A DNA stretch of 41,551 nucleotides from IMG/VR virus record IMGVR_UViG_3300021420_000075, positions 1 to 41,551 of that record; one strand, 5' to 3'. The position numbers and the translations under genes were made by a program. A model generated the notes under the pieces. That model saw only the letters and a program-made list of their open reading frames with translations. It did not search any database and was not told the DNA's origin. This DNA is from a virus. Below, piece by piece: positions 1 through 41,551 of this stretch. Within the stretch, counting starts at the first letter, position 1. Each line of letters starts with the position of its first letter.

Positions 1-1
1 C

Positions 2-376
2 AAAATCTTCGGCCTCATCTACTACGGCAAGGAAACGGTGCCCGTGATGCCGCGCATGATGGGGGTGGCGGGCGCGTGTGTCCGCAACTTCGTCGATGCC
101 AAGGTCATGACCGTACAGCACTTGCTCGCGGACTTGAAGGTCGGAAACACCCCCGACACCACGGTTCTGTGCATCCCCAACTTCTTCATCGCCAAGGGCG
201 AGGGCGGGAAGATCGCGGATTGGCACGTACCGGAGTTGCTGGGGTTACTCTATGCGCGGATGGCACGTGGCCAGCAAACGCTGATGTACGTCAGCGAGTG
301 GCAGGGGCTGCGTAACACCTACGGCGATCCCCTGGCGGATCATCTCAAGAATCAGTTCAAGCAGATCCCGGCGTAA
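2..376 (+). CDS. AAA+ helicase-loader-like ATPase, C-terminal part (truncated by window edge)
   Basis: The reading frame is open from the first bases, so this is the 3' end of a gene that starts upstream; about 124 residues are visible. The segment TVLCIPNFFI followed by a helical stretch and TLMYVSEWQGL resembles the Walker B and sensor 1 strands of DnaC/IstB-type AAA+ ATPases, and YGDPLADHLKNQF resembles their C-terminal helix. Such proteins load the replicative helicase on DNA, and the next gene, 23 bases downstream, is a DnaB-like helicase. The Walker A region lies outside the window. The family assignment rests on context and a weak motif match; another P-loop protein is possible. Confidence 0.5.
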   Translation, partial: KIFGLIYYGKETVPVMPRMMGVAGACVRNFVDAKVMTVQHLLADLKVGNTPDTTVLCIPNFFIAKGEGGKIADWHVPELLGLLYARMARGQQTLMYVSEWQGLRNTYGDPLADHLKNQFKQIPA

Positions 377-399
377 GACCGAGACTCGCGGAGCAGTGA

Positions 400-1674
400 A
401 TGGCGGCACATGCGTCAGGCTTAATCGCCTGCCTGGTTGACTCACCCACGGGTTTGGCTGACTACATTCGCCTGGGGCTGACTGCGGAGCTATTTCGCGG
501 TCCCGAGGAGGAGGCGCAGTTCGCGATCCTTCAGACGACGGTGAAGATGTACGGTGGCCTCCCGAGTAGGGCACAGTTCGAAACGGCGGGCCACGCCCTG
601 CCGCTAACGCACCCCGACCCCTTAGACTGGTACGCGGACAAACTCAGAGCCCGCCACGCCGCGCTAATGCTGAAACAAGCGATACTCGACGTCAGCGAAT
701 GCCTGAACGCGGACAACGTCGAAAAAGCGCAGACCGTGCTCACGGAGACTGCGGTCGCCATGACCAAGGCCCGGCACAAGACCAAAATCGTGAACTTCGC
801 CAAGGCCGGTCACGACATCATCGCCGCCGAGTTGGTGGCGAAGAAGTTGGGGGGCGATGATCACGGCATCAAGTTCGGGTGGCCGACCCTCGACCAGATG
901 GCGGATGGGTTGATCGGCGGCGACTTCATCACGGTCGTCGGGAGACCGGGTCAGGGCAAGACCTACGCCATCATCTACACCGCGAGCCACGCGTGGCTGA
1001 AGCAGAAGCGCAACGTCGCGCTGGTGTCGATGGAAATGAAGCCGCTGCCCATCATTCAGCGCGTGGCCGCGCTCAACACGAAGAAGTCAATCACCAAACT
1101 CAAAAAGGCGGAGTTGGGGACGTGGGCGGAGAACGACATGATGGCCAAACTCAAGTCGTACCAGGGCGAAAAAGACTTCTGGGTGATCGACGGCGCGCTG
1201 GCGGCGACGGTCGATGACATCATCCTCATGGCGCGGCAGTTGAAACCCGAGGTCCTGTGGGTGGACGGCGCGTACCTCGTCAAGACCCAGAACCGTGGCG
1301 CGAAGCGCTGGGAGCAGGTGGCTGAGGTCTGCGAGGGCCTGAAGGCGGGCGTCGCCGATACCCTCAATATCCCGGTCGTCGCCAGCTTCCAGTTCAACCG
1401 CCAGCAGAAGAAGGGCGACAAAGGCGACCTCGACAACATCGCGTACTCCGATGCCGTCGGCCAGATCAGCAGCGTCATCCTCGGCCTTGGCTTGAGCGAT
1501 GACGAGGGCAGTGTCGAAAATCTGTACAAACGCAAGATCGACGTCCTCAAAGGCCGCAACGGCGAGGTCGGATCATTCGACATAAACTGGAAGTTTGACA
1601 TCGGCCCCAATTTCATGGATTTTAGCGAGATCAAGGTCGTGGCTGACGGTGACCTTGCGTTCGGCGTCGAGTGA
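400..1674 (+). CDS. DnaB-like replicative helicase
   Basis: 424-residue protein that probably unwinds the phage replication fork as a hexamer. A helical N-terminal region (about residues 1-140) precedes a RecA-fold motor. The Walker A motif GRPGQGKT ends near K187, the segment VSMEMKPLPIIQR resembles motif H1a, and VLWVDGAYLV is a Walker B-like strand. The segment PVVASFQFNRQ matches the H3 region with its Gln/Arg sensor. The length is close to other phage DnaB-type helicases. The ATG at 400 is chosen because it follows the loader-like gene directly. A structured intergenic stretch and a terminator follow it. Confidence 0.88.
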   Translation: MAAHASGLIACLVDSPTGLADYIRLGLTAELFRGPEEEAQFAILQTTVKMYGGLPSRAQFETAGHALPLTHPDPLDWYADKLRARHAALMLKQAILDVSECLNADNVEKAQTVLTETAVAMTKARHKTKIVNFAKAGHDIIAAELVAKKLGGDDHGIKFGWPTLDQMADGLIGGDFITVVGRPGQGKTYAIIYTASHAWLKQKRNVALVSMEMKPLPIIQRVAALNTKKSITKLKKAELGTWAENDMMAKLKSYQGEKDFWVIDGALAATVDDIILMARQLKPEVLWVDGAYLVKTQNRGAKRWEQVAEVCEGLKAGVADTLNIPVVASFQFNRQQKKGDKGDLDNIAYSDAVGQISSVILGLGLSDDEGSVENLYKRKIDVLKGRNGEVGSFDINWKFDIGPNFMDFSEIKVVADGDLAFGVE

Positions 1675-1679
1675 ATCCG

Positions 1680-1805
1680 GGGAATCCCCCCGGGCGTGTC
1701 TTAGTCGTGAGTCACACGCACATGAAAGTAACCGCGACTGATTAGTGGGGGAGGCAACCTCCTTCCCCCGGCGAAAGCCTGGGGTCTAAGTTACTCACTC
1801 CCCGC
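1680..1805 (+). other. GC-rich structured intergenic stretch, candidate small RNA or mRNA tail
   Basis: No convincing ORF lies here. Two foldable segments are seen on the + strand: GGAGG-CAA-CCTCC at about 1750-1762, extendable outward, and a GGC-GAAA-GCC hairpin with a GNRA loop flanked by C and G runs at about 1765-1785. A third possible pairing (CCCC with GGGG around ACAT) leads into the terminator. The stretch could be the structured tail of the helicase mRNA or a separate small RNA. No promoter was found for an independent transcript, and I do not recognise an RNA family. Confidence 0.35.
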
Positions 1806-1815
1806 GACATGGGGG

Positions 1816-1845
1816 TGGCCGGAGCTGATAACTCCGGCCCCCTTT
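1816..1845 (+). terminator. Rho-independent terminator
   Basis: The inverted repeat GGCCGGAG-CTGATAA-CTCCGGCC forms a strong stem, extendable by GG/CC pairs, followed by a short TTT that is also the start of the promoter -35 box. It separates the helicase unit from the next transcription unit. The T-tract is short, so termination may be partial. Confidence 0.6.
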
Positions 1846-1872
1846 GACAAACGCTAAATGATTAGGTACCAT
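1844..1872 (+). promoter_or_regulatory. Repeated phage promoter, copy 1
   Basis: -35 TTGACA (1844-1849), conserved proximal spacer AACGCTAA, 17-bp spacing, -10 TACCAT (1867-1872). It drives the gene at 1901. The -10 end lies 29 bases before the ATG, leaving a leader of about 20 bases. Confidence 0.85.
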
Positions 1873-1900
1873 CGGCCCTAACATCAACCACAGGTGAGTT

Positions 1901-2362
1901 ATGGCAACCGCACAGGAAATTGAGGTACAGGTTTCGACGCAGGTGCTCGCGGCCAAGTCCAAGGCCAATGTCGAGGAACTGGACCAGCTCCAAGATTTGT
2001 ATTGCTCGTTGACGACCGAGCTGACGCCGAAGATCAACGAGATCAAGATCAAGCAAAAGGAACTGGAGGGCATCGAAAAGCTGCTTCAGGCTGGGCTAGA
2101 CGCGAGCTACGGCGAAGCCGAAGACGGCAACCGCAGCACCGACGCGTTCATCATGCAGTATTCGGCCAAGGGCAAGGCGACGGTCGTCGTCGATAAGAAG
2201 GCGTTGGTCGAGGCCCTGGGTCTCGGGACCTTCATCGAGTTGGCGGAGATCACGCTGGAGAACCTCAAGAAGCACTTGACGACGGCCCAGCAGCAGACGC
2301 TGTTGAAGGAAGTCTACAAGAACAAGCGCCGACTGAAATTCGCGCCGAAGACCTCGTCGTGA
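1901..2362 (+). CDS. Hypothetical helical protein
   Basis: 153 residues, not recognised. Residues about 20-65 are rich in Glu, Lys, Leu and Gln and read as a long amphipathic or coiled-coil helix. A mixed segment (STDAFIMQYSAKGKATVVVDKK) and another helical region follow. The basic C-terminus (KNKRRLKFAPKTSS) could contact nucleic acid. It is the first gene after repeated promoter copy 1, with a CAGGTGAG Shine-Dalgarno stretch just before ATG 1901, and its end overlaps the next gene by GTGA. Such proteins often sit in phage replication regions, but no function can be read from the sequence. Confidence 0.7.
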   Translation: MATAQEIEVQVSTQVLAAKSKANVEELDQLQDLYCSLTTELTPKINEIKIKQKELEGIEKLLQAGLDASYGEAEDGNRSTDAFIMQYSAKGKATVVVDKKALVEALGLGTFIELAEITLENLKKHLTTAQQQTLLKEVYKNKRRLKFAPKTSS

Positions 2363-2910
2363 GCGACCTCACCAGCGGCGGCATGCAGTTAATTGCACGG
2401 GCGGATGCCTTCGCTGAGAAGGCACACACCGGCCAGAAGCGCAAGTACACGGGGGAGGACTACATTGTCCATCCCCGAGCCGTGGCCGAGATCGTAAAGA
2501 CGGCGGCTTATTGGTCGTCTACCATGGTCGCGGCGGCGCTGCTCCACGACGTCATCGAGGATTGTGGGGTCACGCGCGAGCAGCTTAAGGACCAGTTCGG
2601 CTTCGTCATCGCCGACCTGGTGTTCTGGTTGAGCAATGTCTCGAAGCCCGGCGATGGCAATCGCGCCAAGCGTAAGGCCATGGATGCCGCGCATCTGTCG
2701 CAGGCACCGGCAGCGGCCCAGACCATCAAGGTCGCGGACCTCATCCACAACACTGAGTCCATAATCGCCCACGACCCGGACTTCACCAAAGTTTATTTGC
2801 CGGAGAAGATGGCGCTGCTGCGGGTTATGACCGACGCCGATCAACGGTTGTGGGAACGCGCGGTGCTGATGATCATACAGCCGGAGATCAGTGATGCCGT
2901 TGAAAGTTAA
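2359..2910 (+). CDS. MESH1/SpoT-like HD hydrolase (putative (p)ppGpp hydrolase)
   Basis: 183 residues. The segment KAHTGQKRKYTGEDYIVHP, then AALLHDVIEDCGVT, then the FG.VIADLV region follow the order of the HD hydrolase domain of SpoT/RelA and the small hydrolase MESH1. H38, H63-D64 and E67-D68 match the metal-binding His, the HD pair and the ED motif. The length is that of a stand-alone hydrolase with no synthetase domain. Family knowledge: such enzymes remove the 3' pyrophosphate of ppGpp, or the phosphate of NADPH in animal MESH1. The start is GTG 2359, overlapping the previous stop; ATG 2383 is an alternative and lies exactly on a copy of the AT-rich dyad repeat. Confidence 0.78.
   Translation: MSDLTSGGMQLIARADAFAEKAHTGQKRKYTGEDYIVHPRAVAEIVKTAAYWSSTMVAAALLHDVIEDCGVTREQLKDQFGFVIADLVFWLSNVSKPGDGNRAKRKAMDAAHLSQAPAAAQTIKVADLIHNTESIIAHDPDFTKVYLPEKMALLRVMTDADQRLWERAVLMIIQPEISDAVES
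2383..2398. repeat. AT-rich dyad repeat, copy at start of HD gene
   Basis: ATGCAGTTAATTGCAC. Its ATG is a possible start codon of the HD hydrolase. It matches the copy at 25334 at all but two positions. Confidence 0.6.
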
Positions 2911-3586
2911 GAGCTGGAACCACAAAAAGAATCAGGCCAAGATGGCTATTGACGTCGTCGTGCAGATGGAATTAAGACCGGTGGGCATGCTCATGGCCGA
3001 AGACGTCATGTACATGTACCAGCAGTTTATGCTGGATTTGAGCGGGGGCAAGGGCATGTTTGCGGGCTCCGATGACCTGACCAGTGACAAACTCCTGGCG
3101 TTGGCGCAGCGGATGTACGAGATCGAGTGCGCGGAGGCCGGGCTCAAGGGACCGAAGACCTCGCCGACGATCTACAAGGACGCGGCCATCAAGAAAATGG
3201 AGATGGGGCCGGTGCTCAGCCAATACCAGTTGGATGCGATGATGAAAAAGGGGGAGTTGGTGGAGCAGATTGTCCAAGCCAGCAACGCCGTCGTCGCTGA
3301 GTCCAATAAAATCAACAAAATGGTGGCACTTCAAGGACACAAAGTAGAGGGCACCGCCGAGTACCTCAACAACATGAAGTTAGCGGGACCGAAGACCTAC
3401 GGCAAGAGTTGGTTGACAGAGGTTCAGGCTCACATTGACCATGAGCTACTCAAGATCAGTGGTATCGACAAGATGACGGAGGAGGCCAAGATCGTGGCAG
3501 TGGGCACCGGGTATGTCGATAAGGCCATTATCGAGTACATCAACAACGGCAGCAAGCCCAAACCCGGTTACCACCACAATGAGTGA
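2894..3586 (+). CDS. Hypothetical protein
   Basis: 230 residues, not recognised. The N-terminus is basic (MPLKVKSWNHKKNQAK) and is followed by predominantly helical sequence rich in Met, Lys and Glu. There are no Cys/His clusters, P-loop or signal peptide. It overlaps the end of the HD hydrolase and is probably translationally coupled to it. ATG 2894 is preferred over GTG 2891 because GGAG lies about eight bases upstream. The two tandem helical segments around residues 95-150 could be a coiled coil. Function unknown. Confidence 0.7.
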   Translation: MPLKVKSWNHKKNQAKMAIDVVVQMELRPVGMLMAEDVMYMYQQFMLDLSGGKGMFAGSDDLTSDKLLALAQRMYEIECAEAGLKGPKTSPTIYKDAAIKKMEMGPVLSQYQLDAMMKKGELVEQIVQASNAVVAESNKINKMVALQGHKVEGTAEYLNNMKLAGPKTYGKSWLTEVQAHIDHELLKISGIDKMTEEAKIVAVGTGYVDKAIIEYINNGSKPKPGYHHNE

Positions 3587-3602
3587 CAGCCCGCGTTTGC
3601 TT

Positions 3603-3626
3603 GTGAGACACTCAGGGCATTCTCAC
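3603..3626 (+). promoter_or_regulatory. Inverted repeat upstream of virion-like gene
   Basis: GTGAGA and TCTCAC form a six-base inverted repeat with a 12-base loop in the 53-base gap before the gene at 3640. It could be a weak hairpin or operator. No good promoter was seen beside it. Confidence 0.25.
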
Positions 3627-3639
3627 CAGGGGTGTGCCC

Positions 3640-4260
3640 ATGACCGCATTGTCCGTAATCAATCAAGCCGCCGACAAGAGTTACCGGCAGATGCCCAATG
3701 TCGCCCCGTATCCGGCGGCATTTTGTCAGGTAGCGAACGCATCGAGCGCCGACGCCCCCGTGTCCCCGCCCTCGCGCTGGATCATGATCAGCGACACCGC
3801 TGCCAAGGTCGTGGAAGCGACACTCGCCGGACGCCATATCGAACCCAATGTCATCACCGAGACCCTCGCGGACTTGACGATGGCAGCCGACGGCGTACTC
3901 ACGTCAACGACCTCCGGCAAATTCGCGAGTCTGGGCCTGGGCCAGCCCGTGCAACTCAAGGGCTTCACCAACCAACAAAACAACGGCTTGTTCATCGTCG
4001 GCCCGGGATCGACCACGACCCAGCTCAATCTCATGGCACCGGGGACGACGGTGGTCGATGGCAGTTCAGTCACCGGGGGCACGCCCGCGTACACCGTCGC
4101 CGAGAACCCGACCGGCGGAGCCGCCAGCATCACGGGACCGGATGTGAGCACGCAAGACACGATCACGTTCACCGCGTTGCCCGGCGTCATGTACCCGATC
4201 AGCGTAGACGCGATCCTTCACTCGGCCACGACAGCGGCGACGGTGCTTTGCTTCTGGTGA
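3640..4260 (+). CDS. Putative virion or decoration-like beta-rich protein
   Basis: 206 residues rich in Thr, Ala, Gly, Val and Pro with almost no Lys, a composition typical of phage surface proteins. The segment LGQPVQLKGFTNQQNNGLFIV followed by TTTQLNLM resembles a beta repeat seen in phage tail and head accessory proteins (G.V....GFTN..NNG.F.V). The C-terminal segment (TFTALPGVMYPISVDAIL) looks like another beta strand pair. ATG 3640 follows a CAGGGG Shine-Dalgarno sequence; GTG 3634 is the alternative. A structural protein between replication genes and directly before the primase is unusual. Its exact location in the virion is not known. Confidence 0.55.
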   Translation: MTALSVINQAADKSYRQMPNVAPYPAAFCQVANASSADAPVSPPSRWIMISDTAAKVVEATLAGRHIEPNVITETLADLTMAADGVLTSTTSGKFASLGLGQPVQLKGFTNQQNNGLFIVGPGSTTTQLNLMAPGTTVVDGSSVTGGTPAYTVAENPTGGAASITGPDVSTQDTITFTALPGVMYPISVDAILHSATTAATVLCFW

Positions 4261-5226
4261 GTGGTGGATAGCGGCAGCATCGTCGAGTTTCTCGGCGCGC
4301 TCAAAGCCAAACACGTCCAAGTCCGGGGACCGTGGGTCCAGTGCAGTTGCCCGCTCGCGCCCTGGTTCCATGACACGGGCAAGGACAGCAGTCCCTCGTT
4401 CGCGATCCGCATCGAGCCCAACAAAGAATCCTGGTTCAATTGCTTCGTGTGCAAGTTCGGGAGCCTCGGCGATTTAGTCGTTGAGCTACAGCACCTGAAG
4501 GCCGCGAACCTCGGCTACGACCTCGGCGCGGCGTGGGCGTTGGTGGTCAAAGAATCCGAGGCCAAGATCGAGGTCCACGTCAAGGACTGGGGCGAGCCCG
4601 TGGAGATCGTCGAGGATCTCCCCATACCCGAGGCGTGGCTGGTGCCGTTCAAGCCCGCGTGGCCCGTGCCATATGCCAGGGAGTATCTTGAGTCGCGTGA
4701 CGTCAGCGAGGAGATCGCGCATGCGCTGGATATTCGATGGGACCGTAGCCTCGGCACTGTGTGCTTCCCTGTCCGAAACCACGAAGGCGAATTGGTTAGC
4801 GTGCGCGGTCGCTTTATCAAACCCAAGCCCGGGAGTCCGCCGTACCATGTCTATCCCTACATGGGATCAGCGCGTGCGAGTGCTTGGCTGGGTGAACATA
4901 GCGTTGATTATGACCGACCCGTGTTGATGGTGGAGTCGGTGTTCGATGCCGCCAGCGTCATGCGCGTCTACGACAACATCCTCAGCCCTATGACCGTCGG
5001 CATCAACTACGAGCGCATGGCGCGCGTGCAGAAGTGCGTGGAAGTCGTGACGCTGTTCGATCAGGGCACGGGCGGCGACAAGGCCCGGGCCATCGTCAGC
5101 AAAAACCTGGGCACGGCCCTCGTCTGCCACCTGTACCCGACGGCCAAAGACCCGGGGGAGATGTCAGAAAAATCCCTCAGAGACTTGCTCCGATTGTTCT
5201 TGAAATTGAAGCCTGCAAGCGTATAG
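4261..5226 (+). CDS. DNA primase (CHC2 zinc finger plus Toprim)
   Basis: 321 residues. The N-terminus carries a zinc-binding motif (C28, C30, H37, C61, C64; WFNCFVCKFGSLGDLV) like the CHC2 finger of DnaG-type primases, preceded by a short helix. The middle segment (IRWDRSLGTVCFPVRNHEGELVSVRGR) matches the primase core fold. The Toprim part is seen as PVLMVESVFDAAS, with the catalytic Glu, and VVTLFDQGTGGDKA, with the Asp region. It probably makes RNA primers for the DnaB-like helicase and PolA polymerase encoded nearby. Toprim is compact and there is no helicase domain, as in other small phage primases. The start GTG 4261 directly abuts the upstream stop. Confidence 0.8.
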   Translation: MVDSGSIVEFLGALKAKHVQVRGPWVQCSCPLAPWFHDTGKDSSPSFAIRIEPNKESWFNCFVCKFGSLGDLVVELQHLKAANLGYDLGAAWALVVKESEAKIEVHVKDWGEPVEIVEDLPIPEAWLVPFKPAWPVPYAREYLESRDVSEEIAHALDIRWDRSLGTVCFPVRNHEGELVSVRGRFIKPKPGSPPYHVYPYMGSARASAWLGEHSVDYDRPVLMVESVFDAASVMRVYDNILSPMTVGINYERMARVQKCVEVVTLFDQGTGGDKARAIVSKNLGTALVCHLYPTAKDPGEMSEKSLRDLLRLFLKLKPASV

Positions 5227-5227
5227 T
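5200..5227 (+). promoter_or_regulatory. Sigma70-like promoter for SSB gene
   Basis: TTGAAA (5200-5205), 16-bp spacer, TATAGT (5222-5227). The -10 box overlaps the primase stop codon. It lacks the AACGCTA extension of the repeated promoter family. The predicted start near 5234 leaves a leader of about 55 bases. Confidence 0.65.
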
Positions 5228-5233
5228 CGCCAG

Positions 5234-5288
5234 TCCCACGCCGTGGGAACTGTAAATCCAAAGGGCCGATGGCCCAGGAGTTTTTGCG
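5234..5288 (+). promoter_or_regulatory. Two-hairpin leader of the SSB mRNA, possible autoregulatory operator
   Basis: The leader contains TCCCAC-GCC-GTGGGA and GGGCC-GAT-GGCCC. The second hairpin ends directly against the Shine-Dalgarno AGGAG, which is followed by TTTTTGCG and the ATG. Placement of a hairpin next to the ribosome site suggests translational control by the single-strand binding protein, as is known for T4 gp32. Confidence 0.45.
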
Positions 5289-6083
5289 ATGGCTATGAAA
5301 TTTTTGAAGACGGGCGTTGAAGCCCACAAAGAGATGGAGAAGGCGGATCTTGAGCAAGAGGCGGCGTTCGGGCCGCAACGGTTCTGGATCAAAGAAGGCA
5401 AGGAAAAGCGGATCACGTTCCTCGACGGATTCCTCGACACCGACGGACTCCTCAAGGGCATGGTCAGCTTCCACGAACACATGATGCCGCGCACCGGGAA
5501 GAAGGGGTTCGACAACTACCCCTGCACCCAGGACACGGAGTCATGCCCGATTTGCGAGGAAGGGGATACCCCCAGTCTCGTGTTCGCGTTCACCATCATC
5601 GACCACACCGAGTGGAAAGACAAAAACGACAAGGTCCACAAGTTCGACAAGCGCCTGTACGGGTGCAAACGCGACACCTTCAAGCGCCTTCAGATCAAGG
5701 CGACGAAGTACGGCGGGTTGGCCGGTGTGACGTTCGACGTCACGCGTATCGGCGACAAGTCGGCGAGTGTCGGCAGCGACTACGACTTCCTCAGTCAGAA
5801 CAGCATCGAGGAAATCGCGCAGGGCACCGGCCTCAAAGTCGAGGACCTGAAACCGTTCAACTACGAGGAAACCATCAAGTACTTCCCGGCTGCCGAGCTG
5901 CGAAAGATGGGGTGGGGCAATGGCAGCGCGAGCGCGGGCCAGAGCGCGGGCAATGCCGTCGGCAGTGCCGATTCCAAGGTGTTTGGCGGTGGCGAGAAGA
6001 AGGCTGAGGACACGGGAGTCGGCACGAAACCGGCGACCAACGTCTTCGGCAACAAGCCGTTTGATCCTTCCAAAGAGCTGTAA
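5289..6083 (+). CDS. Single-stranded DNA-binding protein
   Basis: 264 residues. A cysteine motif (YPCTQDTESCPICEEGD, residues about 77-93) introduces a beta-rich core (VFAFTIIDHTEWKDKNDKVH, RLYGCKRDTFKRL) of the kind found in phage gp32-like ssDNA-binding proteins. A Gly/Ala/Ser-rich flexible linker follows from about residue 210, and the tail is acidic only weakly (PFDPSKEL). Family knowledge: these proteins coat single strands and recruit replication and recombination enzymes. It has its own promoter and a hairpin leader, and is followed by a strong terminator, so it is a monocistronic, probably highly expressed unit. Confidence 0.75.
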   Translation: MAMKFLKTGVEAHKEMEKADLEQEAAFGPQRFWIKEGKEKRITFLDGFLDTDGLLKGMVSFHEHMMPRTGKKGFDNYPCTQDTESCPICEEGDTPSLVFAFTIIDHTEWKDKNDKVHKFDKRLYGCKRDTFKRLQIKATKYGGLAGVTFDVTRIGDKSASVGSDYDFLSQNSIEEIAQGTGLKVEDLKPFNYEETIKYFPAAELRKMGWGNGSASAGQSAGNAVGSADSKVFGGGEKKAEDTGVGTKPATNVFGNKPFDPSKEL

Positions 6084-6090
6084 TAAGCGT

Positions 6091-6118
6091 GGGGCGGTGC
6101 AATGCCGCCCCATTTTCT
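6091..6118 (+). terminator. Rho-independent terminator after SSB gene
   Basis: GGGGCGG-TGCAATG-CCGCCCC followed by ATTTTCT. It has a seven-base GC stem, and its position directly after the SSB stop codon fits a simple terminator. Confidence 0.85.
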
Positions 6119-6183
6119 ACTTGTTTGGCGGCGAGTTGTGTGAGAGTCTTCGAAACCGTCTCCCCCCAATACAGTGAGGACTC

Positions 6184-6477
6184 ATGCCGTCTCCAGCAAT
6201 TAAGTCAGAAGAAGACTTCAAGAAAAGCTACGACCGCAGTTACATCATTCCCCAAAAAATCCGCACGGGCATCGCCAAGTTAAAGGCGAAGAACGGGTGG
6301 TGCGAGAACAAGGATTTTATGGTTCTCTGCGACATCAAGAGCCCCAACGACCTCGCCGCATATCGCGAGCCGTTCCTCGATCACGTGGTGCTGGTGCCTA
6401 ACACCGACCGCCGCCACGACAAATTCATCTGGTGTGGTTCGAAGGCGCTGGCCGAGAAGTTGAGAGCGAAATTATGA
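6184..6477 (+). CDS. Hypothetical protein upstream of A1-like gene
   Basis: 97 residues, basic, not recognised. The N-terminus is helical and Lys-rich (KSEEDFKKSYDRSYIIPQKIRTGIAKLK). A segment with alternating strand and helix follows (VLCDIKSPNDLAAYREPFLDHVVLV), then a conserved-looking end (KFIWCGSKALAEKLRAKL). It overlaps the A1-like gene by ATGA, so the two are probably co-translated and may act together. No clear promoter was seen in the 65 bases before ATG 6184. A DNA-binding role is possible from the charge, but unsupported by any motif. Confidence 0.65.
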   Translation: MPSPAIKSEEDFKKSYDRSYIIPQKIRTGIAKLKAKNGWCENKDFMVLCDIKSPNDLAAYREPFLDHVVLVPNTDRRHDKFIWCGSKALAEKLRAKL

Positions 6478-7979
6478 GCAAACCCGCCAAGAAGCCTGAC
6501 GACCTCATCAAAGACGCGGCGCAGTTCGACGCCGAGCACAACCCGCTCCATGAGGTTCCCGTTGCCCTCACCGTTTACGAGGGCGTGCCCGTGGCCAAGG
6601 GCACAGTCAGGTACTTGGTGACGTCCGCGCAAAACGCGACGCCCGTGTTCAAGGAAGGCTGGGAGTCGCTGCTGCAAGCGCAGATGTTTTACAAAGCCCA
6701 TTTGTCCGTGATCAACTACCGCTACAAAAATCCGACGTCGCGGTGGACGGGCTCGCAGAACAACGCCGAGCACTGGGCCGAAGAAGTGCGGCCGTTCCTC
6801 AAGAACGAGCGCTGGGACATCAACCCCAACCTGCGGGTGCTGGGCGACATCAAGATCGTGCCAACGGCCAAAGATCCGCTCCAAGGCGGCGAAGGCTACA
6901 CCGGTGCCGAGTCCTCGATCATCGGCCACCCCAACCTCGCGTTCAAGACCGTGCCGGTGCCAGGGCACCTGATGGCGAAGCTGATGACGACCACCGGCTC
7001 CATCACCGTCCCCAATTACACGGATAGTCGCGCGGGCAAGCAAGGCGAGTTCCAACACGTGGCGGGCGCGATCATCGTCGAGGTCGAAGGCGGAAAATTT
7101 TGGCTGCGACACCTGAATATGAACAAGCGCGGCGAGTTCATCGACGTCAGCACGCTCGGTTGTAAGCTGTTCACGCCCAAGGGCGTACAAGACGCCCCCA
7201 GTCCCGAGGCATTGGTGACGGGCGACGCCCACGTGCGGGTGATCGACAACCTCGTCGTGCGCGCGGTCAAGACGATCATCGCCAAACTCAAGCCCAAGCG
7301 CATTTTCTGGCACGACTTGTTCGACGGCCTCACGTGCAACCCCTACCAGCGGTTCTGGGAGAAGTTGGCGCACATGAAGGCGGGCAAGGATAGTGTCGAA
7401 GACGAGATCAAGGAAGCGGCGGAGTTCGTCGTTGACATGACGCCAGCCGGTACCGAGTCCGTGGTTGTGGACAGCAACCACGACGCGTTCCTGCGCAAGT
7501 GGGTGGACGAGAACGATGTCGAGGACGTCGGCCTCAACGGTGGCTTCTACCTCAGCGTCAAAAAGTTTTTGTGGGACGCGGCGCATGTCGAAGACAAGAT
7601 CGCGAAGGTCCCGAGCCCCTTCCAGCACTTCATGAAGCAGTTGACGGATGGCAAGGGCAAAAACATTCGCTACCTCAAGGAAGACGAGAGCTACGCGGTC
7701 AAGGGCATCGAATGCGGGATGCACGGGCACCTGGGTCCTAACGGCGCGCGCGGCAGCCTCTACAACCTCGTGAAGATCGGCGTCAAATTCATCATTGGCC
7801 ACGTCCACGGACCCGGCATCAGGTTCGGCGGCTACGCGGTCGGGCTCATGGGCAAATTGCGCATGGGCTACAACAGAGGCCCGAGCAATTGGTTGCAAAC
7901 CATGTGCCTGGTCCACGGTGATCCGTGCGGCGGTAAGCGCCAGCTCCTCACCATCATCGACGGACGTCCTTGGCTTTAA
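6474..7979 (+). CDS. T5 A1-like metallophosphoesterase (DNase-related)
   Basis: 501 residues. Metallophosphoesterase motifs appear in order in the C-terminal half: KRIFWHDLFDG (first Asp/His set), DSNHDAFLRKW (D333-D337, a variant of the GNHD box), HGHLGPNGARGS and IIGHVHGP (GHxH). This motif series recalls the A1 protein of phage T5, which is required for host DNA degradation and the second step of T5 DNA entry. The N-terminal 290 residues hold segments such as GHPNLAFKTVPVPGHLMAK and GAIIVEVEGGKFWLRHLN. ATG 6474 is chosen for its ATGA overlap; an upstream in-frame start at 6432 exists. The A1 assignment is from memory of the motifs; the phosphoesterase fold is more certain. Confidence 0.6.
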   Translation: MSKPAKKPDDLIKDAAQFDAEHNPLHEVPVALTVYEGVPVAKGTVRYLVTSAQNATPVFKEGWESLLQAQMFYKAHLSVINYRYKNPTSRWTGSQNNAEHWAEEVRPFLKNERWDINPNLRVLGDIKIVPTAKDPLQGGEGYTGAESSIIGHPNLAFKTVPVPGHLMAKLMTTTGSITVPNYTDSRAGKQGEFQHVAGAIIVEVEGGKFWLRHLNMNKRGEFIDVSTLGCKLFTPKGVQDAPSPEALVTGDAHVRVIDNLVVRAVKTIIAKLKPKRIFWHDLFDGLTCNPYQRFWEKLAHMKAGKDSVEDEIKEAAEFVVDMTPAGTESVVVDSNHDAFLRKWVDENDVEDVGLNGGFYLSVKKFLWDAAHVEDKIAKVPSPFQHFMKQLTDGKGKNIRYLKEDESYAVKGIECGMHGHLGPNGARGSLYNLVKIGVKFIIGHVHGPGIRFGGYAVGLMGKLRMGYNRGPSNWLQTMCLVHGDPCGGKRQLLTIIDGRPWL

Positions 7980-7985
7980 TAGTCC

Positions 7986-8014
7986 TTGACAAACGCTAAT
8001 CCGTTCCCTATACC
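7986..8014 (+). promoter_or_regulatory. Repeated phage promoter, copy 2
   Basis: -35 TTGACA (7986-7991), AACGCTAA, 17-bp spacing, -10 TATACC (8009-8014). It sits seven bases after the A1-like stop codon and drives the HD gene at 8039 with a leader of about 18 bases. Confidence 0.85.
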
Positions 8015-8038
8015 CTGGTATTGACCAGAGGAGTCCCT

Positions 8039-8665
8039 ATGCCTTCTGCATCCGATAACTTCACGGGCGAGAACTGCTTCATCATCACCAACCCCAGCAT
8101 GGGCGCATTCCATTTGTACGGCGACGACCCCGATGAGATCAAGATCCGGGACATCGCCAACGCCACGTCGAAACAGTGCCGATTCACCGGCCACATGGAG
8201 GAGGACTCCTGGTACTCAGTGGCGCAGCATATGGTCGATGTCTCGCACATCGTCGAGAAGCTGGGGGGATCGAAAGCCGATCAATTCGCGGCGCTGCTGC
8301 ACGACGCCCCCGAAGCCTACCTCAGCGACATCGCTGCGCCCTTCAAGCGCGAGCTGGCGGTGTACTACGAGAAGGAAGCCTTGATTTGGAAGCGGATCGC
8401 GGCGAAGTTCGGGGTCCCCGAGAAGTTGCCGACCGTCGTCAAAGACGCGGACTGGATCGCGTTGTTCATTGAGGCCCGGACCTTCGTCGTCCCCAGCAAC
8501 CCCGCAATCTGCGAGAAGTGGGTGGGCTGGGACCCGTGGGGGATCAAGGCCAAGACTTTCCCGTACATCATGAAGCAGAAGACCTATGTCCAAGCCAAGT
8601 GGTCGTATCTAGACCGATTCGAGGAGCTGCAAGATGCACTTACCCCATCTTCCCGACGCGATTAA
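8039..8665 (+). CDS. HD-domain phosphohydrolase (YfbR-like nucleotidase type)
   Basis: 208 residues. The order SVAQHMVDV (H64), AALLHDAPEAYLSDI (H88-D89) and VVKDADWIALFIEA (distal Asp) matches HD-domain phosphohydrolases of the YfbR type, which dephosphorylate deoxynucleoside monophosphates. Phage homologues commonly carry the phrase HDAPEAYLSD, as here. A role in nucleotide pool control is inferred, together with the dNMP kinase and MazG genes elsewhere in the window. ATG 8039 is chosen because AGAGGAG precedes it and repeated promoter copy 2 lies just upstream; TTG 8021 would lie at the predicted transcription start. Its 3' end overlaps the next gene. Confidence 0.75.
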   Translation: MPSASDNFTGENCFIITNPSMGAFHLYGDDPDEIKIRDIANATSKQCRFTGHMEEDSWYSVAQHMVDVSHIVEKLGGSKADQFAALLHDAPEAYLSDIAAPFKRELAVYYEKEALIWKRIAAKFGVPEKLPTVVKDADWIALFIEARTFVVPSNPAICEKWVGWDPWGIKAKTFPYIMKQKTYVQAKWSYLDRFEELQDALTPSSRRD

Positions 8666-8903
8666 CGGCGGCTTCGAGTTCTTCGGCGGGGCCGTGAATT
8701 GGCTCAACGTCCGCAGGCTCGTGATCGACAAGCAGTTGCGCGGGGTCTCCAAGATCCCGGCCATCGTCTTCACGAGCTGGGGCGTGTGGAACCTGTACTA
8801 CTACCCGTACCTCGACCAGTGGGTCAGCTTCACCGGGGGTCTGGTGATTGTCGCCGCGAACGTCGTCTGGGTGTGGTTTGCGTGGAAATACCGAAACGCA
8901 TGA
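8634..8903 (+). CDS. Small membrane protein
   Basis: 89 residues. Two likely membrane segments are seen: IPAIVFTSWGVWNLYYYPYL (about residues 41-60) and FTGGLVIVAANVVWVWFAW (about 66-84), followed by a short basic end (KYRNA). It overlaps the HD gene by 32 bases and the UvsW-like helicase by ATGA. Two-helix proteins with this hydrophobic, Trp/Tyr-rich pattern occur widely in phages without known function. A holin role is possible but unlikely here, far from any lysis gene. Confidence 0.65.
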   Translation: MHLPHLPDAINGGFEFFGGAVNWLNVRRLVIDKQLRGVSKIPAIVFTSWGVWNLYYYPYLDQWVSFTGGLVIVAANVVWVWFAWKYRNA

Positions 8904-10264
8904 AGGTCAAGGGTTCGTCACTCGATGCCGCATACACCCTCGTTCACTGGTCTGACGAGCTGGCGGAAAAGTTCACGTTCACCGGCACCTATGACGAGCT
9001 GCCGACCAAAGTGTTTTTGGACACCGGCGGAAACCCTCGATTTATGGGCCTGCCTCGCGGTGCCGGAGTCAGAGGAACGCCCCACACCGACGAGCGCGAA
9101 CTAGGGTTTGCAGTTAATTTCAATACCACTCTGTTCAAGCCCCAGAAGCCGGAGCAGCTCCGCGTCATTCAGGAGTCGGTGGAGCTGTTGAAGGCCGATG
9201 AGCAGTTCATCGTCAGCGCGCCCACGGGCTGGGGGAAGACGTATGTCGGGGCTCAAATCGCCGGGCTCATGGGCAGACGCTTTTGCGTGATCACGACGAA
9301 AGACGACATCGTCAATCAGTGGCGAGATGCGATCAAGGCGACGCTGGGGCTTGAGGACGAGGAGATCGGCATATGGCGGGGGCACCAGGTGCCTAAGCAC
9401 AGCCACAAGGCCGTGGTGGGCCTCGTCCAGAGCCTAATGAAGGGTGTTGACCGATACGGTGCAAGTGCTTACACCGGCTTCGGACTTGTGCTCTGTGATG
9501 AGGTACATAGGATGGGGGCCGAAGGCTTTAGCCAAGCCATGTGGCACTTCCCAGCGAAGTACCGTCTCGGCATGAGCGCTACGCCATTCCGCAAGGACGG
9601 TAAAGACCAGGTCTTCCAATGGCACATTGGCCCGGTACGGGTTGAGGCCACGATGGAAGTGCTTGTCCCCAAGGTGCTGTACCATCAATCCGGTTGGAAG
9701 ATCCCACGTAGCGCGAACGGCGAGAAGATTCCGCATGACTTCGGGAATATCAGCTTGCTTCTTAAACCAATCGGTAGAAACCATGAGCGCAACGCTCTGA
9801 TTGTTCAGTACCTGCACTCCACATACGAGCGGGGCCGAAACTGCATCGCTTTTTCGGATAACCTTGAACATTTGACGATCATAGCCGATATGCTCAGGGC
9901 CAAAGGCATTCCCGAAGAAAAAATCGGGTACTATGTCGGCGCTCCCAACGACGTCTACAAGAGCAAGGGCAAAGCCGCCCAGCTCAAAGAGCGCGGGCAG
10001 CACCGATACCGGCAGATTTTACTCAGCACCTACAAGATGGCGAGCGAGGCCACGAACATCCCATGGCTGGACACTGTGATCATGATGACGCCGAAGGCCA
10101 ACGTCGAACAGATCGTAGGCCGTATTCGCCGCGAGTACGACGACAAAAAACCGCCAGTGGTCATCGACATCGTGGATCGCGATTCTCTCGTGCTTTCGCA
10201 CTATGCAAAAGCGCGGTTGCGTTGGTACAAAGAGCTGGGCTGCGATGTCAAGTTCTACTCGTAA
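8900..10264 (+). CDS. SF2 DEXH helicase, UvsW-like
   Basis: 454 residues. Superfamily 2 motifs are seen in order: I, APTGWGKT with K113; II, CDEVH (D200-H203); III, GMSATPFRKD; IV, NCIAFSDNLEHL; and VI, VEQIVGRIRRE. A short N-terminal region (LDAAYTLVHWSDEL) precedes motif I. Family knowledge: UvsW remodels recombination and replication intermediates and promotes branch migration. It sits upstream of the RecA-like and resolvase-like genes, matching a recombination module. Start ATG 8900 overlaps the upstream stop by ATGA; a longer in-frame ORF from 8699 overlaps the membrane-protein gene and is not favoured. A degenerate dyad repeat lies inside at 9110. Confidence 0.82.
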   Translation: MKVKGSSLDAAYTLVHWSDELAEKFTFTGTYDELPTKVFLDTGGNPRFMGLPRGAGVRGTPHTDERELGFAVNFNTTLFKPQKPEQLRVIQESVELLKADEQFIVSAPTGWGKTYVGAQIAGLMGRRFCVITTKDDIVNQWRDAIKATLGLEDEEIGIWRGHQVPKHSHKAVVGLVQSLMKGVDRYGASAYTGFGLVLCDEVHRMGAEGFSQAMWHFPAKYRLGMSATPFRKDGKDQVFQWHIGPVRVEATMEVLVPKVLYHQSGWKIPRSANGEKIPHDFGNISLLLKPIGRNHERNALIVQYLHSTYERGRNCIAFSDNLEHLTIIADMLRAKGIPEEKIGYYVGAPNDVYKSKGKAAQLKERGQHRYRQILLSTYKMASEATNIPWLDTVIMMTPKANVEQIVGRIRREYDDKKPPVVIDIVDRDSLVLSHYAKARLRWYKELGCDVKFYS

Positions 10265-10269
10265 AATCA

Positions 10270-10297
10270 TTGACAAACGCAAGCCTGGTGTTAACCT
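10270..10297 (+). promoter_or_regulatory. Repeated phage promoter, divergent copy
   Basis: -35 TTGACA (10270-10275), spacer starting AACGCAA instead of AACGCTA, 16-bp spacing, -10 TAACCT (10292-10297). It lies five bases after the helicase stop codon and drives the MerR-type gene. It is the most divergent boundary copy. Confidence 0.7.
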
Positions 10298-10323
10298 GGA
10301 AGGCCATGAATTCGAGTCCCGCC

Positions 10324-10734
10324 ATGGCTGAGCGCCGTAACGACAGCTTCAACAAGTGGTACGGCGAGCACGCGGATGCGTTTAACGCGCGCCGTCAGCA
10401 GGCGTATGCCGCCGACCCCGCGTTGAGGGCAAAAGCCCGGGCAGCGGCGAAGGCGTACCGCAAGAAGGCGGCGAAAAGTTCAGAGATCCCGGAGATCCGC
10501 GAAGGCGGCTTGAGCACGAGCAGCCGCGTCGCCAAGATCCTGGGCATCACCCGGCAGACGCTGATGAACTGGGAGGAGCGGGGGCTGATCCCGCGCCCGA
10601 CCGCGAGCACCGGCACGCGCCGTCTCTATACCGAGAAACAGCTCGACCTCCTCGACGACCTCTACACGAGCATCGGCCAACCGGACTTCGATGAAGTCAA
10701 ACGAGAATTGTGGCAACAGTGGGGTGTTGAGTGA
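10324..10734 (+). CDS. MerR-type HTH DNA-binding protein
   Basis: 136 residues. The first 60 are Ala/Arg/Lys-rich and helical. A MerR-type winged HTH follows: SSRVAKILGITRQTLMNWEERGLIPRP and then GTRRLYTEKQLDLL, the characteristic helix-turn-helix and wing with Arg-Arg-Tyr. It lacks a long effector domain, so it is a small DNA-binding protein such as a phage regulator or excisionase-like factor. It heads the recombinase unit and has its own promoter, so it may control it. ATG 10324 gives a leader of about 20 bases, as for other copies of this promoter; ATG 10306 is an alternative almost at the predicted transcription start. Confidence 0.65.
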   Translation: MAERRNDSFNKWYGEHADAFNARRQQAYAADPALRAKARAAAKAYRKKAAKSSEIPEIREGGLSTSSRVAKILGITRQTLMNWEERGLIPRPTASTGTRRLYTEKQLDLLDDLYTSIGQPDFDEVKRELWQQWGVE

Positions 10735-11024
10735 AAGAACCGAATCCGTTTCAGACAAAGGTGGTGGCGACAGCCGTCGTCGAGAACACCAAGACCAAGA
10801 CCGTGATCGAGACCAAAGAGGACTTGGGTACGCTCACGATTTACGATGGCCCCATCGCCGAGATCACGGTGGAGGCGGGCATGACCAAGAACCTGGGCGA
10901 CTACAACAGCGCCCGGTTCACGGTCACGTTGATGGTGCCCTCGAATCTCGACAGCCTCGACAAAACCTTTGACTACGCGCGCGAGTGGGTGGACAACAAA
11001 CTCGCGGACATGGTCTCAGAGTAA
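10731..11024 (+). CDS. Hypothetical protein between MerR-type and RecA genes
   Basis: 97 residues, not recognised. The first half is beta-like and rich in Thr and Val (KVVATAVVENTKTKTVIETK, LGTLTIYDGPIAEITVE); the C-terminal third is helical (LDKTFDYAREWVDNKLADM). GTG 10731 overlaps the upstream stop (GTGA) and the gene ends in the ATG of the RecA-like gene (taATG), so the three are translationally coupled. A phage recombination accessory role is suggested only by position. Confidence 0.65.
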   Translation: MKEPNPFQTKVVATAVVENTKTKTVIETKEDLGTLTIYDGPIAEITVEAGMTKNLGDYNSARFTVTLMVPSNLDSLDKTFDYAREWVDNKLADMVSE

Positions 11025-12082
11025 TGGCGACGGTCAAAGAGCTGATGGATGCCCAGAACAAGGCATCGAAGACCACGATAGGCGCAATCGGCTTGGAGGT
11101 CGGCGATCCCGAGCGCTTGCCCTCGGATATCTTCAGCCTCGACCTCGCCATTGGCGGAGGCATGCCCCTGGGCCGGTGCATCCTGATCTACGGCATGGAA
11201 GCGAGCATGAAGACGACGCTCGCATTGAAATTAATTGCAAGCCATCAGCGCACGCAGCCCGACAAAGTCTGTGTGTTCATAGACATCGAAGGCCACTTGA
11301 GTCAGAGCTGGGCGACGGCGTTCGGCGTCGATTGGTCGAAGCTGATGTACGTGCGGCCGTCAAACGGCGAGCAAGCCGTGGACTTGTGCGAGGCCATGGT
11401 CATGGCCGATGACGTCGGCGTCATTGTCTTCGACAGCATCGCGGCGTTGGTGACCCAGGGCGAGCTGGATAAGGGCGCGGAAGACGTGATCGTGGGCAAG
11501 GCCGGGATTCTGGTCAACAAACTCTACCGCAAGATCGGGCACGCGTTCACGCACGCCGCGCAAGACAAGCACTATCCGATGGTCGTGTTCATCAACCAGA
11601 TCCGGTTCAAAATCGGGGTGATGTTCGGCAGCCCCGAGACCCTCCCCGGAGGTCCCTCGATCAACCAGTTCCTCAGCAGCTTGACGTTGCGGGTGAGCGC
11701 CAAAGACAAATTCATCAAGGAAACGGATAAGCTGCCGAGCTACAAGGTGATCAACGTCACCGTGAAGAAGCACAAGGTCCCGATCCTCAATCAGAACTGC
11801 GAGTACACTATCGCGCTCCGCGACATCCCTGAGCTAGGGTTGAAGCTGGGGGACTCGTATTCCTGGAACACGATTTTGATTTACCTGAAGAAGTTGAGCC
11901 TACTGACTCAGGCCACCAAGGGGTGGGAACTATCGGCTCTGGTAGCGGGGGTAAAAACTCAATGGGCAACACAGGACGAATTAAAAGCGCGGTACCACGC
12001 GGATCACGAGTTTGCGTCAAAGGTTCGAAAGACCATCATCGGACGCGCTCTGACCGAGGGCGACCCCGTGGAAGGCGAGTGA
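11024..12082 (+). CDS. RecA/UvsX-like recombinase
   Basis: 352 residues, the usual length for RecA-like proteins. The Walker A segment GMEASMKTT (G57-T65) has Met62 where RecA has the second Gly; T4 UvsX also deviates at that position. VGVIVFDSIAAL is Walker B, and FINQIRFKIGVMFGSPETLPGG matches the RecA L1 region closely. Family knowledge: the protein forms filaments on single-stranded DNA and drives strand exchange. It sits between the UvsW-like helicase and the nuclease genes. ATG 11024 overlaps the upstream stop. A dyad repeat copy lies inside the gene at 11227. Confidence 0.85.
   Translation: MATVKELMDAQNKASKTTIGAIGLEVGDPERLPSDIFSLDLAIGGGMPLGRCILIYGMEASMKTTLALKLIASHQRTQPDKVCVFIDIEGHLSQSWATAFGVDWSKLMYVRPSNGEQAVDLCEAMVMADDVGVIVFDSIAALVTQGELDKGAEDVIVGKAGILVNKLYRKIGHAFTHAAQDKHYPMVVFINQIRFKIGVMFGSPETLPGGPSINQFLSSLTLRVSAKDKFIKETDKLPSYKVINVTVKKHKVPILNQNCEYTIALRDIPELGLKLGDSYSWNTILIYLKKLSLLTQATKGWELSALVAGVKTQWATQDELKARYHADHEFASKVRKTIIGRALTEGDPVEGE
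11227..11240. repeat. AT-rich dyad repeat, copy inside recA-like gene
   Basis: GAAATTAATTGCAA just after the Walker A codons, encoding LKLIAS. It is one of the few copies well away from a gene boundary. Confidence 0.5.
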
Positions 12083-12282
12083 CGGTTTATGAACGCACTT
12101 TTGGCCGTGTTCTTCCGCCGCAGTTCAAAGAGATCGAGGTCTGTGCCGGATGCGGACACCCGTCTGACGACGACCGAGACTGTGGGTGTCCGTGTGGCAC
12201 GAACTATCGCGCCGTGCACCTTGACGGCAGATCACTTACGCCAGCCGAGCGCCGACAACTTTTCCCTAAGAGGGCAACGTGA
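12079..12282 (+). CDS. Small cysteine-rich protein
   Basis: 67 residues. The motif CAGCGHPSDDDRDCGCPCG holds five Cys and one His in 19 residues, most easily read as a compact zinc site. The C-terminal segment (LDGRSLTPAERRQLFPKRAT) is helical and basic. GTG 12079 overlaps the recombinase stop (GTGA) and the gene ends by overlapping the resolvase-like gene by GTGA. Its place between recombinase and nuclease suggests a recombination accessory, but this is inference. The gene is short; coding is supported by the tight overlaps at both ends. Confidence 0.6.
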   Translation: MTVYERTFGRVLPPQFKEIEVCAGCGHPSDDDRDCGCPCGTNYRAVHLDGRSLTPAERRQLFPKRAT

Positions 12283-12632
12283 GTGATAATACTTTCCTCA
12301 ATCGTTTGGTACGCACGCGACATGGCAACAAAGCTGAGGTCCGCGCTGCGAAGCGTTTGGGCGGGCGTGCGCAGCCAGGTAGCGGCTCGCAAGATCATAG
12401 CAAGGGAGACATTAAAGGGACGTCCTTCCTCGTTGAGTCCAAGGCCACGATCCACGACTCCCTTAGTCTCAAGGCCGCATACCTCAAAAAAATCTCGACG
12501 GAAGCGCTCGAAATCTCACGCGAAGCCGCGTTGATCGTGCAGTTCGTCGATGGCCAAGGCAAGGTCATCCCCGGCTACAGTTGGGTGATGATCGAAGAAC
12601 GAGTGTTCCGGGAGTTGGTGCCGACGCTATGA
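12279..12632 (+). CDS. PD-(D/E)XK nuclease, Holliday junction resolvase-like
   Basis: 117 residues. RTRHGNKAEVRAAKRLGGR, GSGSQDHSKGDIKG and FLVESKAT place an N-terminal Glu, the GDI Asp and the ESK pair in the order of the PD-(D/E)XK fold. The size and the GSG-x-GDI spacing resemble archaeal Hjc-type and phage resolvases. It probably resolves branched DNA made during recombination or before packaging. The GTG start at 12279 overlaps the upstream stop, and the gene overlaps the following small membrane gene by ATGA. A general endonuclease role cannot be excluded. Confidence 0.68.
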   Translation: MSDNTFLNRLVRTRHGNKAEVRAAKRLGGRAQPGSGSQDHSKGDIKGTSFLVESKATIHDSLSLKAAYLKKISTEALEISREAALIVQFVDGQGKVIPGYSWVMIEERVFRELVPTL

Positions 12633-12874
12633 ATTTTTGGGCCAATGGCTGCTTGTGTTTCGTGATGGCCTTCGCGCTCGACGGCATCTGGATCTTCTAC
12701 ATGGCGGCATCGCGTAACAAAAAGGCGTTCAGGGCCGCGTGTTGGTCGGCGGCGATGTTTGTCCCGGCAGCGATCAACGTCATCAGCTACGTCAACAATC
12801 ACTGGATGGTGGGGTTCTCGGCGTTGGGAGCGGCAGCGGGAACCTTCATTTTCCTCAAAATCCCGCACGAGTGA
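12629..12874 (+). CDS. Small membrane protein with three predicted helices
   Basis: 81 residues, strongly hydrophobic. Probable membrane segments: CLCFVMAFALDGIWIFYMA (about 8-26), AACWSAAMFVPAAINVISYV (about 36-55) and MVGFSALGAAAGTFIFLKI (about 60-78). The short loops are positively charged (ASRNKKAFR). It lies between two nuclease genes and overlaps both, by ATGA at the start and GTGA at the end. It could be an inner-membrane accessory protein, but there is no specific evidence. Confidence 0.65.
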   Translation: MNFWANGCLCFVMAFALDGIWIFYMAASRNKKAFRAACWSAAMFVPAAINVISYVNNHWMVGFSALGAAAGTFIFLKIPHE

Positions 12875-13755
12875 AATTCCTCAAGTCACAGGCCGATGAC
12901 ACCGTCAGCATCGTCGAGATGCTGCACGATGCACTGGAGACGGTCGAGCCCCAGCGCCCGATTGCCGTCATGCACGCGTCGTCCCTCACCAATCAACGCG
13001 GGTTCTGCCCGCGCGAGGTCGTGCTGTGCAAAGTCACGGGTAAGAAGCCGTACCCCGTGAAGCTGGACACGCCGACCAACGTCACGTTTTGCGAGGGCAA
13101 GGACAAGCAAGCGCGCTTCAATAACCACTGGTTACGGAGCCGGATGGTCGGGCACTGGCAATGCCAGCGCTGCGCGCACGTGCACGAATTTTGCCGGGAC
13201 CCGGGGAAGTGCGGAAAGTGCGAGGCCGATGACCTCAAATACAAAGAAGTCGTGTTCTACCACTCGGGCACCGGAGCCCAGGGCTCGGTGGACGCGTTGG
13301 TGCATGTCGGCAAACCCCTGCTGCGCCCGGTCGAATTCAAGATCATGGCTCCTGATGAGTGGGACAAACTCAAGGCGCCGTTGGGCGAGCACCGCGCGCG
13401 CTCGTGCCTGTATCTGGAGCTGATGATTCACTCGACGCAGCCGCTGTACACCAAGCACATTGACACCGAGCGCATGCACGTGGTCTATTGCTCGCGGGGC
13501 TACGGGAAGATGGACAAGGCCAAGAAGCGGATATCGCCGTTCAAGGAATTCATCGTCCACCGAAACCCCAAGGAAGCGGCGACGTACTTGAACATGGCCT
13601 GGGCCGTGACGACGTCGAAAACCGTGGAGTGGGGTAGTTACCCCGAGGGCATCTGCGCCGCAATCACCGATAGCCGCACCCACGGCTGTCCCGTTGTTAA
13701 GGAATGCTTTTCTGGCAAATATCCCGCCTCAATCCTCTGGAAGCCCAATCCCTGA
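12871..13755 (+). CDS. Cas4/AddB-like PD-(D/E)XK exonuclease with Fe-S cysteines
   Basis: 294 residues. The nuclease core is GSVDALVHVGKPLLRPVEFK (Asp then ExK). Cysteines at the N-terminus (FCPREVVLC) and near the C-terminus (GIC, then GCPVVKEC) have the one-plus-three arrangement of the 4Fe-4S Cas4/AddB nucleases. A separate four-Cys zinc ribbon (CQRCAHVHEFCRDPGKCGKC) is inserted before the core. Phage relatives are often described as recombination exonucleases that prepare ends for RecA-type proteins. GTG 12871 is the first start within the GTGA overlap. The last 62 bases overlap the endonuclease VII frame. Confidence 0.68.
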   Translation: MKFLKSQADDTVSIVEMLHDALETVEPQRPIAVMHASSLTNQRGFCPREVVLCKVTGKKPYPVKLDTPTNVTFCEGKDKQARFNNHWLRSRMVGHWQCQRCAHVHEFCRDPGKCGKCEADDLKYKEVVFYHSGTGAQGSVDALVHVGKPLLRPVEFKIMAPDEWDKLKAPLGEHRARSCLYLELMIHSTQPLYTKHIDTERMHVVYCSRGYGKMDKAKKRISPFKEFIVHRNPKEAATYLNMAWAVTTSKTVEWGSYPEGICAAITDSRTHGCPVVKECFSGKYPASILWKPNP

Positions 13756-14158
13756 AGTCCCCGAGGGCTTCAAGTGGTGCGTGGGCTGCGCCCGTCGTCT
13801 CCCGAAAATCTGGTTCAAGGGCAAGAAGCTGTGCAAGACTTGTGCCAGGAAAAGCGAGCGCGCGGCGCGACTGATGAAGAAGTTCGGAATGACCATCGCC
13901 GACTACGACGCCCTCCTAGCGTTCCAAGGCGGGGTCTGCTACATCTGCCAGAATCCGCCGAAGAAAAGCCAGTACCACGTCGATCACGATCACAAGACCG
14001 GCCTGATTAGGGGGATCTTGTGCATGTGGTGTAACCACAAACTCCTGGCGGGAGCGCGCGAGAGCATTGCCATTCTCAGGCGAGGCATCGGATACCTAGA
14101 AAATCCCCCGGCCGTCGGTCTTTGGGGTGTGCGTGCGGCACCGATCACACCCAAGTAG
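13694..14158 (+). CDS. Recombination endonuclease VII-like protein
   Basis: 154 residues from TTG 13694; no ATG is available early, and the true start may be CTG 13712 preceded by AAGGA. A zinc finger (CVGCARR, then CKTCARK) precedes the ENDO VII motif: VCYICQNPPKKSQYHVDHDHK, then GILCMWCN. The DHDH and Cys pairs are those of T4 gp49-type nucleases that resolve branched DNA before packaging. The overlap with the preceding nuclease is 62 bases, so the exact start is uncertain. The last 30 residues (PPAVGLWGVRAAPITPK) look disordered. Confidence 0.75.
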   Translation: MLRNAFLANIPPQSSGSPIPEVPEGFKWCVGCARRLPKIWFKGKKLCKTCARKSERAARLMKKFGMTIADYDALLAFQGGVCYICQNPPKKSQYHVDHDHKTGLIRGILCMWCNHKLLAGARESIAILRRGIGYLENPPAVGLWGVRAAPITPK

Positions 14159-14185
14159 GCGTTATGTAAGACTATTCTGACTTGG

Positions 14186-14209
14186 GTCTGTGTACGTTTC
14201 CGTACAGAC
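14186..14209 (+). terminator. Hairpin, possible weak terminator or regulatory structure
   Basis: GTCT-GT-GTACG-TTTC-CGTAC-AGAC forms a bulged stem with nine base pairs in the intergenic gap after the endonuclease gene. No U-tract follows directly, so it may instead be an mRNA-stabilising or regulatory hairpin. Confidence 0.35.
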
Positions 14210-14232
14210 GCCAGCAATAACTTGGTGTTAAG

Positions 14233-14261
14233 TTGACTTTATGGATCACAAAACCTAAAAT
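14233..14261 (+). promoter_or_regulatory. Sigma70-like promoter, non-family
   Basis: TTGACT (14233-14238), 17-bp spacer, TAAAAT (14256-14261). It lies in an AT-rich gap and drives the gene at 14316. It lacks the AACGCTA extension. A dyad repeat copy follows in the leader. Confidence 0.75.
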
Positions 14262-14288
14262 CGGGTCATGTGATTCAGATTCAAGATT

Positions 14289-14301
14289 GAAATTAATTGC
14301 A
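14289..14301. repeat. AT-rich dyad repeat, copy in leader
   Basis: GAAATTAATTGCA, 15 bases before the ATG at 14316, directly before the ribosome-binding stretch GTGAGG. Confidence 0.6.
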
Positions 14302-14315
14302 GTGAGGACCAAACA

Positions 14316-15167
14316 ATGAGCGTAACGAGCGAAGAAGCTAAGGCCAAAATCCCGCACCTGCCGAGTGGTGGTAACGGAATGGTCGCGACGGCGGAAGCGC
14401 CGATCAAGATGACGAAGCCCAAGAAGGCGGCGGAGACGGATTTACTGGTGTTGGTGGTGCAGGAAATCGGCAGCTTGAGTGCGGCCGAGGCCATCGAAGC
14501 CATCCCCGCGCTCTTGGACGGTGCCGACAGCAACTACTTCAAGTTGGGTGGGTATCTGTCTTTCATCTCCCTCAACAAGTTCTACGAGGCCGAGGGTTAT
14601 GAGACCTTCAAGGCATTCGTCGAAACCAAGTACGGGTTGCAATACCGAAAGGCGATGTACTGGATTCAGATTTACGACAAGCTGATCGAATCCGGGGTTC
14701 CGTGGGCGAAAGTCAAGGCCGTGGGCTGGACTAAGTTGAAAGACTTGGCGCTGATCCTGACCCTTGAGAACGTGGACGAATGGGTCGAGCGTGCGCTCGG
14801 TTCAACCGTGCACCAGCTCCAGGAAGCCATCGCGAAGTTCAAGACGGGTGTGTTGCAGACGTCGGGTCTGACGCCGGAAGGCGCGAAGTCCGATGTCACC
14901 ACGTTCACTGTCAAGGTGCACGCGGAGCAGAAGACCACGATCAAGCAGGCAATCGCAAAGGCCCGAGTCGAAGCCAACACCGAATACGACGGCGTCGCGC
15001 TCGAAGGCATCTGCATGAACTACTTGAGCGGGGGCAACGTCAACAAGCCCCAGGCACTCGGCACGATTCTGGCGAAATACACGCCCGAGGAAGTGCTGGA
15101 AGCCCTTGAGCCGGTGTTCCCGGACTTCGAGATCACGGCGAAGCTGAAGTCCCACAAGAAGGGATAA
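14316..15167 (+). CDS. Putative DNA-binding protein (plasmid/phage KorB-like region)
   Basis: 283 residues, Lys/Ala/Glu-rich. A flexible N-terminus precedes a helical core, FKAFVETKYGLQYRKAMYWIQIYDKLIESGVPWAKVKAVGWTKLKDLA, which reads like an HTH-containing segment in DNA-binding proteins of plasmids and phages. The C-terminal half is helical with repeated Thr-Val segments (TTFTVKVHAEQKTTIKQAI). It has its own strong promoter, a good GTGAGG ribosome site and a strong terminator, so it is an independent unit, perhaps well expressed. No family was identified with certainty; partition or regulatory roles are possible. Confidence 0.55.
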   Translation: MSVTSEEAKAKIPHLPSGGNGMVATAEAPIKMTKPKKAAETDLLVLVVQEIGSLSAAEAIEAIPALLDGADSNYFKLGGYLSFISLNKFYEAEGYETFKAFVETKYGLQYRKAMYWIQIYDKLIESGVPWAKVKAVGWTKLKDLALILTLENVDEWVERALGSTVHQLQEAIAKFKTGVLQTSGLTPEGAKSDVTTFTVKVHAEQKTTIKQAIAKARVEANTEYDGVALEGICMNYLSGGNVNKPQALGTILAKYTPEEVLEALEPVFPDFEITAKLKSHKKG

Positions 15168-15219
15168 AGCGAGCCACAGATCACCCGACGCCGGTCATCC
15201 CCCAGCGCCGGGTTACCTC

Positions 15220-15254
15220 AAGGCCCCTGGGTTCGCCCACGGGGCCTTATTTTT
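15220..15254 (+). terminator. Rho-independent terminator
   Basis: AAGGCCCC-TGGG-TTCG-CCCA-C-GGGGCCTT then ATTTTT. A long stem with a stable TTCG tetraloop and a good U-tract; it closes the 14316 unit. Confidence 0.9.
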
Positions 15255-15257
15255 GCC

Positions 15258-15286
15258 TTGACTTAGCCAAAAACAATCGCTAGGGT
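15258..15286 (+). promoter_or_regulatory. Sigma70-like promoter giving a predicted leaderless transcript
   Basis: TTGACT (15258-15263), 17-bp spacer, TAGGGT (15281-15286). The start predicted about seven bases after the -10 box coincides with ATG 15294, so the mRNA may lack a leader. Confidence 0.6.
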
Positions 15287-15293
15287 TGGCCAC

Positions 15294-15854
15294 ATGACTA
15301 CAATCGCCTTCCGCGCAGGCACAATCGCAGCGGACTCCCGCGTCACGGTATCCACGGAGGCCGGGGGCGACCGATTTTTCGGCTGCGTCAAGCTGTTCAA
15401 GAAGCTGGCCAAGATCCACGGCAAAGAACAGGAGGTCATCCTCGCCACCGCCGGTGAGTCGGCCCCGGGCGCGCTGTTCGTCGAGTGGTTCGGCAGCGGC
15501 AAAGACGTCGAGAGCATGCGCGATACCTTCGTCATCGGCGAAGCCGACTTCACCGTGCTCATCGTCACCCACGACGGGTTGTTCGAAGTCGATAAGTGGT
15601 GTTGCATGGAGCCGGTGGTCATCACCGACGACAAACCCTATTACGCGGTCGGCAGCGGCTGCAAGGCCGCGCTCGCGGCGATGGCGATGGGGGCAACGGC
15701 GAAGCGCGCGGTCGAGATCGCATGCGGCATCGACCCGCACTCGGCTCCGCCCATCATCACGATGACGCTTAACGGCAAGAAGAAAAAGCCGAAGCCCAAG
15801 GTCGAACTTCCGCCCGCGCCGCGACCTGATCCCGAAGACCCAGACGCGATTTGA
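15294..15854 (+). CDS. Proteasome/HslV-like Ntn hydrolase
   Basis: 186 residues. The start MTTIAFRAGTIAADSRVT matches the N-terminus of proteasome beta and HslV-like subunits, in which Thr2, exposed by removal of Met1, is the nucleophile and the following Asp (ADSR) is structural. A Lys in KLFKKLAKIH could be the catalytic Lys equivalent. GCKAALAAMAMGATAKRAVEIAC matches the helix near the end of the fold. A Pro/Lys-rich tail follows residue 160. Family knowledge: phage members are described as possible peptidases, with no known substrate. No ATPase partner is seen beside it. Confidence 0.68.
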   Translation: MTTIAFRAGTIAADSRVTVSTEAGGDRFFGCVKLFKKLAKIHGKEQEVILATAGESAPGALFVEWFGSGKDVESMRDTFVIGEADFTVLIVTHDGLFEVDKWCCMEPVVITDDKPYYAVGSGCKAALAAMAMGATAKRAVEIACGIDPHSAPPIITMTLNGKKKKPKPKVELPPAPRPDPEDPDAI

Positions 15855-15866
15855 AATTAATTGCAA
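15852..15866. repeat. AT-rich dyad repeat at a gene junction
   Basis: TGAAATTAATTGCAA. The TGA is the stop of the Ntn hydrolase, and the TTG within it at 15861 is the only early start codon of the next gene. Confidence 0.65.
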
Positions 15867-16583
15867 CCCCTTAGCCCCCCAATCCTCCAGTGGCTGTTCG
15901 ACCTCGTCTTGGACATGGTCGACTACAGTCACATGGAGCGCAAGACCGCGCTGATTCAGCTCGGGGCTGCGATCCACAATGAGAGCGGGGTTCCGCCATC
16001 TGGAATTGTCCAGGACATCGACGATCAAACTCTCTGCACCTTCAACCTCAAGTACCCGCTGGAATCGCGTGATCGTGTTCTCAGTTGGCTGATCCAGATT
16101 CTGGAGATGAGCGAGGGCGATGCCAAGGCTCTGGCGATGTCCGGGACCCATTACGGCGTCGAGCAGTTCCGCGACTTCGAGCTGGTGATGGCGTATGGCC
16201 AGTTTCACGACAACAAGCAACCGCTGTTGTTCGCCGGGTGTCTGTATACGGAGCTGGGGCCGGTGCCGAAGTTCGAGCCCATGCCGGAGATGGTTGAGCG
16301 TCACTGTTATCTGGTGGTGACCGAGGACAAGAAGGCGGTTACCTGTTTTTTCAAGGAACCGAGTGTCGCCGCCGGTGAGGTCGCGGTGGCCGTCAATATT
16401 CGCATACCCAAAGCCCTTTTTCACTCAACCCGCATCAGCGCGAACATCGAAATTCCAGAATCTGAAGGTCTGTCGGAAGAAGCGATGGTGGATTTGAAAA
16501 CGGCTATCGGAATGGCGTACGGTAAGGCTGTGCATTTGATTGTGGAGCCAGCCCATGGATCGACAACTGCGAAACATTCTTGA
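15861..16583 (+). CDS. Hypothetical protein
   Basis: 240 residues from TTG 15861, not recognised. The first half is helical (WLFDLVLDMVDYSHMERKTALIQLGAAIHN), the second half beta-rich (PLLFAGCLYTELG, HCYLVVTEDKKAVTCFF, EVAVAVNIRIPKALF). Start choice is uncertain: TTG 15861 lies within a dyad repeat and has no Shine-Dalgarno sequence, while ATG 15914 is internal. It follows the Ntn hydrolase by six bases and may be co-expressed with it. Function unknown. Confidence 0.6.
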   Translation: MQPLSPPILQWLFDLVLDMVDYSHMERKTALIQLGAAIHNESGVPPSGIVQDIDDQTLCTFNLKYPLESRDRVLSWLIQILEMSEGDAKALAMSGTHYGVEQFRDFELVMAYGQFHDNKQPLLFAGCLYTELGPVPKFEPMPEMVERHCYLVVTEDKKAVTCFFKEPSVAAGEVAVAVNIRIPKALFHSTRISANIEIPESEGLSEEAMVDLKTAIGMAYGKAVHLIVEPAHGSTTAKHS

Positions 16584-16869
16584 TGACGGCGTCATGCGCT
16601 TCCAACGCGGGACGTTGGAGCGGGCGAAAGACAGCCTCATCTTCTGCATCGAGTGGTACAAACGCATCCACCAATACGCGGAGTTGGAGGAGACCGATCA
16701 GATCCTGCACACCCCCCGCAACACGTTGCTCGTCACCAGCCTCGAAACTTTGCAGCGCGAGCTGAAAGTTCTCACGCGCCTAGTTGACATTACGTTAATC
16801 TCCGTCAAGAATCAGTTAAATGCTAGACCACAAAATCCCCCCCGCGCGCGCCCATCTCCAAAGACTTGA
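16555..16869 (+). CDS. Hypothetical helical protein
   Basis: 104 residues. Mostly helical (MDRQLRNILDDGVMRFQRGT, SLIFCIEWYKRIHQYAELEE, NTLLVTSLETLQRELKVLTRLVDITLISVKNQL) and ends in a Pro/Arg-rich tail. ATG 16555 is chosen over the in-frame GTG 16540. It overlaps the end of the previous gene by 29 bases and the aminotransferase-like gene by 50 bases. Not recognised; the helical pattern fits a small coiled-coil or dimer. Confidence 0.55.
   Translation: MDRQLRNILDDGVMRFQRGTLERAKDSLIFCIEWYKRIHQYAELEETDQILHTPRNTLLVTSLETLQRELKVLTRLVDITLISVKNQLNARPQNPPRARPSPKT
16784..16812 (+). promoter_or_regulatory. Candidate promoter for the DegT-like gene, leaderless
   Basis: TTGACA (16784-16789), 17-bp spacer, AAGAAT (16807-16812). 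The predicted start falls at or next to ATG 16820. The -10 box is weak, so this is less certain than the other promoters. Confidence 0.4.
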
Positions 16870-17845
16870 AACCAAATTCGAAGACCTGACGGAGAAACAT
16901 GCGGTCGTCGGGTCAACGGCGACCGCCACCTACTTATTCGCGCTCCGGGCATGGATCAACGAGAACAAGATCCCGGTCGGCGCCGAGGTCATCGTCAGCG
17001 GGCTCTGCCCCTCGACTATCATCCTGAATCTAATGGACTTAGAGCTGGTGCCGGTGTTCGCGGACATCGACGCCGACACCCTCCAGGTTACGGCGAAGAC
17101 CGTTGCCGCCGCGAAGACCGACAAGACCGTGGCTGTGTTCATCGAGCACTTCGGCGGCTACCCCGCGCCCATCGACGAAATCCATGGCTGGTGCAAGGCC
17201 CGCCAGTTCACGTTGATGGATGATGCCAGCCAGTGCCTGCCGACCGAATACAAGCACTGGGAGTGCGGCGACTGGCCCAGTGACATGACCTTCTTCAACT
17301 TCAGCGGTAACCGGTTGTTCACGGGCTGCGACGGCGGCGTTGTCTGCCTCGAATCCGATATCCTGGCGCGCGCCTGCGCCACCCAGCGCCGTCAAGACGT
17401 ATGGGCTGATGAGGACGGTGAGGTCCGGGGCTACAAAGCCTTCCTGACCGAGCCCAAGGCCCTACAGATCATGAACGCGCTCGGGGGCATCGTCGCCGCC
17501 TACAACAAGCGCTCTATGATTTGGGGCATGTACCAGCGCGCGTTCGACCTCGACGGCGTCTACCTGCCGTGGGACGACAGCGCCGACGTCAAGCAGTCGT
17601 GTTCCCACTACGCGTTGCGGCTGGAGAGCGCCCGCGACTACCTGGTTCAGGGGCTGGCGAAGCGCGGTATCGCCGTTCCGCGACCGATCAAGCCCGTGTA
17701 CAAGATGGACATTTGGAAGCTGCCGGTGCCGCAATTACCGGTGCTTGAGGAGTTCATTGTGAACGAGGTCTCGCTTCCCATCAGCCACGACTTGAACTTG
17801 ATTCAGGTCCAGCAGATCATAGAGGCTGTCAAGAGAATCGCATGA
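16820..17845 (+). CDS. DegT/DnrJ/EryC1-type aminotransferase homologue lacking the catalytic lysine
   Basis: 341 residues. HAVVGSTATATYLFALRAW, EVIVSGLCPSTIILNLMDL, LVPVFADIDADTLQV and FTLMDDASQCLPTEYK follow the DegT/DnrJ/EryC1/StrS aminotransferase order, with D135 as the PLP ring-binding Asp. At the Schiff-base site, family members read as in SFYPGKNLGALGDGG; here it is NFSGNRLFTGCDGG, with Asn164 (codon AAC) in place of Lys. A normal transaminase reaction is therefore not expected. ColD-type relatives carry a His there, so altered activity is known in the family. The C-terminal part is ordinary. No sugar-pathway genes are beside it. Confidence 0.72.
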   Translation: MLDHKIPPARAHLQRLETKFEDLTEKHAVVGSTATATYLFALRAWINENKIPVGAEVIVSGLCPSTIILNLMDLELVPVFADIDADTLQVTAKTVAAAKTDKTVAVFIEHFGGYPAPIDEIHGWCKARQFTLMDDASQCLPTEYKHWECGDWPSDMTFFNFSGNRLFTGCDGGVVCLESDILARACATQRRQDVWADEDGEVRGYKAFLTEPKALQIMNALGGIVAAYNKRSMIWGMYQRAFDLDGVYLPWDDSADVKQSCSHYALRLESARDYLVQGLAKRGIAVPRPIKPVYKMDIWKLPVPQLPVLEEFIVNEVSLPISHDLNLIQVQQIIEAVKRIA

Positions 17846-18021
17846 GCGCTGCCGCGCCGAATACCGAGTGGTGCATTGGCTGTTGCCAGGCTTTCGCCAA
17901 CACCCCGCCCACAAATTTCCAGCGGCAGGGCTGGTACGAGTTCAAAGATAACTGCTATTGCACGGGGTGCTGGCAGAAGCTGTTTTGGGTTTTGAGGAAG
18001 TTGGTGCCATGCCCGGTCTAA
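17842..18021 (+). CDS. Small zinc-finger-like protein (59 aa)
   Basis: 59 residues starting at ATG 17842 and overlapping the previous stop by ATGA. Cys residues are arranged as EWCIGCCQAF and then NCYCTGCWQKL, which is a likely four-Cys zinc site, with a basic end. It overlaps the small terminase start by 13 bases. Its position between the aminotransferase homologue and terminase gives no functional hint. Coding is supported by overlap at both ends and the conserved-looking Cys pattern. Confidence 0.6.
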   Translation: MSAAAPNTEWCIGCCQAFANTPPTNFQRQGWYEFKDNCYCTGCWQKLFWVLRKLVPCPV

Positions 18022-18578
18022 AGAAAATGGAGGTCGTAGTCGCGAATCACACCATTGACTGGGTGAGCATCCGCTTGGATTTTTTGAACGAGAACTTGAT
18101 GGCCGGACGCCCGGATGCGTTTACGCTGAAGGACGCGGCAATTAAGCACGGCGTGGTCTACGGCAGCCTCCGCAACAAAGCCGCTGAAGACGGGTGGCAC
18201 GAAGACCTCAAGCGCTTGCTCACCGACCTCAAGCTGGAGAGTGACGCGGGCGTGATGAGCGTGCAGCTCGAATCCGAGGTCGAGGTCAGGGTGCGGCAAG
18301 CGAATTTCGCGCGCACGTGCCAGAACAAGGCCATGGCGAAACTCGCGGCCATCGACCCCCTGAAGCTGACGACACAGGAAGCGATCATGCTCTGGCGTTG
18401 GGGCATGCAAGAGGAACGCGCGGCCCTGGGTCTGGACGACAACTTCCAGGCACCGCCTCCGGGCATCGCCAAGTCCAACCAAACGCGAGAGGCCGTGCGC
18501 ATTGCGCTTGAGGCCGTGGGTAAGCTACGCGACAGAATGAAATTAATTGCACCAGTCAATGCAACCCCCGCTGGCTGA
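18009..18578 (+). CDS. Putative terminase small subunit
   Basis: 189 residues. Residues about 30-65 (PDAFTLKDAAIKHGVVYGSLRNKAAEDGWHED) read as an HTH of the type found in small terminases, which recognise phage DNA and start packaging. A helical central domain follows (VRVRQANFARTCQNKAMAKLAAIDP). Position immediately upstream of the large subunit supports the call. ATG 18009 is selected; a TTG 17958 would add 17 residues. The last 20 bases overlap the large-subunit gene and contain a dyad repeat. Confidence 0.65.
   Translation: MPGLKKMEVVVANHTIDWVSIRLDFLNENLMAGRPDAFTLKDAAIKHGVVYGSLRNKAAEDGWHEDLKRLLTDLKLESDAGVMSVQLESEVEVRVRQANFARTCQNKAMAKLAAIDPLKLTTQEAIMLWRWGMQEERAALGLDDNFQAPPPGIAKSNQTREAVRIALEAVGKLRDRMKLIAPVNATPAG
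18539..18551. repeat. AT-rich dyad repeat before the large terminase gene
   Basis: GAAATTAATTGCA, within the last codons of the small subunit (KLIAP); a TTG start candidate for the large subunit lies inside it at 18547. Confidence 0.6.
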
Positions 18579-20529
18579 TGATGTCCTCCTCGCGGAGCTG
18601 CGCCCGGTAATCATCAACGCCCTGGGCGTGGTTGAGGGCAGCACGCTCCTCAACGCGGTTTCCGCGATTCCCGATGCCGACGAGCGCGCGGCGCTGCTGC
18701 GCGACATCATGGCCGACATCGAGACGGCGCTTGACGGTCAAGAGACGCAGGCGCTGGCGACGCGCGATGACTACCGCGAGCGCCCGGTCGGCGTCAAAGA
18801 GTTCGTGTGCAGCCCCTACTACCTAAACAAGGCCGATGAGATTTACCCTATCGTCCTCGATGAACTGGAGGAGATGAACAGTGGCAAGTACGTCGAAATC
18901 GTGCTCACCGGGGGCATCGGCTCAGGCAAAACTACGAGCGCCCTCTACACCAATGCCTACCAGCTCTATCTGCTGTCGTGTTTGTACGAGCCCCATAAAC
19001 TGTACGGATTGGACCCATCGTCCGAAATTCTGCTTATCTTTCAGTCAATCACCGCGACCCTGGCCAAGGGCGTAGATTACAAGCGCTTCAGGTCGATGAT
19101 CGAGCTGAGCCCGTATTTCCAGCACAAATTCCAGTTCGACAAGAAGATCGAATCGCGGCTTGTGTTCCCGCATCGCATCGAGGTCGCGCCGTTGTCGGGC
19201 AACGACACCGCAGCCATCGGCCAAAACGTGATGGGAGGGCTGATCGACGAATTGAACTACATGGCCATCGTCGAGAAGTCGGCTAAAAACAAGAACATCG
19301 ACAAAGGTGAGTACGATCAGGCCGTTGCCATCTACAACTCGATCAGCCGTCGCCGCAAATCGCGATTCATGAAGCAGGGCAAACTTCCCGGCATCTTGTG
19401 CCTGGTGTCGTCGAAGAAGTACCCGGGCCAGTTCACCGACATCAAGGAACAAGAGAGCCTCGACGAGATGCGCAGGACCGGTAAGACTTCGATCTACGTC
19501 TACGACAAGCGCATATGGGAGATCGCGCCGCCGGGGCGATTCAGCGGCAAATGGTTCCGCATCTTCATCGGCGACGAATCCCGCAAGCCCCGCATTCTCG
19601 ATGACGATGACCTCGGCGATATCACGGATGAGGTCGGGGTCGATGGGCGCAGCCTCGTCATGCTCATCCCCGAGGAGTATCGGCCGGACTTCGAGCGCGA
19701 CATCATGGGGTCGCTGCGAGATATCGCCGGTGTCTCGACGCTGGCCCTGTTCCCGTTCTTCACCAATCGCGAGAACGTGGCGGAGATGTTCGGGCACCAG
19801 CCGTCGATCCTCAGCGATACCGAGACCGACTTCCACTCGAAGCCGCTGAAGATCCTGCCGTCGAAAATCTTTCAGCCGCAGCACCCGCGCTGGGTTCACA
19901 TCGACTTGTCGATCAACAAAGACAGCACCGGTATCACCATGGGCTGTGTCCCCGGGTTCTGCGCGATCAACAGGGGCAACGACGACTTCGAGACCATGCC
20001 CCAGATTTACATCGACTTCCAGCTCCGGGTCACGGCCCCACCAGGTGGCGAGATCCTGTACTACAAAATCCGGTCGTTGATCTACGCGTTGCGTGAACGC
20101 GGGATCAATATCAAGTGGATTAGTTTGGATAGTTTCCAGAGCGTTGATATGCAGCAGATTTTGCGGCAACAGGGGTTCACGACCGGCGATTTGTCGATGG
20201 ACAAGACCACGCTGCCTTATGAAGTCTTGAAGACCGCGTGCTACGACGGGCGCGTGTCGGCACCAACGCATAAACACTGCGAAAAAGAGCTGATTGGCCT
20301 CGAAATGAATCCGAAGACCGTGAAGATCGACCACTCGCCGACCGGCTCCAAGGACGTGGCCGATTCATTGGCGGGGGTAGTCTATGGCTTGACGATGAGA
20401 CGCGAAATTTGGTCGGAATTCGATGTTCCCGTTGTGCGGATGCCAGGTTCAATCCAACAGATCATGGACCGGGAACGCGAACGCATGAAGTCGGAGGGCG
20501 ACTACGCGGGGTTGTTGCGCAAGCGCTAG
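18559..20529 (+). CDS. Terminase large subunit
   Basis: 656 residues. The ATPase part has Walker A GGIGSGKTT (K124) and Walker B GGLIDELN (D230, E231). The C-terminal nuclease has HIDLSINKDSTG (D449), WISLDSFQSVDMQQIL and DVADSLAG, the acidic residues of RNase H-like terminase nucleases. It packages DNA into the procapsid and cuts concatemers. ATG 18559 is preferred; TTG 18547 in the dyad repeat is an alternative. The size is that of a full terminase and no intein or intron interrupts it. The next genes downstream are not the portal, which lies 19 kb away. Confidence 0.9.
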   Translation: MQPPLADDVLLAELRPVIINALGVVEGSTLLNAVSAIPDADERAALLRDIMADIETALDGQETQALATRDDYRERPVGVKEFVCSPYYLNKADEIYPIVLDELEEMNSGKYVEIVLTGGIGSGKTTSALYTNAYQLYLLSCLYEPHKLYGLDPSSEILLIFQSITATLAKGVDYKRFRSMIELSPYFQHKFQFDKKIESRLVFPHRIEVAPLSGNDTAAIGQNVMGGLIDELNYMAIVEKSAKNKNIDKGEYDQAVAIYNSISRRRKSRFMKQGKLPGILCLVSSKKYPGQFTDIKEQESLDEMRRTGKTSIYVYDKRIWEIAPPGRFSGKWFRIFIGDESRKPRILDDDDLGDITDEVGVDGRSLVMLIPEEYRPDFERDIMGSLRDIAGVSTLALFPFFTNRENVAEMFGHQPSILSDTETDFHSKPLKILPSKIFQPQHPRWVHIDLSINKDSTGITMGCVPGFCAINRGNDDFETMPQIYIDFQLRVTAPPGGEILYYKIRSLIYALRERGINIKWISLDSFQSVDMQQILRQQGFTTGDLSMDKTTLPYEVLKTACYDGRVSAPTHKHCEKELIGLEMNPKTVKIDHSPTGSKDVADSLAGVVYGLTMRREIWSEFDVPVVRMPGSIQQIMDRERERMKSEGDYAGLLRKR

Positions 20530-20538
20530 GGGAAGCAT

Positions 20539-20748
20539 ATGTACATGTGGTGGCCGAGGATTCTTCCGTTCATCGGTTTCACCTGGGTCTACTGTGACCG
20601 ATACGGCACGCGCAAGCCCGAAGTCACGCAATGGGAGATTAAGGTCTTCATCATCGGCTGGCGTGACTACGCCGTCGTCCTCTGGCAAGCCCAGGTCCCA
20701 CAGAAGACCAAGCCCTACGAAGTCCAAGCGTGGATTGACAAACGCTAA
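20539..20748 (+). CDS. Small Trp-rich protein ending in IDKR
   Basis: 69 residues, aromatic-rich (MYMWWPRILPFIGFTWVYCDRYG, WEIKVFIIGWRDYAVVLWQ). It could be membrane-associated at the N-terminus. It starts nine bases after the terminase stop with a GGGGAAG ribosome site. Its last codons, ATT GAC AAA CGC TAA, are read from the repeated promoter itself, so the final four residues (IDKR) and the stop come from the promoter sequence. Function unknown. Confidence 0.6.
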   Translation: MYMWWPRILPFIGFTWVYCDRYGTRKPEVTQWEIKVFIIGWRDYAVVLWQAQVPQKTKPYEVQAWIDKR

Positions 20749-20780
20749 TTGCAAGTAATTGCACGGTTTGGAGGTAGTAC
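20735..20780 (+). promoter_or_regulatory. Repeated phage promoter, copy split by a dyad repeat
   Basis: -35 TTGACA (20735-20740) and AACGCTAA, then TTGCAAGTAATTGCACGG, then a region ending in TAGTAC (20775-20780). At the normal 17-bp spacing there is only ATTGCA, a poor -10. Without the 18-base dyad segment, TTGACA and TAGTAC would be 16 bp apart. A GGAGGTAG-TACT-CTGCCTCC hairpin overlaps the -10-like box. Confidence 0.6.
20749..20764. repeat. AT-rich dyad repeat, copy inside promoter
   Basis: TTGCAAGTAATTGCAC between the -35 and -10-like boxes. Shares TGCAAGTAATTGCAC with the 25335 copy. Confidence 0.6.
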
Positions 20781-20822
20781 TCTGCCTCCAGTCGAGTCAA
20801 TTTCAACAATGGAGTCTCACAA

Positions 20823-22718
20823 ATGAGTCAGAAAACCTTTTCCTTGATGACGAACCAGACGCTGAAGGGCGCAGCCCTCCTGCAACTATTGCAGAACGCG
20901 GCTGGCGCGGATGACACCGCTTCAATCGTCTACGGCGATTCCGCCGCCTTCACCGCTGGCGTCGGCAACGCGGTCACCGCGAAATCCGGTATGACCGTGG
21001 GCACGGCTTCGACCGTGGGCACCGTCCTCACGCTTTCCGCAGTCACCGGTGTCGTGTATCCGGGCGACGTCGTCAGCGACGGCAGCTCGAACACCGCGAC
21101 GATCATCGGCCCCGTGGTTCCCGGTACCTCCGGTGCCGGTGCCTACAACATCACCGCGCCGCAGGCGGCGTGGACCGCCGGTGGCGTAGCCGTCACCAGC
21201 ACGTCACAGACCCTCGACGTCACGGCAGTCACCGCCGCCGACGCGCCGTTGCTCGTGGCCCCGGGCCAGTCGATCATCGGCAACCTCCAGGTCACGGGTT
21301 CGTGGATCGCGGGCAACGTCGTGAGTCAGTTGACTCCGAATTCCAGCGGCTTCACCGGTGAAACTCTGGGCGGCGTCGGTCGCTACGTGTTGAGCACGAG
21401 CCAGCAGGCGGCGAGTTCGACGAACGACATCAAGACCTTCACCATGCACGTGTCCGCGACCAGCGCGGGCGTTATCGGTGGCGGCAACGCGATCACCGCT
21501 CCCGGTGGCGCGACTTCCCTCACCGTCGGCGCGCAGCTTCCGCTGGCTGGCGGCGAAACCGAAGGCGGCATCGGCCGCTATTACGTCACGGGCGCGGCGC
21601 CGGTGTACGTGGCCTCGGTCAACACCTTCACCACGACCAGCGCAACGGCGATGGCCGATGGCGACTTCATCGGCTTGATGGACGGATCGTGGACGGGTCG
21701 GCCCAAGTACGAGTTCAACACCGACACCTTCACCAAGTACGGGCGCAAGTTCATCGTCAAGTTCATGACCACGACCTCGCTGACCCTCGGCGATTCGAGT
21801 CTGAACAACACGACTCTGGGCAACGCCAACAACGTCGATACCTACGGCATCGTGCGTCAGGTCACGATCACCGGTCACGGCATGGTGCCGGGCCAGGTCT
21901 TCATGGTCGCCACCGAGGCTTTCCTGGTGTTGACGGTGGATGACGCCAACCACATCGACGTGTATCGCGGTTACGCGGGCACGACTGCCGCAGCTCATGC
22001 GAGCGGTGCAGCGGTTCTCGCCCCGGCTTCGTGGACGGGTGTGAACATCGGCTACGACATCGTGATCCCGGTGACGGCGCTCGCGATTGCGACCTCCGGC
22101 CCCGAATTTGCGACGGCCATGAACGCGCTCGACGGCTGGAACGCCAAGTGGTTCGGCAGCTCGGGCCAAGGCGTCAAGCAGACCCTCAACTCGAAGAAGC
22201 TGAACTTCCTCTGGGAATACGACAGCACGTACGACGACCGCATCCTGTTCTACAGGCCGAGCGTCAGCGGTAACCTGGGTCCGAGCGCAGGCGGCGCACC
22301 CCCGGTGTTCCCGAGCACCACGACTGTCGGCCCCAACAGCTTGGCCGGGGGCTCCACTCCCACCGGGACCACGGTCTACATCCTCGCCAGCTTCGTCAAC
22401 GGCGCGTGCCCGACGAATCCGACGCTTGGCGTTCAGCCCGGCGAAGTCGGACGCAGCGCGGTTCTGCGCACGGTCAATGCCGTCGAGGCAGCGGCAGCCG
22501 GTTCAGGCGGAGCCTATGGCCGCATGGACTTCGCGTTCCCGTATCCGGTCAAGGGCTACGAAGTCCTGGCATTCGTCGTGAGCACCGGTGCAGCGGTGGC
22601 GGCAGCCGCCAACTACGTGGTCACGTTCTCAGCGGACTTCCGCCGGGCGTCGGTCGCCGGTGTCAGCGGCAGCGCGTTGTCGGTTTCCGACCGCGTCGGC
22701 CTCGACGTCGTGTTCTAA
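20823..22718 (+). CDS. Large Ala/Thr/Gly-rich structural protein
   Basis: 631 residues, highly enriched in Ala, Thr, Gly and Val, poor in Lys, without Cys-based enzymatic motifs. The N-terminal segment (MSQKTFSLMTNQTLKGAALLQLL) is different from the remaining beta-rich part, which contains repeated segments such as TVGTVLTLSAVTGVVYPGDVV and SGAGAYNITAPQAAW. This pattern matches phage surface, decoration or fibre proteins and resembles the smaller virion-like protein at 3640. It has its own promoter region, a good ribosome site (ATGGAGTCTCACAA before ATG 20823) and a strong terminator, so it is likely abundant. Exact role is unknown; a major capsid role cannot be excluded. Confidence 0.6.
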   Translation: MSQKTFSLMTNQTLKGAALLQLLQNAAGADDTASIVYGDSAAFTAGVGNAVTAKSGMTVGTASTVGTVLTLSAVTGVVYPGDVVSDGSSNTATIIGPVVPGTSGAGAYNITAPQAAWTAGGVAVTSTSQTLDVTAVTAADAPLLVAPGQSIIGNLQVTGSWIAGNVVSQLTPNSSGFTGETLGGVGRYVLSTSQQAASSTNDIKTFTMHVSATSAGVIGGGNAITAPGGATSLTVGAQLPLAGGETEGGIGRYYVTGAAPVYVASVNTFTTTSATAMADGDFIGLMDGSWTGRPKYEFNTDTFTKYGRKFIVKFMTTTSLTLGDSSLNNTTLGNANNVDTYGIVRQVTITGHGMVPGQVFMVATEAFLVLTVDDANHIDVYRGYAGTTAAAHASGAAVLAPASWTGVNIGYDIVIPVTALAIATSGPEFATAMNALDGWNAKWFGSSGQGVKQTLNSKKLNFLWEYDSTYDDRILFYRPSVSGNLGPSAGGAPPVFPSTTTVGPNSLAGGSTPTGTTVYILASFVNGACPTNPTLGVQPGEVGRSAVLRTVNAVEAAAAGSGGAYGRMDFAFPYPVKGYEVLAFVVSTGAAVAAAANYVVTFSADFRRASVAGVSGSALSVSDRVGLDVVF

Positions 22719-22748
22719 CGATTCTTCACTGCGGCGCAAGCCAACTCC

Positions 22749-22777
22749 GAGCCCACCTAAGCCGTGGGCTCTTTTTT
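22749..22777 (+). terminator. Rho-independent terminator after structural gene
   Basis: GAGCCCAC-CTAAGCC-GTGGGCTC followed by TTTTTT. An eight-base perfect stem and six-T tract. Confidence 0.92.
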
Positions 22778-22787
22778 GCCCATAGAT

Positions 22788-22816
22788 TTGACAAACGCTA
22801 ACTGGTAGCGTATCCT
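22788..22816 (+). promoter_or_regulatory. Repeated phage promoter, copy 5
   Basis: -35 TTGACA (22788-22793), AACGCTAA, 17-bp spacing, -10 TATCCT (22811-22816). It drives the gene at 22848. The leader can form CCTCGT/ACGAGG pairing, which would cover the ribosome site. Confidence 0.85.
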
Positions 22817-22847
22817 CGGGCCTCGTATCAGAGCAGGAGACGAGGAG

Positions 22848-23045
22848 ATGATTATGGAAGACATCGACATCGAGACGTCCATTGTGAAGTCGCCGGACGG
22901 CGTGCAGATGGAGGTCAAGAGCATTATGTTACGTGGGGACGAGTTCGATTGCGAAACCGTGATCCTGAGCTGCCCCGTCGCCATCACCCACTTCTACAGC
23001 CGGTCCCGGGACCAGGACGTGATTAGCCTGTTTGACAAACGCTAG
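22848..23045 (+). CDS. Small hypothetical protein ending in FDKR
   Basis: 65 residues, acidic N-terminus (MIMEDIDIETSIVKSPDGVQME) and beta-like middle (VKSIMLRGDEFDCETVILSC). The last codons TTT GAC AAA CGC TAG belong to the next repeated promoter, giving the C-terminal FDKR. The start ATG 22848 follows ACGAGGAG; ATG 22854 is possible. Function unknown. Confidence 0.65.
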   Translation: MIMEDIDIETSIVKSPDGVQMEVKSIMLRGDEFDCETVILSCPVAITHFYSRSRDQDVISLFDKR

Positions 23046-23060
23046 ATGGGAGCGTAGTAT
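23032..23060 (+). promoter_or_regulatory. Repeated phage promoter, copy 6
   Basis: -35 TTGACA (23032-23037), AACGCTAG, 17-bp spacing, -10 TAGTAT (23055-23060). Its -35 and spacer encode the end of the upstream gene. The leader carries GCATGGAGAT, shared with copies at 25927 and 31267, and ends 33 bases before ATG 23093. Confidence 0.87.
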
Positions 23061-23092
23061 CTAAAGCTGGTTCGGAAAGCATGGAGATCGAA

Positions 23093-23308
23093 ATGAAATA
23101 CAAGGTCAAAATCGTGATGGTTGAGTCCCAGAAGGGATTCATCGAGACCTACGGGTCGGCTGCTGCCGCCAAGAGCGCGGAAGCCGCAATCAACAAAGTC
23201 GCGGGAATGCAGGCCACGTATCTCGGCAGCGAAGCCAAGGTCGCAGCCGCGAAGGCGGCGGCGCGCGAGCAGGCGGTGGCCATGTTCTTGTCGGGGGTGG
23301 CGTCATGA
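23093..23308 (+). CDS. Small hypothetical protein
   Basis: 71 residues: a beta-like N-terminus (MKYKVKIVMVESQKGFIETYG) followed by an Ala-rich helix (AAAAKSAEAAINKVAGMQATYLGSEAKVAAAKAAAREQ). ATG 23093 is chosen over ATG 23081 because the GCATGGAGAT leader places the start at the same 33-base distance from the -10 box as in two other promoter copies. It overlaps the DUF6011-like gene by ATGA. Function unknown. Confidence 0.65.
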   Translation: MKYKVKIVMVESQKGFIETYGSAAAAKSAEAAINKVAGMQATYLGSEAKVAAAKAAAREQAVAMFLSGVAS

Positions 23309-23967
23309 GCGAGGTCAACAGCAGCATCACGTTGAAGGATGCGTGCGCCGATCTTGAGGCGCTCATGGGCAACCTCAAAGACGGTGACCGCAAGTTCGCG
23401 GATTCCCTGATAAATGGGGTCTACGGGTTCAAGAAACGCGGCGGGCTCACCGACAAACAGCGCCCGCACATTTTCCGGCTGCTGGAGATGGCGATGGGCG
23501 GTCGCGACAACAGCTTGATCGACGTCGGCAACGTCGTCGGCATTGTGGCCCTGGTCAACAAGGCCAAGGGCGTCATCAAGTACCCGAAGATCGTGTTCGA
23601 CGCGGGCTTCGGCAAGGTCAAGATTTGGGTGCAGGGCGACAAAGCCAAGTTCCCGGGGGCCATCGGCCTCACGGTCAACGGCATGTGGTTCGGTCGCATC
23701 CACCAAGACGGGCAGTTTCAGGCGTCAGGCACCTACGACACGTCAACGATGAAGGACGAGTTCCTCGACTTGCTCATGGCGTTCGCCGCAGACCCTGCGG
23801 GGGTTGGCGCGAAGTACGGTAAGCTGAGTGGTCGGTGCTGCTTTTGCCAGAAGTTCTTGGATGATCCAAAATCTCTGGGTGTGGGCTACGGCCCGGTGTG
23901 TGCCAAGAACTACGGGTTGCCTTGGGGTGACGCGAAAGTTAGCATGGCCACGGTCACAGGAGCGTAA
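23305..23967 (+). CDS. DUF6011-like protein with C-terminal zinc motif
   Basis: 220 residues. The C-terminal segment SGRCCFCQKFLDDPKSLGVGYGPVCAKNYGLPWG has the CxxC..S.G.GP.C pattern of DUF6011, a domain common in phage proteins of unknown function. The N-terminal part is helical (KFADSLINGVYGFKKRGGLT), and the middle is beta-rich (KIVFDAGFGKVKIWVQGDKAK). Family knowledge gives no activity; DNA or RNA binding is possible from the zinc motif. It is coupled to the upstream gene and followed three bases later by another zinc-type gene. Confidence 0.65.
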   Translation: MSEVNSSITLKDACADLEALMGNLKDGDRKFADSLINGVYGFKKRGGLTDKQRPHIFRLLEMAMGGRDNSLIDVGNVVGIVALVNKAKGVIKYPKIVFDAGFGKVKIWVQGDKAKFPGAIGLTVNGMWFGRIHQDGQFQASGTYDTSTMKDEFLDLLMAFAADPAGVGAKYGKLSGRCCFCQKFLDDPKSLGVGYGPVCAKNYGLPWGDAKVSMATVTGA

Positions 23968-23969
23968 CG

Positions 23970-24272
23970 ATGGCAACAAGCTACATTCTCTGGTACAGCT
24001 CGGCGACGCACAAGAAGGATCGCTTTTTCGTGGGCTCGGAGACCGTCAAAGTCAATTGCGGGTCGCCGACGTGTCAGGGGCACGCGGTCGAGAAGCCGAG
24101 CTGGACCTATGCCAAGGACGAGGCCACGATCTTCGACGGCGACGACGCCTATCAACAGGTGCTCAAGGCCAAGTTCTACTGCATGAGTTGCGGGTACAAG
24201 GACTTGCAGATTGAGCCCATCGACGAGCCCGGGCAGAAGCTGGTGGAACATGATGTTCTCCAGGTCCATTGA
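23970..24272 (+). CDS. Hypothetical zinc-ribbon-like protein
   Basis: 100 residues. Cys residues as VNCGSPTCQGH and later YCMSCGYKD suggest a four-Cys zinc ribbon. The rest is mixed (YILWYSSATHKKDRFFVGSE) with an acidic stretch (DEATIFDGDDAY). Starts two bases after the DUF6011-like stop. Function unknown. Confidence 0.6.
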   Translation: MATSYILWYSSATHKKDRFFVGSETVKVNCGSPTCQGHAVEKPSWTYAKDEATIFDGDDAYQQVLKAKFYCMSCGYKDLQIEPIDEPGQKLVEHDVLQVH

Positions 24273-24273
24273 C

Positions 24274-24543
24274 ATGCGCGCGCTCGAACTTGAATTTTTC
24301 ACGGGCACGCGTAAGCCCGGGGTCAATGAGATCGTGCACTTGCGCAAGACCGAGAAGTCTGCGTTTTTGCTCGCGCTCGAAGCCCGGCAGCGGGAGCTGG
24401 CGCAGCGCGCGGAGTTCGAACGCACCCAAGCCGAGGCCCTGCGCAAAGCCGAGAGCGATGCGTTCTTCGCGCAAACGCGCGAGCCCAAGATTCCGGTCCC
24501 CGACAACGTCTGCAAGCGAGGTATACGCCGTGAGCGAGAGTGA
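24274..24543 (+). CDS. Hypothetical coiled-coil protein
   Basis: 89 residues from ATG 24274. The segment SAFLLALEARQRELAQRAEFERTQAEALRKAESDAFF is a clear long amphipathic helix, likely a coiled coil. The N-terminus (ALELEFFTGTRKPGVNEIVHL) is beta-like. Earlier in-frame starts (24250, 24253) would overlap the previous gene; 24274 directly follows its stop. It overlaps the next gene by 14 bases. Function unknown. Confidence 0.55.
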   Translation: MRALELEFFTGTRKPGVNEIVHLRKTEKSAFLLALEARQRELAQRAEFERTQAEALRKAESDAFFAQTREPKIPVPDNVCKRGIRRERE

Positions 24544-24778
24544 CGGAACCCTGACCATTGCCGAAATGCGGGAATTACTGAAGAAGAAAAACGACGACCT
24601 CCACGAGCAGGCGCTCGCCGAGCACCGCAACCCCAGTTTCAAAGCCACCATTTACCGATTCAACGGAGTACTGTGTGATGTCAACGGTCAAGCGATTCCA
24701 GTGCAAGCGCCGGGGCGTGGCTCAGGGAATGTCAGTAGCTCAGGACTTGCGCCAGCTACTTCGCGCACGCACGGCTGA
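24530..24778 (+). CDS. Hypothetical helical protein (82 aa)
   Basis: 82 residues from GTG 24530. Helical N-terminal half (TIAEMRELLKKKNDDLHEQALAEHRN) and a Ser/Gly-rich tail. It overlaps the upstream gene by 14 bases and the next gene by about 100 bases, which makes the 3' half doubtful; it may also end earlier functionally. Low-information sequence, not recognised. Confidence 0.4.
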   Translation: MSESDGTLTIAEMRELLKKKNDDLHEQALAEHRNPSFKATIYRFNGVLCDVNGQAIPVQAPGRGSGNVSSSGLAPATSRTHG

Positions 24779-25334
24779 CCTCCTCTACAATGCGCTCGTG
24801 GTGATGGTCGAGGACTTCCCCGCCGAAGTCCCGCCAGGCCCCAACGTCGTCCTCGACGGCGTGGACGTCAGCGCCTTCGACCCCTGGGACTACCAGGTGC
24901 TGAGTGCGAGCACCGCCGTGTTCACCGGCATCATGACCGGGCAATGGTTCCAGTTGCCAGTGGGGTTCGCCGTCAACCAGAATCGACACCGCTTCGAGTA
25001 CAACGTCTACGGTCCCTCGTTCTTGGTCGAGGAATTCGAGGGCCTGATCTTGACCGACAAGCGCGTGGTCGATGTCGGGGAGATCGACTGCGATGACTAC
25101 GGGGTATTTGCCGAGCACCTAGACGGGTGCTGGCTCGGAACACTGCTTGACATCAGCACACTCCATGGTATGGTCGCACGTCAGGCAGACACCATGAAGT
25201 CACTGAAGTCGTACGTGAAAAACGAACACTACCGCTCTGATGCCAAATTGCTCACCGACATGATCGGTGCGACCAACGCCATGATGACGACCGGTGTCGA
25301 GATCATCAACAAACTCACCGAGGAACTGAATTAA
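24678..25334 (+). CDS. Hypothetical protein
   Basis: 218 residues from ATG 24678 (GTG 24675 and ATG 24730 are alternatives). N-terminus basic (STVKRFQCKRRG). The middle is beta-rich with acidic patches (NVVLDGVDVSAFDPWDYQVL, GVFAEHLDGCWLGTLL); the end is helical (LLTDMIGATNAMMTTGVEIINKL). The overlap with the 24530 gene is large, so the later ATG 24730 may be the true start. It ends in the taATG of the dNMP kinase gene, so both are probably co-translated. Function unknown. Confidence 0.55.
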   Translation: MSTVKRFQCKRRGVAQGMSVAQDLRQLLRARTADLLYNALVVMVEDFPAEVPPGPNVVLDGVDVSAFDPWDYQVLSASTAVFTGIMTGQWFQLPVGFAVNQNRHRFEYNVYGPSFLVEEFEGLILTDKRVVDVGEIDCDDYGVFAEHLDGCWLGTLLDISTLHGMVARQADTMKSLKSYVKNEHYRSDAKLLTDMIGATNAMMTTGVEIINKLTEELN

Positions 25335-25924
25335 TGCAAGTAATTGCACTCACGGGCTTGCCGCGCTCCGGCAAGGACACGGTCGCCGCATACCTGAACG
25401 CCAAGTACCAGTGGACGCCGTCGGCCTTCGCCGGACCCCTGAAGTACGCGGCCTCGATCATGCTCAACCTCACGCCGCAACAGGTGAACGGATTAGGTTT
25501 CGACCGCGAGGCCGTGATGCCGGAGTGGGGATTCTCGTGCCGTCACTTCCTCCAGTACCTGGGGACGGAGGTCGCGCGCAACTTCGACCCTGACTTCTGG
25601 GTCAAGCGTTTCGCCATGGAGATCGCCAACGGCAAGCGCATGCAGACCCAGGGCCAGCTCAACCCCAACATCAACTTCGACAAACTCGTGATCACCGATT
25701 GCCGCTTCGAGAACGAAGCCAAGTGGACGCGGGAGCAGGGTGGTGTGGTCATCGAGATCCGCAGACCCGGGATCGTGGCCAATGACCACGTCAGCAACAA
25801 AGGCGTTGCCAACCCCGAATTCGTGATCGACAACAACGGCGTCGGCGATGGCTGGGACGGAGTGCTTCACGCCCAAGTTGACATAATCATTGCGAAGCTG
25901 GAAGGCGGAGCCGCCCCCAACTAG
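25334..25924 (+). CDS. Deoxynucleoside monophosphate kinase
   Basis: 196 residues. The P-loop ALTGLPRSGKDT and the segments FAGPLKYAASIML, YLGTEVARNFDPDFWVKRF and VITDCRFENEAKW match the phage dNMP kinase family represented by T4 gene 1 and T5 dNMP kinase. The enzyme phosphorylates dNMPs for phage DNA synthesis. Start ATG 25334 lies exactly on a dyad repeat copy (ATGCAAGTAATTGCAC) and overlaps the upstream stop. A repeated promoter follows the stop directly. Confidence 0.82.
   Translation: MQVIALTGLPRSGKDTVAAYLNAKYQWTPSAFAGPLKYAASIMLNLTPQQVNGLGFDREAVMPEWGFSCRHFLQYLGTEVARNFDPDFWVKRFAMEIANGKRMQTQGQLNPNINFDKLVITDCRFENEAKWTREQGGVVIEIRRPGIVANDHVSNKGVANPEFVIDNNGVGDGWDGVLHAQVDIIIAKLEGGAAPN
25335..25349. 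repeat. AT-rich dyad repeat at start of dNMP kinase gene
   Basis: TGCAAGTAATTGCAC, covering the start codon of the kinase gene and overlapping the previous stop. It encodes QVIA. Confidence 0.6.
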
Positions 25925-25926
25925 AT

Positions 25927-25955
25927 TTGACAAACGCTAACGGTACGCGTAATCT
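25927..25955 (+). promoter_or_regulatory. Repeated phage promoter, copy 7
   Basis: -35 TTGACA (25927-25932), AACGCTAA, 17-bp spacing, -10 TAATCT (25950-25955). It drives the dikinase-like gene. The leader carries GCATGGAGAT and the ATG is 33 bases past the -10 box, as in copies at 23032 and 31267. Confidence 0.87.
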
Positions 25956-25987
25956 GAGAAGCGTCGAGACAGCATGGAGATGGAAAA

Positions 25988-28045
25988 ATGAGTCAGTTCT
26001 GGAAGTTCAGCAAAGACGCTACGACGGCGGGCGCTGCTGAAAAATCCTACCTCGGCGGCAAGGGCGTTGGCCTCGTCGAGATGGCGCGGGCCGGGCTCCC
26101 AGTCCCCCCGGGCGTGATCATTCCCACGGTTGTTTGTCCCCAGGTCTTCAGCGATAAATCTGGCGCGGTCCTCAAGGCCACGGCCAAGGAAGCGATGACG
26201 CTGGCCGTCGAAGTCGCGGGGCCGGGGTCCTTGTTTTCAGTGCGCTCGGGCGCGGCGGTGTCGATGCCCGGGATGATGGACACAATCTTGAACGTCGGCA
26301 TCCACAAAGACAACGTCGAGGGCTACGCCAAGACCATGGGCAACAAGGCGGCGCTCGACTGCTACCGCAGACTGATCGAGATGTACGGCAAGACCGTTGC
26401 CGGGATCGAAGGCGAGAAGTTCGCGGCGGTCATGAAGAAGGTCAAGGGCGAGTTGACCGTCCCCAAACTCGAAAAGCTGGTGGCGGCGAACCTCGCGGTC
26501 TACGAGAAGCACGCGGGCGAGTTTCCCGCGACCCTCGAAGCCCAGCTCGAAGGCGCGATAGGCGCGGTCTTCAAATCGTGGAATTCAGAGCGGGCCATCG
26601 CCTACCGCATCGAGCACAAAATTCCCCACGACATGTACACGGCGTGCATCGTCCAGCGCATGGTGTTCGGCAACTTGAACGCCAACAGTTGCTCGGGCGT
26701 GCTCTTTAGCCGCGACCCGACTAGCGGCGAAAAGCAGATGTACGGCGACTTCTTGAGCGGTGGCCAGGGCGAGGAAGTGGTGAGCGGCAGCGCCAACACC
26801 AAGAAGATCGCGGAGCTGGCGGCTTGGAATTCAAAGGTCAGCGAGGAGCTGTTCACATACGTCCAGTGCCTAGAAGCCCAATACCGGGACATGGTCGATA
26901 CCGAGTTCACGGTGGAGAACGGCACCGTCTACATGCTTCAGGTTCGCACGGGCAAGCGCGAGGCGCTCGCCGCGTTCCGAATCGCCTACGACATGGTCAA
27001 GGAAAGCGTGATCACGAAGGCCGAAGCCCTGAAGCGGGTGTCGGCGGCACAGTACGCGATCCTGAGTCGGCCCCAGATCGCGGCGAACTGCGGCGTCAAG
27101 CCCCAGATCACGGGAGTCGGCGCGAGCAAGGGCGTGGCCACGGGCCGGGCTTGGTTCAGCTCGAAAGCCGCTCAGCTCAACAAAGGCGGGATCTTGGTCA
27201 GCCACGAGACCACGCCCGATGACTTCGCGGGAATGGCGGCGAGTGTCGGCATCCTCACTAAGACCGGGGGCAGCACCAGCCACGCAGCGGTAGTCGCGAG
27301 GGCGATGAACCGGGCGTGCGTCGTCGGTTGCAACGGCGCGCTCGACTTCAGCGGTGCCTACGTCATCTTCAAAAAGGGCCAGCCCGATGCCTACCAGATC
27401 GTGGAGGGCGACGTCATCACAATCGACGGCAGCACCGGCAACGTCTACGTCGGCGCGGTGCCGATGGTCGGCGGTAAGGTCCCGGAATTCGTGAACGAGA
27501 TGATTGAGTGGGGCGCGCAGGGCGTGGCCCTGCAATACGATGCCGCCAAAGACACGTTGCCGACGACCGGAGAACTTTACGTCAGCATGGTCAACGTCAA
27601 GACTGTGGCCGAGGTCAGCGAGGTCTTCATGAGCCTGAGTGATGATTGCCACGGTATCCTCAGCTTCATCGACGCCAGCAAGTTCGACGACAGCGAGTTC
27701 TTGAACGCGCTCTGTCTCGACGCCCAGGTGATGTCGGCGACCGATGAGCAGATCGACGGCCTCATCAACGTCGGCGCCTCGGAGAAGGCAAAGAAGTGGA
27801 CGGTGATAGGTAGCCATGTCCAAGCCCACAATTTCAAGGTCCACAAAAAGCTGACGACACTCGGCGATTTGTTCAATGCCAGCGGCTACTACGAGATCGA
27901 CAGCAACCTCGAAAAGTTGTTGGAGATGCAGGGCACGACGGTGGCGGCGACGCTCGATATACTAAAAGACGCGGGCGCGTGGTTGACCCCCATCACAAAA
28001 CCAGTAACTCGCGAACAGATGGCGTTCCAGGTGTTCGGCAAATGA
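25988..28045 (+). CDS. Pyruvate phosphate dikinase-like protein lacking the PEP/pyruvate domain
   Basis: 685 residues. The ATP-grasp part follows PPDK closely: YLGGKGVGLVEMARAGLPVPPG, SVRSGAAVSMPGMMDTILN, VFKSWNSERAIAYR and VFGNLNANSCSGVLFSRDP. The swivelling phosphohistidine domain has TGGSTSHAAVVARAM with H432 kept. Past about residue 500, PPDK should continue into a PEP/pyruvate TIM barrel of about 340 residues; here only about 180 residues remain, with no match I can see to its catalytic motifs. Total length is about 190 residues short of PPDK. It could make a phosphohistidine from ATP and Pi but needs another acceptor. It has its own promoter. Confidence 0.8.
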   Translation: MSQFWKFSKDATTAGAAEKSYLGGKGVGLVEMARAGLPVPPGVIIPTVVCPQVFSDKSGAVLKATAKEAMTLAVEVAGPGSLFSVRSGAAVSMPGMMDTILNVGIHKDNVEGYAKTMGNKAALDCYRRLIEMYGKTVAGIEGEKFAAVMKKVKGELTVPKLEKLVAANLAVYEKHAGEFPATLEAQLEGAIGAVFKSWNSERAIAYRIEHKIPHDMYTACIVQRMVFGNLNANSCSGVLFSRDPTSGEKQMYGDFLSGGQGEEVVSGSANTKKIAELAAWNSKVSEELFTYVQCLEAQYRDMVDTEFTVENGTVYMLQVRTGKREALAAFRIAYDMVKESVITKAEALKRVSAAQYAILSRPQIAANCGVKPQITGVGASKGVATGRAWFSSKAAQLNKGGILVSHETTPDDFAGMAASVGILTKTGGSTSHAAVVARAMNRACVVGCNGALDFSGAYVIFKKGQPDAYQIVEGDVITIDGSTGNVYVGAVPMVGGKVPEFVNEMIEWGAQGVALQYDAAKDTLPTTGELYVSMVNVKTVAEVSEVFMSLSDDCHGILSFIDASKFDDSEFLNALCLDAQVMSATDEQIDGLINVGASEKAKKWTVIGSHVQAHNFKVHKKLTTLGDLFNASGYYEIDSNLEKLLEMQGTTVAATLDILKDAGAWLTPITKPVTREQMAFQVFGK

Positions 28046-28075
28046 ACTACATTCGCACGCTGCAATTAAGTTCAC

Positions 28076-28507
28076 TTGCTGGTAACGCGGTTGAGCGACA
28101 AACTACCCTGCCCCAAATGTCGAGGCGCAACGTGGCTGGAAAAGTTCGACGAGGACATAGTCCAGCGTTGCCTCTGTGGTTTGCACAGGTACATCCAGCG
28201 CCGCATAGATGGAGTCACCATATACTCGACCGCCGTGAAGCAGTCGGAGGTCGTCTTGCCTCAGCGCGGGACGAAAATCTACAGGTGCTTCGCCAGCATT
28301 GGCAAGAAGCACCCGCGCGTTATCATGACCGCCGACGTCGCGCGGGACACGCAGTTGAACAACAAGGAAACCGCCGCGCTACTGATCGCGTTGCAGGCGC
28401 GGGGACTAATTCAGCGAGCAAGCGAGAGACGCGGAGTCGCTGGTGGGTCCGAGTGGCGCTTGACGACTATCGCGGAATACTACTTCACGCGGCCAGTCCG
28501 CAACTAG
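28076..28507 (+). CDS. Zinc-finger and winged-helix-like protein
   Basis: 143 residues from TTG 28076, or 138 from TTG 28091 (MSDKLPCPKC). Cys pairs CPKC and CLCG form a probable zinc finger. The C-terminal part (TADVARDTQLNNKETAALLIALQARGLIQRA, then SEWRLT) reads as a winged helix, so a nucleic-acid-binding regulator is likely. The alternative frame opened by ATG 28042, overlapping the dikinase stop by ATGA, is Arg-rich and looks non-coding. No ATG start is available, so the start is uncertain. It lies between the dikinase-like and CsrA-like genes in the same unit. Confidence 0.6.
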   Translation: MLVTRLSDKLPCPKCRGATWLEKFDEDIVQRCLCGLHRYIQRRIDGVTIYSTAVKQSEVVLPQRGTKIYRCFASIGKKHPRVIMTADVARDTQLNNKETAALLIALQARGLIQRASERRGVAGGSEWRLTTIAEYYFTRPVRN

Positions 28508-28516
28508 GTGTGAATT

Positions 28517-28795
28517 ATGGCTCTTAAAATCTGCCGCCAAGTCGGCCAACAATTCAAGGTCGGGAAAGCGCTGCTGACCCTGGCCGAAGTCAAAGGCCCA
28601 GAGTGCTTTGTTCTCGAACGTCCGGGCGCGCTCAAACAGCGCTGGACTATCGACACCAAGCCCTTCGAGATACTACCGGGGGTCAGAATCAGCGCGGGCA
28701 AGAGCGACCGCCCCTATCGCGCGTGGATCACCATCGATGCGCCCAAGGACGTGCGTATCGAGCGCGTGCCCGTGGAGACCGACGAGTTCAGTTGA
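28517..28795 (+). CDS. CsrA-like RNA-binding protein with internal insertion
   Basis: 92 residues, longer than the usual 60-65 of CsrA. The beginning (KICRQVGQQFKVGKALLTLAEVKG, residues 4-27) and the segment WITIDAPKDVRIERVPVE (residues 70-87) match the two ends of CsrA, including V9-G10, K26-G27, the APK/D segment and the RNA-contacting Arg (R83). About 40 residues (28-67) are extra between them. Family knowledge: CsrA binds GGA-containing hairpins in leaders and blocks or alters translation. It could act on host or phage mRNAs; several leaders here carry GGAGAT. Start ATG 28517; a repeated promoter begins two bases after the stop. Confidence 0.55.
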   Translation: MALKICRQVGQQFKVGKALLTLAEVKGPECFVLERPGALKQRWTIDTKPFEILPGVRISAGKSDRPYRAWITIDAPKDVRIERVPVETDEFS

Positions 28796-28796
28796 T

Positions 28797-28825
28797 TTGA
28801 CAAACGCTAAGCGATGATCTACCAT
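28797..28825 (+). promoter_or_regulatory. Repeated phage promoter, copy 8
   Basis: -35 TTGACA (28797-28802), AACGCTAA, 17-bp spacing, -10 TACCAT (28820-28825). After the CsrA-like stop TGA, the frame continues TTT GAC AAA CGC TAA, i.e. FDKR-stop, as in other copies. Confidence 0.85.
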
Positions 28826-28842
28826 GATGGTAGGAGGTTTCT

Positions 28843-29394
28843 GTGGACATGATTTGCGAGCAGTCAAGGGCTCAGTTGGGCGTCGGGATACCGGCGGGTG
28901 CAAAGGGCAAGTTTCCGTTGCGGCTGGGTCAGATCAAGCAGGATATCGTTGGCGGTCCCTACAGCTATAAACCGCCGGAGTTTTACGGCATCAAGATGGC
29001 CGAGGAAATCAATCGTGACTGTGTCATCTCGATCCCGACGCGCGACTTCAACGTACCCGATACTGGTCGTCTTCTTGCTGGGTTGTATGCAGGCATTAGC
29101 TTGGCTCAGCAAGGATGTCCGTTATGGGTGGGCTGCATGGGCGGCATCGGTCGTACTGGTCTGTATTTTGGGGCACTTGCTAAGGTCATGGCCCGGTACC
29201 AAAAGCTGACCAAGCACCGGGTGACCATCGACCCCATCGAGTACACGCGCGCGAATTACCTGGCCCACGCCATCGAGACCCCAGAGCAGCGGCACTGGGT
29301 GCGGATGCTGGACGTGGATGCGGTCGCGGAATGGGCAGTTTACATAAGCGGGTATCGGGCACCCTGGTACAAGCGATTGTTTGACAAACGCTAG
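28843..29394 (+). CDS. Tyrosine/dual-specificity phosphatase-like protein with GCX5R site
   Basis: 183 residues. The signature is WVGCMGGIGRTGLY: C98 and R104 of CX5R are kept, but the usual His before Cys is Gly97. VISIPTRDFNVPDTGRLLAGL resembles the region holding the general acid Asp. The second phosphatase-like protein in the window has the same Gly. Family knowledge: these enzymes remove phosphate from Tyr/Ser/Thr or other substrates; without the His the Cys is less acidic, so activity needs testing. GTG 28843 follows AGGAGG. The C-terminus FDKR comes from the next promoter. Alternative: an inactive phosphate-binding protein. Confidence 0.6.
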   Translation: MDMICEQSRAQLGVGIPAGAKGKFPLRLGQIKQDIVGGPYSYKPPEFYGIKMAEEINRDCVISIPTRDFNVPDTGRLLAGLYAGISLAQQGCPLWVGCMGGIGRTGLYFGALAKVMARYQKLTKHRVTIDPIEYTRANYLAHAIETPEQRHWVRMLDVDAVAEWAVYISGYRAPWYKRLFDKR

Positions 29395-29409
29395 GGAAAG
29401 GCTCAGAAT
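29381..29409 (+). promoter_or_regulatory. Repeated phage promoter, copy 9
   Basis: -35 TTGACA (29381-29386), AACGCTAG, 17-bp spacing, -10 CAGAAT (29404-29409). Encodes the last residues FDKR and stop of the upstream phosphatase-like gene. The -10 lacks the T at its first position. Confidence 0.75.
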
Positions 29410-29438
29410 TGAGACTGACGAATCGGGAGTGACAAGGC

Positions 29439-30458
29439 ATGGAAATCTGTTCACTGCATGAGTACCGGAAACGGCCCCAAACCGTTCCCCTCAGCTTCAA
29501 GGGCGTGACCGTTGCCCAGCTCGTGCAATCAATTGCAAAATGGCAGAGCGAGCAAGTTCACCAGTACGCGGTCCCCGAAGACCAAGCGCTTCAGTTCTAC
29601 GTCGCGAATGCCGCATACGCGCAGCTCGCGCAGAAGGTCGAAGCCCATCAACCCCTGAACCAAGTGCAGCAATGGCTGATGACTCACTACTACGAAGTCA
29701 TGAAAAACATCGGCCTGCGCGCGTTCTTCTACACATTCTTGATTTGCACGCGCGAGGCTCGGCACGGGGGCTTCACGCAGTTGAAACCGAAGGTCGCGCA
29801 CGTCTACGGCGACATCGGCTTTTTCAAGAATCTGACGGACGACGCCAGCACCATAATCAGCCAGATCCAAGGCAGTGACTGGCAGACCAAGTACACGCTC
29901 GACAAATTCACCGACCTCCTGGTTCTGGTCTTCGAGCAAGCGACGTTCAGCGGCGGCTACGGCGGCAAGAACTGGGCGGCGGTCGCGCGCCCGCTCCGCG
30001 ACTTCTGCCACGGCTTGACGACCATGGAAATGTTTTTGGACACGGTGTGGACGCTGGCCCACAACAACGGCGCGATCTTCAACAAAGCCATGATGTACAA
30101 GAAGCAGAACGACGAGGCCCTACTCAAGATCCTCGACGTCCAGCGCGCTGGGCAGATCCCGAGCCTGATTTGGTGGAACGAATCGCAATTCGTCAAGGAC
30201 CATCACCGGGAGGTCGTCAACGAGGCCCGCAAGGACATGCCGGACTTCGGCATCAACAAAGTCGATTGGCAGGCGGTGGTTGACGCTGGTGCCCTCGGCA
30301 GCTACCCAGGATTCAAGAAGACAGTGGACAAAGCAGCGGCAGCCGCTGCCGCCGCGAAAGCTGCGGAAAAGGCGGCATTCATCGCCGCCAACAAAGCCAA
30401 GATGTTCCAAGTCACCCCGACCGAGCACGTGACCAAGATCACGCGCGCTGAGCTATGA
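29439..30458 (+). CDS. Hypothetical protein with Ala-rich C-terminus
   Basis: 339 residues, not recognised. Helical N-terminal part (TVAQLVQSIAKWQSEQVHQYA), then Trp/Tyr-rich segments and a phrase VWTLAHNNGAIFNKAMMYKK that I have the impression of seeing in other phage hypothetical proteins. An Ala-run (AAAAAAAAKAAEKAAF) near residue 310 forms a flexible helix. It is driven by copy 9 of the repeated promoter and overlaps the second phosphatase-like gene by ATGA, so the two may work together. A dyad repeat copy lies inside at 29524. Function unknown. Confidence 0.65.
   Translation: MEICSLHEYRKRPQTVPLSFKGVTVAQLVQSIAKWQSEQVHQYAVPEDQALQFYVANAAYAQLAQKVEAHQPLNQVQQWLMTHYYEVMKNIGLRAFFYTFLICTREARHGGFTQLKPKVAHVYGDIGFFKNLTDDASTIISQIQGSDWQTKYTLDKFTDLLVLVFEQATFSGGYGGKNWAAVARPLRDFCHGLTTMEMFLDTVWTLAHNNGAIFNKAMMYKKQNDEALLKILDVQRAGQIPSLIWWNESQFVKDHHREVVNEARKDMPDFGINKVDWQAVVDAGALGSYPGFKKTVDKAAAAAAAAKAAEKAAFIAANKAKMFQVTPTEHVTKITRAEL
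29524..29537. repeat. AT-rich dyad repeat, near-perfect copy
   Basis: TGCAATCAATTGCA, within the first 33 codons of the 29439 gene. Confidence 0.5.
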
Positions 30459-31255
30459 GGAAAATTTACGTGAGCCGCAAGAAGAAACGAGATGATGACT
30501 TCGACAGCGCCTTCGACGGCGAGGTCTTCGGCAAGCAGAAGTCGAGCGGCTTCAGTTACAAAGCCTCGTGCTATGAATCCCACAAGCCCCTGGTCTTTGG
30601 CGCGGGCAAGGTCTACGGGGGCTCGTGCTCACGCCCCACTGTCAAGGACGCCGACATCTACATCGGCCTCGACAGTTGGATGGAGTTTCGACACACCAAG
30701 TATCCGTGGAACCCGCCGGGCACCACCAACGGTCCCATCGAGGTCCTGTTCCAGATCAGTGACGGCAGCGCGCCGAAGCACGCGAACGAATTCGTGAAGA
30801 TGATTGACTGGCTGGTGCTGCATATCGCCGCTGGCCTCACGGTGCACGTCGGGTGCATCGGCGGTCACGGGAGGACTGGGATGGTGCTCGCGGCGCTCGT
30901 GAAGAAGATCAAGGGCACGGAGGACGCGATCACGTGGTTGCGCGAGAACTACTGCAAGAAGGCGGTGGAGACCGAGACCCAGGTCAAGTTCCTGAACAAG
31001 TACTTCGGCATCAAGGTGGTTCAGGGCTCAAAGGAAGGCCATGGCACGTTCGCGGGCTACGGCACACGCGGAACCTACACAGGCATCCAAGACGAGTATT
31101 TAAACGGCATCAGCCAGCGCCCTGGCACCGTAGTCCACCCGATGACGGGGTTGCCCATCTACCGTGGCGAGGACGGCACCAAGAGCCTGCCAGCGCCAAA
31201 GCGTCAGATCGTGGCCAGCGCCAAGGGCATACCAGGTAAGCACAGCATATGGTAA
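30455..31255 (+). CDS. Tyrosine phosphatase-like protein, second copy, with GCX5R site
   Basis: 266 residues. Signature VHVGCIGGHGRTGMVLAAL: C134 and R140 are kept and Gly133 replaces His, as in the first copy. DADIYIGLDSWMEFRH and WLVLHIAAGLTVHV match the preceding strand and helix of the fold. The N-terminus is basic (RKKKRDDD), and a C-terminal tail of about 65 residues is Gly-rich (GHGTFAGYGTRGTYTG). Paralogue of the 28843 protein, 1.1 kb apart. Start ATG 30455 overlaps the upstream stop. Catalytic activity is unproven. Confidence 0.6.
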   Translation: MRKIYVSRKKKRDDDFDSAFDGEVFGKQKSSGFSYKASCYESHKPLVFGAGKVYGGSCSRPTVKDADIYIGLDSWMEFRHTKYPWNPPGTTNGPIEVLFQISDGSAPKHANEFVKMIDWLVLHIAAGLTVHVGCIGGHGRTGMVLAALVKKIKGTEDAITWLRENYCKKAVETETQVKFLNKYFGIKVVQGSKEGHGTFAGYGTRGTYTGIQDEYLNGISQRPGTVVHPMTGLPIYRGEDGTKSLPAPKRQIVASAKGIPGKHSIW

Positions 31256-31266
31256 ATGCAAACTGT

Positions 31267-31295
31267 TTGACAAACGCTAACCTATGCCTCATACT
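31267..31295 (+). promoter_or_regulatory. Repeated phage promoter, copy 10
   Basis: -35 TTGACA (31267-31272), AACGCTAA, 17-bp spacing, -10 CATACT (31290-31295). Leader with GCATGGAGAT; the ATG at 31328 is 33 bases past the -10 box, as in copies at 23032 and 25927. Confidence 0.82.
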
Positions 31296-31327
31296 CAAAG
31301 CTGAGTCAATGGCATGGAGATCAGGAG

Positions 31328-32227
31328 ATGGCAGTGATACTTGAAATTGATGCTTCGCTTCAGGAGCTGATGTCGAAGTTGGGGCTCGATGCCGGGCTAA
31401 TTTCCGATGCCACGGCCAATGGTCTAGAAGTCAAGTACACGCTCAAGGGCGTGACCATCTTCCAGAACGCGATTCACGCCAGCGCCGACGCCCCCATCAA
31501 AATGGGCGTGCTCCAGTCGATTCTCAACGGCAAGCTGCCGGGCGGCGCTGCCAAGATCCTGTTGGCGTCGCAGTTGCAGAAGGCAGTTAAGCTGGTGCTC
31601 GCGGAGTGCGGAGTCGCGACCAAAGGTCCGCCGTTTCTCGCGGGCCAGGAAAAGCAGGTATTCAGTGGCTCGGTGCCGGATAAAGCCAAGGCCACGACCT
31701 CAGCCCAGCTCGAAGCGATCTTCGGCGGCAAGAAGGGGGCTTCAGGGACCCCCAAGGCCCAGGAGCCTAAGAACGTCGCTGCGCCGATCCCCGGGGTCGA
31801 GGCCACGGCCAAAATCGGTGTGAGCCCCCTGACTCAAGCCTTTAAGGCGGCAGCGGATATCCTCGATGCCGTCGGGCCGAAGTGCAAACTCCTCGACGCC
31901 ACCAAGCTGTTTCAGCCCGTGCAAGGTTCAGATCCCAACTCCACGTACTTCGTGGTCGCGCTCAGTCAGAGTCTGAAGATCGCGGCGCGCATGAAGACCA
32001 ACCAGAAAATCTCGATACGGGTTGAAGGTGAACACCTTGATTTGTTTCAGGGCCAACTTGAGTTGATGGGGTTGAGCGGGAGCACAGACAGCCACTATTC
32101 GGTGCACTTGAGCTGCGATAGCTCGGACCTCGCGCGCAAATCCGTCGGCGCCATTATCTGCGGCATCGGCTGCGATTTCGATGCAGTTGCCACGAACCTG
32201 CACAAGATTTGGGGCAAGGGCGCGTGA
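31328..32227 (+). CDS. Hypothetical protein
   Basis: 299 residues, not recognised. Two similar-size halves are joined by a Lys/Ala/Pro-rich linker (about residues 105-160). The N-terminal half has EVKYTLKGVTIFQNAIHAS and PGGAAKILLASQLQKAVKLVLAECG; the C-terminal half has LDAVGPKCKLLDATKLFQPV, TYFVVALSQSLKIAARMK and KISIRVEGEHLDLF. GC-rich, no enzyme motif. Driven by copy 10 of the repeated promoter and coupled by GTGA to the next gene. Confidence 0.62.
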   Translation: MAVILEIDASLQELMSKLGLDAGLISDATANGLEVKYTLKGVTIFQNAIHASADAPIKMGVLQSILNGKLPGGAAKILLASQLQKAVKLVLAECGVATKGPPFLAGQEKQVFSGSVPDKAKATTSAQLEAIFGGKKGASGTPKAQEPKNVAAPIPGVEATAKIGVSPLTQAFKAAADILDAVGPKCKLLDATKLFQPVQGSDPNSTYFVVALSQSLKIAARMKTNQKISIRVEGEHLDLFQGQLELMGLSGSTDSHYSVHLSCDSSDLARKSVGAIICGIGCDFDAVATNLHKIWGKGA

Positions 32228-32457
32228 GCACCGCCTCGATCCTCGGAGCCCTGAGTGAGGGCTCGGTGTTCCAAACGCCCCCACTCCTCCCAGCACTCAG
32301 CGGCGAGCCCATTGTCTGGAATATCCTGGAGAAGGCGAAGATCGGGGACAAGGTCACGCGGTTGACGGTGCACGGCTACTACGACGGCGTGTTTATCGGC
32401 AGCGCCAGCATCAAACTCGAAGCCAACAAAGAACCGCAGTGGAGTTTCGCGGCATGA
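32224..32457 (+). CDS. Small hypothetical protein
   Basis: 77 residues from GTG 32224, coupled at both ends (GTGA and ATGA overlaps). Beta-like segment KVTRLTVHGYYDGVFIGSASIKLE. Not recognised; function unknown. Confidence 0.6.
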   Translation: MSTASILGALSEGSVFQTPPLLPALSGEPIVWNILEKAKIGDKVTRLTVHGYYDGVFIGSASIKLEANKEPQWSFAA

Positions 32458-33008
32458 CGACGCTCGACAAAGACCTGAAGCACGCGCTCACGGCGGCAGC
32501 CGATGTCCTGGAGATGAACTTGGACTTGATCGAAGTCGCGAGCGATTGCCTGCGCGTGAGCGGGGCCGCAACCCGAGACATGCCATTTGGCCGGATTCTA
32601 CCGATGGTCACGCAGTCGATTGTGCACGAGGGCCGGGGCCTCATTATTTTGATCGTGCAGTTGAGCGGCAACCTCTACGGGTGCTTGCTTGCTGACGGTC
32701 AAGAAGGTACGCTCACGCTATTCATTCTCGACGGCGCGAAGCTAGAACTTGCCAAACGCAATATTCTTCCGGTGCATTGGATGCGCAAGACGCTGTACGA
32801 GCGCTTGGCACCGGGCCTCAAGACCACGTACTCGAAGACGTTCAACGACGACCTCTGGACGATGTTCTCTCGGCGCGGCGGCGACTGGATGTTGGAGTAC
32901 ATCAAAGACAAGAACAGGCAGATCGCGCGCGCGGGCACGGGCCTGGCACACGAAGACGAGAAGGAACTGGACCAGCTCCACGGCCTCGACGGCTATCCTC
33001 GCGATTGA
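32454..33008 (+). CDS. Hypothetical protein
   Basis: 184 residues from ATG 32454. Helical N-terminus (LKHALTAAADVLEMNLDLIEVASDCL), then beta segments (GLIILIVQLSGNLYGCLLADG) and helices (MRKTLYERLAPGLKTTYSKTF). Contains no recognised motif. Its stop TGA is the first triplet of a dyad repeat at the polymerase junction. Confidence 0.6.
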   Translation: MTTLDKDLKHALTAAADVLEMNLDLIEVASDCLRVSGAATRDMPFGRILPMVTQSIVHEGRGLIILIVQLSGNLYGCLLADGQEGTLTLFILDGAKLELAKRNILPVHWMRKTLYERLAPGLKTTYSKTFNDDLWTMFSRRGGDWMLEYIKDKNRQIARAGTGLAHEDEKELDQLHGLDGYPRD

Positions 33009-33020
33009 AGTTAATTGCAA
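33006..33020. repeat. AT-rich dyad repeat at polymerase gene junction
   Basis: TGAAGTTAATTGCAA. TGA ends the upstream gene and TTG 33015 opens the polymerase frame. Same arrangement as at 15852. Confidence 0.65.
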
Positions 33021-35459
33021 AATGCCCATGTGGTGCCCAGCGTGCTGGAAGCACATAAGCGAGTGCCAGTGTCCAGCACCCTAATCATTGCCGCAAGCGC
33101 CAGCAACAAGAAACTGGACCCGGTTCTGCGCCCGCTCCTCGAAGACATTCCCGGTCTCAATACACTCGTCGTCAAACCCGAGGACCTGGGCGATGACCTC
33201 GGCCCCGTCAATTGTCAGTTGCTGATGGGCAGCGGCGCCTTCAACTTGTTGGCGCAAGTCGGGGAGATCAAGCGCAAGCAGAAGATGGGCGCGAGCCGCG
33301 AGAACCTCTACCACCTCTACGGACGCCCGACGCTCGTCACGTACGACGTCGGCATGATCGACTTTATGCCGGAGATGCAGCCCGACATCATCTGGGACGT
33401 GAATCTCGCCATCCGCTACGCGCTCAAGGGCACGCTCAAGCCGATCCCCGGCGACTATCACTGGGTCAACGATTTTTGGGAGGTAGTGGTATGGGCCAAT
33501 AACCTTCCCCAGGACGAGATCACACCGATCACCGTGGACCTGGAGACGCAGGGGCTGGATGAGTTTGCGGCCGACGCCCGCATTCTCACCATTCAAATCA
33601 GCTATCGCCCTGGTCATAGCGTGGTGTATGCGATGCCGCACGACGGCTACATGCCGATCCAAATCTACGACCAGCTCAAGCACCTTTTCAATCTGCCGTG
33701 GCTGAACACGGTCGGCGCGAACCTCAAATACGACATGCGCTGGCTGTGGAAGCAAAGTGACGTGGTGCGCGGCAAATTCGCGCTTGAAAGTAGTGAGCCC
33801 TTGATTATCGTCAACCATCGCTTCGACACCCAACTCGTGGGGGGATTGCTCAATGAGAACCGGTTTAATTCTCTCAAGTCGCACATTAAGGAATACAGCC
33901 CGGAGCTGGGTGGGTACGAAGATCAGTTCGAGGCGGCGCATGATAAAGCGGACATGGCCACGGCACTCGCCAAAGATCCTGACGGCTTTTTACTCTATGC
34001 AGGGGGTGACACGGACGGGTGTCTACGGATATACCCTCGACTCAAAAAAGCTATTTCCAAAGACATGGCGCTCGCGCGATTCTATGGGCGACTTCTACAC
34101 CCAGCGTCTCTTGCATTCCGTGTCCTTGAGTCTCGGGGTATTTGCATTGACCGACCACGTTACCTGGAGCTGCTGAGCCTGGCGCAGGCGGAGCGCGACA
34201 CCCTCCACACCCAGTGCTTTTCGATGATGCCCAACCGCATCAAATACAAGTACGCGGACAATTTGAAGCTGACACGCGATGTCATCATCACCGACTTCCT
34301 TTTTAGTCCATCTGGGCTTAACATAAAGCCGTTGATGTACACAGACGGGAGCGAGAAACGTGTCGCCGAAGGTAAGTCTGCGCAGCCTAGCACCGCATGG
34401 GACCATCTCAAGCAGTTCATTGACCACCCGGAAGCGGGGCCGTTCGTCAAAGCCCTCAAGCAATACAACGCGACGTGCAAAACCGTCGATACCTATATTG
34501 TTGGCTTCCTTGCGCACCTGCGATCAGACGGCAGGTTTCATCCTAGCTACATACTTGCAAAAGGCGGTCAAGCCGGAGATGAAGATGAGGGCGGCGGAAC
34601 CAATACCGGCCGCAGCTCGTGCAAAGACCCGGCTTACCAAACATGGCCGAAGCGTACCGCGTGGGCCAAACGGCTTCGCACAGTCGTCGTATGCCCCCCA
34701 GGGTACGTCATCGCCAAAGGGGACATGAGCCAGGGCGAACTACGGCTGATGGCGGACGCCAGTAATTGCGCGAACATGATCGCGGCCTACAAAAACAACA
34801 TGGACCTACACGCGGTCACCGGAGCCTACTTCAAGAACATGACTGTGGAGCAGCTCCTCAAACTCAGCGACGACGAAATCGAATTGATACGCTACGGCGC
34901 GAAAGCCGGGAACTTCGGCCTTATCTACAGGATATCCCCAGCCGGGTATCAGGCATTCGCCGAAAGCAGCTATGGCCAAAAGATGACCCTGCAACAGGCC
35001 GAAGCCAACCATAAAGCCTTTTTCAAACTCTACCCGGAGATCGCGACGTACCATGACACCCAAGTGACAAACGCTAAGTGTTATGGTTATGTACGTAACC
35101 CACTCGGTAGGGTCAGGCATCTGCCGCTGATCAACAGCCGCGACGGCCAGATCCGTGGCAAGCAAGAGCGTCAGGCCATCAACGCCCCCGGTCAATCGGC
35201 GTTGTTCGACATGATGATGCTGGGGATGGTGGAGGTCACCCGCGCCCGCCCCGACATCTGGATGTTCGGCAACACCCACGACAGCCTTGAGATGTACTTG
35301 AAGGAAGACACGTGGGAAGCCGATCTAAGTCAAATCAAGGGGATCTTCGAGAACTTGCCATTGACACAGTTTGGCTGGAAGCCTAAAGTTCCGTTCGTCA
35401 TGGACTTTGAAGTCAGTAAGACCAACCTCGGCGAGACCAAGAAGGTCAAGATCAAGTGA
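33015..35459 (+). CDS. DNA polymerase, PolA family with 3'-5' exonuclease
   Basis: 814 residues from TTG 33015; GTG 33069 is an alternative start. Exonuclease motifs: VDLETQGLDEF (D175, E177), NLKYDMRWLW and AGGDTDGCL. Polymerase motif A is GDMSQGELRLMAD (D570), motif B RYGAKAGNFGLIY (R626, K630) and motif C THDSLEMY (D756). There is no 5'-3' exonuclease domain. The O-helix reads KAGNFGLIYRIS, with Arg where E. coli Pol I has Gly. It is the replicative polymerase of this phage, far from the helicase-primase genes. An internal copy of the repeated promoter lies at 35064. Confidence 0.9.
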   Translation: MQNAHVVPSVLEAHKRVPVSSTLIIAASASNKKLDPVLRPLLEDIPGLNTLVVKPEDLGDDLGPVNCQLLMGSGAFNLLAQVGEIKRKQKMGASRENLYHLYGRPTLVTYDVGMIDFMPEMQPDIIWDVNLAIRYALKGTLKPIPGDYHWVNDFWEVVVWANNLPQDEITPITVDLETQGLDEFAADARILTIQISYRPGHSVVYAMPHDGYMPIQIYDQLKHLFNLPWLNTVGANLKYDMRWLWKQSDVVRGKFALESSEPLIIVNHRFDTQLVGGLLNENRFNSLKSHIKEYSPELGGYEDQFEAAHDKADMATALAKDPDGFLLYAGGDTDGCLRIYPRLKKAISKDMALARFYGRLLHPASLAFRVLESRGICIDRPRYLELLSLAQAERDTLHTQCFSMMPNRIKYKYADNLKLTRDVIITDFLFSPSGLNIKPLMYTDGSEKRVAEGKSAQPSTAWDHLKQFIDHPEAGPFVKALKQYNATCKTVDTYIVGFLAHLRSDGRFHPSYILAKGGQAGDEDEGGGTNTGRSSCKDPAYQTWPKRTAWAKRLRTVVVCPPGYVIAKGDMSQGELRLMADASNCANMIAAYKNNMDLHAVTGAYFKNMTVEQLLKLSDDEIELIRYGAKAGNFGLIYRISPAGYQAFAESSYGQKMTLQQAEANHKAFFKLYPEIATYHDTQVTNAKCYGYVRNPLGRVRHLPLINSRDGQIRGKQERQAINAPGQSALFDMMMLGMVEVTRARPDIWMFGNTHDSLEMYLKEDTWEADLSQIKGIFENLPLTQFGWKPKVPFVMDFEVSKTNLGETKKVKIK
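33023..33085 (+). CDS. Possible 20-residue Cys4 mini-ORF overlapping polymerase start
   Basis: ATG 33023 opens a 20-codon frame, MPMWCPACWKHISECQCPAP, with four Cys in a knuckle-like arrangement. It lies within the first 25 codons of the polymerase frame. It has no clear Shine-Dalgarno sequence, so it may be chance. Confidence 0.2.
35064..35092 (+). promoter_or_regulatory. Repeated promoter motif inside the polymerase gene
   Basis: GTGACA (35064-35069), AACGCTAA, 17-bp spacing, TTATGT (35087-35092). Thirteen bases match the family exactly. It encodes VTNAKCYGYV within the conserved fingers/palm region of the polymerase. The next gene start is about 360 bases downstream, so it may drive the distal gene cluster. 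Confidence 0.5.
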
Positions 35460-35656
35460 GCCGCGTCGAATGTGTCCCCGTTACCGCCGCGCGCCAGCGC
35501 ATGTACGAGCGTCGGGTCTACAAAGCCCTCAAGACCTTGATCAAGGCGCTTGAGGATTCACAGACCTTCGCCGACTTGGGCTCGCACGCGTACATCGCGA
35601 TGCGGGTCATGGACCTGGCAGAAGAAAAGTACCAACAAAGGATGAAGAATGAGTGA
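35456..35656 (+). CDS. Small hypothetical helical protein
   Basis: 66 residues from GTG 35456, overlapping the polymerase stop by GTGA. Basic, helical (RQRMYERRVYKALKTLIKALED, RVMDLAEEKYQQRMKNE). Not recognised. Confidence 0.6.
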   Translation: MSRVECVPVTAARQRMYERRVYKALKTLIKALEDSQTFADLGSHAYIAMRVMDLAEEKYQQRMKNE

Positions 35657-35777
35657 TTTTGCGCTTGCGGTTTCCGTTGTCGTGATCGTGGTCGCGGTGG
35701 TCGTCGCCGGGATCATTGGCTATATCTTCGGCGTGCTCCACACCCGCGACCGCCACGGTATTCGCGATGACGCCTGA
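35649..35777 (+). CDS. Single-span membrane peptide (42 aa)
   Basis: 42 residues starting at ATG 35649, with AAAGGA about seven bases upstream. A single hydrophobic helix (FALAVSVVVIVVAVVVAGIIGYIFGVL) is followed by a charged tail (HTRDRHGIRDDA). Too short for typical ORF cut-offs, but it is coupled at both ends. Such peptides occur widely in phages with unknown function. Confidence 0.55.
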   Translation: MSDFALAVSVVVIVVAVVVAGIIGYIFGVLHTRDRHGIRDDA

Positions 35778-35970
35778 GTGGTTGCATTTGATTGATCCCG
35801 AGGGCGGCTCGGTGGTGGTCGCGACCTCCCAGATCGTGAGCATCCGCATTGACTATGACGACACCAACCAGCCCTGTGGCACGTACCTGTTGATGGTGGT
35901 CGGCGAGCAGCGGGTTCGCGATACCTTCGAGAGCGTGTGCGCGCGCCTGTTTGTGTCTTCTAAGCCATGA
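35767..35970 (+). CDS. Small hypothetical protein
   Basis: 67 residues from ATG 35767, overlapping the membrane peptide by 11 bases. Beta-like (MTPEWLHLIDPEGGSVVVATSQIVSIRIDYDD) and then a helical end (VRDTFESVCARLFV). Not recognised. It overlaps the next gene by ATGA. Confidence 0.6.
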   Translation: MTPEWLHLIDPEGGSVVVATSQIVSIRIDYDDTNQPCGTYLLMVVGEQRVRDTFESVCARLFVSSKP

Positions 35971-36497
35971 GAAAGCCCCCGCCCATCGACGGCTACCACC
36001 ACTTGACAACTCTCCAGTTCGTGGAGTGTGATACGTGCCGCGCTAAGCCCGGCAGCCCCGTACTGTGCTACGCCTGTCTCTTGAATCGACAGATCATTGA
36101 CCACTTGAGGACCAAAATGGAAACGATTGACGCATCCAATGCCGCCGCAAATGTGATCGAACCCGTCCACGATATGATCAGCCCCGAGACGATCTACGGC
36201 TCGGCCTTGGGTGAGGTGGCCACCGTGCGCAGTGTCGGCCCGGAGCCATTGAAGTTCGTGGACATCAGCAGCGAAGAATGGCGCGAGTACACGTTCCCCG
36301 GTGGCCAGAAGATCAGGATCACGGCGCCGCTGTATTTGCACGTGACCAAGAAGCCGGGGGGCGACAGCCATCGCATCGTCAGCCGCCAGCATCATGAGTC
36401 GCTGCATAAATTCGAGAACCGCAGCCACTACATTCCTGCGGGCTGGATTCACTTGGAGTGGCAGTCGAAACCTGGTCTGCCGCCGTTCGCGCTCTAA
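35967..36497 (+). CDS. Zinc-finger protein fused to a beta-rich phage domain
   Basis: 176 residues. The N-terminal 50 (ECDTCRAKPGSPVLCYACLLNRQII) form a four-Cys finger of a type I associate with small free-standing phage proteins. A second part begins at an internal ATG 36117 preceded by GAGG: SEEWREYTFPGGQKIRITAPLYLHVTKK, then SHYIPAGWIHLEW. It may be a fusion of two usually separate proteins, or a gene with two start sites. Function unknown. Confidence 0.55.
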   Translation: MRKPPPIDGYHHLTTLQFVECDTCRAKPGSPVLCYACLLNRQIIDHLRTKMETIDASNAAANVIEPVHDMISPETIYGSALGEVATVRSVGPEPLKFVDISSEEWREYTFPGGQKIRITAPLYLHVTKKPGGDSHRIVSRQHHESLHKFENRSHYIPAGWIHLEWQSKPGLPPFAL

Positions 36498-36709
36498 TGC
36501 GGCAACCGACTGCCGTCCCCCAAGAATTCTTGCAGTCGCTGGTGGGATTGCCGTATCCCAGCGCCCGCGACCTCTGCAATACCGCGCGCCGCGACCATCG
36601 CATCAAGAAGACCGACGGCAACCCCCATGTCTGTACCGGCGACCTGCGCTTTGATCGCGTGAACCTGGTCATTGTCAAGGGTCGCGTCACCGAAGCGAGT
36701 GCCGGGTAG
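36497..36709 (+). CDS. I78-like peptidase inhibitor fold protein
   Basis: 70 residues from ATG 36497. LQSLVGLPYPSARDL, then TGDLRFDRVNLVIVKGRVTEASAG, resemble the I78 family (elastase inhibitor-like), which has LVG near the start and D.R.DRLN...D..G.I near the end. Family knowledge: some members inhibit serine proteases; many phage relatives have unknown targets. No signal peptide, so it would be cytoplasmic. Assignment is from a small set of residues. Confidence 0.45.
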   Translation: MRQPTAVPQEFLQSLVGLPYPSARDLCNTARRDHRIKKTDGNPHVCTGDLRFDRVNLVIVKGRVTEASAG

Positions 36710-37485
36710 TGGGGTGGTCGGATGATGGCCCGAGCGAGACCAATCACTCCCGGGATCGTGGGTGGTTCGAGAAACTGATCATTGGCCTACCGTTGACCGC
36801 CGCCGAGCGCGCGGAGGTCGATGAATTTAATGCAATTAATTGCAAATCGGAGACTAGAATGGCATCAACAGACTTCACCCCAGACCCGCTGCCGGGCGTG
36901 CGCGAAGGCCACGTGGAACTGGAGCAATACGTGGAAGACGGGATCTTCAAACTGCGACCGGTGCAGCCGGGTGCTGGCGTAGACATGACGGCGGCAGCCA
37001 AGCACATTGCCGAGACCATCGGCAACCTCGACACGGTTCCCGCCAAACTCACGGGCTTGTGTGCGCCCGCCGACAGCGGCTACCAAAATGAGATTCACAT
37101 CACCAACTTCCAGCGTTGGGTCCAAAGCCGGTGGGGCACGCGCAAGCGCGAAGTGGACCTCGCCGTGATGACGCTGGGACTGCTGGGCGAGATCACGGAG
37201 GTCATGGAGGAATGCCACAACCTCGCGGTCGCCGGTGGCCACGTCAGTGAGCACATCAAGAAGGAAATCCGGGGCTCGAAGGCCGTGGACCCCAAAAAGC
37301 TGACGCTGGAGCTGGGTGATGTACAACACTACCTCTGCGCCCTCGCCAACCACTACGGCATCTCGATGGCCGATGTCCTCGCGGCAAATGTTGACAAATT
37401 GACGATGCGCGAGCGTAATACTGAACCCGGGAAGTCGCCGCCGCCGATGGGCGACGGCCAACCCATTCATCCGATGGCGAGGTAG
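36709..37485 (+). CDS. MazG-like nucleotide pyrophosphohydrolase
   Basis: 258 residues from GTG 36709, or 208 from ATG 36859, which has GGAG six bases upstream. The C-terminal half has LGLLGEITEVMEECHN and LTLELGDVQHYLCALANHYG, the EExxE and ExxD pattern of the MazG fold with a helical end (MADVLAANVDKLTMRE). Family knowledge: MazG hydrolyses nucleoside triphosphates and in some systems lowers alarmone levels. The first 50 residues (KLIIGLPLTAAERAEVDEFN) look coding but are not part of the MazG fold. A perfect dyad repeat lies before ATG 36859. Confidence 0.72.
   Translation: MGWSDDGPSETNHSRDRGWFEKLIIGLPLTAAERAEVDEFNAINCKSETRMASTDFTPDPLPGVREGHVELEQYVEDGIFKLRPVQPGAGVDMTAAAKHIAETIGNLDTVPAKLTGLCAPADSGYQNEIHITNFQRWVQSRWGTRKREVDLAVMTLGLLGEITEVMEECHNLAVAGGHVSEHIKKEIRGSKAVDPKKLTLELGDVQHYLCALANHYGISMADVLAANVDKLTMRERNTEPGKSPPPMGDGQPIHPMAR
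36831..36844. repeat. AT-rich dyad repeat, perfect palindrome
   Basis: TGCAATTAATTGCA, a perfect 14-base palindrome 15 bases before ATG 36859. The most symmetric copy of the family. Confidence 0.7.
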
Positions 37486-37487
37486 CG

Positions 37488-37862
37488 ATGCACGAAATCC
37501 GAGACATGGAAAAAAACGCGGCGCGGCTCGCAGCCGAGCGCACGCGAAGGACATTAGCACGCGCCGACGTGTATCGCGCCATCGACAGCGAACGCGATTA
37601 TCAGATCGCGATGGCTGCCAAGGCCCACGGCGATCCCAGCAACGACGGCAAAAAGAAGCTGGAGGAATTTGTGCTGTACATGGACGCGTACATGACCACG
37701 CTCAAGCACGAGTTGAGCACGGTCTGGGGGCCTGATGCGTATGCCGGACCCCTGCAAACGTTGCGCAAAGTCGTGGCGCTGGGTGTCGCGGCCATGGAGA
37801 TCCACGGCGCACCCCCGCGTATCAGCCCAACCAAGCACCCGAAAGGCACGGACATCACATGA
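37488..37862 (+). CDS. Hypothetical protein
   Basis: 124 residues. Basic helical N-terminus (MHEIRDMEKNAARLAAERTRRTLARADVYRAIDSERDYQIAMAA is the coding sense of its first third, split here by description only), then KKKLEEFVLYMDAYMTTLKHEL and a Val/Ala helix. Members with the phrase AIDSERDYQ are common in phages without known function. Coupled to the next gene by ATGA. Confidence 0.6.
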   Translation: MHEIRDMEKNAARLAAERTRRTLARADVYRAIDSERDYQIAMAAKAHGDPSNDGKKKLEEFVLYMDAYMTTLKHELSTVWGPDAYAGPLQTLRKVVALGVAAMEIHGAPPRISPTKHPKGTDIT

Positions 37863-38146
37863 AACGCGGCGATCAAGTTTGGTGGCGACAGTGGCAGGGG
37901 ACGGTGGTTGGCTATGAGCCCACGAACCCCGACGCCGTGCACGTGGACCTACATCAGCATGTGTTCACCGATGACCTCGGCAAAACCCATCAAGAGCGCA
38001 ATCGCTATTTTGACGTCAGCGAGTTGTCGGTGACCGCGCCCCCGGGCGTCGTCGAGGTCGTGGGGGATGCGATTCCCGCGATTCCCTTTCACCCATTACG
38101 CGGGCATTTGCTCAATGAGCGCCCGGCTCCGAAAGAGTCGGTGTGA
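37859..38146 (+). CDS. Hypothetical protein
   Basis: 95 residues. Beta-rich N-terminus (KRGDQVWWRQWQGTVVGYE, HVDLHQHVFTDD) and a Pro-rich end. The Trp-containing start suggests a small SH3-like or OB-like barrel, but no family is clear. Overlaps the upstream gene by ATGA; an in-frame alternative small Cys/His-rich ORF starts at its stop. Confidence 0.6.
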   Translation: MKRGDQVWWRQWQGTVVGYEPTNPDAVHVDLHQHVFTDDLGKTHQERNRYFDVSELSVTAPPGVVEVVGDAIPAIPFHPLRGHLLNERPAPKESV

Positions 38147-38295
38147 GATACCGCAACCTTGATCCGCGCTGGATTAGGCGAGTGAGAGAACTATGGCGTA
38201 CTCTACGTTTCGGCCGCAGATGCAACGATCCCCATTGCCGCAACCCGGGGACCTACGGCCATCACCGTGGTTCCTGCACCCTTGGAATGCCTTGA
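38143..38295 (+). CDS. Possible small Cys/His-rich protein
   Basis: GTG 38143, overlapping the previous stop by GTGA, opens a 50-residue frame, basic, with CNDPHCRNPGTYGHHRGSC. The Cys/His pattern looks like a zinc knuckle. It overlaps the 38193 gene by about 100 bases, so only one of the two may be expressed. Confidence 0.3.
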   Translation: MRYRNLDPRWIRRVRELWRTLRFGRRCNDPHCRNPGTYGHHRGSCTLGMP

Positions 38296-38396
38296 AAAGC
38301 TGCCACAAGGAATGGAAGTGGGTGCGGGGTGTCGGGGGCATGGGGATACTCGCGCAGATCAGCTACGCGTGGTCGATGCGGAAGTACATCGCATGA
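38193..38396 (+). CDS. Hypothetical protein, possible membrane end
   Basis: 67 residues from ATG 38193 with AGAGA upstream. N-terminal Pro/Arg-rich region; C-terminal segment (VRGVGGMGILAQISYAWSM) is hydrophobic. It ends in the ATGA of the next gene, which supports coding. Not recognised. Confidence 0.5.
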   Translation: MAYSTFRPQMQRSPLPQPGDLRPSPWFLHPWNALKSCHKEWKWVRGVGGMGILAQISYAWSMRKYIA

Positions 38397-38602
38397 TCTT
38401 GACGCTGCTGTTTATTTTGTCGTTGCCCGGGGTCTTTGCGTTCGCCTGGATCGTGGTTGAGCGCAGGCGTCAGTTCAACGACAGCATCCTCTGTGCCGTG
38501 GGACTGCACAGGTACACGCTCAAATTCGATCACGAAAGCTGTTACCACAATCACTGGGTATGCACCAGGTGCCCGCGCGAGTGGTGGGAGAATTGCATTT
38601 GA
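38393..38602 (+). CDS. Membrane-anchored zinc-motif protein
   Basis: 69 residues. N-terminal membrane helix (MILTLLFILSLPGVFAFAWIV), then a basic stretch and a Cys/His region (ILCAVGLHRYTLKF, CYHNHWVCTRC). The second half resembles the DUF1660-type phage zinc motif. Start ATG 38393 in an ATGA overlap. Confidence 0.6.
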   Translation: MILTLLFILSLPGVFAFAWIVVERRRQFNDSILCAVGLHRYTLKFDHESCYHNHWVCTRCPREWWENCI

Positions 38603-38802
38603 CGCATCGTAACTACGACCTCTACGAGTCCCGGGCGTGGTGGGGCATCAAACTCTGGTGCTGGGTATTCGGGCACAAGCCCGTGCGTACCCAATTCTGG
38701 AATTACGGCGGCATCAGGTATTGGCACTGTGAGTGCAGTCGTTGCCACAAATTCCCGTGCGCCGAGTTGCCGGACGCCGACCCCACGAATCCCTATACGT
38801 GA
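38599..38802 (+). CDS. DUF1660-like small zinc protein
   Basis: 67 residues from TTG 38599, overlapping the previous stop as TTGA; ATG 38560 would add 13 residues. LWCWVFGHKPVRTQF and IRYWHCECSRCHKFPC give the C..FGH...C.C..C pattern of DUF1660-like phage proteins. Function unknown; probably binds zinc. Confidence 0.6.
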   Translation: MTHRNYDLYESRAWWGIKLWCWVFGHKPVRTQFWNYGGIRYWHCECSRCHKFPCAELPDADPTNPYT

Positions 38803-38805
38803 ACC

Positions 38806-39012
38806 ATGCGCCTTGATCCAGAATGCAACCACGAGAGCGACGGCGAAGGCACGTGCTTGGGGTGTGGCGGACAGATGGAGCGCGCACATTCCGGCACGCG
38901 GAGTGCTGGGTCTCCGGTGGCTCGCGCGCAGCCGCAGGCCGGAGACACTCACCAAGGCCCTGAGTTTGGGGATGGCCCGGAGTTCGAGGGCTGGGAAGAC
39001 CGTAGTCAATGA
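38806..39012 (+). CDS. Small zinc-motif protein
   Basis: 68 residues from ATG 38806. The N-terminus (ECNHESDGEGTCLGCGGQM) has a four-ligand Cys/His site; the rest is Gly/Ser/Glu-rich and likely disordered. It overlaps the MmcB-like gene by ATGA. Not recognised. Confidence 0.5.
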   Translation: MRLDPECNHESDGEGTCLGCGGQMERAHSGTRSAGSPVARAQPQAGDTHQGPEFGDGPEFEGWEDRSQ

Positions 39013-39638
39013 ACTGGAGCGAGGCGAAGATTGGCCGCATTTTGGCGCGCGACACGTTCAAGGACATGTTGTGCGTGCTCCCCAACACCTATTACGCGGG
39101 CGAGGAAGCCGACCTACTATGTGTGAGCAAAAGCCTGCGATTGATCGACGTCGAGATCAAGATCAGTCGCGCCGACTTGAAGCGAGATCCGGCCAAGGAC
39201 AAGTGGTGGCAATCGGCGAAGCTGGCGGAATCCGTGATCGTCGAAAGCAGTTGGGGGCCGCGACCAGGCAAGCCCCAAATCATGAAACGCTATCCCAAGA
39301 TCCCGCGCGCCTACCCGCGCCACGTGTGGAAGCACTACTACGCGATGCCCGAGAGCATCTGGAAGCCGGAGCTGCTGGAATTCGTACAACCGATATCTGG
39401 GGTCTTGCTAATCAGCGACGACAAACGCGTCAAGAGCATCAAACGCTGCAAGCCCAACCTCAAGGCGCCGTTGATGGACGCCCACGACCTCATGTTGATC
39501 GCACGCCTGTGCTCGTATCGGATGTGGGACGCCTACGGCCACCTTGAAAAGCGGGCTGATGGCAAAAATCACATGGAAGCGCCGAGTCTCGAAATGAAAT
39601 CTTTAATAGAATCAGCGGTCTCAAGTTTGAGTTCGTGA
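39009..39638 (+). CDS. MmcB-like PD-(D/E)XK protein
   Basis: 209 residues. EEADLLCVSKSLRLIDVEIKISRADLKRD is the core of MmcB-like, PD-(D/E)XK-type proteins, with the Asp (EAD) and the ExK (EIK). KDKWWQSAKLAES follows, as in related phage proteins. The C-terminal half includes ISGVLLISDDKRVKSI. Family knowledge: MmcB-like proteins are linked to DNA repair; nuclease activity is inferred. Start ATG 39009 overlaps the upstream stop. Confidence 0.65.
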   Translation: MNWSEAKIGRILARDTFKDMLCVLPNTYYAGEEADLLCVSKSLRLIDVEIKISRADLKRDPAKDKWWQSAKLAESVIVESSWGPRPGKPQIMKRYPKIPRAYPRHVWKHYYAMPESIWKPELLEFVQPISGVLLISDDKRVKSIKRCKPNLKAPLMDAHDLMLIARLCSYRMWDAYGHLEKRADGKNHMEAPSLEMKSLIESAVSSLSS

Positions 39639-39685
39639 TTCTTCGATTGGAGGTCATAGTCTTGGGCCATCACCAGGAGTAGTCG

Positions 39686-41551
39686 ATGGTCGTCCAAGAA
39701 GAACTGCAACTTGTTCATGACGCGCGCCGCGCCGAAGCCGCTGCCGCCCTCGGCCTCAACGCAGGCCGCAGAATCTCGAAAGTCACGGTGGTCAAGGACC
39801 GCGTCGGCGATAAGAAGGCTGACGACCCCGTGTTGCCGGGACGCTTGACGAAGGCCGAGCAAGACCTATTGCGCTCGATGGCGCTGACGGTCGAAGACAA
39901 TCCCTGGCAACGCATCCAGTTCACGAACAAGTTCAACTCGCTGGCGCCGACCTACGACCCGACGGCGCTCGCCATCATCAGCTATCAAAACAACACCCTG
40001 CGCCAGTGCGTGGCCGCGATGGTCGCGAACTGCGAGGGCACGGGCTACGACATCGTGCGCAAGGACGAGGGCGAGATCCAGAAGGTGGTGTCGCCGGATT
40101 CCCCAAAATGGGAAGACCCGCATCCGGAGCCCGATCCCAATGACCCGACCAAGCCCCTAGATCCCGACGCCAACCCCGACAATTTGCCGCCGGTGTCACA
40201 GACCGAGCCCAAGACTCCGCCCCCAGGCGCACCGGCACCGGGCAGTGGCAATTTTGGGGGTAAGGGCAATCCCACGGATCAAGACGGCCCGCCAGCGCCA
40301 CCGGCCCCGCCGCCGAAGCCCAAGGTCGAGCAACCACAGGTAGGTAAGCCGTACCCCACGCCCCCGCAGCCGAAGCCGATCATGATCGACCCGCCGGACG
40401 TCGCGCTCCTGAAAGCGTTCTGGGATGAGCCGTATCCCGGCATCAGCTTCAAGACGATGCGCGAGAAGCTGCGCGATGACCTTGAGACCACGGGCAACGC
40501 CTACCTCGAAGTCATTCGTGACGCCAAGGGCCGCATCGCGCTCCTGAATCCGATGGATTCGAAGCTGACGCGCTTGATCAGGCACGATGACTTGCCGGTC
40601 GCCGTCAAACAGACGGTTAACCGCACGGGCGTGCCCGGCGACGACCAAGACATCATGGTGCTGGTGCACGAGCGCCGATACGTGCAGATCATCGGCCTCA
40701 ACGCCCGCTTCTTCAAGGCGTACAAGGCCACGCGCAACTTGAACGCGCAAACCGGTATCTGGGAAACCGAGTCCATTGAGAAGATCCCGCCGCAGAACGT
40801 GGCGACCGAAGTCATTCACTTCATCAAGGACCGCGACGTCCTGACGCCGTACGGTATCCCGTCGTGGATCAACCAGATGCCCAGTGTCATGGGCAGCCGC
40901 AAGGCCGAGGAACTGAACCTGGAGTTCTTTGAGCACGGCGGCGTGCCCCCGGTCATGGTCTTCATCCAAGGCGGTACCTTGAGTGCGTATGCGCGCAAAG
41001 AGCTGAACGAGTACCTTGCTGGTGCCGCAAAACTCAAACAGCGCGGGGTGATCTTGGAGATCGCGCCGAGCGGTGGCGACTTGAACAGCGCCAGCCAGGT
41101 CAAGGTCACGACTGAGAAGTTTGGTGATGCCGTCGGCAACGACAGCAAGTTCGAGAAGTACGACGACAAGTGCACGTCGCGCGTGCGCATGGCGTTCCGG
41201 TTGCCGCCGTTGTTGATTGGGTTGAGCGACGACTACAACTACGCGTCATCGCAGACCGCGTATATGGTCGCCGAAGAACAGGTGTTCAGCGTCGAGCGCA
41301 ACAAGTTCGACGAGATCATCAACAGTACGATCATGAAAGAGCTGGACCCGGACGGCACGTATCGGTACAAGAGCAAGCCGATGACCGCCAAGTTCTTGGA
41401 CGAGCAAATCAAGGCCCTGGCCACACCCAACTTGAAGGCGACGGGCGAGAGCCTGATCGAAGCCGTCAACGACATCGCGGGCATGAAGCTGGTGTATGAC
41501 CCGAATGCCGTGGTCGCGCCGCCGGGTGGCGCACCCTCCCCCAATCAAAAG
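39686..41551 (+). CDS. Portal protein, truncated by window edge, with Pro-rich insertion
   Basis: Open frame from ATG 39686, with CCAGGAG upstream, to the window end (at least 622 residues). The segments FKTMREKLRDDLETTGNAYLEV, YGIPSWINQMPSVMGSRKAEELNLEFFEHGG and VRMAFRLPPLLIGLSDDYNYAS match PBSX/HK97-type portals, which form the ring for DNA entry into the head. Between about residues 140 and 236 there is a long Pro/Asp-rich insertion (PHPEPDPNDP, PPAPPAPPPKPK) not usual in the family. The 3' end and following head genes are outside the window. Confidence 0.82.
   Translation, partial: MVVQEELQLVHDARRAEAAAALGLNAGRRISKVTVVKDRVGDKKADDPVLPGRLTKAEQDLLRSMALTVEDNPWQRIQFTNKFNSLAPTYDPTALAIISYQNNTLRQCVAAMVANCEGTGYDIVRKDEGEIQKVVSPDSPKWEDPHPEPDPNDPTKPLDPDANPDNLPPVSQTEPKTPPPGAPAPGSGNFGGKGNPTDQDGPPAPPAPPPKPKVEQPQVGKPYPTPPQPKPIMIDPPDVALLKAFWDEPYPGISFKTMREKLRDDLETTGNAYLEVIRDAKGRIALLNPMDSKLTRLIRHDDLPVAVKQTVNRTGVPGDDQDIMVLVHERRYVQIIGLNARFFKAYKATRNLNAQTGIWETESIEKIPPQNVATEVIHFIKDRDVLTPYGIPSWINQMPSVMGSRKAEELNLEFFEHGGVPPVMVFIQGGTLSAYARKELNEYLAGAAKLKQRGVILEIAPSGGDLNSASQVKVTTEKFGDAVGNDSKFEKYDDKCTSRVRMAFRLPPLLIGLSDDYNYASSQTAYMVAEEQVFSVERNKFDEIINSTIMKELDPDGTYRYKSKPMTAKFLDEQIKALATPNLKATGESLIEAVNDIAGMKLVYDPNAVVAPPGGAPSPNQK

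Follow-up and report, generated by a model that had tools for sequence, protein, structure and literature searches.

Rifampin phosphotransferase (RPH) is often misannotated as pyruvate phosphate dikinase (PPDK) or PEP synthase (PMC4844700). In phages, ORF98 of vB_VneS_J26 was presented as a PPDK with a four-strand TIM barrel at residues 524-691; PEP was docked into the barrel of an AlphaFold model, and complete overlap with PPDK covered residues 1-527 (Chen 2025, PMC12038007). The gene family to which ORF98 belongs is already in databases, where members from Vibrio, Stenotrophomonas, Rhizobium, and Rhodobacter phages also carry the label "pyruvate phosphate dikinase". This gene is listed as a PEP/pyruvate enzyme in phage genomes and in at least one paper, and is taken there as evidence of carbon-metabolism rewiring. 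Here, we analyzed a family member encoded on a viral DNA of 41,551 nucleotides (IMG/VR record IMGVR_UViG_3300021420_000075, positions 1 to 41,551), referred to below as the window. The usual pyruvate phosphate dikinase label is probably wrong.

Domain structure and spread of the phage dikinase

Pfam searches, alignment, and AlphaFold2 modeling mark the product of the open reading frame at 25988..28045 (+ strand) as a PPDK-type dikinase of 685 aa without a barrel. An ATP-grasp region with linker (residues about 1-374) is followed by a His swivel domain carrying H432 (residues about 375-489) and a divergent C-terminal alpha/beta domain (residues 490-685). Two Pfam domains are assigned, PPDK_N at E 4.8e-41 and the PEP-utilizers mobile His domain at E 1.4e-23, with none C-terminal to residue 484. 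By phmmer, residues 15-516 align to PPDK (E about 1e-95). Residue numbers were carried over by alignment with the Clostridium symbiosum enzyme, which puts H432 at the catalytic His455 of PPDK. By the same alignment, K25, R86, D304, and E306 correspond to K22, R92, D321, and E323, and Q318, R320, and T430 to Q335, R337, and T453; the functions of these eight PPDK residues are established. All eight phage residues are invariant in 59/59 aligned phage dikinases. Mean pairwise identity among these 59 proteins is 48-49% in the ATP-grasp and His domains versus 17% in the C-terminal part, and the alignment contains no invariant residue after 484. The window dikinase thus has the ATP-grasp core residues and the swivel domain with the catalytic His of a PPDK and lacks its C-terminal PEP/pyruvate-binding (beta/alpha)8 barrel.

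Several lines of evidence bear on the missing barrel. PEP-utilizers_C matches 0/59 of the aligned phage dikinases, whereas bacterial controls match it at E 6e-81 and 7e-76, and a profile of the phage C-terminal parts gave no match to a bacterial PPDK barrel profile (hhalign probability, 0.1%). The AlphaFold2 model of the window dikinase (mean pLDDT, 90.9; pTM, 0.86; one model was made for each of two proteins) predicts, from about residue 499, a small alpha/beta domain whose strands are short and number about six, too few for a (beta/alpha)8 barrel. The top Foldseek matches of this model are all PPDK, as expected given its other two domains. With 685 versus about 874 aa, the protein is about 190 residues shorter than PPDK, and its C-terminal part counts about 200 residues against about 340 in PPDK. 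A preliminary description of this DNA had reported strong ATP-grasp and phosphohistidine (H432) motifs, no canonical C-terminal TIM barrel, and about 190 missing residues; all three observations are borne out, and a check for the full PEP barrel and its catalytic residues gave a negative result. A frameshift or truncation artefact was rejected, given about 100 distinct relatives that are short and have the same genes downstream. A barrel encoded further downstream was rejected as well, the downstream ORFs of the window being module genes (see below).

The short form is present in about 100 distinct phage relatives and is not a one-off truncation. The window dikinase falls in PHROG phrog_18609 ("kinase"; E 1.6e-134; residues 4-498; profile length, 685), and the match stops at residue 498, the C-terminal part being too divergent to align. 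Phages of Vibrio, Stenotrophomonas, Rhizobium, and Rhodobacter account for 40 of the 57 phage records that gave a match, and the 13 members inspected over their whole length have 645-734 aa. In IMG/VR, an alignment query retrieved 80 dikinase loci, with proteins mostly of about 615-741 aa; a single-protein query gave none. A few proteins of 866-908 aa were also found; apart from L094 (see next), they come from loci without the module and look bacterial. The sole module-linked exception with a retained barrel is an 866-aa protein (L094; PF02896, E 7e-23), in which the segments GLCRTEHMFF, IRxLDPPLHEF, FGTNDLTQ, and SCSPFRVP are replaced. In PPDK, the PEP-site residues lie in these four segments, around R561, R617, N768, and C831. 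In a quick unrooted tree, one branch with 100% SH-aLRT splits full-length from short dikinases, and L094 forms a long branch; the split is consistent with a single loss of the barrel.

Taken together, the invariant core, the family-wide loss of the barrel, and the L094 barrel without PEP-site residues support well, at the level of sequence, that the dikinase would not be a pyruvate enzyme and that its phosphate would go elsewhere. If the barrel is missing throughout, the claim of carbon rewiring falls for the whole phage group, and two further labels of the cluster look equally doubtful: "pyruvate decarboxylase" for p25950 and "thymidylate synthase" for PTP.

Gene module and promoters around the dikinase

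The dikinase opens a module of genes on the same strand, in the order dikinase, CsrA-like, PTP1, p20946, PTP2, p25950, and DNA polymerase A, which was mapped with profiles built from the neighbor genes of the window. The exact order CsrA-like - PTP - p20946 - PTP - p25950 - polA occurs in 55/63 distinct loci that reach the polymerase, the remaining loci missing one or two module genes at the threshold used. In the window, DNA polymerase A (33015..35459, +) forms the 3' end of the module. A small protein of 143 aa with a Cys-rich N-terminus (28076..28507, +) often sits between the dikinase and the CsrA-like gene and adjoins the dikinase in 27 loci. Directly upstream of the dikinase lies a deoxynucleoside monophosphate kinase gene (25334..25924, +), a variable neighbor seen in 10 loci. 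The preliminary description had included neither the known phage family nor the module with its two cysteine phosphatases, CsrA-like protein, and p20946.

The CsrA-like protein (28517..28795, +) has 92 aa with an insert. PF02599 (CsrA) matches 20/29 family members (best, 1.9e-7) and the window protein at E 0.087, below the cut-off, making the assignment weak for this protein and good for the family as judged from these matches. PTP1 (28843..29394, +; phrog_17568) and the related PTP2 (30455..31255, +) are cysteine phosphatase-like, with intact CX5R motifs (C98-R104 and C134-R140, respectively) and phosphatase profile matches. For PTP2, 27/27 members match PF22785 at E 0.01 or better, with DSP/PTPase families among the assignments, and its profile matches PTP structures (E 2e-10); the phosphatase match of the window PTP1 alone is weak (E 0.0098), and it shares its phrog with PTP2. 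phrog_17568 is labelled "thymidylate synthase", yet the proteins assigned to it here resemble cysteine phosphatases (CX5R); records such as SIO-2 VPEG_00063 and DLP05_143 appear to have inherited the label. DNA hypermodification, which a "thymidylate synthase" neighbor would bring to mind, was rejected since the label belongs to a phosphatase family.

p20946 (phrog_20946; 29439..30458, +) is predicted with confidence to be all-alpha (pLDDT, 92.2), and its invariant residues include E106, R108, W179, D201, H208, N209, N215, and K216. Comparison with PDB folds gave no match (best E, 1.4); viral structures returned a few phage models that evidently belong to its own family, and otherwise chance matches; Pfam gave nothing consistent; and no phosphoacceptor fold was recognisable. 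p25950 (phrog_25950; 31328..32227, +) is annotated "pyruvate decarboxylase" in phages J26 and VA-RY-4 (L253 10139-10993; L013 12141-12995). Among 30 members, no consistent Pfam domain and none fitting that label was found, and three match the ribosomal L7/L12 C-terminal domain (best, 7e-7).

The dikinase is in view for 104/113 distinct p20946 proteins (locus counts overlap between scans, and the distinct-protein numbers are the usable ones), and the other nine have under 2 kb of upstream sequence, near a contig end; where upstream sequence suffices, p20946 never occurs without the dikinase. In the phage collection, p20946 is present in 40 records, and the short dikinase in 40 records from the same groups of phages. 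One pattern scan of 84,980 bacterial and archaeal genomes returned six p20946 loci, which are probably prophages because all lie inside the module; no p20946 was found on plasmids. Among the module genes, there were no fusion proteins naming an acceptor. The linkage could also reflect the shared core genome of one phage clade (hitchhiking) rather than a shared pathway. As far as searched, the family-wide loss of the barrel and the conserved module had not been described before: no papers on either were found in the open-access literature, a literature search for the phosphatase/ATP-grasp combination in phages gave nothing, and one for His-domain dikinases turned up the rifampin enzyme alone.

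A sigma-70-like promoter of the TTGACAAACGCTA family (TTGACA-17-TAATCT; 25927..25955, +; 0 in 100 shuffles) ends 32 bases 5' of the dikinase start codon. The 13-mer TTGACAAACGCTA has nine exact copies in the window, all on the + strand and most in promoter position (1844, 7986, 20735, 22788, 23032, 25927, 28797, 29381, and 31267), while shuffled sequence contains a mean of 0.5 copies even with 2 mismatches allowed. By sequence, the family resembles host sigma-70 promoters. Copies are also located upstream of other genes in the replication region, which encodes DnaB, primase, helicase, a UvsX-like recombinase, an exonuclease, and terminase, so the promoter is not specific to the dikinase. Similar sites precede the dikinase in 21/85 relatives, and a TTGACAAAC start recurs ahead of dikinase genes in several relatives. 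The family promoter that had been ascribed to the dikinase in the preliminary description is thus a real sequence, although not one of its own, and the role in host takeover that had been read from it is unsupported.

Elsewhere in the window, an HD_4 (SpoT-like hydrolase) protein (2359-2907) and a MazG pyrophosphohydrolase (36709-37482) are encoded, which could act on alarmones or nucleotides. A DegT/DnrJ-type aminotransferase gene (16820-17842) has recombination genes on one side and the terminase on the other. The terminase-like ORF itself (18547-20526) has diverged strongly (E 7e-11), and the 631-aa ORF after it (20823-22715) has no clear known family.

Proposed fate of the histidine phosphate

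We consider it somewhat probable that this dikinase, derived from PPDK and specific to phages, performs the first half-reaction only and hands its His-phosphate to a non-pyruvate acceptor, probably a module partner, with the phosphatases opposing it. ATP on the ATP-grasp domain would phosphorylate H432 of the swivel domain. AMP would be released, together with PPi if the enzyme uses Pi as PPDK does, and the PEP/pyruvate half-reaction would be lost. The His-phosphate would then pass to a non-pyruvate acceptor, most likely a partner from the same module. Being the partner most tightly linked to the dikinase, p20946 would be the leading candidate, with the fast-evolving C-terminal domain docking or presenting it. 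Both cysteine phosphatases would then strip the phosphate, and the module would cycle between phosphorylation and dephosphorylation in connection with phage DNA replication. From PPDK chemistry, we infer the transfer from ATP to His432; more weakly, we infer the loss of pyruvate activity in vivo and the part of the phosphatases in the cycle. The choice of p20946 as acceptor is tentative. That the module forms an undescribed phage phosphotransfer system, in which the dikinase charges its His from ATP and passes the phosphate to p20946 while the phosphatases and the CsrA-like protein control the cycle during DNA replication, is likewise possible but rather doubtful. The preliminary description had proposed another acceptor, such as a host protein or metabolite, or hydrolysis, and the retained core and lost barrel agree with its non-pyruvate part; the module would favor an acceptor of phage origin over one from the host.

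The main competing explanation gives the C-terminal domain a small-molecule ligand (a nucleotide, sugar, or metabolite) and makes the protein a metabolite dikinase like RPH or glucan water dikinase, with the phosphatases acting later in the same pathway. Glucan water dikinase, a barrel-less relative, phosphorylates glucans. A second barrel-less relative, RPH, phosphorylates a small molecule (PMC4844700), nucleotide genes are found nearby (the dNMP kinase, and dcd or dut in some relatives), and GWD1_pHisD gives a weak match in 4/59 phage dikinases (best, 0.0014). However, a C-terminal part with 17% mean identity and nothing invariant after residue 484 is unlike a conserved catalytic pocket, and gp139 of Bacillus phage G ends right after the His domain, which makes this explanation unlikely in our view. 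Judged on sequence, fast C-terminal evolution together with the short gp139 would argue more for transfer to a separate partner than for a conserved pocket that binds a small molecule; the fast evolution would be equally expected of a docking domain and of a spacer under little constraint.

A working PPDK, acting as an auxiliary metabolic gene for PEP/pyruvate exchange, is what many phage records annotate and what the 2025 AlphaFold model with docked PEP proposes for vB_VneS_J26 (PMC12038007), but PEP-utilizers_C is missing in 59/59, there is no barrel profile match, about 200 residues stand in for about 340, and L094 has lost the PEP-site segments. The published model itself has four barrel strands and overlaps PPDK completely only for residues 1-527 (PMC12038007). 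We therefore hold this reading to be highly improbable. It is also quite improbable that the His-phosphate is simply hydrolysed, or the reaction reversed, so that ATP is consumed or AMP and PPi are handled near DNA synthesis with no specific acceptor. PPDK chemistry is reversible, no acceptor has been identified, and the module ends with DNA polymerase A, but an invariant core with fixed partners in about 100 distinct loci would hardly be expected of a futile ATPase. The favored reading, transfer to a module partner, concerns a well-conserved gene set that includes a protein without a known fold, and its job is testable in cultured Vibrio, Stenotrophomonas, Rhizobium, and Rhodobacter phages.

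Comparison with known dikinases and phage relatives

The window dikinase is a member of phrog_18609, a family that itself carries no assigned reaction. ORF98 of vB_VneS_J26 belongs to the same family and the same module: the J26 annotation shows the module, with p25950 labelled pyruvate decarboxylase. Both carbon-metabolism readings in J26 (PPDK and pyruvate decarboxylase) are doubtful, and the evidence argues against them. Bacillus phage G gp139 (L012 5707-6804) is likewise a phage protein with PPDK_N and His domain and without the barrel. It differs in its length of 365 aa, ending directly after the His domain, and in having E in place of D304. The gp139 gene adjoins an FtsZ-like gene, and no module genes were found within the 12.8 kb examined.

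Glucan water dikinase provides a poor match for the phage protein: of the features that define that enzyme, the GWD-type His domain gave weak matches in 4/59 members, and no carbohydrate-binding module was reported. RPH resembles it in combining ATP-grasp and His swivel domains with, in RPH, a non-PEP acceptor domain. However, the RPH order (ATP-grasp, rifampin-binding domain, and His domain) is not found in the phage dikinase: the His domain is C-terminal in RPH and central in the phage protein, the rifampin-binding domain is absent, and the C-terminal domain is short. With PPDK (e.g., C. symbiosum 1KBL), the phage dikinase has in common the ATP-grasp domain, the His swivel domain, and every core residue checked; it differs in being without the PEP/pyruvate barrel and in having a C-terminal domain of about 200 aa. 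The core of the phage dikinase is closer to PPDK than to RPH. RPH sets a precedent in that these two domains work there with a different acceptor and the protein is mislabelled as PPDK (PMC4844700).
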